A stretch of 64,000 bases of DNA, taken from Psychromonas sp. L1A2 (GTDB lineage: Bacteria > Pseudomonadota > Gammaproteobacteria > Enterobacterales > Psychromonadaceae). Location of the stretch: positions 1,240,001-1,304,000 of the forward strand of contig NZ_WUAG01000001.1 of the NCBI RefSeq assembly GCF_009828855.1, in the 5' to 3' direction. The notes under the pieces are model-generated. The model had not been told where the DNA came from, made no database searches, and was given only the letters and a program-made list of their open reading frames with translations. The position numbers and the translations under genes were made by a program. Shown here piece after piece: positions 1-64,000 of this stretch. Position 1 is the first letter of the stretch, and the number at the start of each line of letters is the position of its first letter.

Positions 1-37
1 AAAAGCATTGCTAAGCAAATCATAGTGGAGTGTTGAT

Positions 38-2371
38 ATGACCTTAAATATTGCAACGATTGGCAACCCAAATTCAGGTAAAACAACCTTATTTAATGCA
101 CTTACTGGTGGCCATCAACGTGTTGGAAACTGGAGTGGTGTTACCGTTGAGAAAAAGACCGGGCATTTTACTTTAGATAACGGGAAAAACGTTAAAATAA
201 TCGACTTACCGGGTATCTATAATCTTGATAACGATCAACTAGGTACTTCATTGGATGAACGCATTGCATTTGAATATATCATGCAAAATCAACCTGATAT
301 TGTATTGAATATTATTGATGCAAGTTGTTTAGAAAGGAGCTTATATCTAACGTTACAATTATTAGAACTGGGTTTACCTGTTGTGATGGTCTTAAATAAA
401 ATGGACCTTGCGGATAAACAACATTTAGTGATTAACGTAAACACATTAAGTAAGCAGTTAGGTTGTCCTATCATTTGTTTGTCAGCCCATGATCAACAAG
501 CCGTAAATAAACTAATACGTACCTTCACTAGTCTAGATTTAGCCAATTTAAACAATCAACTTATACTTGATTATGGCAATGAATTACAACCAGTTATTAA
601 TGAAACCTCACAACTACTTGATAAGCTAATACAATCATCCGATAAACCTGAAAAATCATTTAATAACCTCATACAGTTAAATAAAAATGCCTTAGCGATA
701 AAATGTATTGAAGGGGACCAATCTATTCTCTCAGAGTTTAATAGTGAGGATAAACACACCATCAATCACCTTAAAAATTCATTATCGATTGATTTGGATT
801 TGCAGATAGCAGACGTTCGCTACACCTTCATTTATGCATTAACGCAACAAGCGGTCAGAGAAAAACGCCACTTGAGTAAAACGTTATCTGAAAAAATCGA
901 TACCATTACCTTAAATCGTTATACGGGTATTCCTGTTTTTCTGTTAGTTATGTACTTGATGTTCATGTTTGCCATTAACATTGGTAGTGCTTTTATTGAC
1001 TTCTTTGATATCGCATCGGGCGCTATTTTTGTAGATGAAACGGCCCATTGGTTAGGTGTTATTAATGCACCTGAATGGATTATTAATGTACTGGCTTATG
1101 GAGTCGGTAATGGCATTCAAACCGTAATGACATTCATACCTGTGATTGCTTGCTTATATCTATTTTTAGCTATGTTAGAAAGTTCTGGATACCTTGCAAG
1201 GGCCGCTTTTGTTATTGACCGTTTAATGCAATTCATCGGTTTACCAGGAAAATCTTTTGTCCCTATGATTGTTGGTTTTGGGTGTACTGTACCAGCAGTG
1301 ATGGCGGCAAGAACCTTAGAAAAAGAGCGTGAACGTTTGTTAACCGTAATTATGTCTCCCTTTATGTCATGTGGTGCACGTTTACCTGTCTATGCTTTAT
1401 TTGCTAGTGCTTTTTTCCCTGAACAAGGACAAAATATCGTCTTTTTATTGTATTTGATTGGTATTTTGGTCGCTGTATTGACTGGGTATGTATTGAGTAG
1501 AACCATCTTGCCTGGCAAAAGCGAAAATATGTTTTTAGAAATACCGGACTACGAAATTCCAACCATTAAAAGTACCTTAATTAAAACTTGGCAAAAACTG
1601 AAAGGTTTTGTATTTGGAGCGGGTCAAACCATTGTCTTAGTAGTCACTATTTTAAATGTTGTTAATTCAGTAGGTATCGATGGCAGCTTTGGTCATCAAG
1701 ATAGTGATAGCTCGTTACTCAGCCAAGGCGCTCAAATTATTACGCCGATATTATCGCCATTGGGCATTAACAATGATAACTGGCCAGCAACGGTTGGTAT
1801 AGTGACCGGTATTTTTGCTAAGGAAGCCGTTGTCGGCACGCTTAATAATCTATATTCAAGTATTGATAGTGAAGACGAAATAGAGATTACTTTATTGGGT
1901 AAACTTAACGCGGCGATAGCAACTATTCCTGAAAACCTAATGGGGATTGATATTGCCGATCCATTGGGTATCAATGTTGGAGATCTGACTAATTTAGAAA
2001 GTGCAGCAGAAGAACAGGGCGTAGACTTAACTATCTACAGTAATATTAAGCAAGCTTTCATTAGCCAAGAAGCCGCCTTTGCTTATTTATTGTTTATTCT
2101 TTTATACGCGCCTTGTGCAGCGGCGATGGGGGCAATTGTCAGAGAAGTAGGAGTAAATTGGGCTCGGTTTGTGGCGATATGGTCAACGGCTATTGCTTAT
2201 ATTGTGTCAGTTGCTTACTACCAAGTTGCCACTTTTTCACTTCACCCAATGAACAGTCTGGCTTACTTGCTATCAGGATTATTAATTATTATGACCGTGC
2301 TGTATAAGTTAAAGCATAGAGGTAATTTATTAGCTGATGTGTCTATTAGCACTGAACATAAATTAATCTAG
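38..2371 (+). CDS. feoB: Ferrous iron transporter FeoB
   Basis: FeoB is the inner-membrane GTPase and permease that imports Fe(II). The 777-residue length is normal for the family. The N-terminal G domain shows G1 GNPNSGKTT at residues 9-17, the G3 motif DLPG and the G4 motif NKMD. A long helical domain follows, with the Gate-type motif FGCTVPAVMAAR and several hydrophobic segments continuing to near the C-terminus. A GGAG Shine-Dalgarno precedes the ATG. feoC follows 10 bp after the stop, so this is the middle of a feo operon; feoA would lie before the window start. Identification rests on clear family motifs. Confidence 0.97.
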   Translation: MTLNIATIGNPNSGKTTLFNALTGGHQRVGNWSGVTVEKKTGHFTLDNGKNVKIIDLPGIYNLDNDQLGTSLDERIAFEYIMQNQPDIVLNIIDASCLERSLYLTLQLLELGLPVVMVLNKMDLADKQHLVINVNTLSKQLGCPIICLSAHDQQAVNKLIRTFTSLDLANLNNQLILDYGNELQPVINETSQLLDKLIQSSDKPEKSFNNLIQLNKNALAIKCIEGDQSILSEFNSEDKHTINHLKNSLSIDLDLQIADVRYTFIYALTQQAVREKRHLSKTLSEKIDTITLNRYTGIPVFLLVMYLMFMFAINIGSAFIDFFDIASGAIFVDETAHWLGVINAPEWIINVLAYGVGNGIQTVMTFIPVIACLYLFLAMLESSGYLARAAFVIDRLMQFIGLPGKSFVPMIVGFGCTVPAVMAARTLEKERERLLTVIMSPFMSCGARLPVYALFASAFFPEQGQNIVFLLYLIGILVAVLTGYVLSRTILPGKSENMFLEIPDYEIPTIKSTLIKTWQKLKGFVFGAGQTIVLVVTILNVVNSVGIDGSFGHQDSDSSLLSQGAQIITPILSPLGINNDNWPATVGIVTGIFAKEAVVGTLNNLYSSIDSEDEIEITLLGKLNAAIATIPENLMGIDIADPLGINVGDLTNLESAAEEQGVDLTIYSNIKQAFISQEAAFAYLLFILLYAPCAAAMGAIVREVGVNWARFVAIWSTAIAYIVSVAYYQVATFSLHPMNSLAYLLSGLLIIMTVLYKLKHRGNLLADVSISTEHKLI

Positions 2372-2381
2372 GAAGGTGGAA

Positions 2382-2612
2382 ATGATATTAAAACGTTTAT
2401 CTGCTTACATACAAAAACAACAACATGTAGATGAAGCGACTGTATTAAAACAATTCCATTTAAAGCAAAATGGCCTTGCTCCTATGATCGAAATTCTTAT
2501 TCGTTCTGGACATGTACAAAAAACAGTAAGCAGTCGTGGTGATCGATTAACGGCTCAAGTTTTTTATAGTTGGCAGGAGAATCAAGTCATACCGATGACG
2601 ACCTTATTATAA
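2382..2612 (+). CDS. feoC: FeoC-like winged-helix protein
   Basis: A 76-residue protein directly after feoB, in the position and size of FeoC, the small winged-helix protein that modulates or protects FeoB. I chose the ATG at 2382 because GGAAGGTGGA immediately precedes it; an in-frame GTG at 2376 lies inside that Shine-Dalgarno. The N-terminal half reads as a helix-turn-helix (residues 5-45). The cysteines that bind an Fe-S cluster in enterobacterial FeoC are absent, so any iron sensing would work differently. Function is inferred from family and position. Confidence 0.8.
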   Translation: MILKRLSAYIQKQQHVDEATVLKQFHLKQNGLAPMIEILIRSGHVQKTVSSRGDRLTAQVFYSWQENQVIPMTTLL

Positions 2613-2698
2613 ACCGTTCGTTATCAATGGTTTGTTGTAAGTCTCGGATTAAAAGTGAAAAATAATAAATTACATCGTTATTAAATTTTAGCTACTTA

Positions 2699-2963
2699 TA
2701 TACCCGTTACCATTCAAGGTGCAACATTCAGCAAGCGGTGAAATGAACAGATGCTAACTAGAAAGAGGAAGAGCTAACGGGGTTAAGTCGACACTTTTTA
2801 ACAACGAAGATGTTTGCTTCAGCCTTTGCCCTCTGGATCGTTAGTTTGAAAACCATCTCTGCGTTGTAACCTTCGATAAGGGCTCGCCATTGTCATCATG
2901 TTGTACCTTCATTTAGAGTTCAAGCTAACGACTGAGAAAAGTACCTGAACGGTAACGAGTATA
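2699..2963. repeat. MITE-like repeat, family A, copy 1
   Basis: About 265 bp with imperfect terminal inverted repeats: the left end TATACCCGTTACCATTCAAG matches, inverted, the right end CTGAACGGTAACGAGTATA. A second copy lies at 50276-50536 with the same internal blocks in the same order, such as CAGCAAGCGGT, AAAGAGGAAGA and GACTCGCCATTGTCATCATG (copy 1 has GGCTCGCC). A lone end lies at 45280-45301. It has no open frame, so it would be non-autonomous if mobile. Confidence 0.75.
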
Positions 2964-3040
2964 GGTAATGAAATAGCTCATTAAATAAACTATTATTGAT
3001 CCTTAAATCGTCTTATAGCTGAAAATATCCTTAAACAACA

Positions 3041-3076
3041 AATACCTGATGTAATTACTTGCTCAGGTATTTTTTT
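3041..3076 (+). terminator. Rho-independent terminator after feo operon
   Basis: AATACCTGA (3041-3049) pairs with TCAGGTATT (3063-3071), followed by a run of T to 3076. It lies 430 bp after feoC because the repeat element sits between. Confidence 0.75.
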
Positions 3077-3162
3077 AGTTCAAATTTGTGACTAGCATCG
3101 TCTACTCATAATATGTACAATCCACACCCAATTTATACCGAATCAGTCTAGTCGAGGCATTA

Positions 3163-4281
3163 ATGAGTCAGAAAAAAGTAAACCTGTTAGATTTAAACCG
3201 TCAAGGTTTGCAAGATTTTTTCACTGAAATGGGTGAGAAACCATTTCGTACTAAACAGGTCATGAAATGGATTTACCATTTTGGCTGTGAAGACTTTGAT
3301 CAAATGACTGATCTCAACAAAGGCCTACGAGAAAAGCTTAAGCAGCGTGCAGAAATAGTGGCACCTGAAATAAAAGTTGAGCAACGCAGTGAAGATGGCA
3401 CTATTAAGTGGGCGATGACGGTAGGTAATCAAGAAGTTGAAACTGTTTATATCCCAGAAAAAGAGCGCGCAACTTTATGTGTATCTTCACAAGTAGGTTG
3501 TGCTTTAGCTTGTGATTTTTGTTCAACAGCTCAACAAGGCTTTAACCGTAACCTAACCGTCTCTGAAATTATTGGCCAAGTATGGCGTGCTGCTAAAATC
3601 ATTGGTGTGATGGGAGAAAGTGGAACGCGACCTATTACTAATGTTGTAATGATGGGAATGGGTGAACCTTTATTAAATCTAAATAATGTGGTTCCTGCAA
3701 TGGAGTTAATGTTAGATGATTTAGGTTATGCACTGTCTAAACGTCGTGTAACGTTATCAACATCGGGTGTTGTGCCTGCTTTAGATATCCTAGGTGATAA
3801 AATTGACGTGGCTTTAGCTATTTCATTACATGCACCAAATGACGAACTACGCTCGAAAATGATGCCAATCAATGATAAATATAATATTGCTGATTTCTTA
3901 GCGGGTGTAAAACGTTATATTAGTAAATCAAATGCTAACCGTGGCAAAGTGACTATTGAGTATTTATTATTAGATCATGTTAATGATTCAACAGATCAAG
4001 CACATGAATTAGCACATCTATTAAAAGATACACCGTGTAAAATTAACTTAATACCCTTTAATCCGTTCCCGGGTAATGATTATACTAAACCAAGTAATAG
4101 TCGTGTAGACCGATTCAATAAAGTGTTAATGGAATATGGTTACACTGTTATTGTACGTAAAACACGTGGTGATGATATTGATGCTGCTTGTGGTCAGTTG
4201 GTAGGGGATGTTATTGACCGTACAAAACGCACTATGAATAAACGTCAACATGGTGAAAATATCAGCGTTCAACAGAACTAA
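3163..4281 (+). CDS. rlmN: 23S rRNA/tRNA adenine-C2 methyltransferase RlmN
   Basis: RlmN is a radical-SAM enzyme that methylates A2503 of 23S rRNA and A37 of some tRNAs. The 372 residues match the family length. The radical-SAM cluster motif CxxxCxxC is at Cys113, Cys117 and Cys120, and the mechanistic cysteine is in the C-terminal AACGQLVGD motif. A GMGEP motif for SAM binding is present. It opens the conserved cluster rlmN-pilF-rodZ-ispG-hisS seen across gammaproteobacteria. Confidence 0.97.
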
Positions 4282-4297
4282 TTAAGTTAAAACTTAA

Positions 4298-4337
4298 AAC
4301 TGTTCTTGTGCTTTAAGAGTAAAGTTCAAGAACAGTT
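4298..4337. other. Perfect 11-bp inverted repeat between rlmN and pilF
   Basis: AACTGTTCTTG (4298-4308) pairs perfectly with CAAGAACAGTT (4327-4337). The downstream arm is followed by A residues, not T, so it is not a classical terminator. It may be an RNA processing or attenuation hairpin. Confidence 0.5.
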
Positions 4338-4424
4338 AAAAAAAGCATGCATCAAGTCTCAAGTTACTTCACAATAGGATACTTAAAGAAGTTTCCTGTA
4401 CGGCTTTTAGTTTATGAGGAATGT

Positions 4425-5207
4425 ATGCGTTTTATATTTGTAGCTTTAATATCTGTCTTTTTTATCTCAGCTTGTGTCTCGACCGAAACGACCACCACTG
4501 TTAATAGTCCTGGTGGCAAAAAAATGGCCTTTGATCCTAAAGGTGCTGCTGATACGCGCATTAAGTTAGCGTTGCTTTATCTAGAAAACAAACAAATGCA
4601 GCAAGCAAAAGAAAACCTCGATACCGCACTAAAATACCAACCTGATAGCGCTAAAGTTCACCGTATATTTGCCTATTACTACGAGAAAGTGAATGAAAAT
4701 GATAAAGCGGAGAAATTCTACAAAGAGTCCCTATCATTAGATCCTGACAACGGCGATACTAACCATAACTACGCTACTTTTTTATGTGGTCAAAGTGAAT
4801 ACGTTAAAGCTGAAGAATATTTCTTAAAAGCTATCTCTGCTCCGAACTACACGCGTGTTGCTCGGTCTTATGCTAATGCCGCTATTTGTGCTGAAAAAGC
4901 CAATCATAATGACAAAGCTATTTTCTATTATGGTTATGCTTTATCGCATAGCCCTAACAGTAATGAAATAAACTTATCATTAGCAAAGCTAAATATTACT
5001 GAAAAAAATTACCAAGCCGCTGTCCTTAACTTATTTGCTTTTCAAAAAGATTCAAAACCTACGGCTGAAAGTTTATGGCAATGGATTCGTTTGAGTTATG
5101 CTACAGGAAAGGAGAGCAGTTTATCTCGCTATTCGACTCAACTTTTACAAAAGTTCCCTGAATCAGAGCAAGCCTTAAATTACTTAACGAATAAATACTA
5201 TGACTGA
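4425..5207 (+). CDS. pilF: Type IV pilus biogenesis lipoprotein PilF/PilW
   Basis: PilF (PilW) is an outer-membrane TPR lipoprotein that helps PilQ secretin multimerise. I chose the ATG at 4425, after GAGGA, because it gives a lipoprotein signal peptide with lipobox FISAC and lipidation at Cys17; an upstream in-frame ATG at 4347 would add 26 residues that spoil it. The rest of the 260 residues is mostly TPR helices (for example KFYKESLSLDPDNGDTNHNY). It overlaps rodZ by 8 bp, so the two are probably translationally coupled. The window has no other pilus gene. Confidence 0.9.
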   Translation: MRFIFVALISVFFISACVSTETTTTVNSPGGKKMAFDPKGAADTRIKLALLYLENKQMQQAKENLDTALKYQPDSAKVHRIFAYYYEKVNENDKAEKFYKESLSLDPDNGDTNHNYATFLCGQSEYVKAEEYFLKAISAPNYTRVARSYANAAICAEKANHNDKAIFYYGYALSHSPNSNEINLSLAKLNITEKNYQAAVLNLFAFQKDSKPTAESLWQWIRLSYATGKESSLSRYSTQLLQKFPESEQALNYLTNKYYD

Positions 5208-5853
5208 GCAAACTATGCCTATAACAGAACATGATATGCCTACAACGGAACATAAAATGACGCTTGACAAAGCCCTAAAAAAACATCGCTTAGCGGCTAA
5301 TTTGTCCGTTGAGGAAATCGCACTAAAACTTAATCTAAAAACAACTGTCATTGAAGGACTTGAAAATGACCTTGCACAATTGATTGAAGATGAAGTTCAT
5401 CCAGTTATTTATTTACGAGGTTACTTAGCTAACTTTAGTAAAGCAGTACGTTTACCAAACCTTGAATCATTCCCAGAATATCAACAATTAAGTAGTCCAG
5501 GTAAATCAGTAAATACATTAAGCAACCCTTACATTCTGACTAATAAAAAACAATCATCGAATAAATTTGCATGGTTTGTTTTATTGCTTCTTGTTGGTTG
5601 TATTACGAGTACTATTTATTATTGGGAAAGTGTTTCTGCTTCATTATTTTCTCAGACGGTTGTTGATACTGAAAATATACATATGCGCTTACCTGAACCT
5701 GGCGAAAATAGTTTTATCGATACCTATGCTGAAGACAACGAGTTAGCGGCTGAGCAAGCGACAGAGACTTCATCAGTCGAAAGTCAGGCTGTTGATAGTG
5801 AAGAAGAACCGCTATCGACAGAAGCAACATCTGAAGCTGATGCAACACTTTAA
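5200..5853 (+). CDS. rodZ: Cytoskeletal protein RodZ, short form
   Basis: RodZ anchors MreB to the inner membrane in the elongation machinery. Residues 20-90 carry the Xre-like helix-turn-helix (DKALKKHRLAANLSVEEIAL, then VIYLRGYLANFSKAVRL), followed by a single membrane segment near 123-142. The protein ends after an acidic low-complexity tail at 217 residues. E. coli RodZ has about 337 and ends in a beta-rich periplasmic domain, which is missing here. Start is uncertain: Met1 overlaps pilF, while Met20 (5257) fits the usual N-terminus. Confidence 0.88.
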   Translation: MTEQTMPITEHDMPTTEHKMTLDKALKKHRLAANLSVEEIALKLNLKTTVIEGLENDLAQLIEDEVHPVIYLRGYLANFSKAVRLPNLESFPEYQQLSSPGKSVNTLSNPYILTNKKQSSNKFAWFVLLLLVGCITSTIYYWESVSASLFSQTVVDTENIHMRLPEPGENSFIDTYAEDNELAAEQATETSSVESQAVDSEEEPLSTEATSEADATL

Positions 5854-6001
5854 TAACGGGTTAACACTTGCAGAGACTTATTAATTTAACTTAAAATTAA
5901 ATCATTCAATGAAAATTGTAAGCTAAATTAAGTTAAGCATTTTAATATAATGGTTAGTTTAAATAGTGAATGTTACCCGACTTATCAGAACGCTAGACCT
6001 G

Positions 6002-6035
6002 CTAGAACCTATATTTACTAAGGCTCTAGTTTTAT
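6002..6035 (+). terminator. Candidate terminator between rodZ and ispG
   Basis: CTAGAACCT (6002-6010) pairs with AGGCTCTAG (6021-6029) with one mismatch and is followed by TTTTATT. This would separate rlmN-pilF-rodZ from ispG. Confidence 0.5.
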
Positions 6036-6091
6036 TAAACGATTGATTTATCAAATAGCGTAATAACCTTTAACTTTTAAGAGTAAATATA

Positions 6092-7201
6092 ATGAGCCAT
6101 ACCTCTTCGATTATACGCCGCGAGTCTAAACAGATTATGGTGGGAAATGTCCCTGTGGGTGGCGGTGCGCCAATTACCGTTCAATCAATGACCAATACTT
6201 TAACCACCGATGTTGCCGCGACGGTTGCACAAATCAAACGTTTAGAAGCGGTTGGTGCAGATATGGTGCGTATATCAGTACCGACTATGAATGCTGCAGA
6301 AGCATTTCGTGAAATTAAAAAACAATGCAACATTCCTCTCATTGCCGATATTCATTTTGATTACCGTATTGCATTAAAAGTAGCAGAATACGGTGTGGAT
6401 TGTTTACGTATTAACCCAGGTAATATTGGTAATGAACAACGAATTCGTAGTGTAGTTGATTGTGCTCGACACAATAATATTCCTATTCGAATTGGCGTTA
6501 ATGGTGGTTCATTAGAAGCTGATATTCAAGAAAAATATGGCGAACCAACGGCACAAGCCTTAGTTGATTCAGCATTACGACATGTGGATATATTAGACCG
6601 TTTAAACTTTGAACAGTTTAAAGTCAGTGTGAAAGCATCTGATGCATTATTAGCCGTAGAATCTTACCAGTTACTAGCAAAACAAATCATTCAACCATTA
6701 CACTTAGGGATCACTGAAGCGGGTGGTTTACGTAGTGGTAGTGTTAAATCAGCTGTCGGTTTGGGTTTGTTATTATCACAAGGTATTGGCGATACATTAC
6801 GTGTTTCATTGGCTGCAGATCCCGTTGAGGAGATTAAAGTTGGGTTTGATATTTTAAAATCACTGCGCATCCGTAGCCGTGGAATTAACTTTATTGCTTG
6901 TCCAACCTGTTCACGTCAAGAGTTTGATGTGATTGCAACGGTCAATGCATTAGAAGAACGTCTAGAAGATGTAGTGATGCCAATGGATGTTTCAATTATT
7001 GGTTGTGTGGTAAATGGTCCTGGTGAAGCATTAGTGTCCGATATTGGTATTACTGGTGGTAAAAATAAAAGTGGTTTTTATGAAGACGGTACGCGTCAAC
7101 GAGATCGTTTTGATAATGACAATGTAATTGATCAGCTAGAAGCAAAAATTCGTGCGCGTATCAGTCGTAGCGATCAAAGCCAAATTATTGTAAAAGGGTA
7201 A
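6092..7201 (+). CDS. ispG: 4-hydroxy-3-methylbut-2-enyl diphosphate synthase IspG
   Basis: IspG is the [4Fe-4S] enzyme converting MEcPP to HMBPP in the MEP isoprenoid pathway. The 369 residues match the short bacterial form. The cluster-binding cysteines are visible in CPTCSRQEF and in [10 protein letters not shown] towards the C-terminus, and the N-terminal TIM-barrel motif VQSMTNT is intact. Order rodZ-ispG-hisS is conserved. A terminator follows at 7335-7365, so hisS probably has its own promoter. Confidence 0.97.
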
Positions 7202-7334
7202 CTTTTAGACTGATTTGAGTTTGAATACTCAATGACTGAACTAAATACAGTTTTAGATTGAACGTCATTAAATGAACGTTTAATGATGCATTAAAGTAGA
7301 AGTTAATGACTGCTTTAACCTAAAACACTAAATA

Positions 7335-7365
7335 AGCCCAAATGTTTTTGATATTTGGGCTTTTT
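7335..7365 (+). terminator. Rho-independent terminator after ispG
   Basis: AGCCCAAAT (7335-7343) pairs perfectly with ATTTGGGCT (7353-7361), followed by TTTTT. Confidence 0.88.
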
Positions 7366-7497
7366 ATTAGCCTTAAAACAAGCAAAGCTGAGTTGCATTG
7401 TTCCATCTAGCCACAAACTTCCTTATAATGAATCTCAATTTTATTATCAATACATCTTGAATGTATTTTTATTCATCGACAGAATTCGGAAATCATT

Positions 7498-8775
7498 GTG
7501 GCAAAGAAGATACAAGCTATTCGTGGTATGAACGATACCCTTCCTGAGCAAACCCCAGTTTGGCAGAAATTAGAATCGTTAATTAGACAAACAGTTAGCA
7601 GTTATGGCTATTCTGAAATTCGTATGCCAATCGTAGAAAGCACGCATCTATTTAAACGATCAATTGGTGAAGTAACTGATATCGTTGAAAAAGAAATGTA
7701 CACTTTTGAAGATCGTAACGGTGATAGTTTAACCTTACGTCCTGAAGGTACTGCATCATGTGTACGTGCAGGTAACGAGCATGGTTTACTTTATAACCAA
7801 GAACGTAGAATGTGGTACATCGGACCTATGTTCCGACATGAACGTCCTCAAAAAGGGCGTTACCGTCAATTCCATCAAGTTGGGATTGAAACATTTGGTA
7901 TTGCCAGTGCAGATATCGATGCAGAAGTTATTTTATTATCAGCTCGTTTGTGGAAAGCATTAGGCATTCAAGATCATGTTGAACTGCAATTGAATTCACT
8001 AGGTAGTAATGAAGAGCGTAATGCTTATAAAGCTAAGTTAGTTGAGTTTTTACAATTGCATGAAGATAAGTTAGACGATGACAGTAAACGTCGTATGTTA
8101 ACTAATCCATTACGTGTTTTAGACAGTAAAAATGAAGCAGTTCAAGCAATCTTAGAAGATGCACCGAAACTATCTGATTATTTTGGTGACGAAACAGCTG
8201 CACACTTTGCAAAAGTTCAAGCTTATTTAGATGCTGCAGGCATTAAATATGTGATTAATGAACGTATTGTTCGTGGTTTAGACTATTACAATCGCACTGT
8301 ATTTGAGTGGGTCACATCGAGCTTAGGTTCACAGGGTACTATTTGTGCTGGTGGACGTTATGATGGTTTGGTTGAACAACTTGGTGGTAAAGCAACACCG
8401 GCTGTTGGTTTCGCAATGGGTTTAGAGCGTATTATTTTAATGCTTGAAACTTTAGAATTGAACGACGATGTTAAAGGTGATGTTGATATTTACAGTATTT
8501 TAGTTGGTGAAGGGACAGATGTTGCAGGATTTAAAGCATCTGAGCTGATTCGTGACCAACTACCGCATTTAAAAATGATGCATCACTGTGGTGCTGGTAA
8601 CTTTAAAAAACAAATGAAACGTGCCGATAAAAGTGGCGCTTCAGTTGCCTTAATTATAGGTGAAAGTGAGTTAGAGAGTGGCTGTGTCACAATTAAAGAC
8701 TTACATGGAAATTCAGAGCAACAAACCGTTGCAATTGACAGCTTAGTTAAGGTATTACCTACCTACTTTGCATAA
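7498..8775 (+). CDS. hisS: Histidyl-tRNA synthetase
   Basis: Class II aminoacyl-tRNA synthetase that charges tRNA-His. 425 residues, as expected. The start is GTG at 7498, giving [16 protein letters not shown], the standard N-terminus. Class II motif 2 is seen in [19 protein letters not shown] and motif 3 in GFAMGLERI. The histidine-specific [13 protein letters not shown] motif is intact, and the C-terminal anticodon-binding domain is complete. yfgM follows 38 bp downstream. Confidence 0.98.
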
Positions 8776-8813
8776 GAATACTCATCAAAAAATAGATTAA
8801 GTAAGGAACACAC

Positions 8814-9494
8814 GTGGTTGATATTATTGAAGGTTACGAAACAGAAGAACAACAAGTTGATGCAATTAAGAAATGGTGGAGTGAAAACGGAACCATGCTT
8901 ATCGTGGGAGCTGTTATTGGTCTAGCTGGTTTATGGGGATGGCGTTACTACGGTGAAACCGTATCGACAAACCAAGAGCAAGCATCAGCTGAATTTGCAC
9001 AAGTATTAGTTAAATATGATGCTAAAGGTGAAGATCATAGCAATACAGAAATGCAAACATTCATTGCAGACAATAAAGGGAATAGTTACGCAACACTAGG
9101 TTCTTTGTTATTAGCAAAAGAAGCGGTTGAAGCAGGTGACTTTGCCTTAGCAAAAACACAATTAACTGATCTATTAGCAAGCAATGAGTATGCGCCTTTA
9201 AACCCTGTTATAGAGCTACGTTTAGCACGTGTGAATACAGAATTAGGTGATTATGATGCTGCATTATCAACGTTAAACAACATTACAGATGAAGGCTTTT
9301 TAGTAAAAGCTAATCAAAGTAAAGGGGTTGTTTATTTAAAACAAGGTAATGTTGAATCTGCACGTGGTGCATTTCAAGACGCAGTTGACGCAAGTGAAGG
9401 TCGTGTTGACCCAATCTTACAATTACAGTTAGATGATTTAGCCGTTGCTAAAGCAGATATTGCTCCAGCACCTAAATTAGATGCTGCGCAATAA
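8814..9494 (+). CDS. yfgM: YfgM, periplasmic TPR chaperone-like protein
   Basis: YfgM is a single-pass inner-membrane protein with periplasmic TPRs that associates with the SecYEG translocon and PpiD. The start is GTG at 8814 after AAGGA. The short cytoplasmic N-terminus (YETEEQQVDAIKKWWSENG) is followed by one membrane segment at about residues 28-45 and tetratricopeptide helices to residue 226. Position between hisS and bamB is the conserved one. Confidence 0.93.
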   Translation: MVDIIEGYETEEQQVDAIKKWWSENGTMLIVGAVIGLAGLWGWRYYGETVSTNQEQASAEFAQVLVKYDAKGEDHSNTEMQTFIADNKGNSYATLGSLLLAKEAVEAGDFALAKTQLTDLLASNEYAPLNPVIELRLARVNTELGDYDAALSTLNNITDEGFLVKANQSKGVVYLKQGNVESARGAFQDAVDASEGRVDPILQLQLDDLAVAKADIAPAPKLDAAQ

Positions 9495-9508
9495 ACTGAG
9501 ATAATATA

Positions 9509-10708
9509 ATGATTAAATGGGTTAAAAATATAACTGTCATTGCTAGCAGCGCGTTAATCTTAAGTGGTTGTTCTATTTTCAGCAGTGAAGAAGACGTTGT
9601 TAAAATGGCTGAGTTACCTGAATTTCAAGCAACGTACAAACCAGTCATTGCTTGGTCAACGAGCATTGGTAGTGGCGTGGATAAATACTATTCACAACTT
9701 CAACCTGCCGTTGATGAAAAAGCCGTTTATGTTGCAGCTCGTGATGGAGAAGTGAAAGCACTTTCTGTTAAAAAGGGTAATAAGCTATGGTCAATTGATC
9801 TAGATGATCATAACTCTAATACTGCTAACCGCTCAGCACGTTTATCTGGTGGTATTGGTTTAGGCATTGATACCCTTTATATCGGCACTGAAAATGCACA
9901 AGTATTTGCATTAGATGCAGAAAAAGGTGATATCAAATGGGTCAGTAACGTCTCTGGTGAAGTGATTGCTCAACCAGTTTACGATAATGGCTTCGTTATT
10001 ATTCATACTTCTCGTGGTGAATTAATTGCTTTAGATAGCAAAACAGGTGAAGAAGTTTGGACATTAGCAAACGCACAACCAAAATTAACATTACGCGGCA
10101 GTGCGACACCAAGCGTTTCTCAAGGTGGTGTTATTTACGGCCGAGCTGATGGTTATGTTTCTGCTGCTTTATTAGAATCTGGTCGACCACTATGGCAGAT
10201 CCCTGTTGCGAGGCCTTACGGTGCAACGGAATTAGATCGTTTAGCCGATGCGGATATGAAACCTATTGTTGTTAATGGTACTGTTTATGCTTTAGCTTAC
10301 AATGGTAATTTAGTCGCTATCGACTTGCTGAAAGGCGAATTATTATGGACGAAAAAGTACGCTGGTTACAATGATATTAGTGTGTCAGGACGTGATATTT
10401 TCTTAACAGACTACCGTGGTTACGTCTTTGCCATAAATCGTAATGATGGTGAACAGCGCTGGGTTAACAAAGAGTTAGCTTACCGCAATGTAACTGGTGT
10501 GACCGTTGCAAATGATTTCATCGTTGTGGGTGATGCCGAAGGTTACTTGCACTGGATTGATCGTGAATCTGGTCAGTTTGTTGCACAACAAGATCTAGAC
10601 TCTGATGGTTTATATATTGAGCCTATTGCAACCTCTACTCACCTTTATTTACAAACACGCAGTGGTGATGTAATTGCCATTGAAAAACCGATATTAAATG
10701 TAGAATAA
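9509..10708 (+). CDS. bamB: Outer membrane assembly lipoprotein BamB
   Basis: BamB is the beta-propeller lipoprotein of the BAM complex, which inserts outer-membrane proteins. The signal peptide ends in lipobox LSGC with lipidation at Cys21. PQQ-type propeller repeats recur through the 399 residues, for example YIGTENAQVFALDAEKGDIK and VIIHTSRGELIALDSKTGEE. It starts 14 bp after yfgM and is followed by a terminator at 10735-10762. Confidence 0.96.
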   Translation: MIKWVKNITVIASSALILSGCSIFSSEEDVVKMAELPEFQATYKPVIAWSTSIGSGVDKYYSQLQPAVDEKAVYVAARDGEVKALSVKKGNKLWSIDLDDHNSNTANRSARLSGGIGLGIDTLYIGTENAQVFALDAEKGDIKWVSNVSGEVIAQPVYDNGFVIIHTSRGELIALDSKTGEEVWTLANAQPKLTLRGSATPSVSQGGVIYGRADGYVSAALLESGRPLWQIPVARPYGATELDRLADADMKPIVVNGTVYALAYNGNLVAIDLLKGELLWTKKYAGYNDISVSGRDIFLTDYRGYVFAINRNDGEQRWVNKELAYRNVTGVTVANDFIVVGDAEGYLHWIDRESGQFVAQQDLDSDGLYIEPIATSTHLYLQTRSGDVIAIEKPILNVE

Positions 10709-10734
10709 TTTAATACGTTTTTACGCTATACTGT

Positions 10735-10762
10735 AGCCCCTTGCTGTGCATGGGGCTTTTTT
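10735..10762 (+). terminator. Rho-independent terminator after bamB
   Basis: AGCCCC (10735-10740) pairs with GGGGCT (10752-10757), followed by TTTTTT. It lies only 24 bp upstream of der, so some readthrough into der is likely. Confidence 0.75.
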
Positions 10763-10786
10763 AGTTTTAAAGGATATACAAAATAT

Positions 10787-12262
10787 ATGTTACCAGTCAT
10801 CGCTTTAGTAGGTCGCCCTAATGTAGGTAAATCTACTCTTTTCAATCGTTTAACTCGCACCAGAGATGCGATCGTTGCCGATTTCCCCGGTTTGACGCGT
10901 GACCGTAAATATGGTCAAGCCAAAGTTGAAGAACTTGAATTTATCGTTATTGATACCGGTGGTATTGAAGGTGATGAAAAAGGCATTGATGCATTAATGG
11001 CTGAGCAATCATTGATTGCAATAGAAGAAGCCGATGCTGTGCTATTTTTAGTTGATGCGCGTGCCGGATTAACGGTTGCAGATGAAGCTATTGCATCGCA
11101 TTTACGCAAGCAAAATAAAAAAGTAATGGTTGTTGCCAACAAAACGGATGGCATTGATGCTGACTCAATGTGTGGTGAGTTTTATGCCCTTGCACTAGGT
11201 GAAGTTTTCCATATCGCCGCTGCTCACGGTAAAGGTGTGCGTCAAATGATTGATGCGGCACTAGAAGAATTCCAAGAAGAAAACCCGGTTACAGACGAAG
11301 TGGACGAATATGAATTCGCACTGGATCATGATGACGAAGACGAAGACAAAATCGCACAAGAGCAAGCGCGTTTAGCTGCTTTACCGATTAAACTTGCACT
11401 TATTGGTCGTCCGAACGTGGGTAAATCAACACTGACAAACCGTATTTTAGGTGAAGAACGTGTATTAGTATTTGATATGCCAGGCACAACACGTGACAGT
11501 GTTTATATTCCAATGGAACGTGATGGTCGTGAATATATTTTAATTGATACAGCCGGTGTTCGTAAACGTAAAAAAGTAAATGAAACGGTTGAGAAATTCT
11601 CAGTAATCAAAACGTTAAAAGCGATTGAAGATTCAAACGTAGTGCTATTAATTATCGATGCGCGCGATGGTATTTCAGATCAAGACTTAAGCCTATTAGG
11701 TTATACCTTAAACTCAGGACGTTCATTGGTTATTGCAGTGAACAAATGGGATGGTATGACTGAGTATGATAAAGAACGAGTTAAAACAGAATTAGATCGC
11801 CGTTTAGGCTTTATCGACTTTGCTAAAATTCACTTTATCTCTGCATTACATGGTACAGGTGTTGGTCATTTATTTGAATCAGTAGAAGAAGCTTACACTT
11901 CTTCAACGAAACGTATCTCAACAGCAATGCTGACACGTATTATGGGAATGGCGACAGACGACCATGAACCACCAATGGTTGGCGCTCGCCGTGTGAAATT
12001 ACGTTATGCACATGCGGGTGGCTATAATCCGCCATTAATCGTTATTCACGGTAACCAAGTTAAAAAATTAGCAGATTCTTATAAACGTTACTTAATGAAC
12101 TACTTCCGTCGTACATTAGAGATTATGGGGACGCCGATCCGCATAGAGTTTAGAGAAGGTAGTAACCCATTTGAAGGACGTCGTAACAAATTAACGCCGC
12201 ATCAAATGTATAAACGCCAACGTTTACTACGTAACTACGCTAATAGTAAAAATAAAAAGTAA
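10787..12262 (+). CDS. der: Ribosome assembly GTPase Der (EngA)
   Basis: Der has two tandem GTPase domains and matures the 50S ribosomal subunit. Both P-loops are visible as GRPNVGKST, at residue 9 and again near residue 207. They are separated by an acidic linker rich in Asp and Glu (about 165-190). A KH-like domain ends the protein at 491 residues. AAGGAT precedes the ATG. yfgJ starts 2 bp after the stop codon. Confidence 0.98.
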
Positions 12263-12263
12263 T

Positions 12264-12497
12264 ATGCAATTGCTTTGTACTGATTGCCAATCAGAATTAC
12301 AACGCAGTGGTGAATTAAAACGCCACTGCGCTCATTGTGATAACGATTTCATACTTCATGTAGATTGTGCTGAATGTGCTCAACCATTACAGCGATTAAA
12401 AGCGTGCGGAGCAGTGAGTTTTTGGTGTGACCAGTGCAACGAGTTGAAAAGTAAGTCTACAGCTGTTTATCGCCTTGTTAAGCAGGATGTTGGATAG
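12264..12497 (+). CDS. yfgJ: Small zinc-ribbon protein YfgJ
   Basis: A 77-residue protein with four Cys pairs (CTDC, CAHC, CAEC, CDQC), that is two zinc ribbons, matching the DUF1407 family protein YfgJ found after der in enterobacteria. It starts immediately after der with no room for its own promoter, so it is expressed with der. Its biochemical role is not known to me. Confidence 0.85.
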   Translation: MQLLCTDCQSELQRSGELKRHCAHCDNDFILHVDCAECAQPLQRLKACGAVSFWCDQCNELKSKSTAVYRLVKQDVG

Positions 12498-12544
12498 AAG
12501 AAACCGACTTATAACTTTCTATTGCAGAGTTAACGTTATTACTG

Positions 12545-12776
12545 ATATCGATTACATTAAATAAGCGATCTAAATTTTGCGCAGGAAAAATGACTTAGTT
12601 TAAGGCGTAAATTGAAGCCTTTCGAAGATTAACTTCGTTAATCAATGAATTAACTAAAATATGTTAATTCATTAATGGTTGTTCTCTTTACGAAATTTAC
12701 AACGAAGAAATAAGTTATTTACTTATGATATAAATCCAAGAAGTAAAATAGATCAGTTAATTAGTGTGATTGGTAT
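12545..12776. repeat. MITE-like repeat, family B, copy 1
   Basis: About 232 bp, starting ATATCGATTACATTAAATA and ending GTGTGATTGGTAT, so the ends are inverted relatives (ATCGATTACA against TGTGATTGGT). Internal blocks such as TCTAAATTTTGCGC and AAGGCGTAAATTGA, and the palindromic CGAAGATTAACTTCG, recur in copies at 50758-50966 and 54449-54610. No open frame. Confidence 0.7.
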
Positions 12777-12782
12777 AATATA

Positions 12783-12810
12783 AAAAAGAAGTGATTTATC
12801 ACTCCTTTTT
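12783..12810. terminator. Bidirectional terminator between yfgJ and dolP
   Basis: AAAAAGAAGTGAT pairs with ATCACTCCTTTTT around a tiny loop with one mismatch. A run of A before and T after allows use on both strands, fitting the convergent genes on either side. Confidence 0.65.
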
Positions 12811-12917
12811 TATATCTTGTTACTTTTTGTACCTTGTTGAACGCCATCTTTAATGTTTAATCTGATACTTTTCTGTTGCTTGTTATTTCACAGAGAGTCC
12901 GACAGATTAGTTTTATT

Positions 12918-13511
12918 TTATGAAGCTGTACTTTTAGCTGGGATTATTTCAAATACTCTAATGACTTGTTGAACACCTTCAACATTACTGGTTACCTCGG
13001 TCGCAAAATCAGACATCTCTTGTGTCACTTGACCAATTAAAAAGACCTCTCCATTCTCCGTAACGACTTTAATCTTTAAAGGATTAATTTTGTCATGGCT
13101 CGTTAATTTACTTTTTACTTTAGTGGTTAACCAACTATCTTTAGTTTTTTGAATAAGACCAATCGGCTGGTTAATACGTAATTGATTATAAACACCGACC
13201 ACGCCCGGTACATTATTTAACTCGTTTTCAATCTCATTACTATTAGCTTGCGTATCAACTTGGCCAATTAATAATAAGTAACTATTATTAGCGATGATAT
13301 TAATACGAATATTGTCGTTATAAGCTTTTGAAGCAATCACTGCATCAATCGCTTTTTCAGACAGGTCATCATCTTTTACTAATTGCGAAATACTACGTTC
13401 GTCGCTACTTACCGCTACCGCAGTGCCTGCCGCTACAATAAGGCCGCCTGCACAACCTTGCAACATAAAGGCAGCTAATAAAATTGAAAATAGATAAGGC
13501 TTGAATGTCAT
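12918..13511 (-). CDS. dolP: Outer-membrane BON-domain lipoprotein DolP (YraP)
   Basis: DolP is an outer-membrane lipoprotein with two BON domains that supports envelope integrity and BAM function. The signal peptide ends in lipobox LQGC with lipidation at Cys20. Two BON domains follow (about residues 45-115 and 120-190), each with the typical GxV pattern (LLLIGQVDTQANSNEIE; VFLIGQVTQEMSDFATE). It starts 8 bp after diaA, last in the lpoA-yraN-diaA-dolP operon. Confidence 0.95.
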   Translation of the reverse strand: MTFKPYLFSILLAAFMLQGCAGGLIVAAGTAVAVSSDERSISQLVKDDDLSEKAIDAVIASKAYNDNIRINIIANNSYLLLIGQVDTQANSNEIENELNNVPGVVGVYNQLRINQPIGLIQKTKDSWLTTKVKSKLTSHDKINPLKIKVVTENGEVFLIGQVTQEMSDFATEVTSNVEGVQQVIRVFEIIPAKSTAS

Positions 13512-13519
13512 AATGTATC

Positions 13520-14107
13520 CTAATACTGTGGAAATAATTGTTGATCGATGAGGTCACTTAAACAGTTTACTACTAACATGTGAATCTCTTCAATTCGTGC
13601 CCCTTTATCACTTGGCGCTCGAATCTCAATGTCATCCGCACCTAATAAACCGGCAATTTCACCACCATCAACTCCCGTCATCGCAATAATATGAATATTC
13701 TTACTTAATGCGGTTTCTACTGCTTTTACCATATTACGGCTATTACCACCGTGACTGATAGTAATTAATACATCACCCGGTTGTGCTAATGCTGAAATTT
13801 GACGAGCATAAATTTGATCAAAATGGCTATCACTGGCAATTGCTGACACTAATGATGAATCAGAAGTGATCGCAATAGCAGGTAAAGCAGGGCGATCTGT
13901 TTCATACTTATTCAATAAATGTGAAGCAAAAATTTGTGCTAGCCCTGCAGCACCACCATTACCGCAAATAAGTAGCTTGTGGCCGTTGATTAAACAATCT
14001 TTAAGTAAAAGAGCGGCTGCTTCTATTTGCTCTGGCAGTGCTTCTGCTGCAACAATCTTAGTTTGAATGCTCTCTGCGAAGTGAGCTTGAATTTTTTCAT
14101 TAATCAT
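13520..14107 (-). CDS. diaA: DnaA initiator-associating protein DiaA
   Basis: DiaA is a SIS-domain protein that binds DnaA and promotes its assembly at oriC. From the ATG at 14107 the protein is 195 residues, MINEKIQAHFAESIQTKI, nearly identical in layout to E. coli DiaA; a longer frame from 14143 would add 12 residues overlapping yraN. The C-terminal IRAPSDKGARIEEIHML and the NCLSDLID ending are family hallmarks. Its position between yraN and dolP argues for DiaA rather than the related GmhA. Confidence 0.93.
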   Translation of the reverse strand: MINEKIQAHFAESIQTKIVAAEALPEQIEAAALLLKDCLINGHKLLICGNGGAAGLAQIFASHLLNKYETDRPALPAIAITSDSSLVSAIASDSHFDQIYARQISALAQPGDVLITISHGGNSRNMVKAVETALSKNIHIIAMTGVDGGEIAGLLGADDIEIRAPSDKGARIEEIHMLVVNCLSDLIDQQLFPQY

Positions 14108-14115
14108 GTGACTTG

Positions 14116-14484
14116 CTACTCTTGAAATGCATCTTGTATCCATTGTGGCTGTGTTGTTTTTTCGCTGATTGCAACGACATCAAAACGGCAATAGGGCTCA
14201 TTATCTAATTGTGATAAATAATGCTTTGCCGTTTTAATTAATTTTTTTTGTTTTTGTAGTGTAACTGATGCTGTTGCACCACCATAGTTTTGATTCTTGC
14301 GGTATCTTACTTCAATAAACACTAAAGTGTCATTATCAGACATGATTAAATCTATTTCACCATACCGACAATAAAAATTTTGACAGACAAGCAACAAACC
14401 TTGCGCCTTTAAAAACGCTAAAGCTTGTTGCTCATATTGAACACCAATGGAATTACTGGCTTGAAATAGACGAGGTAGCTTCAA
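14116..14484 (-). CDS. yraN: UPF0102 family protein YraN
   Basis: A 122-residue protein of the YraN/UPF0102 family, which has a restriction-endonuclease-like fold. The conserved core is visible: RYGEIDLIMSDNDTLVFIEVRYR, with Glu, Asp and ExR residues in a PD-(D/E)XK-like arrangement. The N-terminus overlaps the end of lpoA by 32 bp, an arrangement common for this pair. Its cellular function is unsettled. Confidence 0.9.
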   Translation of the reverse strand: MKLPRLFQASNSIGVQYEQQALAFLKAQGLLLVCQNFYCRYGEIDLIMSDNDTLVFIEVRYRKNQNYGGATASVTLQKQKKLIKTAKHYLSQLDNEPYCRFDVVAISEKTTQPQWIQDAFQE

Positions 14485-16498
14485 CTAAATTGCCATCCTG
14501 GAAGGTTGCCCAACTTAACTTACTTTTGATCGTATTACGTGCATCTAATGTTATTTCACCCACTAAACCTTGGAATTTATAACCTTCAACCACTTCTAAA
14601 AGTTTTAACTGTTCAATTAAGCTGTAACTGTCATTACCTAACGCAAATAAACGCAATGTGCTAAGACGTTGTTGCGGCCATGCCGCTTGTACTTTTTCAT
14701 TCATTTTAGTTTTATCTTCGAGTAAAAAAGCAACATCTGAGAAAGTGACACCCGTTAACTCTTTATCCTGTGTATTAGTAAAGTCTTTTACATGGCTACG
14801 TGAGCTTGCATATAAAGGAATTTCTTTTGCAAATGGGCTAATAGCAACTGACATAAATGGTTTAATGAACATTAATTGTTTACGTTTGCTAATGATATAA
14901 ATGGCATCAACATCGGCACGACTTCTTACTTCTTGCTCTAACTTTCTGCCTAACACTGTTTGCATTTGATGGTTACGTTCTTTACTTTTGTCTGTTTGTA
15001 ACGCTTCAGCAAGGAATTTTCCATAATCAGTATCTTTAGAGAAAAAGTGTGTTTCAGCAGGGTATAGCTCAAGACCATTACCCGATGCTTGTTGTGAACG
15101 ACTCAGTTCTTTCCAACGCGCTTCAAAAGCAGTAGATGTTCTGCGGCCAAAGTCTGAGTTAGGTGCAAATATTAGAGGTTTTGTATGTTTGTCTTGGAAA
15201 ATCATTTCAGCAGCTTGTTCAGCTTCACCTTCCGGTGAAAGTGGGAATGCATAATGAATCGATGACGTTGCACTACCATCTTTAGTCGGGAAACTATTTA
15301 ACGCTAACACAGGAATATCTCCTACTAACGGTAAAAATGCTTTTAAATTAGGTTTCAATAAAGGACCAATAACAAAGTCTATTTTCTGATTATGAAGTTG
15401 ATCTGCAATTTCTTGCATGGTCATCGTATTCGTATCAAGGAATAAAATATGAGGTGGGGCAGTAATAAAATCTCTATCTATTATTCTGCTACTAGCAGCT
15501 TGACTACCGTCTTGTACATCACCATCAATAGTAATAAAGCTTGCGTTACCTGAACCGTTCGCTTGTTCTGCTTGTAACTGTTTCTTTGCTTCTGCTTGGT
15601 TATAAAACGCATAACTAATACCGTATTGTATTGCTTGAGCTGGTTTTTTGAATCGACCCGTTAAAGGTAACAATACTGCAATTTTAGAAGGTTGGTACGG
15701 CGTCGCCTCAGCAAGGTTAAGTAATTGTGACGGCATATATTTTAATACAGGGTGAGTTGGATAAAGTAACTTCCAAGCATCCACACCACGTATCAACTGG
15801 TTAGTGCGTAATTGATAACGGTGATAAACATTCGCAAGTGCATACCAGCCTTGTTTAAAGTTATCGGCACCAGGTGTTGAAGATACTTTTTCAAAACTAC
15901 TCAACACGCTTGAATCTAACATGTTCAACTGCGTTAACAGTAGGTCATTGTATTGTTGTCTTTGCTCATCACTTTTTAATAAAGGCGTTAACATAAATAA
16001 AGTATCAACGGCTGCTTGAGGTTCTTTTTTACGAACATGCAGATCCGTCTTTAATTTTAGATAATGTAACTTAGCCTGATCAGACAACACATTCATATCA
16101 ATACTTTTAACAGAAACCATAGTCTTATCTAATTGGTTTTGGGCGTATTGGTTATCAGCTATTAATAAAATAAGATGATTTTTTTGCTGAGCATTTAAGG
16201 TTTTGTTTTGTAAGTATTCAATTACTGAATCTGCTAGAACATATTTACTTTCCTTAGTGAGCGCTTGTACCGCTGCTAATTGCCATTCAGTATTTTTAGG
16301 CTCTTTCACGACTTCTGCTTGCTGTAATAAATATTCAGCTGTTTCATAAAAGTCAGTAAAAAGAGTCGGAGCATTTTTCTTATCTTGTCCTAATCCAGAA
16401 CAAGCGGAAATAAGCAGAATGCTCACCGCCATGAAAGAAAGATGTACAGCTCGTTTAGATATATTTGCAATGGTCAAATTTTTGTCCTTTTTAATCAA
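14453..16498 (-). CDS. lpoA: Penicillin-binding protein activator LpoA
   Basis: LpoA is an outer-membrane lipoprotein that reaches through the periplasm to activate PBP1a. 681 residues, with lipobox LISAC and lipidation at Cys33. The N-terminal half is TPR-like helices. The C-terminal half, from about residue 270 (KIAVLLPLTGRFKKPAQAIQ), is the periplasmic-binding-protein-like domain. It is divergent from rsmI, with the shared promoter gap at 16499-16596, and leads the yraN-diaA-dolP operon. Confidence 0.96.
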   Translation of the reverse strand: MIKKDKNLTIANISKRAVHLSFMAVSILLISACSGLGQDKKNAPTLFTDFYETAEYLLQQAEVVKEPKNTEWQLAAVQALTKESKYVLADSVIEYLQNKTLNAQQKNHLILLIADNQYAQNQLDKTMVSVKSIDMNVLSDQAKLHYLKLKTDLHVRKKEPQAAVDTLFMLTPLLKSDEQRQQYNDLLLTQLNMLDSSVLSSFEKVSSTPGADNFKQGWYALANVYHRYQLRTNQLIRGVDAWKLLYPTHPVLKYMPSQLLNLAEATPYQPSKIAVLLPLTGRFKKPAQAIQYGISYAFYNQAEAKKQLQAEQANGSGNASFITIDGDVQDGSQAASSRIIDRDFITAPPHILFLDTNTMTMQEIADQLHNQKIDFVIGPLLKPNLKAFLPLVGDIPVLALNSFPTKDGSATSSIHYAFPLSPEGEAEQAAEMIFQDKHTKPLIFAPNSDFGRRTSTAFEARWKELSRSQQASGNGLELYPAETHFFSKDTDYGKFLAEALQTDKSKERNHQMQTVLGRKLEQEVRSRADVDAIYIISKRKQLMFIKPFMSVAISPFAKEIPLYASSRSHVKDFTNTQDKELTGVTFSDVAFLLEDKTKMNEKVQAAWPQQRLSTLRLFALGNDSYSLIEQLKLLEVVEGYKFQGLVGEITLDARNTIKSKLSWATFQDGNLVEATSSISSQ

Positions 16499-16596
16499 AC
16501 TAATTCAAGATAAGTTTTCAGATAGGTATCAAGATACCTATAGTGTAATATTGCAGACCTAGTTAAACAATCCTTAACACTTTAATAGAGTCAAAT

Positions 16597-17457
16597 ATGT
16601 CTGAAAAAAATCAATTAAATAACGAAGTAAGTGCAAAATTGTATATTGTCGCCACTCCTTTGGGCAATATCGGCGATATTACTTACCGTGCCGTCGAAAT
16701 ATTAAAAAACGTCGATTTAATTGCAGCAGAAGATACTCGACATAGTGGTAAATTATTAAGCTACTATCAAATCAGTAAACCAACTTTCCCTCTTCATGAT
16801 CATAATGAGCGTCAACGTGGCAGCGTATTGATTGAAAAAATCAAAGCTGGGCAATCTGTTGCACTGATCTCAGACGCGGGGACGCCATTAATTAGTGACC
16901 CCGGTTATCATTTAGTCAATGAATGTCGTGAAGCAGGTGTTGATGTTGTTCCTGTACCAGGTGCTTGTGCAGCAATTACCGCTCTTTCAGCTGCTGGTTT
17001 ACCATCAGACCGTTTTTCTTTCGAAGGGTTCTTACCAGTGAAAGAAAAAGCTAAAACAGAAAAATTGACTGCATTAGCGGAAGAAACACAAACCATGATT
17101 TTTTACGAATCTCCTCGTCGTATGCAAGATACGGTAAAACATATAATTAATATCATGGGCGCGGATAGAAAGTTAGTCGTTGCGCGTGAACTCACTAAAT
17201 TATTTGAATCATATTACGTATTACCAGCTGGCGAAATGTTGGAGTGGTTAGAACAAGACACCAATCATTGCCGTGGTGAATTTGTATTAATGGTGGGAGG
17301 GGCAAGTAAAAATGAAGACGCTTTATCAGTAGAAGCGATTAAAACGCTGACATTATTGAAAAAAGAGTTACCTCTTAAGAAAGCCGCAGCGATAACTGCT
17401 GAAATACATCATCTTAAGAAAAACGACTTATATAAATGGGGCCTAGAAAACTTATAA
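16597..17457 (+). CDS. rsmI: 16S rRNA cytidine-2'-O-methyltransferase RsmI
   Basis: RsmI 2'-O-methylates C1402 of 16S rRNA. 286 residues. Tetrapyrrole-methylase fold: LYIVATPLGNIGDITYRA at the N-terminus, AAEDTRHSGKLL, and the SAM-binding loop ISDAGTPLISDPG. Divergent from lpoA as in E. coli. rnpB follows directly on the same strand. Confidence 0.97.
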   Translation: MSEKNQLNNEVSAKLYIVATPLGNIGDITYRAVEILKNVDLIAAEDTRHSGKLLSYYQISKPTFPLHDHNERQRGSVLIEKIKAGQSVALISDAGTPLISDPGYHLVNECREAGVDVVPVPGACAAITALSAAGLPSDRFSFEGFLPVKEKAKTEKLTALAEETQTMIFYESPRRMQDTVKHIINIMGADRKLVVARELTKLFESYYVLPAGEMLEWLEQDTNHCRGEFVLMVGGASKNEDALSVEAIKTLTLLKKELPLKKAAAITAEIHHLKKNDLYKWGLENL

Positions 17458-17484
17458 TTCTTTTCTCGTATCACTGCAAAGCGC

Positions 17485-17512
17485 TTGTTATCTATAATGG
17501 TTTCCGTATAAT
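17485..17512 (+). promoter_or_regulatory. Sigma-70 promoter of rnpB
   Basis: TTGTTA (17485-17490) and TATAAT (17507-17512) are separated by 16 bp. The -10 box ends 8 bp before the predicted 5' end of the RNA at 17520, followed by a GC-rich start region typical of stable RNA promoters. Confidence 0.75.
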
Positions 17513-17519
17513 CCGCCGC

Positions 17520-17889
<370 letters not shown>

Positions 17890-17902
17890 AAACCTTTGAT
17901 TT

Positions 17903-17933
17903 ACAAGGTCTCGTAGCTAATGCGAGGCCTTGT
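17903..17933. other. Hairpin at the island's left edge
   Basis: ACAAGGTCTCG (17903-17913) pairs with CGAGGCCTTGT (17923-17933) with one G:T pair. There is no T-run after it, so it is unlikely to be an efficient terminator, and it overlaps the integrase start. Confidence 0.45.
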
Positions 17934-19449
17934 GAAACAAACTGTGCAACAATCTGTGTTACAAAAAATTCCCCATACTTATCAACGTAATGGTATGTAT
18001 TACTTCTGCTATCGCGTACCTAAAGTTATCAGAATATTTTATTCATTCCCTTCTATGATTCGACAGAGCCTCCACACTCGCTCAGCAATTATTGCTTCTT
18101 CTATGGTGAATTCTTTCGTTTCTGCATTTAATGAAATCAAGGTGCATTGCGTGACCAAGAAAATAAAAAAAAATATTAAACAGGAATTTATATCTATCCC
18201 TACTTTTTTGGGTGATCTAATAATTGATCAGGGAAATGGAGATATTGAAGCTGAAAAAATTGCTGCGAAAGAGATTCTTAAAGATAATCCTCACCTTACC
18301 GATCCCGATAGTGCAAGAAAATTGGCTGAGATTCAGACTAAACTAGTTACGAATGAAAATGATGCTTCTTTAAATAAAAAAATTAAACAGAAAAAAAACT
18401 TTAAACCAACCATTAAAGATATGTACCAAAAGTGGGAGGCTTCATGGGACGAACAGGGCTTAATCGCTAAAGAGCAAGAGAACCATAGACGAAATATGGC
18501 AATCTTGTTGTACTTACATGGTGATAAACAACCGGACTCAATAACTCCAAAACAAGCAGATGAAGTTTTATCAATCGCTAAGCGTATGCCAAGAAGTAAT
18601 ATGAAGCCATATAATAGTATGGTTAAGTCCTCTTTTAGCAGAGAGCTTAGAGAAGAGGGATACATCCAAAGAATAAAAATGGTGCTTAATAATGAGGTTC
18701 CGGAAACAGATCGAGTAGCCAATTTTTCACCTGTTTTAAAATCCTGCCAAGGCTTTTATAGTTGGATGGCTTCAAAATATATTGTAAATGATAAACCATT
18801 TAATGAACGACGAATTAAGAGTTCAAAAAAGAACAAAAGAGGGGCATTTACGGTATCAGAATTACAGCGAATAGTTGATTTTAGTTCCCAACAAACAGAT
18901 GCAAATAAAAAGTTTATTCCACTGATCATGGCTTATACCGGAATGCGTAACTCCGAAATCCAAGAACTAGAACGGAGTCAGTTTAAGGTTTGTGAAGATA
19001 GTGGCTTATTTCATATCCAAGTAGGGATCACCACTTCAGAAGTTGGTAAAGCAAAAACTGAGGCAGGTATTAGACGTGTTCCTTTAGCGCAACCCTTGAT
19101 AGATTTGGGCCTTATGGAATACATTAATTCATTTTCACAGCCTAATGAGCGAGTTTTCTCTGTGCCTAATAAATGGTTAACAAGGTACTATGGAAATACA
19201 CTTAAAAAAGCATGTCAATTACCTGAAATTGATAGTTCTGGGCATATGTTATCAATGTACTCTACCAGACATAGCGTTGTTTCGTTTATTCGCTCGCAAG
19301 GTGCTAATGAAGCAATATCTACGGCAATTGTCGGGCATGAGAGCGGGTCTTCTGTACATGATGGCTATACAAAACGAGCGTTATTCCCACTGAATGAACT
19401 TAAATCATATGTAGATGGATTACCGTGGGTGATTAACTCGTCAAACTAA
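17920..19449 (+). CDS. Tyrosine integrase of the rnpB island
   Basis: A 509-residue tyrosine recombinase, likely responsible for integration and excision of the island. The N-terminal segment (YQRNGMYYFCYRVPKVIR) resembles the DUF6538-type domain of island integrases. Catalytic residues are visible: Arg343 in AYTGMRNSEIQEL, Arg450 in MYSTRHS with Tyr447 at the usual HxxR histidine position, His473 in VGHE and the nucleophile Tyr483 in DGYTK. Start is uncertain: the ATG at 17920 lies inside a hairpin and a GTG at 17932 is also possible. It starts 31 bp after attL with no clear promoter of its own. Confidence 0.92.
   Translation: MRGLVKQTVQQSVLQKIPHTYQRNGMYYFCYRVPKVIRIFYSFPSMIRQSLHTRSAIIASSMVNSFVSAFNEIKVHCVTKKIKKNIKQEFISIPTFLGDLIIDQGNGDIEAEKIAAKEILKDNPHLTDPDSARKLAEIQTKLVTNENDASLNKKIKQKKNFKPTIKDMYQKWEASWDEQGLIAKEQENHRRNMAILLYLHGDKQPDSITPKQADEVLSIAKRMPRSNMKPYNSMVKSSFSRELREEGYIQRIKMVLNNEVPETDRVANFSPVLKSCQGFYSWMASKYIVNDKPFNERRIKSSKKNKRGAFTVSELQRIVDFSSQQTDANKKFIPLIMAYTGMRNSEIQELERSQFKVCEDSGLFHIQVGITTSEVGKAKTEAGIRRVPLAQPLIDLGLMEYINSFSQPNERVFSVPNKWLTRYYGNTLKKACQLPEIDSSGHMLSMYSTRHSVVSFIRSQGANEAISTAIVGHESGSSVHDGYTKRALFPLNELKSYVDGLPWVINSSN
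17930..17964. repeat. Integrase arm-type repeats next to attL
   Basis: Three direct copies of TGTGNNACAA spaced 11-12 bp: TTGTGAAACAAACTGTGC, then GTGCAACAA and TCTGTGTTACAA. The same motif pair occurs near attR at 31769-31790, as expected for arm-type integrase binding sites. Confidence 0.55.
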
Positions 19450-19769
19450 GCCCTCAATTTATTGACTCTATTTTTAAATAAGTCCCTTTAGAAGTGATGA
19501 AACCGGTAAATATTTGTGCCGGTTTATCAAAGCCGCTAAAAGCCCTTTCTCAATAATATCGAAGCATTTTTTAGATAGTAATCGTATTGATACCAAAATC
19601 GTTACACGCTTACTGTTAATAGTAAAATTTTAGCTACCTAAAGATAGAACTATAATCCAACACAAATACCACTAAGAGCTTACTTAAGTTATTGATAGAA
19701 AAGGGTTATTTGACTTTCATTTGATTTTGTTTTTAAATGCTAACTTCACTAATGGAGGGGTAAATAGCT
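19450..19769. other. Intergenic region integrase to GIY-YIG gene
   Basis: No gene seen. A short inverted repeat AAACCGG/CCGGTTT (19500-19525) lies after the integrase but lacks a T-run. Confidence 0.5.
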
Positions 19770-21107
19770 ATGAAGTTAAAAAGCATTAAGTATGAAGGCA
19801 AAGAATGGGATGATTATAAAGAGTTAGTTGCCCATTCTAATCGACGTAAGCAAAGCTATAAGCAAATAACCTGCGCACAATTCGATGCTAAATGGAGAAA
19901 GTGGCAAATAAACAACTCTGATCTTGAGCCTACAGATGAACTTATATCTGCTTGGTTAACACCCCGTGCAGCAGCTAGTTCTCTTTCTTACAAAGGTATT
20001 CGATACAACGGCCCAAGCGCTCTGTATGAGGCTAATATAGAGATTGCCAATATTGGCTTTAAAGCATTTCACCTTAATCTAAGAAGTAACCTAACTGATA
20101 TAGACGACGATTTTATTACTGCATGTTTAAAAGGAACAAGGGTCGTTAGTAATGAAGGGACTCGGATTTCAAAGTATCGTAAAATTTGGCAAGATAAAGA
20201 AGAGCCAAAAGTAAAATGGCCTATGGTTAGTCAACGGATAACCAATCACCGAAAGGTCTTTGGTCGTGAACCTACGAAACAAGGTGTGGAAGATTATTGT
20301 GTTAGGCAGGATGCTCAATGGCTTGATGAAGGTAGCCCAAACTTTGGGCTCAGTAGAAAAAAATTCTTTGAGTCTCTTACAGCCATCCAATTTAAATGCT
20401 CGTTTAAATCATGGAAAAGAAAAATTAGACGTCATCTTAAATTAACTGAGTCCATAAATGAGGATCTAGCCATAAAACTTGCTGAGATACCTTTTAATAT
20501 AGATTGCGTTGTCGGTATCCTTTATGAAGTAACAAACTCCGTTAACGACAAAAAGTACATTGGTATTACTACACAGACATTAGAGGAACGTAAACGTGGG
20601 CACTTTAGGCAAGCTATTCGTAAAAGCCATTCCTCTGGTTCACTTCAAGAGGCTATTATCCAATTCGGTAAAGGTAGTTTTATATTCAATGAAGTTGGCA
20701 AATTTAACTCTCTTGATGAGTTAGAAAATGCGGAAATACAACGAATAAGAAAAGAGAATACTCTTTCACCGTATGGTTACAATCTAGACCCTGGTGGTAA
20801 AGGTGTAAATGGATTTTCTAATCCAATGTTTTACCGAGGTGTAGCTTACAAGAACCTTTCATCATTAGCTGAAATACTTAATTTAAACCTTAAGCGAATT
20901 GAGAGTAGATTGCGCCTTAGGTGGACTTTAAAAGAGGCAATCGTAGTACCCAAAGGTATGTACTTAAAAACATATCGAAATGGCCATAAAATTCCATTAA
21001 AAATAAAAGCTATGAATGCCGGTATCCCATACAAAAAAGTCCATGAACGGATGAGCGCAGGGTGGACTGAAAATGAAGCTCTTGAAAAAGAGCCTCGATG
21101 CTACTGA
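19770..21107 (+). CDS. GIY-YIG endonuclease with repeated DNA-binding modules, split by an in-frame TGA
   Basis: A 445-residue protein resembling GIY-YIG homing-type endonucleases. The catalytic domain starts near residue 248 (VGILYEVTNSVNDKKYIGIT, then TLEERKRGHF with the conserved Arg) and runs to YGYNLDPGGKG. Both sides carry NUMOD-like modules; those at the C-terminus end in similar signatures (RLRLRWTLKEAI, RMSAGWTENEAL). The TGA at 21105-21107 is followed in the same frame by 46 more codons to a TAA at 21246-21248, encoding another module ending RLKLKWPIDKIF. So the gene seems truncated by a nonsense codon. AGGGG lies upstream of the ATG. Confidence 0.75.
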   Translation: MKLKSIKYEGKEWDDYKELVAHSNRRKQSYKQITCAQFDAKWRKWQINNSDLEPTDELISAWLTPRAAASSLSYKGIRYNGPSALYEANIEIANIGFKAFHLNLRSNLTDIDDDFITACLKGTRVVSNEGTRISKYRKIWQDKEEPKVKWPMVSQRITNHRKVFGREPTKQGVEDYCVRQDAQWLDEGSPNFGLSRKKFFESLTAIQFKCSFKSWKRKIRRHLKLTESINEDLAIKLAEIPFNIDCVVGILYEVTNSVNDKKYIGITTQTLEERKRGHFRQAIRKSHSSGSLQEAIIQFGKGSFIFNEVGKFNSLDELENAEIQRIRKENTLSPYGYNLDPGGKGVNGFSNPMFYRGVAYKNLSSLAEILNLNLKRIESRLRLRWTLKEAIVVPKGMYLKTYRNGHKIPLKIKAMNAGIPYKKVHERMSAGWTENEALEKEPRCY

Positions 21108-21248
21108 AGGCCTAATGCAATCCCTATTACTGTTAATGGGAAGCGCTTTAACTCAATCCGTGAAGCCGCGCTATTTCATAAAATACCAGAAGGGACAGTT
21201 CGTAAAAGATTAAAGCTAAAGTGGCCGATAGATAAGATTTTTCAGTAA
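21108..21248 (+). pseudogene. Detached C-terminal module of the GIY-YIG gene
   Basis: In-frame continuation after the TGA: ITVNGKRFNSIREAALFHKI is a NUMOD1-like DNA-binding helix module, followed by RLKLKWPIDKIF and TAA. It has no start codon or ribosome site of its own, so it is either lost coding capacity or reached only by readthrough. Confidence 0.65.
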
Positions 21249-21408
21249 AATTCGCCAATATAAAGCGAACACTGTGCCGATAATCATTACTTTCAATTTA
21301 CTAGTTAGGTTAATACTTTAACTTTATAAGGCTAAAAGAGGCATATAGAGCCTTAGAATATACATTCTTTTATTGCAGTAAAACGACTTGATTTAAATTT
21401 AATAATGG

Positions 21409-21438
21409 CAAAAGGCAAGATGCGACCCCATTGATATT
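21409..21438. repeat. Short direct repeat flanking umuDC, left copy
   Basis: CAAAAGGCAAGATGCGACCC and ten more bases match 25 of 30 positions with 23344-23373 downstream of umuC. A degenerate third version (CAAGGCAAGACCACAGACCC) is near 27965. Confidence 0.55.
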
Positions 21439-21538
21439 CACTCGAAGTAAATAGAATATACGATACTATAAAAAGAATTCACCTGCGTATAAATGAAATT
21501 CTAACTTGTACTTAACCTGATCTAACTTATACTATTAA

Positions 21539-21554
21539 CTGTTTTTATATACAG
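21539..21554 (+). promoter_or_regulatory. LexA (SOS) box of umuDC
   Basis: CTGTTTTTATATACAG fits the gammaproteobacterial LexA consensus CTGT-N8-ACAG exactly, with the AT-rich core. It ends 9 bp before the umuD ATG, where LexA would block transcription or initiation. Confidence 0.9.
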
Positions 21555-21563
21555 TGGTTATTT

Positions 21564-21974
21564 ATGAAGTTTATTCCAATTACTGCAAGCGCGGGTATTA
21601 CTGGTTTTGAAAGTCCAGCAAGCGATTACCTACAACTCCCGCTAAGCTTAGATGAATTATTAGTAGAGCATCCAAGTGCCACATTTATTGGCAAGGCAGA
21701 CGGCCATTCCATGAAAGGTGTTGGTATATTTAATGGTGATATTTTAATTGTAGATCGTTATGTTAACGCTAAAAATAATGATGTCATCGTTGCTAATTTT
21801 AACGGTGAATTTATTTGTAAAATATTAAATATTACCGAAAGGCTTTTATTATCTGCTAACCCTCAATACCCAGCGATGACTATTAGCGATAGTGATCAAT
21901 TTACTATTGAAGGCGTGGTTATTCGCTCGATTCGTTGTCATCGTGAAAGTCACCTACTTGAGGCAAGCCTCTGA
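21564..21974 (+). CDS. umuD: SOS mutagenesis protein UmuD
   Basis: UmuD is cleaved with RecA* help to UmuD', the accessory subunit of polymerase V. Peptidase S24 catalytic residues are seen as Ser49 in GHSM and Lys86 in CKIL. The likely self-cleavage bond is Ala10-Gly11 (SAGITGF), giving an N-terminal arm of about 10 residues against 24 in E. coli. 136 residues. A perfect LexA box precedes it and umuC overlaps its stop by one base, so both are SOS-induced together. Confidence 0.95.
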   Translation: MKFIPITASAGITGFESPASDYLQLPLSLDELLVEHPSATFIGKADGHSMKGVGIFNGDILIVDRYVNAKNNDVIVANFNGEFICKILNITERLLLSANPQYPAMTISDSDQFTIEGVVIRSIRCHRESHLLEASL

Positions 21975-23227
21975 TGTTTGCATTGGTTGATGCAAATTCC
22001 TTTTATTGCAGTGCAGAACAAGTCTTTAGACCTGAGTGGCGCGGTAAACCTATTATTGTACTCTCTAACAATGATGGTTGTATCGTAGCGGCCAACAAGC
22101 AAGCCATTGCATTAGGTGTTAAAAAATTCTATCCCTTTTTTAAAGTAAAAGATCTTTGTGAACGAACGGGCATTATTGTGTGCTCTTCAAACTATGAATT
22201 GTATGCCGATTTATCACATAAAATGATGCAAGTGATAGGGCGCTTTGCACCGTCTCAACATATCTATTCCATTGACGAATCCTTTCTGAGTTTTGCTGAC
22301 TGCGAACACGCAATACCCGATCTCGCCTTACACGCTCAAGCCATTCGCAAAGCCGTGTGGAAAGAAACGCGTTTACCTGTTTGTGTTGGTATTGGAGATA
22401 CGCTTACCTTAGCTAAAGTAGCGAATCATGTCGCTAAAAAGTGGAATGGTTTTAATGGTGTTTGCGTATTGGATGAAAAATTAAAAAAGGACGTTTTTAC
22501 ACAATTATCTCCTTCAGATGTATGGGGAATTGGTAGAAAAACCAATGAAAAATTAAAGCAAAATAAAATTGTTACCGTTGAACAATTAAGAAAATTAGAT
22601 ACTCGTTTTTTACCCAAAGGGTTTAATGTTGAATTGAGCCGCACTATTAACGAATTAAATGGTATCGCTTGTAAAACATGGGATGGTGTAAGGGCTGATA
22701 AGTTACAAATATTTTCAACAAGAAGTATGGGGAAACGGATAATCGATGCTCAAAATCTAAATCAAGCACTTGCTAAACATGCGGCTATTGCTGCGATAAA
22801 AGCAAGAGAACAAAAATCGCTTTGTGGCACTTTGATGTTGTTTGCCGCGAATAGTCCTTTCGATGAAACACCGTACAGTTATAAAGTGATCAAGCAATTT
22901 GCTGCACCAACAAACGATACTTCTCAAATCTTGAAAGTGATTAGTGAAAATATGCATCACTTATATAAATCAGATGTAGCCTATTACCGAGTGGGAGTAG
23001 GACTTTTAAATCTAAGTAGTGAAACACATCAACAAGGAGACTTGTTTAATCCATCTAAAGACAATATCAAGTTAATGGGGGCGATAGATTCCATTAACCA
23101 ACGCTATGGCAGCTGTAGTCTGTTTTTTGCCGCCCAAGGTGTCGATGAACCATGGTCAATGCGTAGAGAGCTGTTAACGCCTCAATATACTAGCAATTGG
23201 CGTCACCTCCCGAAGTTTACTTGTTAA
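21974..23227 (+). CDS. umuC: DNA polymerase V catalytic subunit UmuC
   Basis: Y-family translesion polymerase. 417 residues, close to E. coli UmuC (422). Catalytic acidic residues lie in FALVDANSFYCSAE and in YSIDESFLSF. The palm motif NNDGCIVAANKQAIALGV is typical of UmuC, and the C-terminal little-finger region ends normally. The ATG overlaps the umuD TGA (TGATG), a translational coupling. It is part of the rnpB island, so it may add to or replace a chromosomal copy. Confidence 0.96.
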   Translation: MFALVDANSFYCSAEQVFRPEWRGKPIIVLSNNDGCIVAANKQAIALGVKKFYPFFKVKDLCERTGIIVCSSNYELYADLSHKMMQVIGRFAPSQHIYSIDESFLSFADCEHAIPDLALHAQAIRKAVWKETRLPVCVGIGDTLTLAKVANHVAKKWNGFNGVCVLDEKLKKDVFTQLSPSDVWGIGRKTNEKLKQNKIVTVEQLRKLDTRFLPKGFNVELSRTINELNGIACKTWDGVRADKLQIFSTRSMGKRIIDAQNLNQALAKHAAIAAIKAREQKSLCGTLMLFAANSPFDETPYSYKVIKQFAAPTNDTSQILKVISENMHHLYKSDVAYYRVGVGLLNLSSETHQQGDLFNPSKDNIKLMGAIDSINQRYGSCSLFFAAQGVDEPWSMRRELLTPQYTSNWRHLPKFTC

Positions 23228-23343
23228 AGAAAGTGCTGATTTTATCGTTGTTTGGATAAGTATCTAAGTCGTAATGGGCACAAAGCGAGTTATAGAAGCG
23301 ACTCGAATTAGCTGTGGAAAAACACATATCAGCCTAATAAGAC

Positions 23344-23373
23344 CAAAAGGCAAGACACGACCCTATTAACATT
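23344..23373. repeat. Short direct repeat flanking umuDC, right copy
   Basis: CAAAAGGCAAGACACGACCC and ten more bases, in the same orientation as 21409-21438 (25 of 30 identical). Together they bracket the umuDC pair. Confidence 0.55.
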
Positions 23374-23381
23374 TTCTTAAT

Positions 23382-24638
23382 TTAAGTATTCTTCACAACC
23401 ACAAAATCATAGTCTGCATTATCATCTTTAATGAAACTAAGCCTTTGGACAGTAATATCACAAATATGCTTATAGCCCATCTTATGCGCTAAATGTTCAG
23501 GTGATATTAAATCATCACTTTCCATCAAAACTACCCTACGAGTACCTTTATCCGTTTTATTTAACTCTCTAGCCGCTTGAGCTGTTGTTCCAGAACCAGC
23601 AAAAAAATCAATTATTATATCGTCAGGTTGTGCCATTTGATCAATAATATCTTTTATGTATTCAAGTGGTTTTGGAGTATCAAAAATCTTATCTCCAAAT
23701 ATTTTTTTGATTTCGAGTGTCGCTCGTTCTGTGTAATATGAGCTTTTCTCCCATAAAGTCCTTATTTTTTTACGTTTGTCTTTTGATGAATAGTTCTTAA
23801 CGTAAATTGTTCCCTTAGGACTAGCGTATAGTTGCCATTCTCTTTTTTCAGCAGTTTCTTTACCCCAAAGCCAACGTCTATCGATCCCTTGTGAGTCAAC
23901 AGGAAAAATTTCTGTAAGCTCTGGCGCAGGATTTACAAACACTTTTCCATTGCTATTAACGTAAAGAGGATAATACATATTTGGTCGATCTGTTCTTAAA
24001 CTAGCTTGACCTTTTTTACGAAAAAGTCCGTCAACTCTGTAATAACCATATTCATCTTTTTTATCATAGCTATCCAGATCGTCAGGTGCTCCACGTAGGA
24101 TTGCTTTTTTAGTCTTCCCATACACCATTAGATATTCATGATTTGTTGCAATATTTTTCTTACTACCTTTTCCATTTTTAGAACGGCAAACAACAATATT
24201 TCCTAATAAATTTTCCTCACCAAATACATGATCCATCAAGATTTTTAAATATGGAAACTCATAGTCATCAATACTGATTGCGATAACACCTGTATCTTTA
24301 AGAAGCTCATGCGCTGTTACAAGTCGGGGAAGCATAAATGATAACCATTCAGAATGCTTTCCCCAAGCTCCCGTATTAGTGCCATTGCGAGAGTCATTGA
24401 AGATAAACTTGCTCCCACAATTGTACGGAGGATCGATATAACAAAAACCAATTGTTGATTTGTGGCTAGGAAACATTTTTAATAAATACTCTAAGTTATC
24501 ACCACATAACAAAGTACAATCTTGGTTAAATTTCGGTATTGTGGGAATTGGAGGTGTAAACATATCACCCTGGCTATGCTTTGAAAGCCCTAGTAACATT
24601 GATAGGCTATTGATTTTTTTATATATATCTTGATTCAT
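23382..24638 (-). CDS. DNA adenine methyltransferase of an R-M system
   Basis: Beta-class N6-adenine (or N4-cytosine) methyltransferase of 418 residues. Motif IV DPPYNCGSKF (Asp69-Tyr72) comes before the SAM-binding motif I FFAGSGTTAQA (about residues 343-353), the order that defines the beta class and resembles Type III Mod and related Type II enzymes. GGGAAG precedes the ATG. It is divergent from the neighbouring gene, the probable cognate restriction enzyme, with 69 bp between starts. The target sequence cannot be read from the DNA. Confidence 0.9.
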   Translation of the reverse strand: MNQDIYKKINSLSMLLGLSKHSQGDMFTPPIPTIPKFNQDCTLLCGDNLEYLLKMFPSHKSTIGFCYIDPPYNCGSKFIFNDSRNGTNTGAWGKHSEWLSFMLPRLVTAHELLKDTGVIAISIDDYEFPYLKILMDHVFGEENLLGNIVVCRSKNGKGSKKNIATNHEYLMVYGKTKKAILRGAPDDLDSYDKKDEYGYYRVDGLFRKKGQASLRTDRPNMYYPLYVNSNGKVFVNPAPELTEIFPVDSQGIDRRWLWGKETAEKREWQLYASPKGTIYVKNYSSKDKRKKIRTLWEKSSYYTERATLEIKKIFGDKIFDTPKPLEYIKDIIDQMAQPDDIIIDFFAGSGTTAQAARELNKTDKGTRRVVLMESDDLISPEHLAHKMGYKHICDITVQRLSFIKDDNADYDFVVVKNT

Positions 24639-24707
24639 TTTCTTCCCTTAATAATAGAAGAAAGTATACTCGTTTCTTCGCTAATTTATAGTGTAGAGGA
24701 AGTAAAA

Positions 24708-26318
24708 ATGAAGTTACCACAGGAAAATTTAACAGTAAAAGAGCAGCTTGCAGAATTTGACCAATGGCTAACACCAAAGCTCGAACGCATTAAAGATACT
24801 GATAAATTCAATAGTGAAGTAGAATTATTAAGTGAATGTATTAAAACTCTGTCCAAGGATCTGAATCAATTCATAGATATGGACCTTTGCTCTATCGATT
24901 CTTTGGTTGAGGTAATTTGCAAAGTAAGTTCTTCCTATACAAATGGTTCAAACTTTTTTGAAGATGAAGCTTCATTAACTAATTTCTATATTTCATTCTT
25001 CAATCTGCTTTTCTTAGCAACTGGTGCAACTGACAATAATTTAAAAAATCATTTTCTCATTAAGTTAAAAGAAGACGATATATCCTCAAAAATACCAAAA
25101 CGAGGAACTGGTAAGAAAAACATTAAATTCTCCTTAAGGGCATTACCAAGCACAACTACATCAGATTATATAGCTAAATTGTTAGCATCTTGTTATGTAG
25201 GGAGTATGTCAGAATACGATAATATCGTATCAACAGAACCTACTTTTTCATTAAATGAATATCTTAAAATATATCTAGCCGAGTACATATCACTAATTCT
25301 TGAAGATGAAGAGGAATTGCTACAACTGTGGGTAATTTGTAAATCATTTATCCACCTCAGCAAAGAATCAAAAGACATGGCAAGATTGCTAATAAATTCA
25401 TGTACTATTTTTAAAGTTAGAGGTTCAGTTTCTGCTTCTGGAGGTCATATTCCAGAGAACCTCCTTAGAGAAAAATTAGTAGAGATTGGTTTGATAGCTG
25501 ATAGAGACTTTAATACCTCTGATGCCATAGTAGGTGAAGAAATTATAGAAGAGTCAGGAAAGCGGAAGAAAAAAACTAGAGCCTATGATTTTATCTTACC
25601 TTATAAAATTGAGACTTGGGAACCAAAGCTATTTATCCAATCGCAATTTTATGCTGGTGATAGTGGAAGTCTATCTCATAAAGTTGTAGATCAAACATCT
25701 GCCTCTAGAGATTTTACAAAGTCTAAGTACCCTAGTGCTAGGTTTATAGAATATCTTGATGGCGCAGGATATTTCGCTTCTCTTCGAGGAGATCTTGAGC
25801 ATATGTTGACTATGGAAGACACTCACTCTTTCATTCAAGTAAAGTCTATTCTGATTCGTTTACGAAGAGAGTTTCAAAGTATATTATTCCTAACGCCAGT
25901 AGAATTTGAGCATGCAATCATTGAAACTACATCGGGAAACCGTAGAGAAGTTCTTAATATTTTGTTATCTCAAGGGTACTCCCTGGATGAAATTTCACGT
26001 GTTGAAAATGATTTAATTGAACGAAACTTTATTTCTATTGACGCTCAATCATATAAAATAAGCCCGTTAAGAATTGAGTATGCTAGAAAGCTTTTTTTAT
26101 TAGATATTGCAGGAATTGAGGGTTATGTAATTACAGCTCATGAACGAAAATCAGGTAAGTTTATATTATTACCAGGCTTTGGAGCTGGTTACGGTTTACT
26201 TGGATCTACACTAGCCACTCTCGCATGTGAGAAAGCCAAATTTATAACAATTACTCCAACGCAGTACGAAGAGGATTTAGAGTGGTTAATAGAAGAGAAA
26301 GTGATTTCTAGAAAATAG
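24708..26318 (+). CDS. Probable restriction endonuclease partner of the methyltransferase
   Basis: A 536-residue protein from the ATG at 24708, which follows GAGGAAG; a longer frame from 24630 would overlap the methyltransferase start and has no ribosome site. I do not recognise the family by name. The stretch YDFILPY followed by LFIQSQFYAGDSGSLSHK could be a variant PD-(D/E)XK core with Gln in place of Glu. The basis for the call is context: a large, non-helicase protein divergent from a solitary methyltransferase is usually the cognate nuclease. No ATPase or helicase motifs, so Type III is unlikely. Confidence 0.6.
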   Translation: MKLPQENLTVKEQLAEFDQWLTPKLERIKDTDKFNSEVELLSECIKTLSKDLNQFIDMDLCSIDSLVEVICKVSSSYTNGSNFFEDEASLTNFYISFFNLLFLATGATDNNLKNHFLIKLKEDDISSKIPKRGTGKKNIKFSLRALPSTTTSDYIAKLLASCYVGSMSEYDNIVSTEPTFSLNEYLKIYLAEYISLILEDEEELLQLWVICKSFIHLSKESKDMARLLINSCTIFKVRGSVSASGGHIPENLLREKLVEIGLIADRDFNTSDAIVGEEIIEESGKRKKKTRAYDFILPYKIETWEPKLFIQSQFYAGDSGSLSHKVVDQTSASRDFTKSKYPSARFIEYLDGAGYFASLRGDLEHMLTMEDTHSFIQVKSILIRLRREFQSILFLTPVEFEHAIIETTSGNRREVLNILLSQGYSLDEISRVENDLIERNFISIDAQSYKISPLRIEYARKLFLLDIAGIEGYVITAHERKSGKFILLPGFGAGYGLLGSTLATLACEKAKFITITPTQYEEDLEWLIEEKVISRK

Positions 26319-28453
26319 AATAAATATTATATCGGTATAGTTTTCCAGTTTATTTATCACTTCTTGGCTACACTATTCCCTTAGCACATACTTTCGCAAG
26401 GCATCCACTGGACTTAGTGTGGCTAGTTGTTAAATTACGTGTTGCAACAACAGTCTAATTTCCACATGAGCACTTACACAAATATTTTATATCATTACGT
26501 TTAACTGTCGCTTTGATGACATTTAGTATACTAAGGAAGGAAGAGGATCAGGTCTTTCATTTTGCGTTTTAATAATTAGCTTTTAAATCGCTATGGAGGC
26601 GTTGGCGACTTAGTCAGACTATAGAAAAAGCTATTAAATTTTTAATTTAATTACAGTCCAAATTTTAGCTTAATAATTACTATCATGGTTTGTATAAGAG
26701 CGGTTCAAATTGAACAAACTAAATGACAACACTATATAGACACTTATATTTCACCTAGGGTTTCCATATATAATATACTTCTATATGCGATTTTAAGACG
26801 TTCTGAGTATGTTAATACATTTATTGCTACAACTAAGAACTCTTATTATAGAACGATTCTGTTGCTCTATGCTCTACTTTGCCCCTCTCTATTCAATAAC
26901 AATGTTGGAAATGCAGAACTAGCAACATCAATCATTAAATACTCTAAAAAGGTCTGTCTTGTTTTACCGAAATTTTCCTACATACCACTACACCTCGTGT
27001 TTTATCTGGTCTCTTGAATTTATAACTGAGGTGGCAATGTATAAGGGTGCCAAAGATTGACAACTTATACTGCCTTGACTCCATAAACATATTCCGGATA
27101 TTCCTAGGACTCCGGATGTTACATAGATTTGAGCTTAGAAGTAATTCTCTATTTGATTCTTATGCGCTCGCCAAGATAAAACGGTTTAATGTAAAACCAC
27201 TCGTTTTTTCAGTTTTTTAAATATACAGCGCTTACCGACCTTAATTCACCGCACCGAATGCTATCTAATAGCGCACTTAATGCTATCTAATGTAGTTTTT
27301 TTTTAAAAAAAAGCCTGTTTAAAGGTAGCATTAAGGTAGCGTTTAGGTAGCATAGTTGGCAGTAATTAACCGACATGATGATTGAACTGGTATCTTCAAA
27401 GATCGTTATGGGTGTCATCTGGGATTTGTATTAATAAGGCACTCATCTGAGTGAAGTCATTAATACCATCGGAATTTTTAATTACTACAAATTTTTATAG
27501 ACACAAAGATTACTAATAAATAACACTTTCAAATGCGCGAAATAACGAGCATAGCTGCAACGTAAGAGCGTTTTTAATGATAAATTACATTATGCTAGCA
27601 AAAATCATAAAATCGTCACAGTGAGCTATTAAGGGCTTGGCTAGTAATTAAATAGTAACGTTCATACCATCAGAATATTTTAATGCGGTTTTTATTCATT
27701 CAGAACACTGGTCGCATAATTTACCTTAATTAAACCCGTATTTAGATACAGCGCTAATAAACAAAAAAGTTAGTCCACCCATTACTTCAAAGATATATCA
27801 TTAATTCAATATTAAGCATGAAATGTTTTTAAATTATCAGGTGCACAACCAGAGAGGCTTACGAATGCGGTGTAGAAGCTCCATAATCAGTCTGTGCTTC
27901 GTTTTCTTGTGTTAACCCAATCAATGCGAGCAAAGCCCGCTAGAGTTGCTAAAATACCACTTTACAAGGCAAGACCACAGACCCCATTTAACTACATAAT
28001 TACAGATGTCATTTTTGACATATCTATTAGCCACTTATGGATGACCCATGTTAATACAAAGTTTGAATATTCTAGTAGAACACACGCATGCAAAATATAT
28101 TTGAAATTTAATTGTTGGTATGATTTTTGCTATTAGTTATTTTAAGTCTTTTAAGTGTTATATATATATAGTAGAAACACAAAAAAGTGATGATATGCGG
28201 AAATTGAATATAAATAAAATCGTAAGTGATTGAAATTAAATGAATTATAACCCTTAGCTCACTCCGTTCGCTTAGAAACAGCGGCTTCGCCTTGTTTCTG
28301 CTTAAAAACTATTCCGCTTTCATAATAAAATAAGTAATTCATTTGGATTTTATTGAAGAGTAATAATCTTATCTTAACAATGAAAATTAATTCTTAAGCC
28401 GGTTCTATATCAAACCCACCTAAAGCTTGTTCGTTTAATAATTCGTTAAGAAT
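26319..28453. other. 2.1-kb gene-free region in the island
   Basis: No convincing gene on either strand; the one 80-codon frame (27894-28136) has no ribosome site or recognisable motif. It is AT-rich with many stops and is probably decayed or regulatory DNA. Structure seen: a phased GCTATCT/GGTAGC repeat cluster (27257-27351), a degenerate copy of the umuDC-flanking repeat near 27965, and a hairpin around 28273-28300 (AGAAACA...TGTTTCT). Confidence 0.6.
27257..27351. repeat. Helically phased inverted repeat cluster
   Basis: AATGCTATCTAAT occurs twice exactly (27257-27269, 27279-27291; 22-bp period). On the other side of a T/A tract, GGTAGC occurs three times at 27324, 27335 and 27346 (11-bp period) in the opposite orientation. 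The first right-hand copy is GGTAGCATTA, the inverse of the left motif with one change. Confidence 0.6.
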
Positions 28454-28912
28454 TTACTTACTTCTCATCATGCATGATTTTACATTATTCTGATGCCACT
28501 TTCGGTCGTTAAAGGTTCTAATTCCTTTTTCATTTAACTGATTAGCAATAAAATGATCTGAATGGCCATTTATTCGCATTTCGCTGATAAATATCACTAT
28601 TTTTTCTTTATTGTAAGGGAGTGTCTCTTTTTCCTTTAACGTTGGCTCTAAAATTCCATCTAAAATGTCATCTAAATCGTCTAGGTTTTCATTGGCTTTT
28701 GAAGTTGATTTAGCTTCGGAAATATCTTGGAATTGTTGTTCTGTTATATTAACTCTCATTCGCTTTAACTGTTCTATACAAGCCTTTTTAACCCAAGATG
28801 AAAACGTATCAAAAGGTTCTTTATTATTCTCTATTGCTTCAATTAAAACACGTTCAAAACGTATGTTTTTTGTTATCGATTTTTTGTTTTTGTTTGTATT
28901 TATAACAGACAT
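28454..28912 (-). CDS. Small putative DNA-binding protein
   Basis: A 152-residue protein of unknown function. The N-terminal part (KNIRFERVLIEAIENN, then FSSWVKKACIEQLKR) reads like a ribbon-helix-helix or similar short DNA-binding fold. An acidic linker follows. The C-terminus (ISEMRINGHSDHFIANQLNE, then GIRTFNDRKWHQNNV) matches the IAxxLNxxGIxTxxGxxW pattern used for DNA binding by the recombinase domain of large serine recombinases. Its start faces an array of 11-bp repeats at 28959-29035, which may be its operator. Reads as an autoregulated DNA-binding protein; this is inference. Confidence 0.6.
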   Translation of the reverse strand: MSVINTNKNKKSITKNIRFERVLIEAIENNKEPFDTFSSWVKKACIEQLKRMRVNITEQQFQDISEAKSTSKANENLDDLDDILDGILEPTLKEKETLPYNKEKIVIFISEMRINGHSDHFIANQLNEKGIRTFNDRKWHQNNVKSCMMRSK

Positions 28913-29484
28913 GAAAAATATCCTAGTTTAGTATTTATTAGTATGTAGTATAACAGAGTGTATACACACTGTATACGCACTGTATACGCACTGTATACGC
29001 ACTGTATACACTCTGTATACGCACTGTATACACACGTATAGACACTGCGTGTACAGTGTAAGTGCACTGTGTGCACAGTATTTACGGTGAGTAAAGTAAT
29101 GCAAAATAAAAATTCGCGTATTAATATCTAAAATATTTGGAAGTTAGAGAGATAAATTAGATTATTGATATTCATTGAGATTGTTATTATTTGGTCGAAA
29201 GGGGTAATTTTATGCAGATGAGGTATTCTATTTAGAAAAGCATGGTTTTATAAACCACTTACTTTACCTCTTTTTCATACATCAACCTTGTGCATATTTA
29301 GGATTAAAAAAATTTACTGACTCTCACTGAAAGCTACTTTAACTATTAAGTTATTATTAAGAAATAGTTTCTACATTATTTCATAAGTCATATACAAGTC
29401 CTTAACTCATACAATGGATAGCCTATCTAGTTGCCATATCCATATGAGTTAAATTTCTTTTTACAGTGGTTAATTCAGTAGTAA
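28913..29484. other. Intergenic region with 11-bp repeat array
   Basis: No gene. Holds the promoter region of the small DNA-binding protein gene and the 11-bp array (28959-29035) with degenerate flanks to about 29080. I see nothing else. Confidence 0.6.
28959..29035. repeat. Array of seven 11-bp TGTATACRCWC repeats
   Basis: Seven consecutive units start at 28959, 28970, 28981, 28992, 29003, 29014 and 29025. Each contains the palindrome GTATAC; the last three positions vary slightly. Degenerate continuation includes TGCGTGTACAG and the palindrome-rich GTGCACTGTGTGCACAG up to about 29080. The 11-bp period places each site on the same face of the helix. Confidence 0.85.
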
Positions 29485-30132
29485 TTACATTTGTATATTC
29501 GGGCACTGTAACTTGTTATTTTTCCTCCATCGATAATAGGTTGCTCTACCTACCCCATATGTTTTTAATGCATCGTTCAGCTTTTCAATTTCGGCCGATA
29601 CAGCTTTAAATACTTTCTCACATTTATTTGCTGTTTCCGGATCAGCTTTTCGTCCTTTAAATTTATCTCTATTTGCTTCGATACCTTCTTGTTGACGTCT
29701 ACGCCGATCTTCGTAATCTTTTGAAGCCGTGGCTGCCAATATCTCAATCAACATACTATTAACAGACTCAAGAATACGCTGTTGCATTTCATCTTGATTG
29801 AGATTGAGTACTTGAAAGCTTGTAGGTACATCACAAGCGACAATATTTAAACCTTTGCCATCGATAGCCTGTTTTAACTCTTTCCACTTAGATGATGTTA
29901 AACGAGTTAGCCTGTCAATCTGCTCAAGTAGAATAATGTCGTTTTGCTTTGAGTCATTTAAGAGTTTTGTTAGTTGTGGTCTGGCAACTTTACGGCCTGA
30001 GTAGTTTTCAACGTAATACACCGCATTATCTAGGTCTAATTTTTGCTTCTTAGCTTCCGCTATTATGTATTCTTTAGCTCGTTCGGCATCTTGGTCTGAA
30101 GTCGATGCTCGTAAATAGATTCTGATAGTCAT
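29485..30132 (-). CDS. Serine recombinase (resolvase family)
   Basis: A 215-residue small serine recombinase. The catalytic serine is Ser10 in IYLRASTSDQDAERAKE, with the resolvase core continuing through ILLEQIDRLTRL. The C-terminal helix-turn-helix is visible at the end (LKTYGVGRATYYRWRKNN). It probably acts in resolution or inversion within this or a former plasmid. The promoter side (30160-30258) contains repeats that may be its res/operator sites. A few hundred bp separate it from the 11-bp array. Confidence 0.92.
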   Translation of the reverse strand: MTIRIYLRASTSDQDAERAKEYIIAEAKKQKLDLDNAVYYVENYSGRKVARPQLTKLLNDSKQNDIILLEQIDRLTRLTSSKWKELKQAIDGKGLNIVACDVPTSFQVLNLNQDEMQQRILESVNSMLIEILAATASKDYEDRRRRQQEGIEANRDKFKGRKADPETANKCEKVFKAVSAEIEKLNDALKTYGVGRATYYRWRKNNKLQCPNIQM

Positions 30133-30480
30133 TACAACTCCTTTGTCTCAATTGAATAACTTAAATGATACGTTATCTTTTGAGTTGTTGCAATGTGGTA
30201 AATGAGACTAATTCGCCTAAGTATCAAAGGTTCTGGCTAAGTATACTTAAATGATACGGTCCGATAGACATCAGAGTTAATTCAAGATGGTCTATATAAC
30301 CATTACCCCCCTTATTCGATTAGTTGTGAGTTAAACACTTAGAAGAGGGGGAGGCGTGTCATATTCTGTAATTTTGCTCTCTGGTTTCTTTTCTACTTAC
30401 GTCTAGAATATATGTAACTACTAATACATTTCACTTATGGAGTTACTCCTATTAAAATTCAATTAAGAACGGATACTTAT
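30133..30480. other. Divergent promoter region of resolvase and endonuclease genes
   Basis: No gene. CTTAAATGATACG occurs twice exactly (30160-30172, 30246-30258), and CTAAGTATCA / CTAAGTATAC lie between them, the former an inverted relative. These are candidate resolvase binding sites controlling both divergent genes. Confidence 0.55.
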
Positions 30481-31224
30481 ATGAAGCCATTACAAAATTC
30501 ATTGATCAGCATACTTTTGTTAATACCTGCGAGCTCGTTTGCGGCTAATGAGACTATTCAATCATTCAATAAAGCAAAGAAGATACTTGAACGAGAAGTC
30601 TATCAAGACCATCGTATAACACTGTATTGCGGAGCTGAGTTTGATGATAAAAAACTGGTTACTCCACCTGAAGGTTTTACAACAGAGAAATTTCTTAAGC
30701 GCTCTAAAAAAATTGAATGGGAGCACGCTGTTCCGGCCGAAAACTTTGGTCGAACATTTAAAGAATGGCGAGATGGAGATGCCTTGTGTGTAAATAGCAA
30801 AGGCAAAGAATTTAAGGGGCGTCGTTGTGCTGAAAAGGTAAATGTAGAATATCGCTATATGCAGGCTGATATGTTTAATTTATACCCCGCTATTGGAGCA
30901 GTAAATGCTTTAAGAAGTAATTACAATTTTACTATGCAACCAAGTGAAGAAAGTGATTTTGGTAGTTGTGAAATGAAAATCGCTGATCGTAAAGCAGAGC
31001 CACCAGCAAGAGCAAGGGGGCGTATAGCTCGTACTTACTTGTATATGGATGAGACTTACAGCAGGTACAACATGAGTCGCCAACAGAAGCAGTTAATGAA
31101 TGCTTGGGATAAAATGTATCCGGTTGATAGTTGGGAATGCTTAAGAGTTAAAAGAATATCTAAACTACAAAACAGCAAAAATAATATCGTACAGAGCAGA
31201 TGTGAAGTGCAAAAACTATGGTGA
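30481..31224 (+). CDS. endA: Endonuclease I (EndA/Dns family), secreted
   Basis: A periplasmic or extracellular non-specific nuclease. Signal peptide of about 21 residues (SISILLLIPASSFAA). The His-Me finger catalytic motif is EWEHAVPAENFGR with His82, and the metal-site partner region is MFNLYPAIGAVNALRSNYNF. Several cysteines would form disulfides. 247 residues is typical. Its location just inside the right end of a DNA-modifying island is odd for a nutrient- or uptake-linked nuclease. A second, native copy elsewhere is possible. Confidence 0.93.
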   Translation: MKPLQNSLISILLLIPASSFAANETIQSFNKAKKILEREVYQDHRITLYCGAEFDDKKLVTPPEGFTTEKFLKRSKKIEWEHAVPAENFGRTFKEWRDGDALCVNSKGKEFKGRRCAEKVNVEYRYMQADMFNLYPAIGAVNALRSNYNFTMQPSEESDFGSCEMKIADRKAEPPARARGRIARTYLYMDETYSRYNMSRQQKQLMNAWDKMYPVDSWECLRVKRISKLQNSKNNIVQSRCEVQKLW

Positions 31225-31281
31225 AAAGAGGCCGCTAAAAGATTATAAAGTCTTCCTACTGCCTCAGTCTGGACGGTTAGG

Positions 31282-31629
31282 TTAGATGCACTTTATGTCC
31301 ATATAATACCAGTTCATTGTTACACCAATTGGAGTAGTACCCTCGACGATACTTTCATTAATAACGATTGGGTTTGGGCAATTAGGACGAAGTGTTTTGA
31401 TTATAAAAAGGCGATCATCAAGGTCGTTGGTATTAAAGTTAAAGTCATAAGCGGAACGAATTTGAGCTTTTATATCGTAACCTTCCGTTTTTGCAACTGA
31501 GGCTGGCATATCTGATAAATTAACGACTCCTGTTACTAATAGGTTACGTATTGCATGGGGACTGCTTGCACAACTTGTGATTGAACCGAGTACAAGTAGT
31601 AAAGCGCATATTTTGAGTCTTTTGGTCAT
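31282..31629 (-). CDS. Small lipoprotein of unknown function
   Basis: 115 residues. The signal peptide ends in a lipobox (ITSC) with lipidation near Cys20, so it is a probable lipoprotein. I do not recognise the mature region, which has no obvious domain. It lies convergent with the endonuclease gene and is the last gene before attR, so it belongs to the island. Coding is supported by the signal peptide and by lack of overlap with other genes. Confidence 0.7.
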   Translation of the reverse strand: MTKRLKICALLLVLGSITSCASSPHAIRNLLVTGVVNLSDMPASVAKTEGYDIKAQIRSAYDFNFNTNDLDDRLFIIKTLRPNCPNPIVINESIVEGTTPIGVTMNWYYMDIKCI

Positions 31630-31768
31630 TTTAGGTTTCTTCTGGGTTTTATGTGGAAATAATTAAACTTAAGGGGTAAAAAAAACATTATTTTAACCTC
31701 AATCTTTACTGTTTTAAAACAACTTCTTATCAAAAGTACTTTTTATTAAAGATTATCGAGTAACAATT

Positions 31769-31790
31769 TGTGCAACAAACTGTGTAACAT
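31769..31790. repeat. Integrase arm-type repeats next to attR
   Basis: TTGTGCAACAAACTGTGTAACA carries two direct copies of TGTGNNACA at 11-bp spacing, matching the set beside attL (17930-17964) in sequence, spacing and orientation. About 75 bp inside attR. Confidence 0.55.
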
Positions 31791-31861
31791 TCGGATAGGT
31801 ATTTTTATTTGGTGCTACACTAAACACTTATATATCAACTAACTTACTGCTGCGAGAGTTA

Positions 31862-31877
31862 GCTTATCGGCCAACTC
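31862..31877. repeat. attR of rnpB genomic island
   Basis: GCTTATCGGCCAACTC, identical to the rnpB 3' end at 17873-17888. The bases beyond (CAACC against TAAACC) diverge soon after. Confidence 0.9.
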
Positions 31878-31887
31878 CAACCATTCT

Positions 31888-31922
31888 AGCCCCTGTTTGC
31901 TTTATGCAAATAGGGGCTTTTT
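31888..31922 (+). terminator. Strong terminator beyond attR, probably the original rnpB terminator
   Basis: AGCCCCTGTTTGC (31888-31900) pairs with GCAAATAGGGGCT (31906-31918) with one G:T pair, followed by TTTTT. No gene on the + strand ends before it, and it stands 11 bp after attR, where the rnpB terminator would be if the island were removed. Confidence 0.8.
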
Positions 31923-31979
31923 CATTTCTATATGTTTAATTTACTATTAAATCACTTAAACCCAACCTCGAGCAGATCC

Positions 31980-32135
31980 TTACTCTCTATTATAGGTGCC
32001 TGCGGTTTTCCAAATGTTGATAAAGGAATCATGAACGACATCTTCAGCAAGAGGGTAGTTTTTTAATATTCTCACCACAACTGTGAGTAGCCTTGTTGCT
32101 TCTTGTTCGTAGAGTTGTATTGGAATACTGCCTTT
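31980..32135 (-). pseudogene. ECF sigma factor fragment
   Basis: Reading the minus strand, a 51-codon frame without a start encodes region 2 of an ECF-type sigma-70 factor: LYEQEATRLLTVVVRILKNY, then PLAEDVVHDSFINIWKTAGTYN. Both the N-terminus and regions 3-4 are missing. It follows the broken DUF3455 gene and is probably a deletion remnant of a sigma factor gene. Confidence 0.7.
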
Positions 32136-32144
32136 TGTAGAAGG

Positions 32145-32491
32145 TTAAATGGTTAACTGTGTGCCAGTAATAGATGAGCCATCAAGCGATTTCGATGTTG
32201 CTGGTGGGCTAAAGTAAGAGACTAAATGGTTGTCTTTATTGTCACTTAAAATCGCGCGTAGACCAGCGAATGCCCATTTTGCTTTTGCTTCATTGGTTGT
32301 ATCTACTTTACATTCCCAAGTGATGTTACCTTTTGCAGTAGTAAATATCGCAACTTGATTTCCTGCTGGTACACGCACTTCACTTGGTAATTTATCTCGA
32401 GAAAAAATACCTGCATATGACTGTGTTGTTATTGCTATTAAAGCGATACACCTATGATTTTTAGTGCTTTTAATATGTATTGAGTTTTCAT
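32145..32491 (-). pseudogene. Frameshifted DUF3455-type exported protein
   Basis: The 77-codon frame at 32145-32378 (VRVPAGNQVAIFTTAKGNIT, then DGSSITGT) resembles the DUF3455 family. Upstream, an ATG at 32491 with GGGAAG before it starts MKTQYILKALKIIGVS, and the remaining signal peptide LIAITTQSYAG continues one frame over into the DUF3455 frame. One missing base near 32440 therefore breaks the gene. The usual C-terminal end is also absent. A sequencing error could explain the shift but not the missing tail. Confidence 0.7.
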
Positions 32492-32606
32492 TGTCACTTC
32501 CCTATTAATTGATTTCGAATGTAAAAAACAGTTAATTTGTTACTGTTACGACAATGCATTTTGGATGCAAAAAGGTTAAATAAATTTCAATTACTTTTTT
32601 ACATCC

Positions 32607-32996
32607 TTATTTATTACAAATAAAAAGACGATTTTTTTGGTTGTATTGTACTAATAAAAAAGCGAGTAATAGAAAAATGATTGCAAAAGAGGGGACAAAA
32701 GCCTGTTCTAATATTTCTCGATATTTTTTAGCCCAAAATAAGGCAAAGAAGACGTGACTGGTGAAAATAAGATATAACCAAAAAATAATTCTTTTTGCCC
32801 ATAATCTCCCCATAAAGGCATAAGCGGTTAGATTTCCCAGTAATATTGTAAACGTCAAAATAGCAGTAGGTATAATAAAGTGACGACCTATAACAAAAGT
32901 CTGAATAACGCCCAATACTAATAAACAAGTTATAAAAGCGGTTATCCATTCTAAACTATTACGATAATTAATCTTTGTTGGTAAACAAGGTGCCAT
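32607..32996 (-). CDS. Small four-helix membrane protein, unknown
   Basis: 129 residues with about four hydrophobic segments (WITAFITCLLVLGVIQTFVI, FIIPTAILTFTILLGNLTAY, IIFWLYLIFTSHVFFALFWA, FVPSFAIIFLLLAFLLV). Short charged ends. I do not recognise a family. The regular spacing of membrane helices supports coding. Neighbours are decayed genes and a tandem repeat, so it may be part of an accessory patch. Confidence 0.6.
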   Translation of the reverse strand: MAPCLPTKINYRNSLEWITAFITCLLVLGVIQTFVIGRHFIIPTAILTFTILLGNLTAYAFMGRLWAKRIIFWLYLIFTSHVFFALFWAKKYREILEQAFVPSFAIIFLLLAFLLVQYNQKNRLFICNK

Positions 32997-33119
32997 TATG
33001 TTGCCTCTAATAAAAAGTTAGTGTTAACCGTTGTTTACACCTTAACTAAATATAGTAACATTTAACGCTTGTCAGAATAAATAGCTGTGCTTTTATACCA
33101 CTTTAAATGATTTATTCTG

Positions 33120-33209
33120 TCTAAACTCTAAACTCTAAACTCTAAACTCTAAACTCTAAACTCTAAACTCTAAACTCTAAACTCTAAACTCTAAACTCTA
33201 AACTCTAAA
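33120..33209. repeat. Tandem 7-bp repeat (TCTAAAC)n
   Basis: Twelve perfect units of TCTAAAC plus six bases, uninterrupted, over 90 bp. A pure short array of this kind is usually variable in copy number by slippage. Confidence 0.97.
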
Positions 33210-33302
33210 GTTGCAGATTGTGGATAAAAATTTGAAGTTTATGAATTAAGGGATAAATGGCTTTTCAAAAGGGCAGGAAGTGTTGATGCAGTGCTGTAGA
33301 TT

Positions 33303-33353
33303 ACCGATGATTCGTCAGAGTTAAATAGTATTTAATTCTGACGAATCATCGGT
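33303..33353. other. Long near-perfect inverted repeat
   Basis: ACCGATGATTCGTCAGA (33303-33319) pairs perfectly with TCTGACGAATCATCGGT (33337-33353); the pairing extends inward through TTAAA/TTTAA. It lies 35 bp beyond the stop of the minus-strand chemoreceptor gene, so it may act as its 3' stabilising or terminating hairpin, though no T-run is seen on that strand. Confidence 0.65.
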
Positions 33354-33388
33354 ATTTATTAAGTCAGTATAGCTTAGTTTAATATAAC

Positions 33389-35260
33389 TTAACTTAACTT
33401 AAAGCGGTTTACCATTGCTGCTAATCTAGTATTCGCAGCAGATAGGCTTTCTGTACTTTCTGATGTTAGTTGTCCATTTTGAGTCAATTCATGCACCATA
33501 TCCTGAATCGACGCCATGTTGAAACTGATTTGCTCTGCAACTTGGCTTTGTTCCGATGATGCGGTGGCGATATGAGAGCTTAATTCATTAATTTCAATGA
33601 TTGAACCTGCCATAGAATCTAAGCCTGTGCCCACACTAATCGTATTATCCGTTGTATTTTGGCAACTTTCTTTTGTTGTATTCATTGCATTAACAGCTAA
33701 TGCAGCATCATCCGTTAGCTTGGTTAATAGCTCATTAATTTCGGCAGTACTTTCTTGCGTTCTTGCTGCAAGTGAACGAACTTCATCTGCTACGACAGCA
33801 AACCCTCGACCTTGTTCACCCGCTCGTGCTGCTTCAATAGCTGCATTTAATGCGAGTAGGTTAGTTTGATCTGCAATTGCACCAATCACACTTAATACAG
33901 TAACAATTTCTTGCGTATTTTCATGCATGGTATTAATGCGTTGAGAAGCTACTTCTACTTCGTTTACCAAAGCTTGTACACTTTCAGAAGATGAAGCGAC
34001 TAATTGTTTTGAGATCAATGCTTCATCGCTGGCTTGTTGTGTACTCAGTGAGGTTTGCTTGGCGTTTTCTGCAACCGTATTCGCAGAAGCGCTCATTTCG
34101 GTGATCGCCGCAACAGCTTGCTGTGTTTCGCCTGCATGAACATTGAGTGCTTGATCGTTAGAAGCTGATACTTTATGAAGTTGCTCAATGCCATGTGAAA
34201 TTTCAGCAGATGAAGTTAAAATATCAGACATCATTGTTTGCAGCTGACTAATAAAGGTATTTATTCCCTGTGCAATATCTGCAAGGTCGTCATTACCTTC
34301 AACATTTAATCGCTGAGTCAAATCTGCATCACCTTTGGCTAAATCAGCAATACGGTGTTTTAAAGATATAATTGGCGAGTAAATTTTTGCGAGAGTCAGT
34401 ATTAATAAAATAATAGTTAATATGATTAAGCTACTAGCCGTCACAATAGAGGATATTAGTTGCTCCTCTAAAAATGCGTAGGCAATCGATTTATCAATAT
34501 CAATAACCACATGCCACTGTTTACCACCAAGTAATTCAATGTTGGAGTAAACAACTTGTTGATCATTCCCGTCTTTTTGATAATTAAATTCACCTGAACC
34601 ATTGTTTAATACTTGTTGCTCAAGTGCTTTATTGGCAATACGCGAACCAAATTTTTCATTACCAGAGGTGCTAATTAATCCTCCTTGTCCATCATAAAGG
34701 GAAATCACTGCTCCTTCAAAATGAACTTTTTTGATAAAAGGGTCAACCGCTTCTAGAAAAATATCACCGCCGATAACACCATTGTTTTCAACGTCTAAAA
34801 AACTAAACATATATTTGTCAGAAATACCTTTATCGAAATAGATATCGGTAATCATTAAACGGTTAGCCGCTTTAGCGTCTTGATACCACTCTTCTTGAGT
34901 AGCATCATAATCTGCAAATTGACCACCATTACCCATAGTTATCCCTGCCTTATCTGCAAAATTAACAGCATCTAAAGGGGTTGATGCAACTAGCAGTTTT
35001 GCTATTTCTATTTTCTTTGATGAATCGTCACTGTTCAATAGCACTTTGGCACTGTTAACCACTTTTTTATTGCTATCAAGCCAGGTGTTTATATTGTTTT
35101 TGATGGAGTCTAAAGCGTCGGTCGCTTGGTCATGGACAGAATTTTCGCTTTCTTCACGTGTATTTGAGTATGAAACCCAGTTTGATACTAATAATGATAA
35201 TGCAACGAATAACGTTGCAGAGAGCATGATGCGCTGTTTAAAGCCGATAGAATGAATCAC
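33389..35260 (-). CDS. Methyl-accepting chemotaxis protein
   Basis: A transmembrane chemoreceptor of 623 residues. N-terminal membrane helix (about 12-30), a periplasmic dCache-like sensor domain (about 35-270), a second membrane helix (about 272-295), then HAMP and the signalling domain. The conserved hairpin tip is [20 protein letters not shown] followed by [15 protein letters not shown]. The ligand cannot be told from sequence. It is a lone gene next to an alginate lyase and a diguanylate cyclase, so a link to surface polysaccharide foraging is possible but unproven. Confidence 0.95.
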
Positions 35261-36278
35261 ATATATTCCTTTAAGTGAGTGTGTAGCTTTGTAAAATTAA
35301 TAATATTTAAATTGAGTGTAGAACAGAAAACTAGCATGTAAAATTGAAACAATAGAATCTAAAATTATAACTGTAAAGATATTATAAACTACCCTTAATG
35401 AGTATTTATTTTTAAATTTCTTATTGTGTATAAGAAAAAGTTTTTAATGCCTCTTATATATCAATATCTTATTTTATTTTTGTTAGAGTACTCGTATAGT
35501 AGTGGTTTATTGATTAATTTTATCTTGAATTATCAATGTTATTGAATAGAACATGTCTTTTTTTAGATGAGACATCATGCCTATTGAATTGAATATAGCT
35601 ATGTTTCGAGAAGGTAATTAATAGCTCATTACGTCATACCCCATTACATTGATAAAACCATTAATAAGTCTCACCACATTGTATTCAGTCCCTTTATCAA
35701 ACTCTTTACTCAATTCTTTATTTTATATATTACCTGATTCACTTGCTGCACATTTTATCCTCGCTAACTGTTCGAATAACGCTCACTTTATGTTGGCTAT
35801 TATGTCGTTTCAATACTAAAAGTTGTTTATTTTTCACAAAAATTTATGGGTTTTATTCTTACGTATTTTGGTGAATATAGGTTTAAATAATTTTTTTGTT
35901 TATTTATTGTCATTTTATTTTTAACCTCTCACTCCACTATTGTTAGTCTTATAAGTATTATTTTAGGAGGTTAATTAGTGGGTCTTTTTTAGTGGTTATA
36001 TTCAGTTAAATTATTTTTATTGAACTTTATCAACACTTTGATCTCTACTTTAACGTTCAATTTAATATTGAACAAAGAAGTTAAAGTGTGACTTGTCATT
36101 TCTAAAAGTATGATTAATGTGATGCTCTTTACTTTTGAGCGGACTAATTGTTGCTAAATATCTTAGTTTATTCAATTCTTAGCGCCGCGTTTTAAACCGT
36201 GTAATAACAAGTTTTATTTAAATAATGGGAGGACGGTGTAATACCAGCTCTTACTGGAAAATAATCAAAGGAATATTT
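35261..36278. other. 1-kb region between chemoreceptor and alginate lyase
   Basis: AT-rich, no credible gene on either strand and no clear repeats. It must contain the divergent promoters of the two flanking genes; I cannot assign them securely. Confidence 0.55.
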
Positions 36279-38003
36279 ATGAAATTGAATACGAAACTTA
36301 GATATACAACAACACTTGTTGCAGCTGCATTATCTGTGGCTGCTATCCCAGCTGTGAATGCGGCATCAGTCAGTATTGTTAATGCTGGGTTTGAAGATAG
36401 CTTTAAAAGTGGTTGGGTAGATACTGATCCTTCTGCTATTTCTAGCGATGAACGTAGTGGTTCTAAAGCTGCTAAGATCACAGGTGATGGTGGTAAATTT
36501 GAGCAGAATGTTATTGTTAAAGCAAATACTGATTATGTACTAACTGCTTACATTGCTGGTTACGGTAAAATCGGAGCATCGGTTGATGGCACCCGTTATA
36601 CAAGAACAGGCGGTGGCAATGATTATGAGCAAGTTTCTGTGTCTTTTAACTCTGGCTCTTCTACTTCAATTACTATTTTTGGTAACTACTACGACAAAGA
36701 AGGACGTTTTGATGATTTTGCGCTTGAAAGTGTAGGAACGACTGAGACAGTAACCAGCGAAACATGTACAAGTAGCGCTGCATTAGTCATCTCTTCTGCT
36801 TCTGATGATGGCACTAACGACGGTCATGGCCCTGAAAATACCATTGATAAAGATACCACTGATGATTCTCGCTGGTCTTCAAAAGGTGAAGGAAAAACAA
36901 TTACTTATGATTTAGGTTCAGAGACTTCAGTCAAGGAACTTGCTGTAAGATGGTATAAAGGCAGTGAGCGAAGTTCATATTTCGATATTCATACATCGAC
37001 TAATAATAATAACTGGACTTCAGTATTATCTGGTGGGATTTCTTCTGGTGGAGATTCAAGCTATGAGACGATTGATGTCACAGATACTGAAGCGCGTTAT
37101 GTTCGTGTGACAGGTAATGGTAATTCTGAAGGTTCTAATTGGAATAGTATTGTCGAAACAAAAATTTTAGGTTGTACCGATGGTTCAACTGCTGACACTG
37201 ACACAGGTGATACAAGTGATACAAGTGATTCTGATCCTTCTGATAATGTGACCGTAGCGCCTGGCGATGCTGAATATCCTTCTGATTTAATGAGTAACTA
37301 TAATCAATGGAAAATCACTTATCCTGATGGTGTAGAAGACAAAACACTTTTAAAAGCTACCAATGAATATTTCTATGTTAACGACGAAGGCAATGGCATT
37401 GTATTTAGAGCACCAGTGAAATCAAATAACGGGACTACACCAAACTCTGACTATATCCGTTCTGAACTTCGTGAACGTACTACTGATGGTAAATCAGATA
37501 TTTACTGGACGACTAGCGGTACTCATGTTGCTTACTCTAAACAAGCGATTACGCATTTACCACTTGTAAAAGACCATTTAGTCGCGACTCAAATCCATGG
37601 TAACAAAGATGATGGTATTGATGATTCTATGGTATTAAGGCTAGAAGGTGAGCACTTATTCTTAAGCTTTAATGGCGGTAAGTTAAGATCTAACCTAACG
37701 ATTAAAGAGGATTATAAGTTAGGTACCATTCATGAAGTTATTTTTGAAGTGGTTAATGATAAACATTACGTTTATTACAGTGAAGACGGTGGTTTAAACG
37801 CGGCTTATACTGCAGGTAATGCTAGTAAATACTTAGTGAAAGATGGTTCTAGTGATTATGTGATGGACCTTAATTATGATAAATCATACTTTAAAATTGG
37901 TAACTACACTCAAACGAACGCAGATGAAGAAGGTAGTTCTACTGACGATGAAGATAACTATGGTGAAGTTGTTGTTTACGATTTCTGGGTTAACCACGAA
38001 TAA
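36279..38003 (+). CDS. Secreted PL7 alginate lyase with two carbohydrate-binding domains
   Basis: Degrades alginate by beta-elimination outside the cytoplasm. The start at 36279 follows AAAGGAA and gives a signal peptide ending near NAAS; a longer frame from 36225 lacks this. Domains: a CBM4/9 or CBM16-like jelly roll (about 30-155), an F5/8-type C (CBM32-like) domain (about 165-298), a Thr/Asp-rich linker, then the PL7 catalytic domain (about 330-574). The PL7 motifs are clear: RSELRER, QIH and YFKIGNYTQ. A terminator follows. Confidence 0.94.
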   Translation: MKLNTKLRYTTTLVAAALSVAAIPAVNAASVSIVNAGFEDSFKSGWVDTDPSAISSDERSGSKAAKITGDGGKFEQNVIVKANTDYVLTAYIAGYGKIGASVDGTRYTRTGGGNDYEQVSVSFNSGSSTSITIFGNYYDKEGRFDDFALESVGTTETVTSETCTSSAALVISSASDDGTNDGHGPENTIDKDTTDDSRWSSKGEGKTITYDLGSETSVKELAVRWYKGSERSSYFDIHTSTNNNNWTSVLSGGISSGGDSSYETIDVTDTEARYVRVTGNGNSEGSNWNSIVETKILGCTDGSTADTDTGDTSDTSDSDPSDNVTVAPGDAEYPSDLMSNYNQWKITYPDGVEDKTLLKATNEYFYVNDEGNGIVFRAPVKSNNGTTPNSDYIRSELRERTTDGKSDIYWTTSGTHVAYSKQAITHLPLVKDHLVATQIHGNKDDGIDDSMVLRLEGEHLFLSFNGGKLRSNLTIKEDYKLGTIHEVIFEVVNDKHYVYYSEDGGLNAAYTAGNASKYLVKDGSSDYVMDLNYDKSYFKIGNYTQTNADEEGSSTDDEDNYGEVVVYDFWVNHE

Positions 38004-38074
38004 GGTTAACTTCATCTCTATTTAGGTTAGTCGACGTTATTGTACGGCTGGTTAAATTAGGAAATAGTTATTTT

Positions 38075-38101
38075 AAAGCAGACCGATGGTCTGCTTTTTT
38101 A
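38075..38101 (+). terminator. Rho-independent terminator after alginate lyase
   Basis: AAAGCAGACC (38075-38084) pairs with GGTCTGCTTT (38088-38097) around GAT, followed by T-run. Confidence 0.9.
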
Positions 38102-38250
38102 TGGCTGAAAGGTTATTAATTTTATTCTTTGAAGATAAAGTGGATCTTTATAATATCCCAATGTTGGCTGAATTTTAACATAACTTGTTTATGTTCTATT
38201 GATGCCTTGTTGTGTTTGGGGCTTTTAAATTTTAAGTTGAATGGCAGATT

Positions 38251-39975
38251 TTAATCTGAAGTCATTGTATTTTTACCATTCTTTTTAGAAACATATAAAA
38301 AGGTATCCACTCTTTTAAATATTGAGTCCTTATTATCCTGGCTAGTGACTTCTGTTAATCCTATGCTCAATGTTATTGTCGGTTTGTTCTTTGTATTAAG
38401 GCTTAAGTCGATATTTTTTCTTATATGTTCAATGGCTTGTTTACTATTTTCTAAGTTTGTACTGGGGAAGATAATAACAAACTCTTCTCCACCGATTCTA
38501 AATAACATATCGCCATCTCTTATATTCGACTTTAATGCGTTGGCTATATTCTTTAAAACGGTATCCCCAAAACTATGTCCGTAATTGTCATTTATCTTTT
38601 TAAAATCATCAGCATCAAAAATAGCGAGAGAAAAAGTAGTACCGTATCTTTTATATTGAGATATCAACTTTTCTATGCTTTCATCGTAAGCTTTTCTATT
38701 CTTAATGCCTGTTAAAAAGTCGGTGTAGGATAGACTTCTATTGATGTTAATTTGTTTGTGTAAATTGTTTAACGTTTGATTATAACTACTAATTAAATCA
38801 CTAATATCTTTGATTGAAGAAGTCTCATTTTCTATCATTTTATTATCTTTAATCATATTTGTGATGGCGCTGATTTTTGATGTTATCTCTCTTTTTTTAT
38901 AATATTCAAACAAAGTTAAAACAAGCAAGATCAGGATACTTATAAATAAAAAGGTATTTAGGTTTGCTCTTAAATCACTGTCTAATGGTGCTAAAGGAAA
39001 GGATGTTTTAATAAATAATAAGGTATCGCTTTTTTCACCAAATAAAGAACCAGTAGAAGAGTAGAAGTTTAGTGTGTTTTTCTTCTTATCTGTAAAGCTG
39101 ATTAATTTTTCATTTAATGGAATAAGTTTCACTAGTGTTTTATTTAAGCTTATTTTTCTAGTGTCTGAGGTTGCTAATCTTTCTATTTCATCGCTTTTTA
39201 ATGCTTGGTTAATATCAAATAAAAAGTCTTGTGTCAGGCTGTGAGTATAGGCATTGTGATCCGCTTTAGATTTAAAGTCGATGGCTTTAATATTAATATC
39301 TTGTATAAAAAATTCGGTCGCCATATATAGGCTTGTTTGACTGGTTTCAGTTAATAAATATTGTAACTGTTTACTTATTTCCTCACTGTAATCTAAAGCA
39401 AATCCTATTTGCAGAATATACTTTCCATCGTCTGATACTTTCACTAAATATCTTTTTAACTTTGAATCAAGGTCCAATTTAGGCGAAGAAATATCAAGTT
39501 TAATATTTTTATTGAATATCTTATTAAAGAGTTCTCGTACGGTTTTGAATTGCCCTAAGTCAAAGCCAATTTCTTTTTCGTAGGATGCTTTTTCGATAAT
39601 ATAATCTTGATTGATCATGAAAATTTCATACTTTCCAAAATTCACATTTCGATTTAATTCATCTTCCATCTGCTTTAAATTCAAATGTGTTTTTTGATTA
39701 TTATATAGTGTTGATAATTGCTCTAGTTTGTCGATGTTTTGACCTTCAGCTTGGATAAATTGATATTCGAGCTTATCGAATATAGATCTGAATTTTTCTC
39801 TCATCTCTAATGATTTAGTGTAATTTGAATTTTTGAAGTTTACTGACGTTATTTTATTGGAGGCGGTATATTGATAGTATAAACCAGAGAAAACAATGAT
39901 AAAAAGGCTGGCAAAAAAGAAGGCATTAAATGCCTTTAAGCTTATTTTTTTATTCAAAAAATCATATATCCGCAT
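38251..39975 (-). CDS. Membrane diguanylate cyclase (GGEEF)
   Basis: Makes cyclic di-GMP. 574 residues: an N-terminal membrane helix (about 14-34), a long periplasmic sensor region, a second membrane helix (about 338-358), then a GGDEF domain. The active site is RIGGEEFVIIFPS (about 494-498), so it should be catalytically competent. The DFLTGIKNR start of the GGDEF domain is intact. No EAL domain. No allosteric I-site RxxD is visible just upstream of GGEEF (the residues are SNIRDGDMLF, giving RDGD, which may serve). Confidence 0.94.
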   Translation of the reverse strand: MRIYDFLNKKISLKAFNAFFFASLFIIVFSGLYYQYTASNKITSVNFKNSNYTKSLEMREKFRSIFDKLEYQFIQAEGQNIDKLEQLSTLYNNQKTHLNLKQMEDELNRNVNFGKYEIFMINQDYIIEKASYEKEIGFDLGQFKTVRELFNKIFNKNIKLDISSPKLDLDSKLKRYLVKVSDDGKYILQIGFALDYSEEISKQLQYLLTETSQTSLYMATEFFIQDINIKAIDFKSKADHNAYTHSLTQDFLFDINQALKSDEIERLATSDTRKISLNKTLVKLIPLNEKLISFTDKKKNTLNFYSSTGSLFGEKSDTLLFIKTSFPLAPLDSDLRANLNTFLFISILILLVLTLFEYYKKREITSKISAITNMIKDNKMIENETSSIKDISDLISSYNQTLNNLHKQININRSLSYTDFLTGIKNRKAYDESIEKLISQYKRYGTTFSLAIFDADDFKKINDNYGHSFGDTVLKNIANALKSNIRDGDMLFRIGGEEFVIIFPSTNLENSKQAIEHIRKNIDLSLNTKNKPTITLSIGLTEVTSQDNKDSIFKRVDTFLYVSKKNGKNTMTSD

Positions 39976-40571
39976 AAATTATCAAAATAGAACTAGTTAT
40001 CATTATTATTGCTTCATCTTTACAAAAGTTAATAATTTGATACTACATGAATACTTAACAAAATAAAGTCTTCATGTTCGTTCTGTATCCCATCCTAGAG
40101 GCTTTATAAATAAGCCTTTGTGTCACTTTTAGATAAGTTTTTTGTCTATTTGTCTGTCTATCTATCTGTCTATCTGCCAATATTAAAAAATTAACCTACT
40201 TTATTTTTATGGGTTTTATTTAAACTTGTTATTAATTGTGCCATTTACTTTGCAAGTCTCATGCTTAAGTTTAGTGTTTTAATCGATGTAGTTAACATTG
40301 GATTAATTATTCGATATCGTGGCGTTACTTCTAATTAAGGTCATATTAGCCCTTTATAAAACGAACTTTTTATATTTATTTTTCTATTTTAATATTTATA
40401 TTCAGTAGGTTAAGTTTATTTTGTTGACGGGTTTTATTATTTAAAAAAATAACGATTGTCGAAGCTGAAACTCGATCTATAATGCGCCTGATTTTACTAC
40501 TGTAAAAGTGTAAATAGGCTAATTGAAAGTTATCAATCAGGATAACGACATTGTGATGAAAGGGTTTAAAA
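39976..40571. other. Divergent intergenic region, diguanylate cyclase to paeA
   Basis: No gene. Contains an imperfect tetranucleotide run of TCTA/TCTG units (about 40144-40176). The promoters of both flanking genes must be here. Confidence 0.55.
40144..40176. repeat. Imperfect TCTA/TCTG tetranucleotide run
   Basis: About eight units of TCTR with one interruption (TCTATTTGTCTGTCTATCTA, then TCTGTCTATCTG). It lies between divergent genes, about 170 bp from the start of the diguanylate cyclase gene. Confidence 0.7.
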
Positions 40572-41849
40572 ATGAGTGATGTGTTGAGCATTGTTTTATT
40601 AATATTAGCAGGTGCGATATTTGCTATGTCCGAGATTTCTATTGCTGCGGCTAGGAAAATAAAGCTGCGAGTAATGGCTGATGAAGGTAGTAATAAAGCG
40701 TTGGAAGTGATTGAACTGCAACAGCAACCGGGTAATTTTTTTGCAATGATGCAGATTGCATTGAACGGCATTTCTATTCTTGGCGGTATTATCGGTGAGC
40801 AAGCGTTAACTCCTTATATTCGTAATATGATCAGTGTGTTTTATCAAGGTCCATTATTAGGCGAAGTGAGCTTTGTACTTTCTTTTATTTGTTTAACCTC
40901 TTTGTTTATTTTGTTTGCCGATTTATTACCTAAACGCTTAGCTATTATTATGCCAGAGGCGGTTGCTATACGTATCGTGTCACTGATGCGCTGGATAACC
41001 TTTTTGTTAATGCCTGCTGTATTTTTGTTTAATGGTTTAACCAATATAATGTTACGTTTATTCCATATTCCTACTGAGCGCACTGAGTTGGTGACCACCG
41101 AAGATATTATCGCGATGATGGATGCTGGTGCGGAAGATGGCAGCCTGCAAAAGCAAGAATATCAACTAATTGGTAACGTATTCGATTTAGAAGTCAGCAC
41201 CATTGGCAGTGTGATGACACCGCGAGATCAGATTATCTTTTTTGATTTAGATGATAGTAGTGAGGAGATCAGCAAAAAGATTATCGAGCAACCTCATAAT
41301 GATTTTTTAGTGTGTGATGGTGGCTTGGATAAAATACGTGGCAGCATTGAATCGAAAGAGATTTTACGTTTAGTACTGAAAGGCGAGTTAGCACAAATAC
41401 ACCCAACAAAAGTGGATAAGGACCTTTTTTATCTTCCAGAAACATTAACGTTATCTGAAGCGTTAAATGCTTTTAAAGTGGCGGCACAACCTTTTGCTGT
41501 GATCGTCAATGAATACGCCACGGTAGTAGGGCTTGTAACCGTTAAAGATTTGTTGAGTAGCTTTATGGGGGAGTTAATTACCCATCAAGACGAAGAACAA
41601 ATTGTGCAAAGGGATGATTCGTCTTGGCTGATTGAAGGGTTAACGCCAATTAACGATGTGATGCGTTGTTTATCGATTGAAGAGTTCCCTAATCGTAATC
41701 AATACGAAACCATCGCGGGCTTTATGATTTACACTTTGAAACGTTTACCTAAGCGTACTGATAACTTTACTCATCAAGGTTATAAATTTGAAGTCTTGGA
41801 TCTTGAAGGGGTGCGTGTTGAGCAAATTTTAGTGACGAAATTAAAATAG
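40572..41849 (+). CDS. paeA: PaeA/YtfL-type membrane protein, polyamine exporter
   Basis: Member of the CNNM/CorC-like family. 425 residues: a DUF21 membrane domain with about four helices (residues 1-180), a CBS pair (about 210-335) and a C-terminal CorC_HlyC domain. Residue order matches E. coli YtfL closely (FAMSEISIAAARKIKLRVMA; GISILGGIIGEQA; YETIAGFMIYTLKRLPKRTD). YtfL, renamed PaeA, is implicated in export of putrescine and cadaverine in enterobacteria. Its location just upstream of speA-speB, the putrescine-making genes, supports this. Transport itself is inferred. Confidence 0.85.
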   Translation: MSDVLSIVLLILAGAIFAMSEISIAAARKIKLRVMADEGSNKALEVIELQQQPGNFFAMMQIALNGISILGGIIGEQALTPYIRNMISVFYQGPLLGEVSFVLSFICLTSLFILFADLLPKRLAIIMPEAVAIRIVSLMRWITFLLMPAVFLFNGLTNIMLRLFHIPTERTELVTTEDIIAMMDAGAEDGSLQKQEYQLIGNVFDLEVSTIGSVMTPRDQIIFFDLDDSSEEISKKIIEQPHNDFLVCDGGLDKIRGSIESKEILRLVLKGELAQIHPTKVDKDLFYLPETLTLSEALNAFKVAAQPFAVIVNEYATVVGLVTVKDLLSSFMGELITHQDEEQIVQRDDSSWLIEGLTPINDVMRCLSIEEFPNRNQYETIAGFMIYTLKRLPKRTDNFTHQGYKFEVLDLEGVRVEQILVTKLK

Positions 41850-41870
41850 TTACGCCCAAGTAGCTAAATA

Positions 41871-41958
41871 GCTTAACCCAAAGAGCTAATTGTTATTCAA
41901 TTAACTAAACAGCTTAACTAAACAGCTTAACTCAAAGAGCTAACTGCTATTCAATTAA
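41871..41958. repeat. Nested direct repeats after paeA
   Basis: Two copies of a 34-bp unit starting GCTTAACYCAAAGAGCTAAY, 54 bp apart, with a perfect 13-bp tandem CTAAACAGCTTAA between. Probably slippage-derived, non-coding. Confidence 0.75.
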
Positions 41959-41993
41959 TCCAGCCACTTTATGGTCGTGGTTGGATTAATTGA
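41951..41993. terminator. Strong hairpin after paeA
   Basis: TCAATTAATCCAGCCAC (41951-41967) pairs over 17 bp with GTGGTTGGATTAATTGA (41977-41993), one G:T pair. No long T-run follows, so it may terminate weakly or protect the 3' end of the paeA transcript and of the convergent small gene. Confidence 0.55.
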
Positions 41994-42045
41994 TAAGTTA
42001 TTAATACCAAAACTTTTAATAGCCTCTGTAAATACTTCTGCCTTG

Positions 42046-42231
42046 TTATCTTTTCGTTTTTTTTGGACCTTTATTTCTGCCTTCTAATCGATAAAAGTGT
42101 ATAGGTGGCTTGTCTGTACAATTTTTTTGATTAATAACGCGAAAATTATTATCTAGACGTAATGTATTTATTGACCAATAATCCGCCTGAAATTTTTGCC
42201 ATACTGTGATTTCAGATAACTGAATCACCAT
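42046..42231 (-). CDS. Possible 61-residue protein divergent from speA
   Basis: Begins [19 protein letters not shown] with TAGGAG seven bases before the ATG, an ideal ribosome site, and ends basic ([11 protein letters not shown]). No family recognised. Its start lies 13 bp from the speA start on the opposite strand, so the two genes' leaders overlap. A longer frame from 42303 would run into speA and is not supported. Coding is plausible because of the ribosome site but not proven. Confidence 0.45.
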
Positions 42232-42244
42232 TACTCCTACATTA

Positions 42245-44170
42245 ATGAGAGATCTAAATTTGCAACATTCAACTGATATGGACCGCATCCGCGCGGAATA
42301 CAATGTTCGTTACTGGAGCCAAGGTTTTTATGGGATTAACGACCAAGGTGAGGTGTATGTATCGCCGCGCAGTGGGTGTGATCATCAGGTGGCATTAAGT
42401 GACATCGCAGCAGAATTAGCAGAGCGTAATTTAAGTATGCCCGCTTTGGTTCGCTTCCCTCAAATATTACACCAACGTGTGCATAATATTTGTGATGCTT
42501 TCAATCAAGCGATTCAAGAAGTGGATTACGATAACCGCTATTTATTGGTTTACCCAATTAAAGTGAATCAACAAAAAGAAGTGGTTGATGAAATTTTAGA
42601 AAGCCAAGCTGGATTAGAGCATAAGCAATTAGGTCTAGAAGCGGGCAGTAAGCCAGAGCTATTAGCTGTATTAGCATTAGCGCAAAAAGCCAGTTCAGTG
42701 ATTGTATGTAATGGTTACAAAGACAGAGAATACATTCGTTTAGCGTTAATTGGTGAGAAGTTAGGGCACAGCGTTTTAATTGTTTTAGAGAAATTATCTG
42801 AACTTGATTTAGTGTTAGAAGAAGCACGTTCGTTAGGTGTTAAACCTCGTATGGGTTTACGTATTCGCTTAGCATCACAGGGGGCTGGTAAATGGCAGTC
42901 AAGTGGTGGTGAGAAATCTAAATTTGGGTTAGCAGCATCTCAAGTATTAACGGTTGTTGAGCGTTTAAAAGCAGAAAACCAATTAGATACATTACAACTT
43001 GTACATTTTCACTTAGGTTCACAAATGGCAAACATTCGTGACGTGCGTAATGGCGTCAGTGAAGCGGCGCGTTTTTACTGTGAATTACGTGCGATGGGCG
43101 TGCCATTAGATTATTTAGATGTGGGCGGTGGTTTGGCTGTCGATTATGACGGTACACGTAGCCAATCTCATAACTCAATGAACTATAGCTTAGCGGAATA
43201 CGCTCGCAATATTGTGATTACGATCAGTGATATTTGTAATTTATATGAACAACCTAAACCGGTGATTATTTCTGAGTCTGGTCGCTCATTAACAGCGCAT
43301 CATGCAGTATTGATCACCAATGTTATTGGCGCTGAAACTTATAAGCCAGAACAGTTTGATGCACCTGCTGAGCAAGGCTCTTTATTGCTACAAAACATGT
43401 GGAACAACTGGAAGTTATTGTCTGGTGGAAGTGATGACCGTGCATTAATTGAAATTTATAACGATACGCAAAGTGACATTGTAGAAGTACATAACCAATT
43501 TGCGACGGGCGTGTTAAATCTTCAAGAACGTGCTTGGGGTGAGCAAGTGGCTTTACGCATCTATTATGAATTGAGCTTACAAATGAGCACTAAAAATCGT
43601 TTCCATCGTCCGATTTTAGATGACTTGAATGAACGTTTAGCGGATAAGTTTTTTGTTAACTTTTCACTGTTTCAATCATTACCGGATGCGTGGGGCATTG
43701 ATCAAGTATTCCCAATTTTACCGTTGTCTGATTTACACCGAGCGGGTGAGCGTCGTGCCGTATTGTTAGATATTACTTGTGATTCTGATGGTGTTATAGA
43801 CCAATATGTTGATGGACAAGGTATTGAAACAACATTACCTGTGCCTGCATGGTCTGCTGATAAACCTTACTTAATGGGGTTCTTCTTAGTCGGTGCTTAT
43901 CAAGAAATTTTAGGTGATATGCATAACTTATTTGGTGATACGCACAGTGTGGTGGTGAATGTACAAGAAGATGGTAGCTGGAATATCGATTCATTAAACG
44001 AAGGCGATACCGTTGAAGATGTAATGAAGTATGTGCATATTGATGTGGAAGCGATTCGTGATAATTACCGTGCTTTAGCGTCATCACGTGTGTCTGTTGA
44101 AGAGCAGCAAAGTATTTTAGATGAGTTAGAGCAAGGCTTAGCGGGTTACACTTACTTAGAGGGCTTTTAA
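42245..44170 (+). CDS. speA: Biosynthetic arginine decarboxylase SpeA
   Basis: PLP enzyme converting arginine to agmatine, the first step of the agmatine route to putrescine. 641 residues, close to E. coli SpeA (658). The PLP lysine motif is [15 protein letters not shown], and the alanine-racemase-like barrel shows [19 protein letters not shown] and [13 protein letters not shown]-terminal [20 protein letters not shown] is typical. Start could also be Met12 (42278). speB begins at the next base after its stop. Confidence 0.97.
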
Positions 44171-45151
44171 ATGTCAGCTTCATCTAATGATCATCCTAAC
44201 GGAGTGTTTAGTGATTTATTTACTAAAGAGGATTACTCTTTATATTCTAATGCGATGACGTTTATGCGTCGTCCTTTAGTAAAGAATCCGTTAGCGAAAG
44301 AACCTTTGGCTGAAAATGCAGACGTGGTTGTACTCGGTGTGCCATTTGATATGGCAACATCAGGTCGTTCTGGCGCTCGAATGGGGCCTGATGCAGTACG
44401 TCGCGCCTCGGTTAACTTGTCATGGGAAAGTAAAAAATTCCCATGGGAGTTTAAACTGTTCGAACATACTAATGTTATTGATGCTGGGGACTTAGTATTT
44501 GATTGTGGCGATGCTGAAGACATGACACAACGTCTTGAAGCAGCCGCGGATCAAATATTAAGTAGCGGTAAAATGTTACTCAGTTTAGGAGGGGATCATT
44601 TTGTCACGTTACCTTTATTACGTGCCTATGCAAAACATCATGGTGAAATGGCGTTGATTCATTTCGACGCACACACTGACACTTACAATAATGGCAGCCG
44701 TTATGACCATGGCACTATGTTTTACCATGCGCCTAACGAAGGATTGATTGATCCTAAATCATCAGTGCAAATTGGTATTCGTACTGAATATAAAAAGCAA
44801 GGTCATGGCTTTAATGTGATTAATGCAATGGAAGCGAATGATTTATCCGTTGAGCAAATAGTGTCACAGGTAAAAACGATTGTGGGTGATAAACCTGTTT
44901 ATTTAACCTTTGATATTGATTGCTTAGATCCTGCTTTTGCACCGGGTACCGGTACGCCTGTATGTGGTGGTATTAGTTCGGATAAAGCATTAAAAATAAT
45001 TCGTGCATTACAAGGTATTAACTTGGTGGGGATGGATGTAGTTGAAGTGTCACCTGCTTACGACCAAAGTGAAATCACGGCACTTGCGGCAGCAACGGTT
45101 GCTTTAGAATTGTTGTATGTTTGGACAGCGAACAAGTTATCTGCTGTTTAA
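44171..45151 (+). CDS. speB: Agmatinase SpeB
   Basis: Mn-dependent ureohydrolase converting agmatine to putrescine and urea. 326 residues. Metal-ligand motifs are all present: [15 protein letters not shown] and [17 protein letters not shown]. The ATG follows the speA TAA directly, so the pair is translationally linked. Agmatinase is preferred over arginase because of the neighbour speA. Confidence 0.96.
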
Positions 45152-45279
45152 TTGTCTGTTAACTATCCGTGGTTTATAGCAGTGTTTCTATATAAGACTT
45201 CTGTCTAGAAATACTATAGAGGCGATATAGGAGTGATATTGAAATGCTTCTATATAAAACATTGCTTGCTGAGTTTTGT

Positions 45280-45301
45280 ACCTTAAATGGTAACGGGTAT
45301 A
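45280..45301. repeat. Lone terminal repeat of family A element
   Basis: ACCTTAAATGGTAACGGGTA followed by TA is the reverse complement of the left end of the 2699 element with one mismatch. No element body is seen on either side. Confidence 0.6.
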
Positions 45302-45309
45302 TATTTATG

Positions 45310-45336
45310 CCCGAACTTCTAAATTAGAAGCTCGGG
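45310..45336. other. Hairpin between speB and CBS gene
   Basis: CCCGAACTTCTAA pairs with TTAGAAGCTCGGG (one mismatch) between the convergent speB and CBS genes. No strong T-run; possible weak terminator. Confidence 0.45.
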
Positions 45337-45434
45337 TCAATAACGTGTTAATCAGTATTTTCTTTATTATCTAAGGCATTAACTAATACAGCTTTCTCAT
45401 TAAATGTATAAGTAACCAATTAATGAGCAACTAA

Positions 45435-45833
45435 TTAAAAATTATTATCTAATAGTGCTTTTAACACTCGACGCCGAGATATTACACCCACCACTTTATT
45501 GTTTTCATTGATAACAGGGTAGGTTTTAGGTTGAGGGCCAACCATCTTTTCTGCCAGTGAGAAAATCGTTTGATCTGCTTTAACACTCAACACTTCTTTA
45601 CGCATGATATCTTGAACTAAACCGATTCGTTGGTTGTGGTAAGCAAATTGAGTGGTTACGTGTAAGCATTCTTGTTCTGAAATCCAACCAAGTAATATGT
45701 TATTTTGATCAACAACCGGGCCACCTAATGCTTCTTTTTTGATGAGCTCTATTGATGCGGTGATGACAGGCATGTCTTCGTAAATCTTCGCAAAATTAAC
45801 ATCCATATAATTTTTCACTATCATCTCTTTCAT
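45435..45833 (-). CDS. Two-CBS-domain protein
   Basis: 132 residues consisting almost only of two CBS domains (about 5-60 and 72-130), the fold that binds adenine nucleotides. Motifs: ALGGPVVDQNNILLGWISEQ and TYPVINENNKVVGVISRRRV. No catalytic or membrane part, so it is probably a regulatory subunit or sensor of energy state. The partner is unknown. The start follows AGGAG-like GGAGTTT (minus strand). Convergent with speB. Confidence 0.88.
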   Translation of the reverse strand: MKEMIVKNYMDVNFAKIYEDMPVITASIELIKKEALGGPVVDQNNILLGWISEQECLHVTTQFAYHNQRIGLVQDIMRKEVLSVKADQTIFSLAEKMVGPQPKTYPVINENNKVVGVISRRRVLKALLDNNF

Positions 45834-46297
45834 TTATAAAACTCCTTTTTATATTATTGTATGAAGAATAGTGCTTATTAATAAACTATGCAACATAACA
45901 GTTTGTGAATCGTGTTTAAGTGTCTCGGTATTGGTTTTATACCTATTAACTGTCATTTTTAATCTTGAATGTGCGCTTTAGAATTCAAGATTAAAGTTAA
46001 CCTTTACTACAATTAGAGTACTCTAATGTTGGCGCTTGATTACTCGCTCTTGATGCTTTCTGGCTAATATTTTTTATTTATTTTCTTGTTAAAAAATCAT
46101 TCATTGATCTATTCTTTTTATCTTAAGTCGATATAAAGAATACTTTTCTCTAATTTATATCAGCAATAAATCTGATATTAGTTATGTCTTTAATTTATGA
46201 TAAATAATTGAATTAAAAAGAGGGCTGCTAAGGTCTTTTAATAATAACGATATCCAGTAAGTTTATTTAATTATACTTAATTTATGAAGACCAATAC
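45834..46297. other. Divergent region, CBS gene to RND operon
   Basis: No gene. A hairpin AATCTTGAAT...ATTCAAGATT lies at about 45960-45996. The promoter for the three-gene operon must be here; I cannot place it with confidence. Confidence 0.5.
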
Positions 46298-48490
46298 ATG
46301 ACCTTTAGCTACCTGACCACCACTGCAACGACACGTTTTAGTTTCTTTTTTTGGTTACTATTATGCATTGTTGCGTCTATGGGACTAGAACAGCTTAAGT
46401 TTGCAGTAGATTATACGAGTTACTTCTCTGAAGATGATCAGCGATTTAATCGCTTTCGAACATTTCAGCGTGACTTTGCTCAAGATGATCAACTGGTGAT
46501 TATTATTGAGTCCAAACAAGATAATAATATTAAAAAACATTTGCCGTTTATTAAAGACCTTACTTCTGCTTTATCTGATCTGTCTTTTGTTAAAAAAGTG
46601 GGCGGTTTTAAAGAAAGTTACTTTAATCCATTATCTAGCGCGTTACCGGTAGGAGGTAAACAAAACCCTGCATTAACAGAGTTTGTTGCAACGGATAATA
46701 GTGCCGTGTTATTAACTCTTTCCTTCAATCAGCATGGTGCAGTATCTGATTTTTTAACTCAATTAAATAGCGCTAGAGATTTAATTAATCGTCAGATGAC
46801 GGAATATGATCCTAAATTAGAGGCTTACTACTCAGGAGAGCTCGCACTTAATTGGCAATATGCTGAAGTATTGAAACATGATTTGATCTGGTTCTTACCT
46901 GGATTAATACTTCTACTCTGTATTATGTTGTGGCTAGTGATACCAGAAAAGTGGTGGATAATTGGCATTGCAAGTTCATCATTTGTGGTTTTGATTTGTA
47001 CACTGGGTTTAGCTGCATGGGGGCATTTTACTATTGCGGCTATTAGTGCTTTTGTCCCAGTCATTATTATTGTATTAAATGTGGCTTATGCAATGCACTT
47101 GTATTTTGATTGGCGTAACGCATGCGCTAATATCTACGGTAATACATCCTCTGATAATGTGCTTAATTACACTCCTAAACAAGTTGCTTTAACCGCACTA
47201 ATAACGTCGATGAAACGTAATATTAAACCTTTATTTTGGGGAAGCATAACCACTGCTTTTGGTTTTATTCTATTAAGGTTTAGCCCATCACCCCCCATCC
47301 AAGACTTTGGTGGAATGGTTGCTTTTGCTGTACTAATTAGCTTTCTTGTTAACTACTCTGTTTTAATTACCTTTGCTCGTTTAGCTCATTATAAAGTGAC
47401 TTCGGTTGCTAACCTTTCCCGTTTTTGTGAATATTTATATCAATTAGGTTGGGATTATCGTCGACCAATGTTAACCATTGTAGGGGGATTAACCTTACTT
47501 GCTACAATAAGCCTAAGTCAGTTACGTTTTGATGATGATGCCGCCAATTATTTTCCTACCGATAATGTTTTTAGTGTGTCCAAGCAAGTAATGGAAACAA
47601 AGTTTAATGGTATAAATCAAGTAAGTTTTGTTGTCGATACTAATACCGAATTAGGTATTACTGAATCATCTTATATTAAAAAAATTAACCAGTTTAGTCG
47701 TTTCTTAGTAAAACAAGATGAAGTCATTGAAGTACATAGTATCGTTGATTGGCTTAAATGGTATGGAGTAGGGCAGCATCAATTTAAGCAAATATTAACG
47801 GACAATACGACAGAAACATTAGGCGTGGAAAGGCTGGTTAATGTAGACAGCAGCGCTAGTTTACTTCGAGTTAATCTTGTACCAATGAAAGCCAGTGAAC
47901 TTATTGATTTTGAAGATAAAGTCTTAAGTTATCTAACATCAAATAATTTACATACATTGATTTCACCTCCGCTTAGTCAACAACTTGTGTTTGCCCATTT
48001 AAGTCGTGAAAATTCATGGACCATGTTGAGTTCATTTATAGCAGCATTATTATTGCTTTTGACCTTGTTAATATTTCTAAAACGCTCGTTTAAATTAGCT
48101 TTGTTAGGGTTGTTGGCAAATATGCTTCCTCTTGTGTTGGTCTTTGGGTTTTGGCAATTTATTGGAGGCAGTTTAAGCTTAGGTTGCGCTGTAGTGATGG
48201 GCATGATTTTAGGTATTATTATTGATGATAGTTTACATTTATTATTAAAAGTGAGTGAGGGTGAGTCAAGTGAAATAGGTTCTACACTGAATGGATTTCG
48301 GGAGGTAATGCCTGCTATTACTTTTACTAGTATTTTATTGGTTTTAGGGTTTTCTTTAGGTCTTAATTCAGATTTCTTTCCTATTATCGAATTAAGTTTT
48401 CTCTCTTTGTTAACTATTTTTATTGCTTGGTTGTTTGACTTCATTGTATTACCCGTTTGTTATCGTTTGGCAATGCGAGGTGAGCGTTAA
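46298..48490 (+). CDS. MMPL/RND-superfamily exporter
   Basis: A 730-residue membrane protein in two similar halves, each with a periplasmic loop domain followed by a bundle of helices (for example HDLIWFLPGLILLLCIMLWL and SSFIAALLLLLTLLIFL). Charged GxxxD-type residues lie in helix 4 of the second half (GMILGIIIDDSLHLLLK), as expected for proton-driven RND transport. The short length and lack of an adaptor or outer-membrane partner place it with MMPL-like lipid exporters, not drug pumps. The stop overlaps the start of the next gene (TAATG). Confidence 0.9.
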   Translation: MTFSYLTTTATTRFSFFFWLLLCIVASMGLEQLKFAVDYTSYFSEDDQRFNRFRTFQRDFAQDDQLVIIIESKQDNNIKKHLPFIKDLTSALSDLSFVKKVGGFKESYFNPLSSALPVGGKQNPALTEFVATDNSAVLLTLSFNQHGAVSDFLTQLNSARDLINRQMTEYDPKLEAYYSGELALNWQYAEVLKHDLIWFLPGLILLLCIMLWLVIPEKWWIIGIASSSFVVLICTLGLAAWGHFTIAAISAFVPVIIIVLNVAYAMHLYFDWRNACANIYGNTSSDNVLNYTPKQVALTALITSMKRNIKPLFWGSITTAFGFILLRFSPSPPIQDFGGMVAFAVLISFLVNYSVLITFARLAHYKVTSVANLSRFCEYLYQLGWDYRRPMLTIVGGLTLLATISLSQLRFDDDAANYFPTDNVFSVSKQVMETKFNGINQVSFVVDTNTELGITESSYIKKINQFSRFLVKQDEVIEVHSIVDWLKWYGVGQHQFKQILTDNTTETLGVERLVNVDSSASLLRVNLVPMKASELIDFEDKVLSYLTSNNLHTLISPPLSQQLVFAHLSRENSWTMLSSFIAALLLLLTLLIFLKRSFKLALLGLLANMLPLVLVFGFWQFIGGSLSLGCAVVMGMILGIIIDDSLHLLLKVSEGESSEIGSTLNGFREVMPAITFTSILLVLGFSLGLNSDFFPIIELSFLSLLTIFIAWLFDFIVLPVCYRLAMRGER

Positions 48491-49233
48491 TGCATAATCA
48501 ACCTTCCCGATGTTTTCCTCTACCTAAAATAAGCCAGGCCGCATTAGACAAATTCATACTGCCTGATAATGCTAATGGAAAAAGAATAGAGAAATGGATA
48601 GCCTTGCATGCTAAGGAAGTTAAAACATGGAAGGTAACTGAGCAATATGCACTGGCACATCTTATTCCTTTAATATTGTGCGGTGAACAATCGGCTCAGC
48701 TTGTATTTAATCAAGAAATCAATCGTTTATTTAGTGAAAACCAAGACGATAATCAAATGATGATTAAAAGTTTACTTGAAGTGGAAGCTGATGAGCATCG
48801 GCATGATCAAGCTTTACAAGCAATACTTAATGCTCTTCCTATTATTGAAAGTAAGCGTCATATTCAACGTCAAGCACAACGTTTTTATGCTCAACTTGGG
48901 CGTGGAGAGGATCGTTGTCAGCATTTTATTAAAATTGCCACTTTAGACGCTTGTGTAACGCAAGTAATGCATGAGTTTGAACATTGCTTATTAGGCGTCA
49001 ATCATCCCTTTTCTCACCTTTGTGGACTTATTAAAAAAGACGAAGCTAAGCATGTTTATGTCGCAAGACATCATGCTCAAGCTTTAGGTGCTACCTCTGC
49101 AATGTTTAGGAAGGAGCAACACTCGGTAAGTCACTTATTACATCAGTTACTCGATACTCAAGTTGAGCATTTTAACTTCTTGGGTGTAGATTTAAATAAA
49201 ATATTTACAAATTTGGAGGGAAAATGGCAGTAA
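48490..49233 (+). CDS. Ferritin-like/haem-oxygenase-like di-iron protein
   Basis: A 247-residue helical protein with three ExxH motifs: Glu102-His105 (EADEHRHD), Glu152-His155 (HEFEH) and Glu175-His178 (KDEAKH). This is the ligand pattern of a di-iron carboxylate four-helix bundle. I do not recognise the exact family. It overlaps the exporter gene by one base and the KAS III gene by 10 bp, so the three are made together. Likely an oxidase, desaturase or oxygenase acting on an acyl substrate; this is inference from motif and neighbours. Confidence 0.7.
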   Translation: MHNQPSRCFPLPKISQAALDKFILPDNANGKRIEKWIALHAKEVKTWKVTEQYALAHLIPLILCGEQSAQLVFNQEINRLFSENQDDNQMMIKSLLEVEADEHRHDQALQAILNALPIIESKRHIQRQAQRFYAQLGRGEDRCQHFIKIATLDACVTQVMHEFEHCLLGVNHPFSHLCGLIKKDEAKHVYVARHHAQALGATSAMFRKEQHSVSHLLHQLLDTQVEHFNFLGVDLNKIFTNLEGKWQ

Positions 49234-50273
49234 CTTTTGCCCCGTACGACCTAAATTTACTCGCAATTAGCGCAGTATTACCGCCACAACATGTTACTAA
49301 TCAACAACTAATTAGTGCATTAGAAACATTGTGTGGAAAATCTGCAGCCAGAAAAGCAAGTATCATTGCTAAACGATTAGGTATTAAAGAACGCCATTTG
49401 GTACGTGATTTAGCGAAACCTTTAAGTGAATGTTTAACATCAAGCATTGATATGAGTTTAACTGCATTAAATGATGCATTAACACAATCGAATACTCCTG
49501 TTGAATCACTTAGCTATTTACTGAGTCATACTTGTACTCCCCATACTCAAGTGCCTCCTAATGCCGCTTGGGTTGCTGATCAAATAGGCTTAATCAGCCC
49601 TTATCTTGAATTACGTCAAGCTTGTACTGGCTTTGCTAATGCATTACAAATAGCTAGTGCGTTTAGTGCAACCGATTCTCGACCTATTGCCATTGTAGGG
49701 TGTGAGACTGGGTCAGTATATTTTGATATTAATGAACAGTTTATTACCACCTCTCAAATGGTTAATTATATGCAAATGGGGGATGGATGTGGGGCTGTGA
49801 TTGTTCAAACTGCTACAGACCCAAGACAACTTATAAGCGATATTTATATTGGACAGATTGGGCATAATAAACAACCAGGCTTTTATCTAGATGGTGGTTC
49901 AAATACAGTTGGAACAGGTAACATGGCTCGCTTTCATCATAATACTCAGGCCGTTAAAGATAATGGTGAACAACTATTTGAATTAGGCTTAAAAGCAGTA
50001 TTATCTCGTGGTTATCAGCTTGATGACTTTCGCTATATTTTACCGCACCAAGCCAATGGTCATATTGATTTGATGATGGCTAAGAAGTTAGATGTACATC
50101 CTGATAGGATCGTTAATGATGCACAAGTTCTTGGGAATTTAGGGTCAGCTGCAATATGGGTTAGCCTAGCAAGATTAGTTAATTCAAAAAAATTAAATAC
50201 AGGTGATAAAGTATTGGTGTTAGGCGCTGAAGCGACTAAGTATCTTTATGGTGGTTTTGTTTATACTCATTAA
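49224..50273 (+). CDS. Ketoacyl-ACP synthase III-like enzyme
   Basis: A FabH/KAS III-fold condensing enzyme, 349 residues. The full triad is present: Cys134 (RQACTGFANA), His275 (LPHQANGHID) and Asn305 (LGNLGSAAIW). A strong ribosome site, GGAGGG, precedes the ATG inside the upstream gene. It differs from housekeeping FabH in length and N-terminus, and its neighbours (exporter and di-iron protein) suggest specialised acyl chemistry, as in OleA, alkyl-resorcinol or similar lipid pathways. Substrate unknown. Confidence 0.88.
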   Translation: MAVTFAPYDLNLLAISAVLPPQHVTNQQLISALETLCGKSAARKASIIAKRLGIKERHLVRDLAKPLSECLTSSIDMSLTALNDALTQSNTPVESLSYLLSHTCTPHTQVPPNAAWVADQIGLISPYLELRQACTGFANALQIASAFSATDSRPIAIVGCETGSVYFDINEQFITTSQMVNYMQMGDGCGAVIVQTATDPRQLISDIYIGQIGHNKQPGFYLDGGSNTVGTGNMARFHHNTQAVKDNGEQLFELGLKAVLSRGYQLDDFRYILPHQANGHIDLMMAKKLDVHPDRIVNDAQVLGNLGSAAIWVSLARLVNSKKLNTGDKVLVLGAEATKYLYGGFVYTH

Positions 50274-50275
50274 TT

Positions 50276-50536
50276 TATACGCCCGTTACGATTCAAGGTT
50301 AAAAACTCAGCAAGCGGTAAAGTGAACAAATTCTAGGCCAAAGAGGAAGATCTAACGGATTAAATCGACACTTTCTAACATCGAAGGTGTTTACTTCGCA
50401 GTTTGTCCTTTGGGCCGTTAGCTTGAAAGCCAACTCTACGTTGCCACCTTCGGTAAGGACTCGCCATTGTCATCATGTTGCGTCTTGGTTTAGAGTTCAA
50501 ATTAACGAATGAACAATGAACGGCAACAGGTGTAGG
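50276..50536. repeat. MITE-like repeat, family A, copy 2
   Basis: About 261 bp, same orientation and block order as 2699-2963. It begins TATACGCCCGTTACGATTC, 3 bp after the KAS III stop codon, and ends CAACAGGTGTAGG. Confidence 0.75.
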
Positions 50537-50757
50537 CATAATAAATTTTGAATGACTCCTTTTCTTCTTGATATTTAATTAATAGGCTTAACGCTCGCCC
50601 AATGAGGTTGCAAATAATTTCCTTTCATTTTTAACAATGCATCATAGCGTTTCTTTTATATAACCAAAAATTATTATAATGATAACTAATCATAATTTTA
50701 TTTTTTCAGTGGTAAGCGTATCTTATTGTTGATGGAAATGATTAAACACTTCTCATC

Positions 50758-50966
50758 ATGCCAATTTACATTAAATATAGAATCTAAATTATGCGTAGAT
50801 AAGACATCAATTTTAGGTGTAAATTGATGTCTTTCGAAGATTAACTTCGTTAATACCAAAAGAATTAATCAAAATATGTTAATTCTTTAATAGAGGTTGC
50901 ATTTGCGAAATTTATAACTAATTAGTAGTTTTTTAGCTAAAAAGTAGATTTGAGATTGATTGTAAT
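50758..50966. repeat. MITE-like repeat, family B, copy 2
   Basis: About 209 bp with the shared blocks TTACATTAAATA, ATCTAAATT, CTTTCGAAGATTAACTTCGT and AAAATATGTTAATTC. The ends are worn compared with 12545 and 54449. Confidence 0.65.
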
Positions 50967-51034
50967 GGGTTTAGAAGAATAATAATTTCAGACAATGAAC
51001 TATTTAAGTTCCAATGGCTTTTTTAAAGGTAAAT

Positions 51035-52132
51035 ATGATGACTGACTCACTATTTCAACCAATCCAATTAGGTAAATTTTCATTAAAAAATCGTATTGTG
51101 ATGCCACCAATGACACGTTCTCGTGCGACTCAACCTGGTAATGAAGCGAATGATATGATGGCTGAGTATTATTCACAAAGAACAGGAGCAGGGCTTATTG
51201 TGAGCGAAGGCACACAAATTTCTGCATTAGGTCAAGGCTACGTTTGGACACCTGGTATTTACAGCGTAGAACAAATTGCGGGTTGGAAAAAAGTAACCGA
51301 TGCGGTACATGCAAAGGGCGGTGTTATGTTTGCTCAGCTTTGGCATGTTGGTCGTGTATCACATCCAGACAATACGGGTGGAGTACAGCCTATCTCTTCT
51401 TCTGCTTTGAAAGCAGATAACGTAAAAGTTTTTGTTGATAATGGCCTTGGTGCACCGGGTTTTGTTGATGTAGCCACTCCTCGTCAAATGACTAAAGCGG
51501 ACATAAATCATGTTATTGAAGAGTATCGTCAAGCAGCACTAAATGCGATAGAAGCCGGTTTTGATGGTATTGAATTACATGCTGCCAATGGTTATTTAAT
51601 TAATCAATTTATTGATTCTAATGCCAATAATCGCACCGATGAATACGGTGGAAGTATTGAAAATCGTTTACGCTTTCTTGGCGAAGTGGTTGCTGCCATG
51701 GTTGAAGCAATCGGTTCAGACCGTGTTGGTGTACGTTTAGCTCCGTTTACTTCATTAAATGGGACAGTTGATGAAACGCCTGTTGAAACTTACAGCGCAG
51801 CTGCGGCATTGTTGAATACACATAATGTGGTGTATATCCATATTGCAGAAGTAGACTGGGATGATGCGCCAGAAACACCGCTACTATTCAAAGAAAATGT
51901 ACGTGCCGCTTATCAAGGAGTCTTAATTTATGCAGGTCGTTATGATGCAGAAAGAGGAGAGCAAGCATTACAAAGTGGTTTAGCAGATATGATTGGTTTT
52001 GGGCGTCCTTTTGTAGCTAACCCAGACTTACCTTATCGCATTAAAAATGGCTATCCTCTAGCCTCTCATAACCCTGATACTTTATTTGGTGGAGCGGAAC
52101 AAGGCTTAACTGATTACCCAGAGTATGAGTAA
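51035..52132 (+). CDS. nemA: Old Yellow Enzyme-family ene-reductase (NemA-like)
   Basis: FMN-dependent NADPH reductase of activated alkenes, nitro esters or N-ethylmaleimide. Start at 51035 after AAAGGT; a longer frame from 51014 has no ribosome site. 365 residues from there, as in E. coli NemA. The substrate-binding His/Asn pair is in IELHAANGYLINQFI, and FMN-binding motifs QLWHVGRVS and DMIGFGRPFVANPDL are typical. It stands alone between repeat elements and the RCC1 gene. The physiological substrate is unknown. Confidence 0.9.
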   Translation: MMTDSLFQPIQLGKFSLKNRIVMPPMTRSRATQPGNEANDMMAEYYSQRTGAGLIVSEGTQISALGQGYVWTPGIYSVEQIAGWKKVTDAVHAKGGVMFAQLWHVGRVSHPDNTGGVQPISSSALKADNVKVFVDNGLGAPGFVDVATPRQMTKADINHVIEEYRQAALNAIEAGFDGIELHAANGYLINQFIDSNANNRTDEYGGSIENRLRFLGEVVAAMVEAIGSDRVGVRLAPFTSLNGTVDETPVETYSAAAALLNTHNVVYIHIAEVDWDDAPETPLLFKENVRAAYQGVLIYAGRYDAERGEQALQSGLADMIGFGRPFVANPDLPYRIKNGYPLASHNPDTLFGGAEQGLTDYPEYE

Positions 52133-52387
52133 TAGCTTTTTATAACGACGACCTGATAACGACTATGTAACTTCTAGATAGTCGCTATTAGCATTCTTTT
52201 CATCTCTACTTAACTTATTTGTAATCTATTTATAGTCCATTCGCTATTCACTTCTTCATTTCCTTTAAGTTGCTGTTAACTTCTTTTTATTGATTATTAC
52301 TTTCTATAACCCTATTTGGATAATTTTTTAACTTATTGATTTTATATCAATAAAAAGTTGGATTTAATATGTTGCATAAAATACAAT

Positions 52388-52406
52388 GAGAGTGATTATC
52401 ATTTAC
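52388..52406. promoter_or_regulatory. Candidate Fur box upstream of the RCC1 lipoprotein
   Basis: GAGAGTGATTATCATTTAC matches 14 of 19 positions of the Fur consensus, including the TGATTATCATT core, and lies 25 bp before the start codon. In AT-rich DNA a match of this quality can arise by chance. Confidence 0.45.
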
Positions 52407-52430
52407 TTTAAGGTGTAAGATAGAAATTAT

Positions 52431-54311
52431 ATGGATATTAGATTAACGAAAGCTTTTGTACTGTGTTCTGTTGCTGTTTTAACGGCAGCTTGTAATGACA
52501 CAACGACTGAAGAAGCAGAAATAGTGAGTGGGCAATTAAATGTGCCTGTTTCAGGATTAAGTTATAAAACAGATACGCTTTCTGGTACCACAGATGAATT
52601 AGGTTCATTTGAATACCGAGATGGTGAGAGTATTACCTTTAGTTTAGGTGAGTATAGTCTTTCAGCTGTTGAAGCTAGCGATCAAATAACGTTGGCTTCT
52701 TTAGTTGGAGAAGAAATGTTTCAAGAAACTCAAACGGTTAAATTATTAAAAGCGATGATCTCGCTTGATGATGACGACGATGTTTATAACGGACTAACAT
52801 GGGATACGACAGGGTTAAATGAGACGAGTGCTGAGTTTGCTAGTATTTCTGATATTGAATACTCAGATATAACCAATGGATTAGGGGACGCTAAAGTTTA
52901 TGCTTATTTGAAATGGATGAACGTTGATAACACAATCACGATGTCTGCTGGCAACCACCATACTCTAGGGTTATCGGCTGAAGGAAAGCCTTTTAGTTTT
53001 GGTGAAAACTATGCGGGTATTGTTTATGCGGAATCGCCTAGCCGTTATTGTGGCAGCGAGTTACGCAATAAATTAGGTCGTGAATCTGACCAAGATCTTG
53101 AGCCTGGTACTGAGCTTGATGAAGAAGGCAGAGATACTTTAACCGATGAAGAAAATGAATGTTATATCGAAGGTAATATTGCACGCCAATACGGCCTTTA
53201 TAATGCAAATTCTGGTTGGATGACGTTAACTGATGACACTTTAACGTTCAACAGTGTTTCTACTGATCAAGTTGATGGTGCGTTAGTGACTAGCGAAGGG
53301 AGATTGTTTGTTTTCGGTCCCAATTATAGCGGTGAGTTAGGTACTGGCAATGAAAGTCCTGTTACAACACCTATTGAAGTGATTTTACCCGATGAAGAAT
53401 TGGCTGTTTATGCAACGTCAGGGACATCCAGTAGTTATGTTATTACACGTTCAGGGAAAGTCTATTCAGCGGGTGATAACGGCAACCTACAATTAGGTCG
53501 CTCAGAGGATTCATCTGACGATCAAAATACGTTTGGTTTAGTACTTATTCCAGAAGACGAAGTGATTGTTGATGTTGCAGTACGTGATCATCATGTTTAT
53601 GCCTTGACTGAAAATGGTGATATCTACTCTTGGGGAAATAACTCAAGTAACGGTGAGCTTGGTGACGGTAGTGTTAGTGTGGATCGTTCAACCCCATTAA
53701 AAATATTAGAAGGTAAAGATATTATTGCTGTTGAAGCGGGAGCTGATTTTGGTTTAGCGGTAGATAATACGGGTACAGTTTATGGTTGGGGCTACAACGG
53801 TTATGGTGCACTAGCACAAGGTACACCAACAGTGAGCGGCACTATTTATAAAATATCTGATATTGAAAATATATTAATACCTGAAGTGATTGTTAACTTG
53901 TCGACAGGATCTGATGCTATGGGAAGTGATCGAATTATAGGTTTCCAAGGTGGAAGTCGCAATGCGCAGGCGATTAGCTTAAATGGTGATGTTTACTCTT
54001 GGGGTGATATGGGAACAGGTTACTTTGGTAATGGTTATGAGGTTGATGAATCAGGTATCGAACGTCAAATCTCTATTCAACCAGTCAAAGTCGCTGATTT
54101 AGATGAACCTTTTATTGTTTCAATAAGTGCAAATACCTCTAGCCATTTTGCCGTGAGTGAAGATAATGTTGTTTATGCTTGGGGCTCTGGTAGTGACGGT
54201 AGATTGGGTGTATCACAAGATATTTGCGCCGAAGATTCTCTTAGCTTATACGGCGAAGAAGCCTCATCATCAGTTTGCTATACACCGATTGAAGTGTCAG
54301 TAACACCTTAA
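52431..54311 (+). CDS. RCC1-repeat beta-propeller lipoprotein
   Basis: 626 residues. The signal peptide ends in lipobox LTAAC with lipidation at Cys21, so it sits on the outer membrane or surface. An N-terminal beta-rich domain (about 30-150) is followed by seven RCC1-type blades, recognised by FSFGENYAG, FVFGPNYSGELG, YSAGDNGNLQLG, YSWGNNSSNGELG, YGWGYNGYGALA, YSWGDMGTGYFG and YAWGSGSDGRLG. Seven repeats would close one propeller. The ligand is unknown. Possible Fur control. Confidence 0.88.
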   Translation: MDIRLTKAFVLCSVAVLTAACNDTTTEEAEIVSGQLNVPVSGLSYKTDTLSGTTDELGSFEYRDGESITFSLGEYSLSAVEASDQITLASLVGEEMFQETQTVKLLKAMISLDDDDDVYNGLTWDTTGLNETSAEFASISDIEYSDITNGLGDAKVYAYLKWMNVDNTITMSAGNHHTLGLSAEGKPFSFGENYAGIVYAESPSRYCGSELRNKLGRESDQDLEPGTELDEEGRDTLTDEENECYIEGNIARQYGLYNANSGWMTLTDDTLTFNSVSTDQVDGALVTSEGRLFVFGPNYSGELGTGNESPVTTPIEVILPDEELAVYATSGTSSSYVITRSGKVYSAGDNGNLQLGRSEDSSDDQNTFGLVLIPEDEVIVDVAVRDHHVYALTENGDIYSWGNNSSNGELGDGSVSVDRSTPLKILEGKDIIAVEAGADFGLAVDNTGTVYGWGYNGYGALAQGTPTVSGTIYKISDIENILIPEVIVNLSTGSDAMGSDRIIGFQGGSRNAQAISLNGDVYSWGDMGTGYFGNGYEVDESGIERQISIQPVKVADLDEPFIVSISANTSSHFAVSEDNVVYAWGSGSDGRLGVSQDICAEDSLSLYGEEASSSVCYTPIEVSVTP

Positions 54312-54396
54312 CTATTAACTATGAAGTATAAAACATAAAAGTACCAAAGGTGGAAAGCGAAAGTCTGCTGTCTTTGGGGCTATATTTTAAACAGTT

Positions 54397-54431
54397 AAGC
54401 CCTATCAGTAATTATTTATTGATAGGGCTTT
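54397..54431 (+). terminator. Terminator after the RCC1 lipoprotein gene
   Basis: AAGCCCTATCA (54397-54407) pairs perfectly with TGATAGGGCTT (54420-54430), followed by a short T-run. Confidence 0.8.
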
Positions 54432-54448
54432 CTGCTAATAGACTTTTA

Positions 54449-54610
54449 ATACCGATTACATTAAATATGTTATCTAAATTTTGCGCTGGAAAAACAGTTC
54501 AATTCAAGGCGTAAATTGATGTAAATGGCTGTTCCCTTTACGAAATTTATAACGAGGAAGTGGGCTGTTTTAACAAGTAAAATAGATAAGCTATTTATTG
54601 TGATTGGTAT
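54449..54610. repeat. MITE-like repeat, family B, copy 3
   Basis: About 162 bp from ATACCGATTACATTAAATA to GTGATTGGTAT, with the best-preserved ends. It lacks the central palindromic section found in the 12545 copy, as if internally deleted. Confidence 0.7.
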
Positions 54611-54764
54611 AATTAATAGTTCTTTTTTATGGTTGTTTTTTCGTTATCCATTATTTGTCATTGATTATTTAAAATTGCAGCTGTACCTCGAATTCTCTAC
54701 ACTTTCCTACGCTAAGACTAAATCCCCAATCGCTCTTAATAAATAAGCTTAAATAGGAAGTAAA

Positions 54765-55388
54765 ATGTACAACATGGACTTATTTTCCGATCTTGAAGAC
54801 ACACCTATTAATATCATCAATTACGATGGTGTTGTTGAGTATCATGGATTGTTAATTCCTTTTGAAGAAGCCAATGATTATTTTGATGCGCTGCTTAACA
54901 ACATCCAATGGAAGCATGACCAAGCGAATATACTGGGTGAAGTGATTGTGACTAAGAGAAAAGTGGCTTGGTATGCTAATGAATCTTTTAATTATACTTA
55001 TTCCAACATGACGAAAGTGGCCTTACCTTGGACACCTGAGTTGTTAGCGTTAAAAAAGAGGGTAGAAGAAGCAACCGGACATCAGTTTAATTCCTGCTTA
55101 TTAAACCTCTATAGTAATGGCGAAGAGGGGATGGCTTGGCATCACGACAGTGAAACGGATTTACAAAAGAATGGGGCGATTGCTTCATTAAGTTTTGGTG
55201 CAGAGCGTAAGTTTTCTTTTAAACATAAAGTTAATCAAGAGACTAAGTCGATTTCCTTACAACATGGCAGTTTATTAGTGATGAAAGGCGCCACCCAAAC
55301 CCATTGGTTGCACCGATTACCACCGACTAAGAAAGTCACTACAGCGCGTATTAATTTAACGTTTCGTACTATCGATCAAAACTATTAA
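54765..55388 (+). CDS. alkB: AlkB-like 2-oxoglutarate/Fe(II) dioxygenase
   Basis: Oxidative DNA/RNA dealkylation enzyme. 207 residues from an ATG after AGGAAG. Iron ligands His126 and Asp128 (AWHHDSE) and His183 (THWLHRLPPT), plus Arg195 and Arg201 in ARINLTFR for 2-oxoglutarate and substrate. The spacing resembles the ALKBH2/3-like subgroup. It is monocistronic with no ada partner and no visible LexA or Ada box. Substrate class is inferred. Confidence 0.9.
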   Translation: MYNMDLFSDLEDTPINIINYDGVVEYHGLLIPFEEANDYFDALLNNIQWKHDQANILGEVIVTKRKVAWYANESFNYTYSNMTKVALPWTPELLALKKRVEEATGHQFNSCLLNLYSNGEEGMAWHHDSETDLQKNGAIASLSFGAERKFSFKHKVNQETKSISLQHGSLLVMKGATQTHWLHRLPPTKKVTTARINLTFRTIDQNY

Positions 55389-55479
55389 GCCATTAGCAGG
55401 TAAGCAACAGGTAAATAACAGATAAGTATTTATCCAAGCTTTATTATCGAACTAGACCACTACAATCAGTTAAATTAAA

Positions 55480-55509
55480 AACACCAAACGTATTAGGTTC
55501 GGTGTTCTT
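55480..55509. terminator. Hairpin between convergent alkB and ABC genes
   Basis: AACACCAAAC (55480-55489) pairs with GTTCGGTGTT (55497-55506) with one mismatch. Probable bidirectional terminator; flanking A and T tracts are modest. Confidence 0.5.
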
Positions 55510-55584
55510 AATTACTTTTAATGAAAGCTTAATCAGGCTTTATTTAACCTTTACTTCAGCTTCACTTAAGCTTTTAAATAAATA

Positions 55585-56586
55585 TTAAAGCTCTTTGTAT
55601 TTATCAAATACGATATGCGAATAAGCATTCACTGGTTTTTTAGTGATAACAGGTGCCGATTCACTGTTAAGTAAAATACCCACAGTGCGATCAAAGGCCA
55701 CTGGATCTAAGTAACCCATTTCTGGACCTGAACCCAATAGTTTTGCCACTTCAGTCATCATACGTGTTTGGTGATGTTCTGTTTGTGCACCCGTGTCATC
55801 ATATTCTAATACGATCATTGCGGCTTCTTTAGGATGTTCTGCTGCCCATTTCCAACCTTTCAATGAAGCTTTTAAGAATTTAGCGTAGTTTTCTACTTTT
55901 TTAGCGTCTTTTAAATCTTCTTCTAAAACGTATAAACCATCTTCTAAGGTTGCTACGCCTTCTTCTTCGTATTTAAACAGTACTAGCTCTTCTGGTGTTA
56001 AACCACCGTCCATGATTTGACCGTATTCGTTATAAGTCATGGTTGAAACACAATCAGCTTGTCCTTGGAAGATTGGGTCAACATTAAAGCCTTGTTTAAG
56101 TACCGTTACGCCATCGTCACCACCGGTTGTCGGGTAACCAAGTTGAGACATCCAGCTTAAAAATGGGTATTCATTACCAAAGAACCAAACGCCTAATGTT
56201 TTGCCTTTAAAGTCAGCGGCCGTTTTAATACCACTTGATTTTAAACAAGTTAACATCATGCCCGATTTTGCATAAACTTGAGCAATATTGACCATTGGAA
56301 GACCTTTCTCTCTAGTGGCTAAAGCAGAAGGCAGCCAGTCGACAATAACGTCGGCACCGCCACCTGCTAATACTTGAGCGGGTGCGATATCTGGACCACC
56401 GGGTTTAATCGTTAAGTCTAAGCCTTCATCTTTGTAGAAGCCTTTTTCTAGTGCCGTGTAATAACCTGCAAATTGTGCCTGAGTAACCCACTTAAGTTGT
56501 AATGTGAGTTTATCTGCAGCGCTAGCGCTAAAGCTTGATGCCAATAAAGCAGCACCTGTTGCGAGTGTGATTAGCGTTCTTTTCAT
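55585..56586 (-). CDS. ABC transporter substrate-binding protein (NMT1/ThiY-like)
   Basis: 333 residues with a Sec signal peptide cleaved near SASA-AD (about residue 23). The mature protein is of the NMT1/THI5-like family (LQLKWVTQAQFAGYYTALEK, then GFYKDEGLDLTIKPGGPD), whose members bind pyrimidines, thiamine precursors and related ring compounds. It is last of four ABC genes downstream of dihydropyrimidinase, so its ligand is probably a pyrimidine or dihydropyrimidine. Order on the minus strand: hydA, ATPase, permease, permease, binding protein. Confidence 0.9.
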   Translation of the reverse strand: MKRTLITLATGAALLASSFSASAADKLTLQLKWVTQAQFAGYYTALEKGFYKDEGLDLTIKPGGPDIAPAQVLAGGGADVIVDWLPSALATREKGLPMVNIAQVYAKSGMMLTCLKSSGIKTAADFKGKTLGVWFFGNEYPFLSWMSQLGYPTTGGDDGVTVLKQGFNVDPIFQGQADCVSTMTYNEYGQIMDGGLTPEELVLFKYEEEGVATLEDGLYVLEEDLKDAKKVENYAKFLKASLKGWKWAAEHPKEAAMIVLEYDDTGAQTEHHQTRMMTEVAKLLGSGPEMGYLDPVAFDRTVGILLNSESAPVITKKPVNAYSHIVFDKYKEL

Positions 56587-56618
56587 AGTGTATTCCCTTT
56601 TCTATTAATAGAATGACG

Positions 56619-57617
56619 TTAACGACTGTTATTACCTTCTCGGTACGAGGGGTGCCAAAACAGTAATGATTTTTCTAATAAGGCAAGTGCCCCATAACTT
56701 AATGAACCCGCAATAGCGGCCACTACAATAGTGGCCCATACTAAGTCCATATTCATTCGACCAACTTCTGTCGAAATTCTGAATCCCATACCCACAATTG
56801 GCGTGCCAAAAAACTCGGCTACAATTGCGCCTATTAACGCCAAAGCAGAATTAAGCTTTAAGGCATTAAAAATAAACGGTAGGGCGTGTGGTAATTGATT
56901 TTTAAAGAATATTTGTGATTTTTTAGCTGCATAGGTATGCATTAAATCTTTATGTAATGCATCGGTTGACTGTAAGCCTGTAAGTGTATTGATAAACATA
57001 GGAAAGAAGGTCATCACCACGATCACAGCGGCTTTAGATTGCCAATCAAAACCAAACCACATCACCATGATCGGTGCTATCCCAACAATTGGAATGGCCG
57101 ACATGAAGTTACCTAAGGGCATCAAAGCGTCTCGTAGCACTTGGCTTCTAACTGCCCATTGCGCAACAATAAATCCTGATGAACATCCGATGATATAACC
57201 TGCTAATACCGCCTTTAAGTAAGTTTGTTTAAAGTCAGCCCATAACATAGGAATATTATTAATTAAGGCATTAAAAATATTGCTTGGAGCAGGCATTAAA
57301 ATAGGTGAAACAGCATAACCTTTGATAACGCTTTCCCAAGTTAGTAGCAACATAAAAGCAAATAGACTAGGAATAAGAGCCTTAACAACTTTATATTTAC
57401 CTTCTAAATTAGTTAGTTGCCCTAGTAACATTGCCATACTGTAAGCGGCTGCAATTAATACTAAAATCAGCATCGGTGAGATTTTGTAGAAACCAATCTC
57501 ATTGCTGGCGATGATGATCACCTGTAATGATATTAAGGCAATATAAACGGTGTTCTTTATGCTTTGAGACATAAATGAATTCGGTTTAGTTGAATTAAGC
57601 ATGAGCAAGTTAAGCAT
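56619..57617 (-). CDS. ABC transporter permease (second)
   Basis: Membrane subunit of the pyrimidine-type importer, about 332 residues. I start at 57617, where GAGGAG precedes the ATG and the start overlaps the upstream stop by 8 bp; an upstream frame to 57659 is unsupported. Six or so helices and the BPD_transp_1 EAA-type loop (DALHKDLMHTYAAKKSQIF) are visible. Its N-terminal region carries two additional hydrophobic helices before the canonical fold. Confidence 0.9.
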   Translation of the reverse strand: MLNLLMLNSTKPNSFMSQSIKNTVYIALISLQVIIIASNEIGFYKISPMLILVLIAAAYSMAMLLGQLTNLEGKYKVVKALIPSLFAFMLLLTWESVIKGYAVSPILMPAPSNIFNALINNIPMLWADFKQTYLKAVLAGYIIGCSSGFIVAQWAVRSQVLRDALMPLGNFMSAIPIVGIAPIMVMWFGFDWQSKAAVIVVMTFFPMFINTLTGLQSTDALHKDLMHTYAAKKSQIFFKNQLPHALPFIFNALKLNSALALIGAIVAEFFGTPIVGMGFRISTEVGRMNMDLVWATIVVAAIAGSLSYGALALLEKSLLFWHPSYREGNNSR

Positions 57618-58482
57618 GAGTAAGTTCTCCTCGACGACGTAATAATACTTTTTCAGCAAGTCCCACTAACCAAACTAATATCGACCCTAATGTCGCAGCG
57701 ACAATTAATGCAGCCCATATTTGTTCCGTTTGTCCGTAATAAGAACCACTCAATAAGCGCGCCCCTAAACCACCTTGTGCACCTGTTGGAAGCTCTGCCA
57801 CAATCGCACCTACTAATGCCGCTGCAATCGCTACTTTTAAGCTAGCAAATAAATAAGGTTGTGCAGAATACCAACGTAGTTTCCAAAAAATATCTTTGGC
57901 ACTAGCACTGTAGGTGTGCATTAACTCTTCGTGTAATTTATCTGATGAACGTAATCCTTTCACCATCGCGATAGTGACGGGAAAGAAAGACAGATACATG
58001 GATATGATGGCTTTAGGAATCACACCAGTAATATTAATCGCCCCGAGCACCACCACAACCATTGGTGCAATCGCTAGGATTGGGATAGTTTGTGAAGCTA
58101 TTACCCAAGGCATTAAACTCGACTCTAAGGTTTTATTATTGACGATACCGACCGCAATTAAGATGCCGAGTAGCGAACCAAATACAAAGCCTAATAAGGT
58201 GGAGTTAAGGGTTATTTGTGCATGAAAAATAAGTGAGCGTTTAGAAGTAACCGGTTTATCAATTATCGATTTTATCAACTCTTGGCCCACTTGATGCGGC
58301 GCAGGTAGCATTGGCCTTTTAACTTCATAGGCTTGAGATATGACTTGTTGATAAGTCCACTCTTGGTTTTTTCGTTCCAAGTTATTGATCAGTTGATTGC
58401 CATTCATAATTAACGCAGCGAGGTACCATATCGCGATCACTATGATGAACAAACTGACAAAAGAGAATATTTTTTGCTTCAT
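57610..58482 (-). CDS. ABC transporter permease (first)
   Basis: 290 residues, a second BPD_transp_1 permease with the EAA-like loop SSDKLHEELMHTYSASAKDI. Two different permeases in one operon imply a heterodimeric channel, as in some nitrate/taurine/thiamine-precursor-type importers. It overlaps the next permease by 8 bp. Confidence 0.92.
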   Translation of the reverse strand: MKQKIFSFVSLFIIVIAIWYLAALIMNGNQLINNLERKNQEWTYQQVISQAYEVKRPMLPAPHQVGQELIKSIIDKPVTSKRSLIFHAQITLNSTLLGFVFGSLLGILIAVGIVNNKTLESSLMPWVIASQTIPILAIAPMVVVVLGAINITGVIPKAIISMYLSFFPVTIAMVKGLRSSDKLHEELMHTYSASAKDIFWKLRWYSAQPYLFASLKVAIAAALVGAIVAELPTGAQGGLGARLLSGSYYGQTEQIWAALIVAATLGSILVWLVGLAEKVLLRRRGELTHA

Positions 58483-58508
58483 TTTTGTCTACTCCTTTAG
58501 ACTGGAAA

Positions 58509-59342
58509 CTAGTCGATAGCATGCTCATGTGCTAGTGCAGAGCGAATCTCACTGGCTAATGCATGAAACTCAGGTCGATCTCTTAATGCTAATGTTTTAA
58601 GCCTTGGTAACGGGCTTTCAATGACTTTTAAGATACGTCCTGGGCGCGGCGACATCACTACGATATGCGTTGACAATAATACTGCTTCATCAATTGAGTG
58701 GGTCACAAACACGACGGTTTTTTGTGTTTCACTCCAAATCCGTAGTAGCTCAATATTCATGTGATCACGGGTTATTTCGTCTAGTGCACCAAAAGGTTCA
58801 TCCATTAGTAATAAGTCTGGATTAAGGCACAATGCGCGTGCAATCGAGGCTCGTTGTTGCATACCGCCTGAAAGCTGCCAAGGGAACTTATTATGAAAGT
58901 CTTGTAACCCAACCATTTGTAGATATTTATCAATCTGTTTATTCTTATGAGCATCAGATTGCTTTGAAATTTCCATAGGAAGTGCGCAATTTTGCTTTAT
59001 ATTTCGCCAAGGGAGTAATGCAGGCGCTTGAAAAACATAACCGTATAAACGATTTAAACGCGCGTCTTCTGCATCGGTACCATTTACTTTAAGGTTGCCT
59101 GATGTTGGACGCTCTAAGTCCGCAATAACACGTAATAAAGTGGTTTTCCCGCAACCGGAAGGACCAATAAAAGAAACAAAGTCACCACTCTTAATGCTTA
59201 AATTAATATTAGATAACGCGTGTACATCGCCGTCTTTACTTGGGAAAATCAACGATAAATCCTGTACAGATATCATTTCACGCTTTGGCTTAACAGTTAG
59301 GCTCGGCTCTGTCAGTGTGGTTTGTTCTTCAACTGCTAACAT
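58509..59342 (-). CDS. ABC transporter ATP-binding protein
   Basis: 277 residues. Walker A GPSGCGKTT, signature LSGGMQQR, Walker B LLLMDEPFGALDE and the H-loop VTHS are all intact. Closest in style to the SsuB/TauB/ThiZ-type ATPases that partner NMT1-family binding proteins. It lies 26 bp from the first permease gene and 78 bp from hydA, in the same operon. Confidence 0.95.
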   Translation of the reverse strand: MLAVEEQTTLTEPSLTVKPKREMISVQDLSLIFPSKDGDVHALSNINLSIKSGDFVSFIGPSGCGKTTLLRVIADLERPTSGNLKVNGTDAEDARLNRLYGYVFQAPALLPWRNIKQNCALPMEISKQSDAHKNKQIDKYLQMVGLQDFHNKFPWQLSGGMQQRASIARALCLNPDLLLMDEPFGALDEITRDHMNIELLRIWSETQKTVVFVTHSIDEAVLLSTHIVVMSPRPGRILKVIESPLPRLKTLALRDRPEFHALASEIRSALAHEHAID

Positions 59343-59420
59343 ATTACCTCTCTTATCTTATTAACTTTTTATCTTACTCACTGTTGATATTGTGAATTAT
59401 TGAGCTTGCTAATCGGCAGA

Positions 59421-60866
<1,446 letters not shown>

Positions 60867-61054
60867 TCAATCCTCCGTGGTAGTGCCGATATTGCACTTT
60901 TTAAAATAGTTAAGATGCTAAAAGTGGGTTGTTGCATCTCGATGAAATATTTTTTATTGTCATCTGTTACAAAAAATCTTTTATAACCATTATTTTTGTA
61001 ACGATAAATATGTCTCTTTATGCGGTTGCAATTAACAAGCCAATAACAAACTAG

Positions 61055-61070
61055 TTGACCAATTGGACTA
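61055..61070. promoter_or_regulatory. RutR box, hydA side
   Basis: TTGACCAATTGGACTA matches 12 of the 14 defined positions of the RutR consensus TTGACCANNTGGTCAA; the left half is perfect. Confidence 0.7.
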
Positions 61071-61294
61071 CTTTTTGTTGTGGGGCAGCATGTTTACTAG
61101 TGTGTTAATTCATTGGGTGGTTGTTATTGTTGATGGTGTTGTCGATATTGAAAGAGCACCTTGCTCATTATTAGCGCATTTACTCCCTCATTTGGTGCGT
61201 TAAATTTGTACTCCTTTCGGTTAATATAAAACCTAATTGATTTTATGGTACTCAAAGCCTTTGAAATACGGCATTTAAGTAAAATTAAATATTC

Positions 61295-61310
61295 CTGTCC
61301 TGTTGGTCAG
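61295..61310. promoter_or_regulatory. RutR box, amidohydrolase side (weaker)
   Basis: CTGTCCTGTTGGTCAG matches 10 of 14 consensus positions; the right half TGGTCA is perfect. It lies 70 bp before the amidohydrolase start. Confidence 0.5.
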
Positions 61311-61380
61311 TATTTTGCATTATGTTTAATTGATTATGTTTTTTGGAATGTAGATTAATTCAACTTTATTGGAGTCAATC

Positions 61381-62610
61381 ATGGAAGCTTTAAAAATTAA
61401 TAGTGATCGTCTATGGGATAGTTTGATGGAAATGGCCAAAATAGGCGGTACAGTCAAAGGTGGTTGTTGTCGTTTAGCCTTAACTGATTTAGATAAACAA
61501 GGAAGGGAACTCTATATAAAGTGGGCTGAAGAAGCAGGCTGTACTGTTAAGGTTGATGCCATTGGCAATATAATGTGTACGCGTCCTGGTGAAGATATGA
61601 GTTTGCCGCCAGTGGGCACAGGCAGTCACCTCGATACACAACCGACCGGTGGCAAGTTCGATGGGGTTTATGGTGTGTTATCGGGTTTAGAAGTGGTGCG
61701 TTCAATGAACGATCAAGGCATTAAAACTAAGCATCCCATCGAAATATCTGTTTGGACGAATGAAGAGGGCTCTCGATTCGCACCAGCAATGATGGGGTCT
61801 GGTGTGGTATCAGGTCGTTTTACCCTTGAAGAAATTTTAGATAAAACCGATGTAGATGGCTTACGTTTAGGTGATGAATTGGAACGTATAGGCTTTGCTG
61901 GTGAAACACCAGTCACAGGGCGTGACTTCCATGCCTTTTTTGAAGCGCATATCGAGCAAGGGCCGTACCTAGAAGCTGAAGAAAAACAAGTCGGTATAGT
62001 GACAGGTGGGCAAGGGCAACGTTGGTACAATGCAACCTTTATAGGCCGTGAATCACACGCAGGTACTACACCGATGCATCTACGTAACGATGCATTAATT
62101 GCCAGCTCTCAGTTGGTATTGAAGGTAGAGGAAATTGCTAAAGCACATCCTCCAGGCTGCGGCACTGTTGGCTTCATGCAAGTTACCCCTAATTCCCGTA
62201 ATACTATTCCTGGTTCAATTTCTATGAGTATTGACTTACGCCATCCTATAGATGGTGAGTTAACCTTGATGGATAAAGCATTAACAGAAGCAATTGCTGA
62301 AATAGAAGCGACAGGTGTTTCTGTTGAATTAGACCCATTTTGGTATTACGAGCCTATTCACTTTAACACTGAGTGTGTTAGTGCAGTGCGCAAAGCCGCT
62401 GTTGATTTGGGTTATAGTCACATGGATATTATTGCTGGCGCTGGGCACGATGCTTGTTATGTTTCAGATTTCGCACCAACAAGTATGATTTTCACGCCAT
62501 GTTTAAATGGAATTAGCCATAATGAAATTGAAAGTACGACACAAGAAGAGTGTGAGGGGGGCTGTTCAGTTTTACTTAATGCGATGCTGACAATGGCAGA
62601 GGTGGTGTAG
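61381..62610 (+). CDS. N-carbamoyl-beta-alanine amidohydrolase-like Zn enzyme (M20 family)
   Basis: Hydrolyses N-carbamoyl amino acids to the amino acid, CO2 and ammonia. 409 residues from the ATG at 61381 (GGAG six bases upstream; a TTG at 61369 is less likely). Family motifs: GTGSHLDTQPTGGKFDGVYG, WTNEEGSRFAP, EAHIEQGPYLE and GAGHDACYVSDFAPTSMIF. The family also includes allantoate amidohydrolase and L-carbamoylases; its place among hydA, rutR and preT argues for beta-ureidopropionase, step three of the pathway. Confidence 0.88.
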   Translation: MEALKINSDRLWDSLMEMAKIGGTVKGGCCRLALTDLDKQGRELYIKWAEEAGCTVKVDAIGNIMCTRPGEDMSLPPVGTGSHLDTQPTGGKFDGVYGVLSGLEVVRSMNDQGIKTKHPIEISVWTNEEGSRFAPAMMGSGVVSGRFTLEEILDKTDVDGLRLGDELERIGFAGETPVTGRDFHAFFEAHIEQGPYLEAEEKQVGIVTGGQGQRWYNATFIGRESHAGTTPMHLRNDALIASSQLVLKVEEIAKAHPPGCGTVGFMQVTPNSRNTIPGSISMSIDLRHPIDGELTLMDKALTEAIAEIEATGVSVELDPFWYYEPIHFNTECVSAVRKAAVDLGYSHMDIIAGAGHDACYVSDFAPTSMIFTPCLNGISHNEIESTTQEECEGGCSVLLNAMLTMAEVV

Positions 62611-62654
62611 GCGATATAATTTATTTTATATCGTTAATATTTTTTAATTTATTA

Positions 62655-62698
62655 AATAACAGTAAGTTAGCTAAATTAATTAACTTACTGTTATTTTA
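62655..62698. terminator. Bidirectional terminator between amidohydrolase and rutR
   Basis: AAATAACAGTAAGTTA (62655-62670) pairs perfectly over 16 bp with TAACTTACTGTTATTT (62682-62697); A and T tracts flank it. The two genes converge here. Confidence 0.85.
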
Positions 62699-62709
62699 TT
62701 TAAATCGCT

Positions 62710-63360
62710 TTAAAGCAACTTCACACCACAGCCTTTTAATACGACCTGCGTAATCAATTCTGCTCCTGTTTCAAAATCACTTTCTTCTAATTCAGTTTTG
62801 CCCATCAAAATACTGCTTTGTAGACCATAGTCAGCATACGCTTGGGTTGATGACCAGATCATAAATAATAGATGTTCAGGACTGATTGGGTTCATCCATT
62901 GTTTTGCTATCCATTCTCGAAATACCTGACAGGTTTTCATGAATTGATCTTTTAAGTCTGTTTGTAGCTTTTCACGTAAGAAAGGTGCGCCGTGTAGAAG
63001 CTCTGAAGCAAAGATACGAGATGCATTTGAATGATCTTTAGACTGTTTTACTTTAAGTATAATGTAGTGTCTAAGCGCTTCCCTTGGGTGTTGATCTGCA
63101 CTCATCCCTTCCATGTCCACTAACCAAATTTTTAAAATTTGAATTAAGACTTCTTTATATAGCACTTCTTTTGTTTTGAAATAATAGAGAATATTAGACT
63201 TTGGCAACTGTGCTTGTTCTGCAATAGATGAAATAGTGGTGCCATTATATCCATATTCAGCAAAGCGTTGCTCTGCGACAGACAGAATAAGCTGCAGGTT
63301 ATCTTTACGAATATCTGCTGATTTACGACGTGTGGTACTGACTTTTTTATTTTCTTTCAT
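62710..63360 (-). CDS. rutR: TetR-family pyrimidine regulator RutR
   Basis: RutR represses or activates pyrimidine-use genes and responds to uracil and thymine. 216 residues; TetR helix-turn-helix at about 23-68 (FAEYGYNGTTISSIAEQAQL, then PKSNILYYFKTKEVLY). The RutR ligand-domain signatures IFASELLHGAPFL and LLFMIWSSTQAYADY match E. coli RutR closely. It is divergent from preT; a strong RutR box lies in the gap between them, so it may regulate itself as well. Confidence 0.92.
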   Translation of the reverse strand: MKENKKVSTTRRKSADIRKDNLQLILSVAEQRFAEYGYNGTTISSIAEQAQLPKSNILYYFKTKEVLYKEVLIQILKIWLVDMEGMSADQHPREALRHYIILKVKQSKDHSNASRIFASELLHGAPFLREKLQTDLKDQFMKTCQVFREWIAKQWMNPISPEHLLFMIWSSTQAYADYGLQSSILMGKTELEESDFETGAELITQVVLKGCGVKLL

Positions 63361-63665
63361 TTAGTTTTCTCTGCACTGTTATGTCGCAATCGGATACTTC
63401 ATGGTGCGACATCATCTCATATTTTCATTTGTAAATAATAGTGATAATTATTCTCTTTTTGAGTGGTTAAATCCAAGAAAAATTCTATTCACATTTATTT
63501 CATATAAAACAAAAGCTTAACTGTTAGTTTGTTTTTTGATCTAACTTGTTGACCCTGTGGTCAGTTAGTTGGCTTGCTGATTGCATTGTCTTAATTGTAA
63601 CTCAAACTTAAATTAACACTTAGACACTGGCTGATCATTAATTACCAACAGGAGAGATCATCGTG
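63361..63665. promoter_or_regulatory. Control region between rutR and preT
   Basis: No gene. Contains the RutR box at 63549-63564 and a Fur-like AT-rich palindrome (AATAGTGATAATTATTCTC, 63437-63455, 15 of 19 positions), the latter possibly by chance. Confidence 0.6.
63549..63564. promoter_or_regulatory. RutR box, preT side
   Basis: TTGACCCTGTGGTCAG matches 12 of 14 defined RutR consensus positions, inside a larger palindrome framed by CTAAC and GTTAG. It lies about 100 bp before preT. Confidence 0.75.
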
Positions 63666-64000
63666 ATGAATATGGACAATTCAGTAAATTATTCGCAGCA
63701 ACAACTGGCATTAAATCAGATGTTTAAAGATATTAACCCCGCCCTCAGTGCCCGCCAAGCCGGCATTGAAAGTTCTCGTTGTTATTATTGCTACGATGCT
63801 CCTTGCATTAAAGCTTGCCCATCTAAAATTAATATCCCTAGTTTTATCGCTAGTATACACGCAGATGACCTGACGGGTGCTGCAAAAACCATTTACAAAG
63901 AAAATATAATGGGCGGCAGTTGTGCGCGAGTTTGTCCTACTGAAATTCTTTGTGAACAGGCTTGTGTTAGAAATAAAGAAGAAGAGAAAGCCCCTGTAAG
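63666..64000 (+). CDS. preT: Dihydropyrimidine dehydrogenase subunit PreT (5' part)
   Basis: PreT with PreA reduces uracil and thymine with NADH, the first step of the reductive pathway. The window ends after 111 codons, in frame. The ferredoxin-like cysteine clusters are visible: CYYCYDAPCIKACP and CARVCPTEILCEQAC. E. coli PreT has the same arrangement. GGAGAG precedes the start; a GTG at 63663 is an alternative to the ATG at 63666. preA is expected just downstream of the window. Confidence 0.92.
   Translation, partial: MNMDNSVNYSQQQLALNQMFKDINPALSARQAGIESSRCYYCYDAPCIKACPSKINIPSFIASIHADDLTGAAKTIYKENIMGGSCARVCPTEILCEQACVRNKEEEKAPV

Follow-up and report, generated by a model that had tools for sequence, protein, structure and literature searches.

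How did a stretch of 14 kb come to lie at the end of rnpB, the gene of the essential ribozyme RNase P RNA, in Psychromonas sp. L1A2, and can it still leave? The question was studied in a window of 64,000 nucleotides, that is the whole stretch of DNA that was analysed, the relevant features of which are collected in Table 1. We consider it very probable that these 14 kb form an integrative genomic island which its own tyrosine integrase inserted at the final bases of rnpB.

Boundaries of the island

An earlier note had described a perfect 16-bp repeat at both ends of the island. The repeat, GCTTATCGGCCAACTC, is indeed exact at attL and attR. The same note had named a repeat common elsewhere in the genome as an objection to the island. 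In the whole 4.34-Mb genome, searched at 0-1 mismatch, GCTTATCGGCCAACTC was found at these two places only. With up to three mismatches, two matches were seen in the window against 0.20 expected, at a threshold so loose that 2 of 100 shuffles also gave two. Two copies of a 28-bp imperfect repeat, 86% identical to each other, lie further inside the two ends and are candidate arm-type integrase sites.

The direct repeat at attL is the 3′ end of an RNA gene. It comprises GCUUA, unpaired in the Rfam structure line, and the greater part of the closing helix's 3′ strand (helix P1). Judged from the sequence, the essential gene of RNase P RNA is left unbroken by the 14 kb of foreign DNA inserted at its extreme end. 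Islands at tRNA and tmRNA sites likewise enter a structural RNA gene at its 3′ end, and attP rebuilds that gene. Here, RNase P RNA serves as target instead, as does a TPP riboswitch in a sister clade. The integrase (Int) would recombine attB in rnpB with an attP carrying the same bases, and the RNA would be rebuilt because these bases are the same.

The comparison with relatives proposed in the earlier note gave a clean empty site in G009, the left flank of which is 89% identical to that of the window. In this genome, window positions 12961-17891 are joined to 31862-31957 and the intervening 14 kb are absent. The two segments overlap by 19 bp on the relative, the overlap holds the core, and rnpB is then followed by the terminator. 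The same junction, consisting of the core, then CAACCATT, then the terminator, was read in G023, G014 and G017, in a survey of 3′ junctions readable solely for rnpB loci on the + strand. In the window, a terminator-like hairpin with a T run does stand after attR at 31888, as claimed; in relatives without the island it has the same place after rnpB, and it is the original hairpin of rnpB, pushed behind attR.

In G023, G017, G016 and G007, rnpB is succeeded by tandem units of 137-153 bp that contain its 3′ end. Homologous exchange could use such repeated units as a substrate, and the island could have been acquired in this way, with boundaries not made by Int. This origin is highly improbable, since the likeness of the two ends hardly extends beyond the core (24 nt at 88%), the integrase gene abuts the core and a second core terminates 13 of 21 islands at rnpB.

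Table 1. Features at and within the island (positions in the window).
Feature	Position	Strand	Basis
rnpB (class A RNase P RNA), complete with the island in place	17520..17893	+	Rfam RF00010, 336.9 bits, model 1-367 of 367
attL core	17873..17888	+	exact repeat; 3′ end of RNase P RNA
Strong hairpin on the island side of attL; possible substitute for the 3′ hairpin of rnpB	17900..17936	+	60-nt fold z = -6.5
Tyrosine integrase, N-terminal DUF6538 domain	17920..19449	+	PF00589 and PF20172 above cut-off
28-bp imperfect repeat, left copy, candidate arm-type integrase site	17936..17963	+	repeat family D6
GIY-YIG nuclease, homing-endonuclease-like	19770..21107	+	PF01541; TIGR01453 below cut-off; PHROG homing endonucleases
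LexA box CTGTTTTTATATACAG, 9 bp before umuD	21539..21554		sole CTGT-N8-ACAG match in 17801-32000
umuD-like	21564..21974	+	PF00717; NF007621 above cut-off
umuC-like polymerase	21974..23227	+	PF00817, PF11799, PF13438
Type III-like N6/N4 DNA methyltransferase	23382..24638	-	PF01555; PADLOC MTase_III E 2e-75
562-aa protein, possible restriction partner by position only	24630..26318	+	no family match
152-aa probable DNA-binding protein	28454..28912	-	PF07508; NF041551 below cut-off; phrog_949, phrog_95
Tandem array of about eight 11-bp units, upstream of the gene for the 152-aa protein	28959..29047		TRF 8.2 copies
Small serine recombinase	29485..30132	-	PF00239
Endonuclease I	30481..31224	+	PF04231; NF011716 below cut-off
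115-aa ORF, lipoprotein-like start by eye	31282..31629	-	ORF list; no family match
28-bp imperfect repeat, right copy, candidate arm-type site	31762..31789	+	repeat family D6
attR core	31862..31877	+	exact repeat; end point given by empty site in relative
Terminator-like hairpin and T run	31888..31923	+	sequence; same place after rnpB in relatives without island

Integrase, cargo and mobility

The integrase gene adjoins attL, its ORF beginning 31 bp inside the left repeat, as had been claimed; an alternative in-frame start is the GTG at 17932. The frame is open without internal stop, and residues R343, R450, H473 and Y483 are present. At the box II position, where tyrosine integrases usually have H, Y447 is found. 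The P. antarctica integrase also has Y at this position and, therefore, Y447 is not a private defect of the window's enzyme. The Y447-bearing integrase may be active.

We judge it somewhat more likely than not that the island can still move. It would leave as a circle, with an attP made of the right end, the core and the left end. Transfer between cells would be ensured by other elements or by transformation, since no transfer genes were recognised. The island could otherwise be a fixed relic, integrated at rnpB in the same way but having lost excision, a reading that denies present mobility only. The relic reading draws on Y447 in box II, on the lack of recognised transfer genes in the ORFs scanned and on the 2.1 kb between 26320 and 28450 that contain no long ORF and may reflect decay. 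Decay is also known at the rnpB site: in G005, a weak integrase match at rnpB is split over two frames, and G022 has kept a stretch resembling attL that is not followed by an integrase ORF. However, the open integrase frame, the identical att cores and the empty sites within the genus argue against a relic, which we hold to be doubtful.

Most of the cargo listed in the earlier note was recovered by family searches, namely a GIY-YIG nuclease, a resolvase, which is a small serine recombinase, and LexA-controlled umuDC, with both families matched behind a LexA box (consensus CTGT-N8-ACAG). As to the claimed restriction-modification pair, the methyltransferase was confirmed but its partner was not: the 562-aa protein had no match in Pfam, PADLOC, NCBIfam or PHROGs, and PDB sequences were reached with E values of 0.82 and 0.96 only. 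Because this neighbour is without family match, it is its position that suggests a pair. The claimed secreted nuclease is an endonuclease I by family, "secreted" coming from the N-terminus as judged by eye. The 152-aa protein has a YlcI/YnfO-like N-terminus and a C-terminus corresponding to a fragment of the Recombinase domain; matches to it, confined to the N-terminus, were found in 4 of 246 other genomes searched. Together with the 11-bp repeats, it might form a unit for partition or mobilisation of the ParR or StbA type. The 115-aa ORF had no match in Pfam, PADLOC, NCBIfam or PHROGs. Overall, the SOS-regulated polymerase V genes, the methyltransferase with its partner candidate and the nucleases may be carried for mutation, defence or DNA competition.

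An ICE was considered and rejected, no relaxase or type IV secretion family being found in the ten longer ORFs, to which the scan was confined. Nor does the island qualify as a phage satellite of the PICI or P4-like kind, as these ten ORFs (seven in PHROGs) contain no packaging, capsid, capsid-remodelling or replication family. Packaging by a helper phage nevertheless has some indications in related islands: YagK/YfjJ-domain proteins occur in E. coli islands at rnpB, and in two E. coli strains the sister islands at the TPP site contain genes for capsid and tape-measure proteins or others of phage type. Against it, in addition to the missing families, the window's integrase had no match in 50,697 phage records, and 65 pattern matches to its relatives in viral contigs gave none that was confirmed. 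We regard a helper-packaged satellite as improbable. The phage records contained one weak partial match to a TPP-site integrase. In the plasmid collection, nine records had weak partial integrase matches, among which E. coli H240 is a chromosome-sized record with rnpB upstream; megablast of the whole island against plasmids gave no match.

Recurrence of rnpB as attachment site

Integrases 22-33% identical to that of the window were found directly after rnpB in Shewanella, Marinobacterium, Marinomonas, an Alteromonadaceae, Rahnella, Siccibacter, P. antarctica and E. coli. Using a profile against 388 genomes of the order, rnpB lay directly upstream in 10 of 14 non-self matches of at least 170 bits, or in 8 of 12 when G194 and G001, which were in the query profile, are set aside. 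None of the 15 weaker matches looked at (L067-L081) had rnpB upstream. The 170-bit divide is not clean, since the G005 match is weaker and lies at rnpB. In a second scan, rnpB preceded the integrase at 10 of 41 loci examined out of 49 returned (L136, L138-L142, L144 and L146 were left out; L099, L115 and L121 are from genomes already in the query). Both genome samples are non-random. In E. coli, 19 of 5426 genomes carry an rnpB-site integrase, with rnpB under the match in all 19; 18 matches cover at least 80% of the query and one covers 60%.

Mobile islands of one kin group have therefore used RNase P RNA as attachment site repeatedly, in several families of bacteria. The earlier note had called rnpB a less common site; it may be rare in general, yet it recurs among the kin of this integrase. 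A plain structural reason accounts for this recurrence: the core coincides with the conserved 3′ end, which the RNA cannot lose. In a partial literature search, no publication naming rnpB or a riboswitch as integration site was found.

A set of 21 islands was compared, the Marinomonas row L120 being left out. A second core with at most one mismatch (two in G232) was found in 13 of them, at spans of 4.7 to 14.0 kb; in G123 it was sought within 3.9 kb. A small serine recombinase is present in 13 of the 14 islands inspected for it, as a PF00239 match in the window and in eight other islands with a candidate ORF scanned, and by annotation in four E. coli islands. In 10 of 21 islands, rnpB is followed by a strong hairpin brought in by the element, whereas 2 of 400 control windows fell below z -4 (mononucleotide shuffles, 200 for the island set and 60 for the controls). 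Folding gave no hairpin in the enterobacterial islands L082, L083, L095-L097, L116 and L130, nor in L084, L113 and L122, and a weak one in L114 (z = -2.6). Several islands are near-copies (L082, L083, L095-L097, L116), so that the counts of hairpins and of second cores are not counts of independent events. In the window, the hairpin has no T run and spans both possible int start codons, ATG 17920 and GTG 17932. Such a hairpin may take over 3′-end formation of rnpB and damp read-through into int.

Integrase tree and related islands

In the integrase tree, the rnpB users are paraphyletic (two changes) around two sister groups, one of which is at the TPP riboswitch. The window's integrase groups with the rnpB-site integrases, pairing with that of a Shewanella indica island with a support of 100/99; its island also has the small serine recombinase that is frequent, not universal, in the rnpB-site integrase lineage, a name used here only. 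The deep forks are weak (80/65) and join long branches, and the enterobacterial rows start within rnpB, at the first mechanical start codon, which means that their first residues are not real. The simplest reading is that RNase P RNA is the ancestral target. As a whole, the proposal that this lineage is specialised in structured non-tRNA RNAs, with RNase P RNA ancestral across Gammaproteobacteria and one switch to the thiM TPP riboswitch, and that the target RNA is more than a landing pad, is a tentative one that we would not bet on. Since int lies directly downstream of the target RNA and in the same direction, preceded by a hairpin of the element or by a copy of the aptamer, its expression could be gated; that read-through from rnpB does this, or thiamine pyrophosphate in the sister clade, is speculation. 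The thiM riboswitch and the region following rnpB are the places to look for further islands, and the evolution of target choice by integrases becomes testable on one tree.

Directly after rnpB, E. coli ECC-1470 has an island with a related integrase, a small serine recombinase, a flagellin gene and an adjoining 525-bp gene (short regulator). This island fits the flk flagellin islet, which in the part of the literature consulted is placed on GI10 of ECC-1470 with FlkA and FlkB (PMC5422975) and was first described by Feng et al. 2008, as cited there; that GI10 is the rnpB island is deduced from gene content. The islet and the window's island share a related integrase at rnpB and a small serine recombinase, whereas their cargo is wholly different: no family of flagellin (flkA, beside the repressor flkB) was found in the window's ten scanned ORFs. 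Other E. coli integrase forms share 28-29% identity with the window's enzyme over 306-329 aa, and the three E. coli rnpB islands folded had no attL hairpin. By site and integrase, a marine SOS and defence island is tied to an E. coli island fitting a flagellar phase-variation islet.

The S. indica island (strain KJW27, L098) is smaller (5.1 kb), carries an AAA ATPase and HATPase_c_2 and, in the five ORFs listed for it (two of them scanned), shows no serine recombinase. In contrast, its integrase is the closest to that of the window (33% over 437 columns), its attR core is identical, its attL core differs by one base and a hairpin lies at the same place.

Attachment cores and the empty site

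The earlier note described an island of 14 kb at the 3′ end of rnpB, bounded by a perfect 16-bp repeat. The exact repeat is indeed present at both ends (see the table), and within the 4.34-Mb genome (two contigs) these two cores are the sole sites at 0-1 mismatch. The left core lies inside a complete rnpB. In the Rfam alignment, it begins with GCUUA, for which the structure line shows no pairing, and continues through most of the closing helix's 3′ strand. Therefore, recombination uses bases that the ribozyme retains.

Comparison with relatives, as the note had proposed, revealed the empty site: the island is missing from G009, G023, G014 and G017. G009 matches window positions 12961-17891 (88.7% over 4931 bases) and its next sequence corresponds to window 31862-31957, the two matches sharing 19 bases on G009, core included. 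In the three other genomes, rnpB is directly joined to the same downstream sequence. The island ends are thus the two cores. Two other genomes of the genus Psychromonas, to which the window's genome belongs (G001 and G005), have the site filled by a kindred integrase, and G022 has retained an attL-like stretch but no integrase ORF. In S. gelidimarina, the core plus the preceding G of the window is identical at both island ends. Overall, the window element works like a site-specific integrative island sparing its essential RNA target.

Right of attR, the window lacks about 2.9 kb of G009 sequence with three ORFs, one of them resembling a sigma factor by eye; this difference is separate from the island. 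Tandem repeats containing the rnpB 3′ end and terminator were observed at loci L148, L150, L051, L046 and E. coli L095. Psychromonas relatives have units of 137-153 bp and E. coli units of 113 bp; the repeats create several near-copies of the attachment core. Such repeats have long been known in E. coli. Locus L041 (G018) carries two partial rnpB-like stretches (2203-2343 and 6350-6488) from the same gene part, separated by about 4.1 kb in which the ORF list shows no integrase.

Features of the island and its borders (window positions)
Feature	Position	Remarks
rnpB	17520-17893	336.9 bits, whole Rfam model
attL core	17873-17888	16 bp
attL hairpin	17900-17936	16-bp stem, z = -6.5
54-bp direct repeat, copy 1	21400-21453	imperfect (72%)
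54-bp direct repeat, copy 2	23335-23388	imperfect (72%)
Stretch without ORF > 80 aa	26320-28450	2.1 kb
Inverted repeat	27258-27353	
152-aa protein and 11-bp repeats	28454-29047	about 8 repeats
attR core	31862-31877	16 bp
Sequence missing relative to G009	31957	about 2.9 kb

The rnpB 3′ end after integration

The full Rfam match of rnpB survives integration because attL supplies the same last bases. The original terminator-like hairpin of the gene now lies behind attR, and another hairpin follows attL. Among the 21 rnpB islands whose anchor was correctly placed, ten show a 60-nt fold with z < -4 directly 3′ of the core; in the control, two of 400 random windows drawn from ten islands did so. 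In S. gelidimarina, the attL hairpin and the host terminator behind attR are almost identical in sequence, which suggests that the hairpin may be a captured rnpB terminator. Since the window hairpin has no T run and 60-nt folds revealed no such hairpin after the core in enterobacterial islands, L084, L113 and L122, we only infer that the attL hairpin could terminate rnpB. By eye, the window hairpin spans both candidate start codons of int, and it could damp translation of int from read-through RNA.

rnpB-site islands and their sister groups

Using a profile of three rnpB-site integrases (A1), we screened 388 genomes of the order. Ten of the 14 non-self matches of at least 170 bits had rnpB directly upstream by BLAST (G194, G001, G350, G253, G056, G123, G319, G219, G205, G232); the others lay at a TPP riboswitch (G199, G115) or at neither site (G099, G377). 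As G194 and G001 were part of the profile, new rnpB matches amount to 8 of 12. rnpB was upstream of none of the 15 weaker matches fetched (L067-L081), yet G005, a weaker match outside these 15, is at rnpB. A scan with 11 rnpB-site integrases (A2) returned 49 loci, of which 41 were examined: ten follow rnpB (L099, L115 and L121 being genomes already in A2), 20 a TPP-aptamer pattern, four (Alphaproteobacteria) have a tRNA shortly upstream, five belong to the other-site group and two to none of these. Among 5426 E. coli genomes, 18 carried 80% or more of the integrase query and a nineteenth carried 60%, and the match overlay rnpB in 19/19; in nearly all remaining matching genomes, only the query stretch overlapping rnpB matched. 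In the open-licence literature, covered mostly at listing level, we found no description of rnpB-site use across families or of the sister thiM-riboswitch clade.

In a 55-row integrase tree, the 21 TPP rows form a single clade (100/100) and the 21 rnpB rows are paraphyletic around the TPP rows and the 'other' group, with two changes needed. All site labels require five changes, versus a shuffled mean of 26.5. The window integrase pairs with that of Shewanella indica KJW27 (100/99; 33% over 437 columns). The simplest reading is that rnpB would be the ancestral target of the integrase group; it falls short of proof because deep forks among marine rows have weak support (80/65) and long branches meet. 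The window element is a new, divergent member of the group of rnpB-site islands.

A second core is present in 13 of the 21 rnpB islands, with spans of 4.7 to 14.0 kb. Among the rest, L113, L114, L115 and L121 hit contig ends, G123 was searched over 3.9 kb only, and no clear second core was found in L097, L088 and L038. A small serine recombinase occurs in 13 of 14 islands inspected, by Pfam in the window, L122, L130, L083, L084, L087, L089, L099 and L038, and by annotation in four E. coli islands; in the S. indica island, the five listed ORFs, two of which were scanned, include none. All four E. coli islands also encode a YagK/YfjJ-domain protein, flagellin and an adjoining short gene, annotated as flagellin repressor in three and as 'flagellar biosynthesis protein FliC' in ECC-1470. 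The ECC-1470 island, a member of the same rnpB-site group, fits the flk islet, which PMC5422975 locates on 'GI10' and to which it attributes unilateral H-antigen phase variation; judging from gene content, the ECC-1470 island would be this islet.

Sister integrases directly follow a TPP aptamer, by pattern in 20 of the 41 loci examined; the loci noted are L090 (G199), L100, L103, L107, L108, L118, L124, L128, 13 further ones of that scan, and E. coli L159 and L160. Rfam found a downstream aptamer in 7/7 loci checked and an upstream one too in 5/7, above gathering; by eye, a ThiM-like ORF lies 3′ of the right copy in 6/6. In E. coli SCU-316 and H8, rcnR precedes the integrase, and the island, which has a major capsid gene, stops before an annotated TPP riboswitch and thiM. 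In a third sister group, L092 (G099) and L093 (Yersinia frederiksenii), islands are bounded by a 15- or 18-bp repeat (GACGCCTGGGAAGGC; GTCGCCTTCACAGGCGTC), whose right copy in L092 immediately precedes an ORF that is RluB-like by eye.

Cargo of the window's island

Most cargo assignments of the earlier note held. The GIY-YIG nuclease is homing-endonuclease-like, the resolvase is a small serine recombinase, and for umuD and umuC, proposed to be LexA-controlled, a LexA box lies 9 bp upstream of umuD. The nuclease described as secreted was identified as endonuclease I. Of the proposed restriction-modification pair, the methyltransferase stands, as type III-like; the 562-aa ORF is a possible restriction partner by position, with no match in Pfam, PADLOC, NCBIfam, PHROGs or plasmid records, and it matches PDB sequences at E 0.8-1 only. 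Among the ten island ORFs scanned, none matched a relaxase, secretion or packaging family, so transfer must rely on something else.

The 152-aa protein, whose matches in other genomes are confined to its N-terminus, looks like a small DNA-binding regulator beside its 11-bp repeats, a layout that resembles plasmid partition sites. The neighbouring stretch without long ORFs, which contains an inverted repeat, may reflect either decay or an origin. The GC content of the island (34.9%) is close to that of its flanks (37.2% and 36.6%), a gap that says little alone. The 54-bp direct repeat lies on either side of umuDC, as if these genes might have been acquired as a unit.
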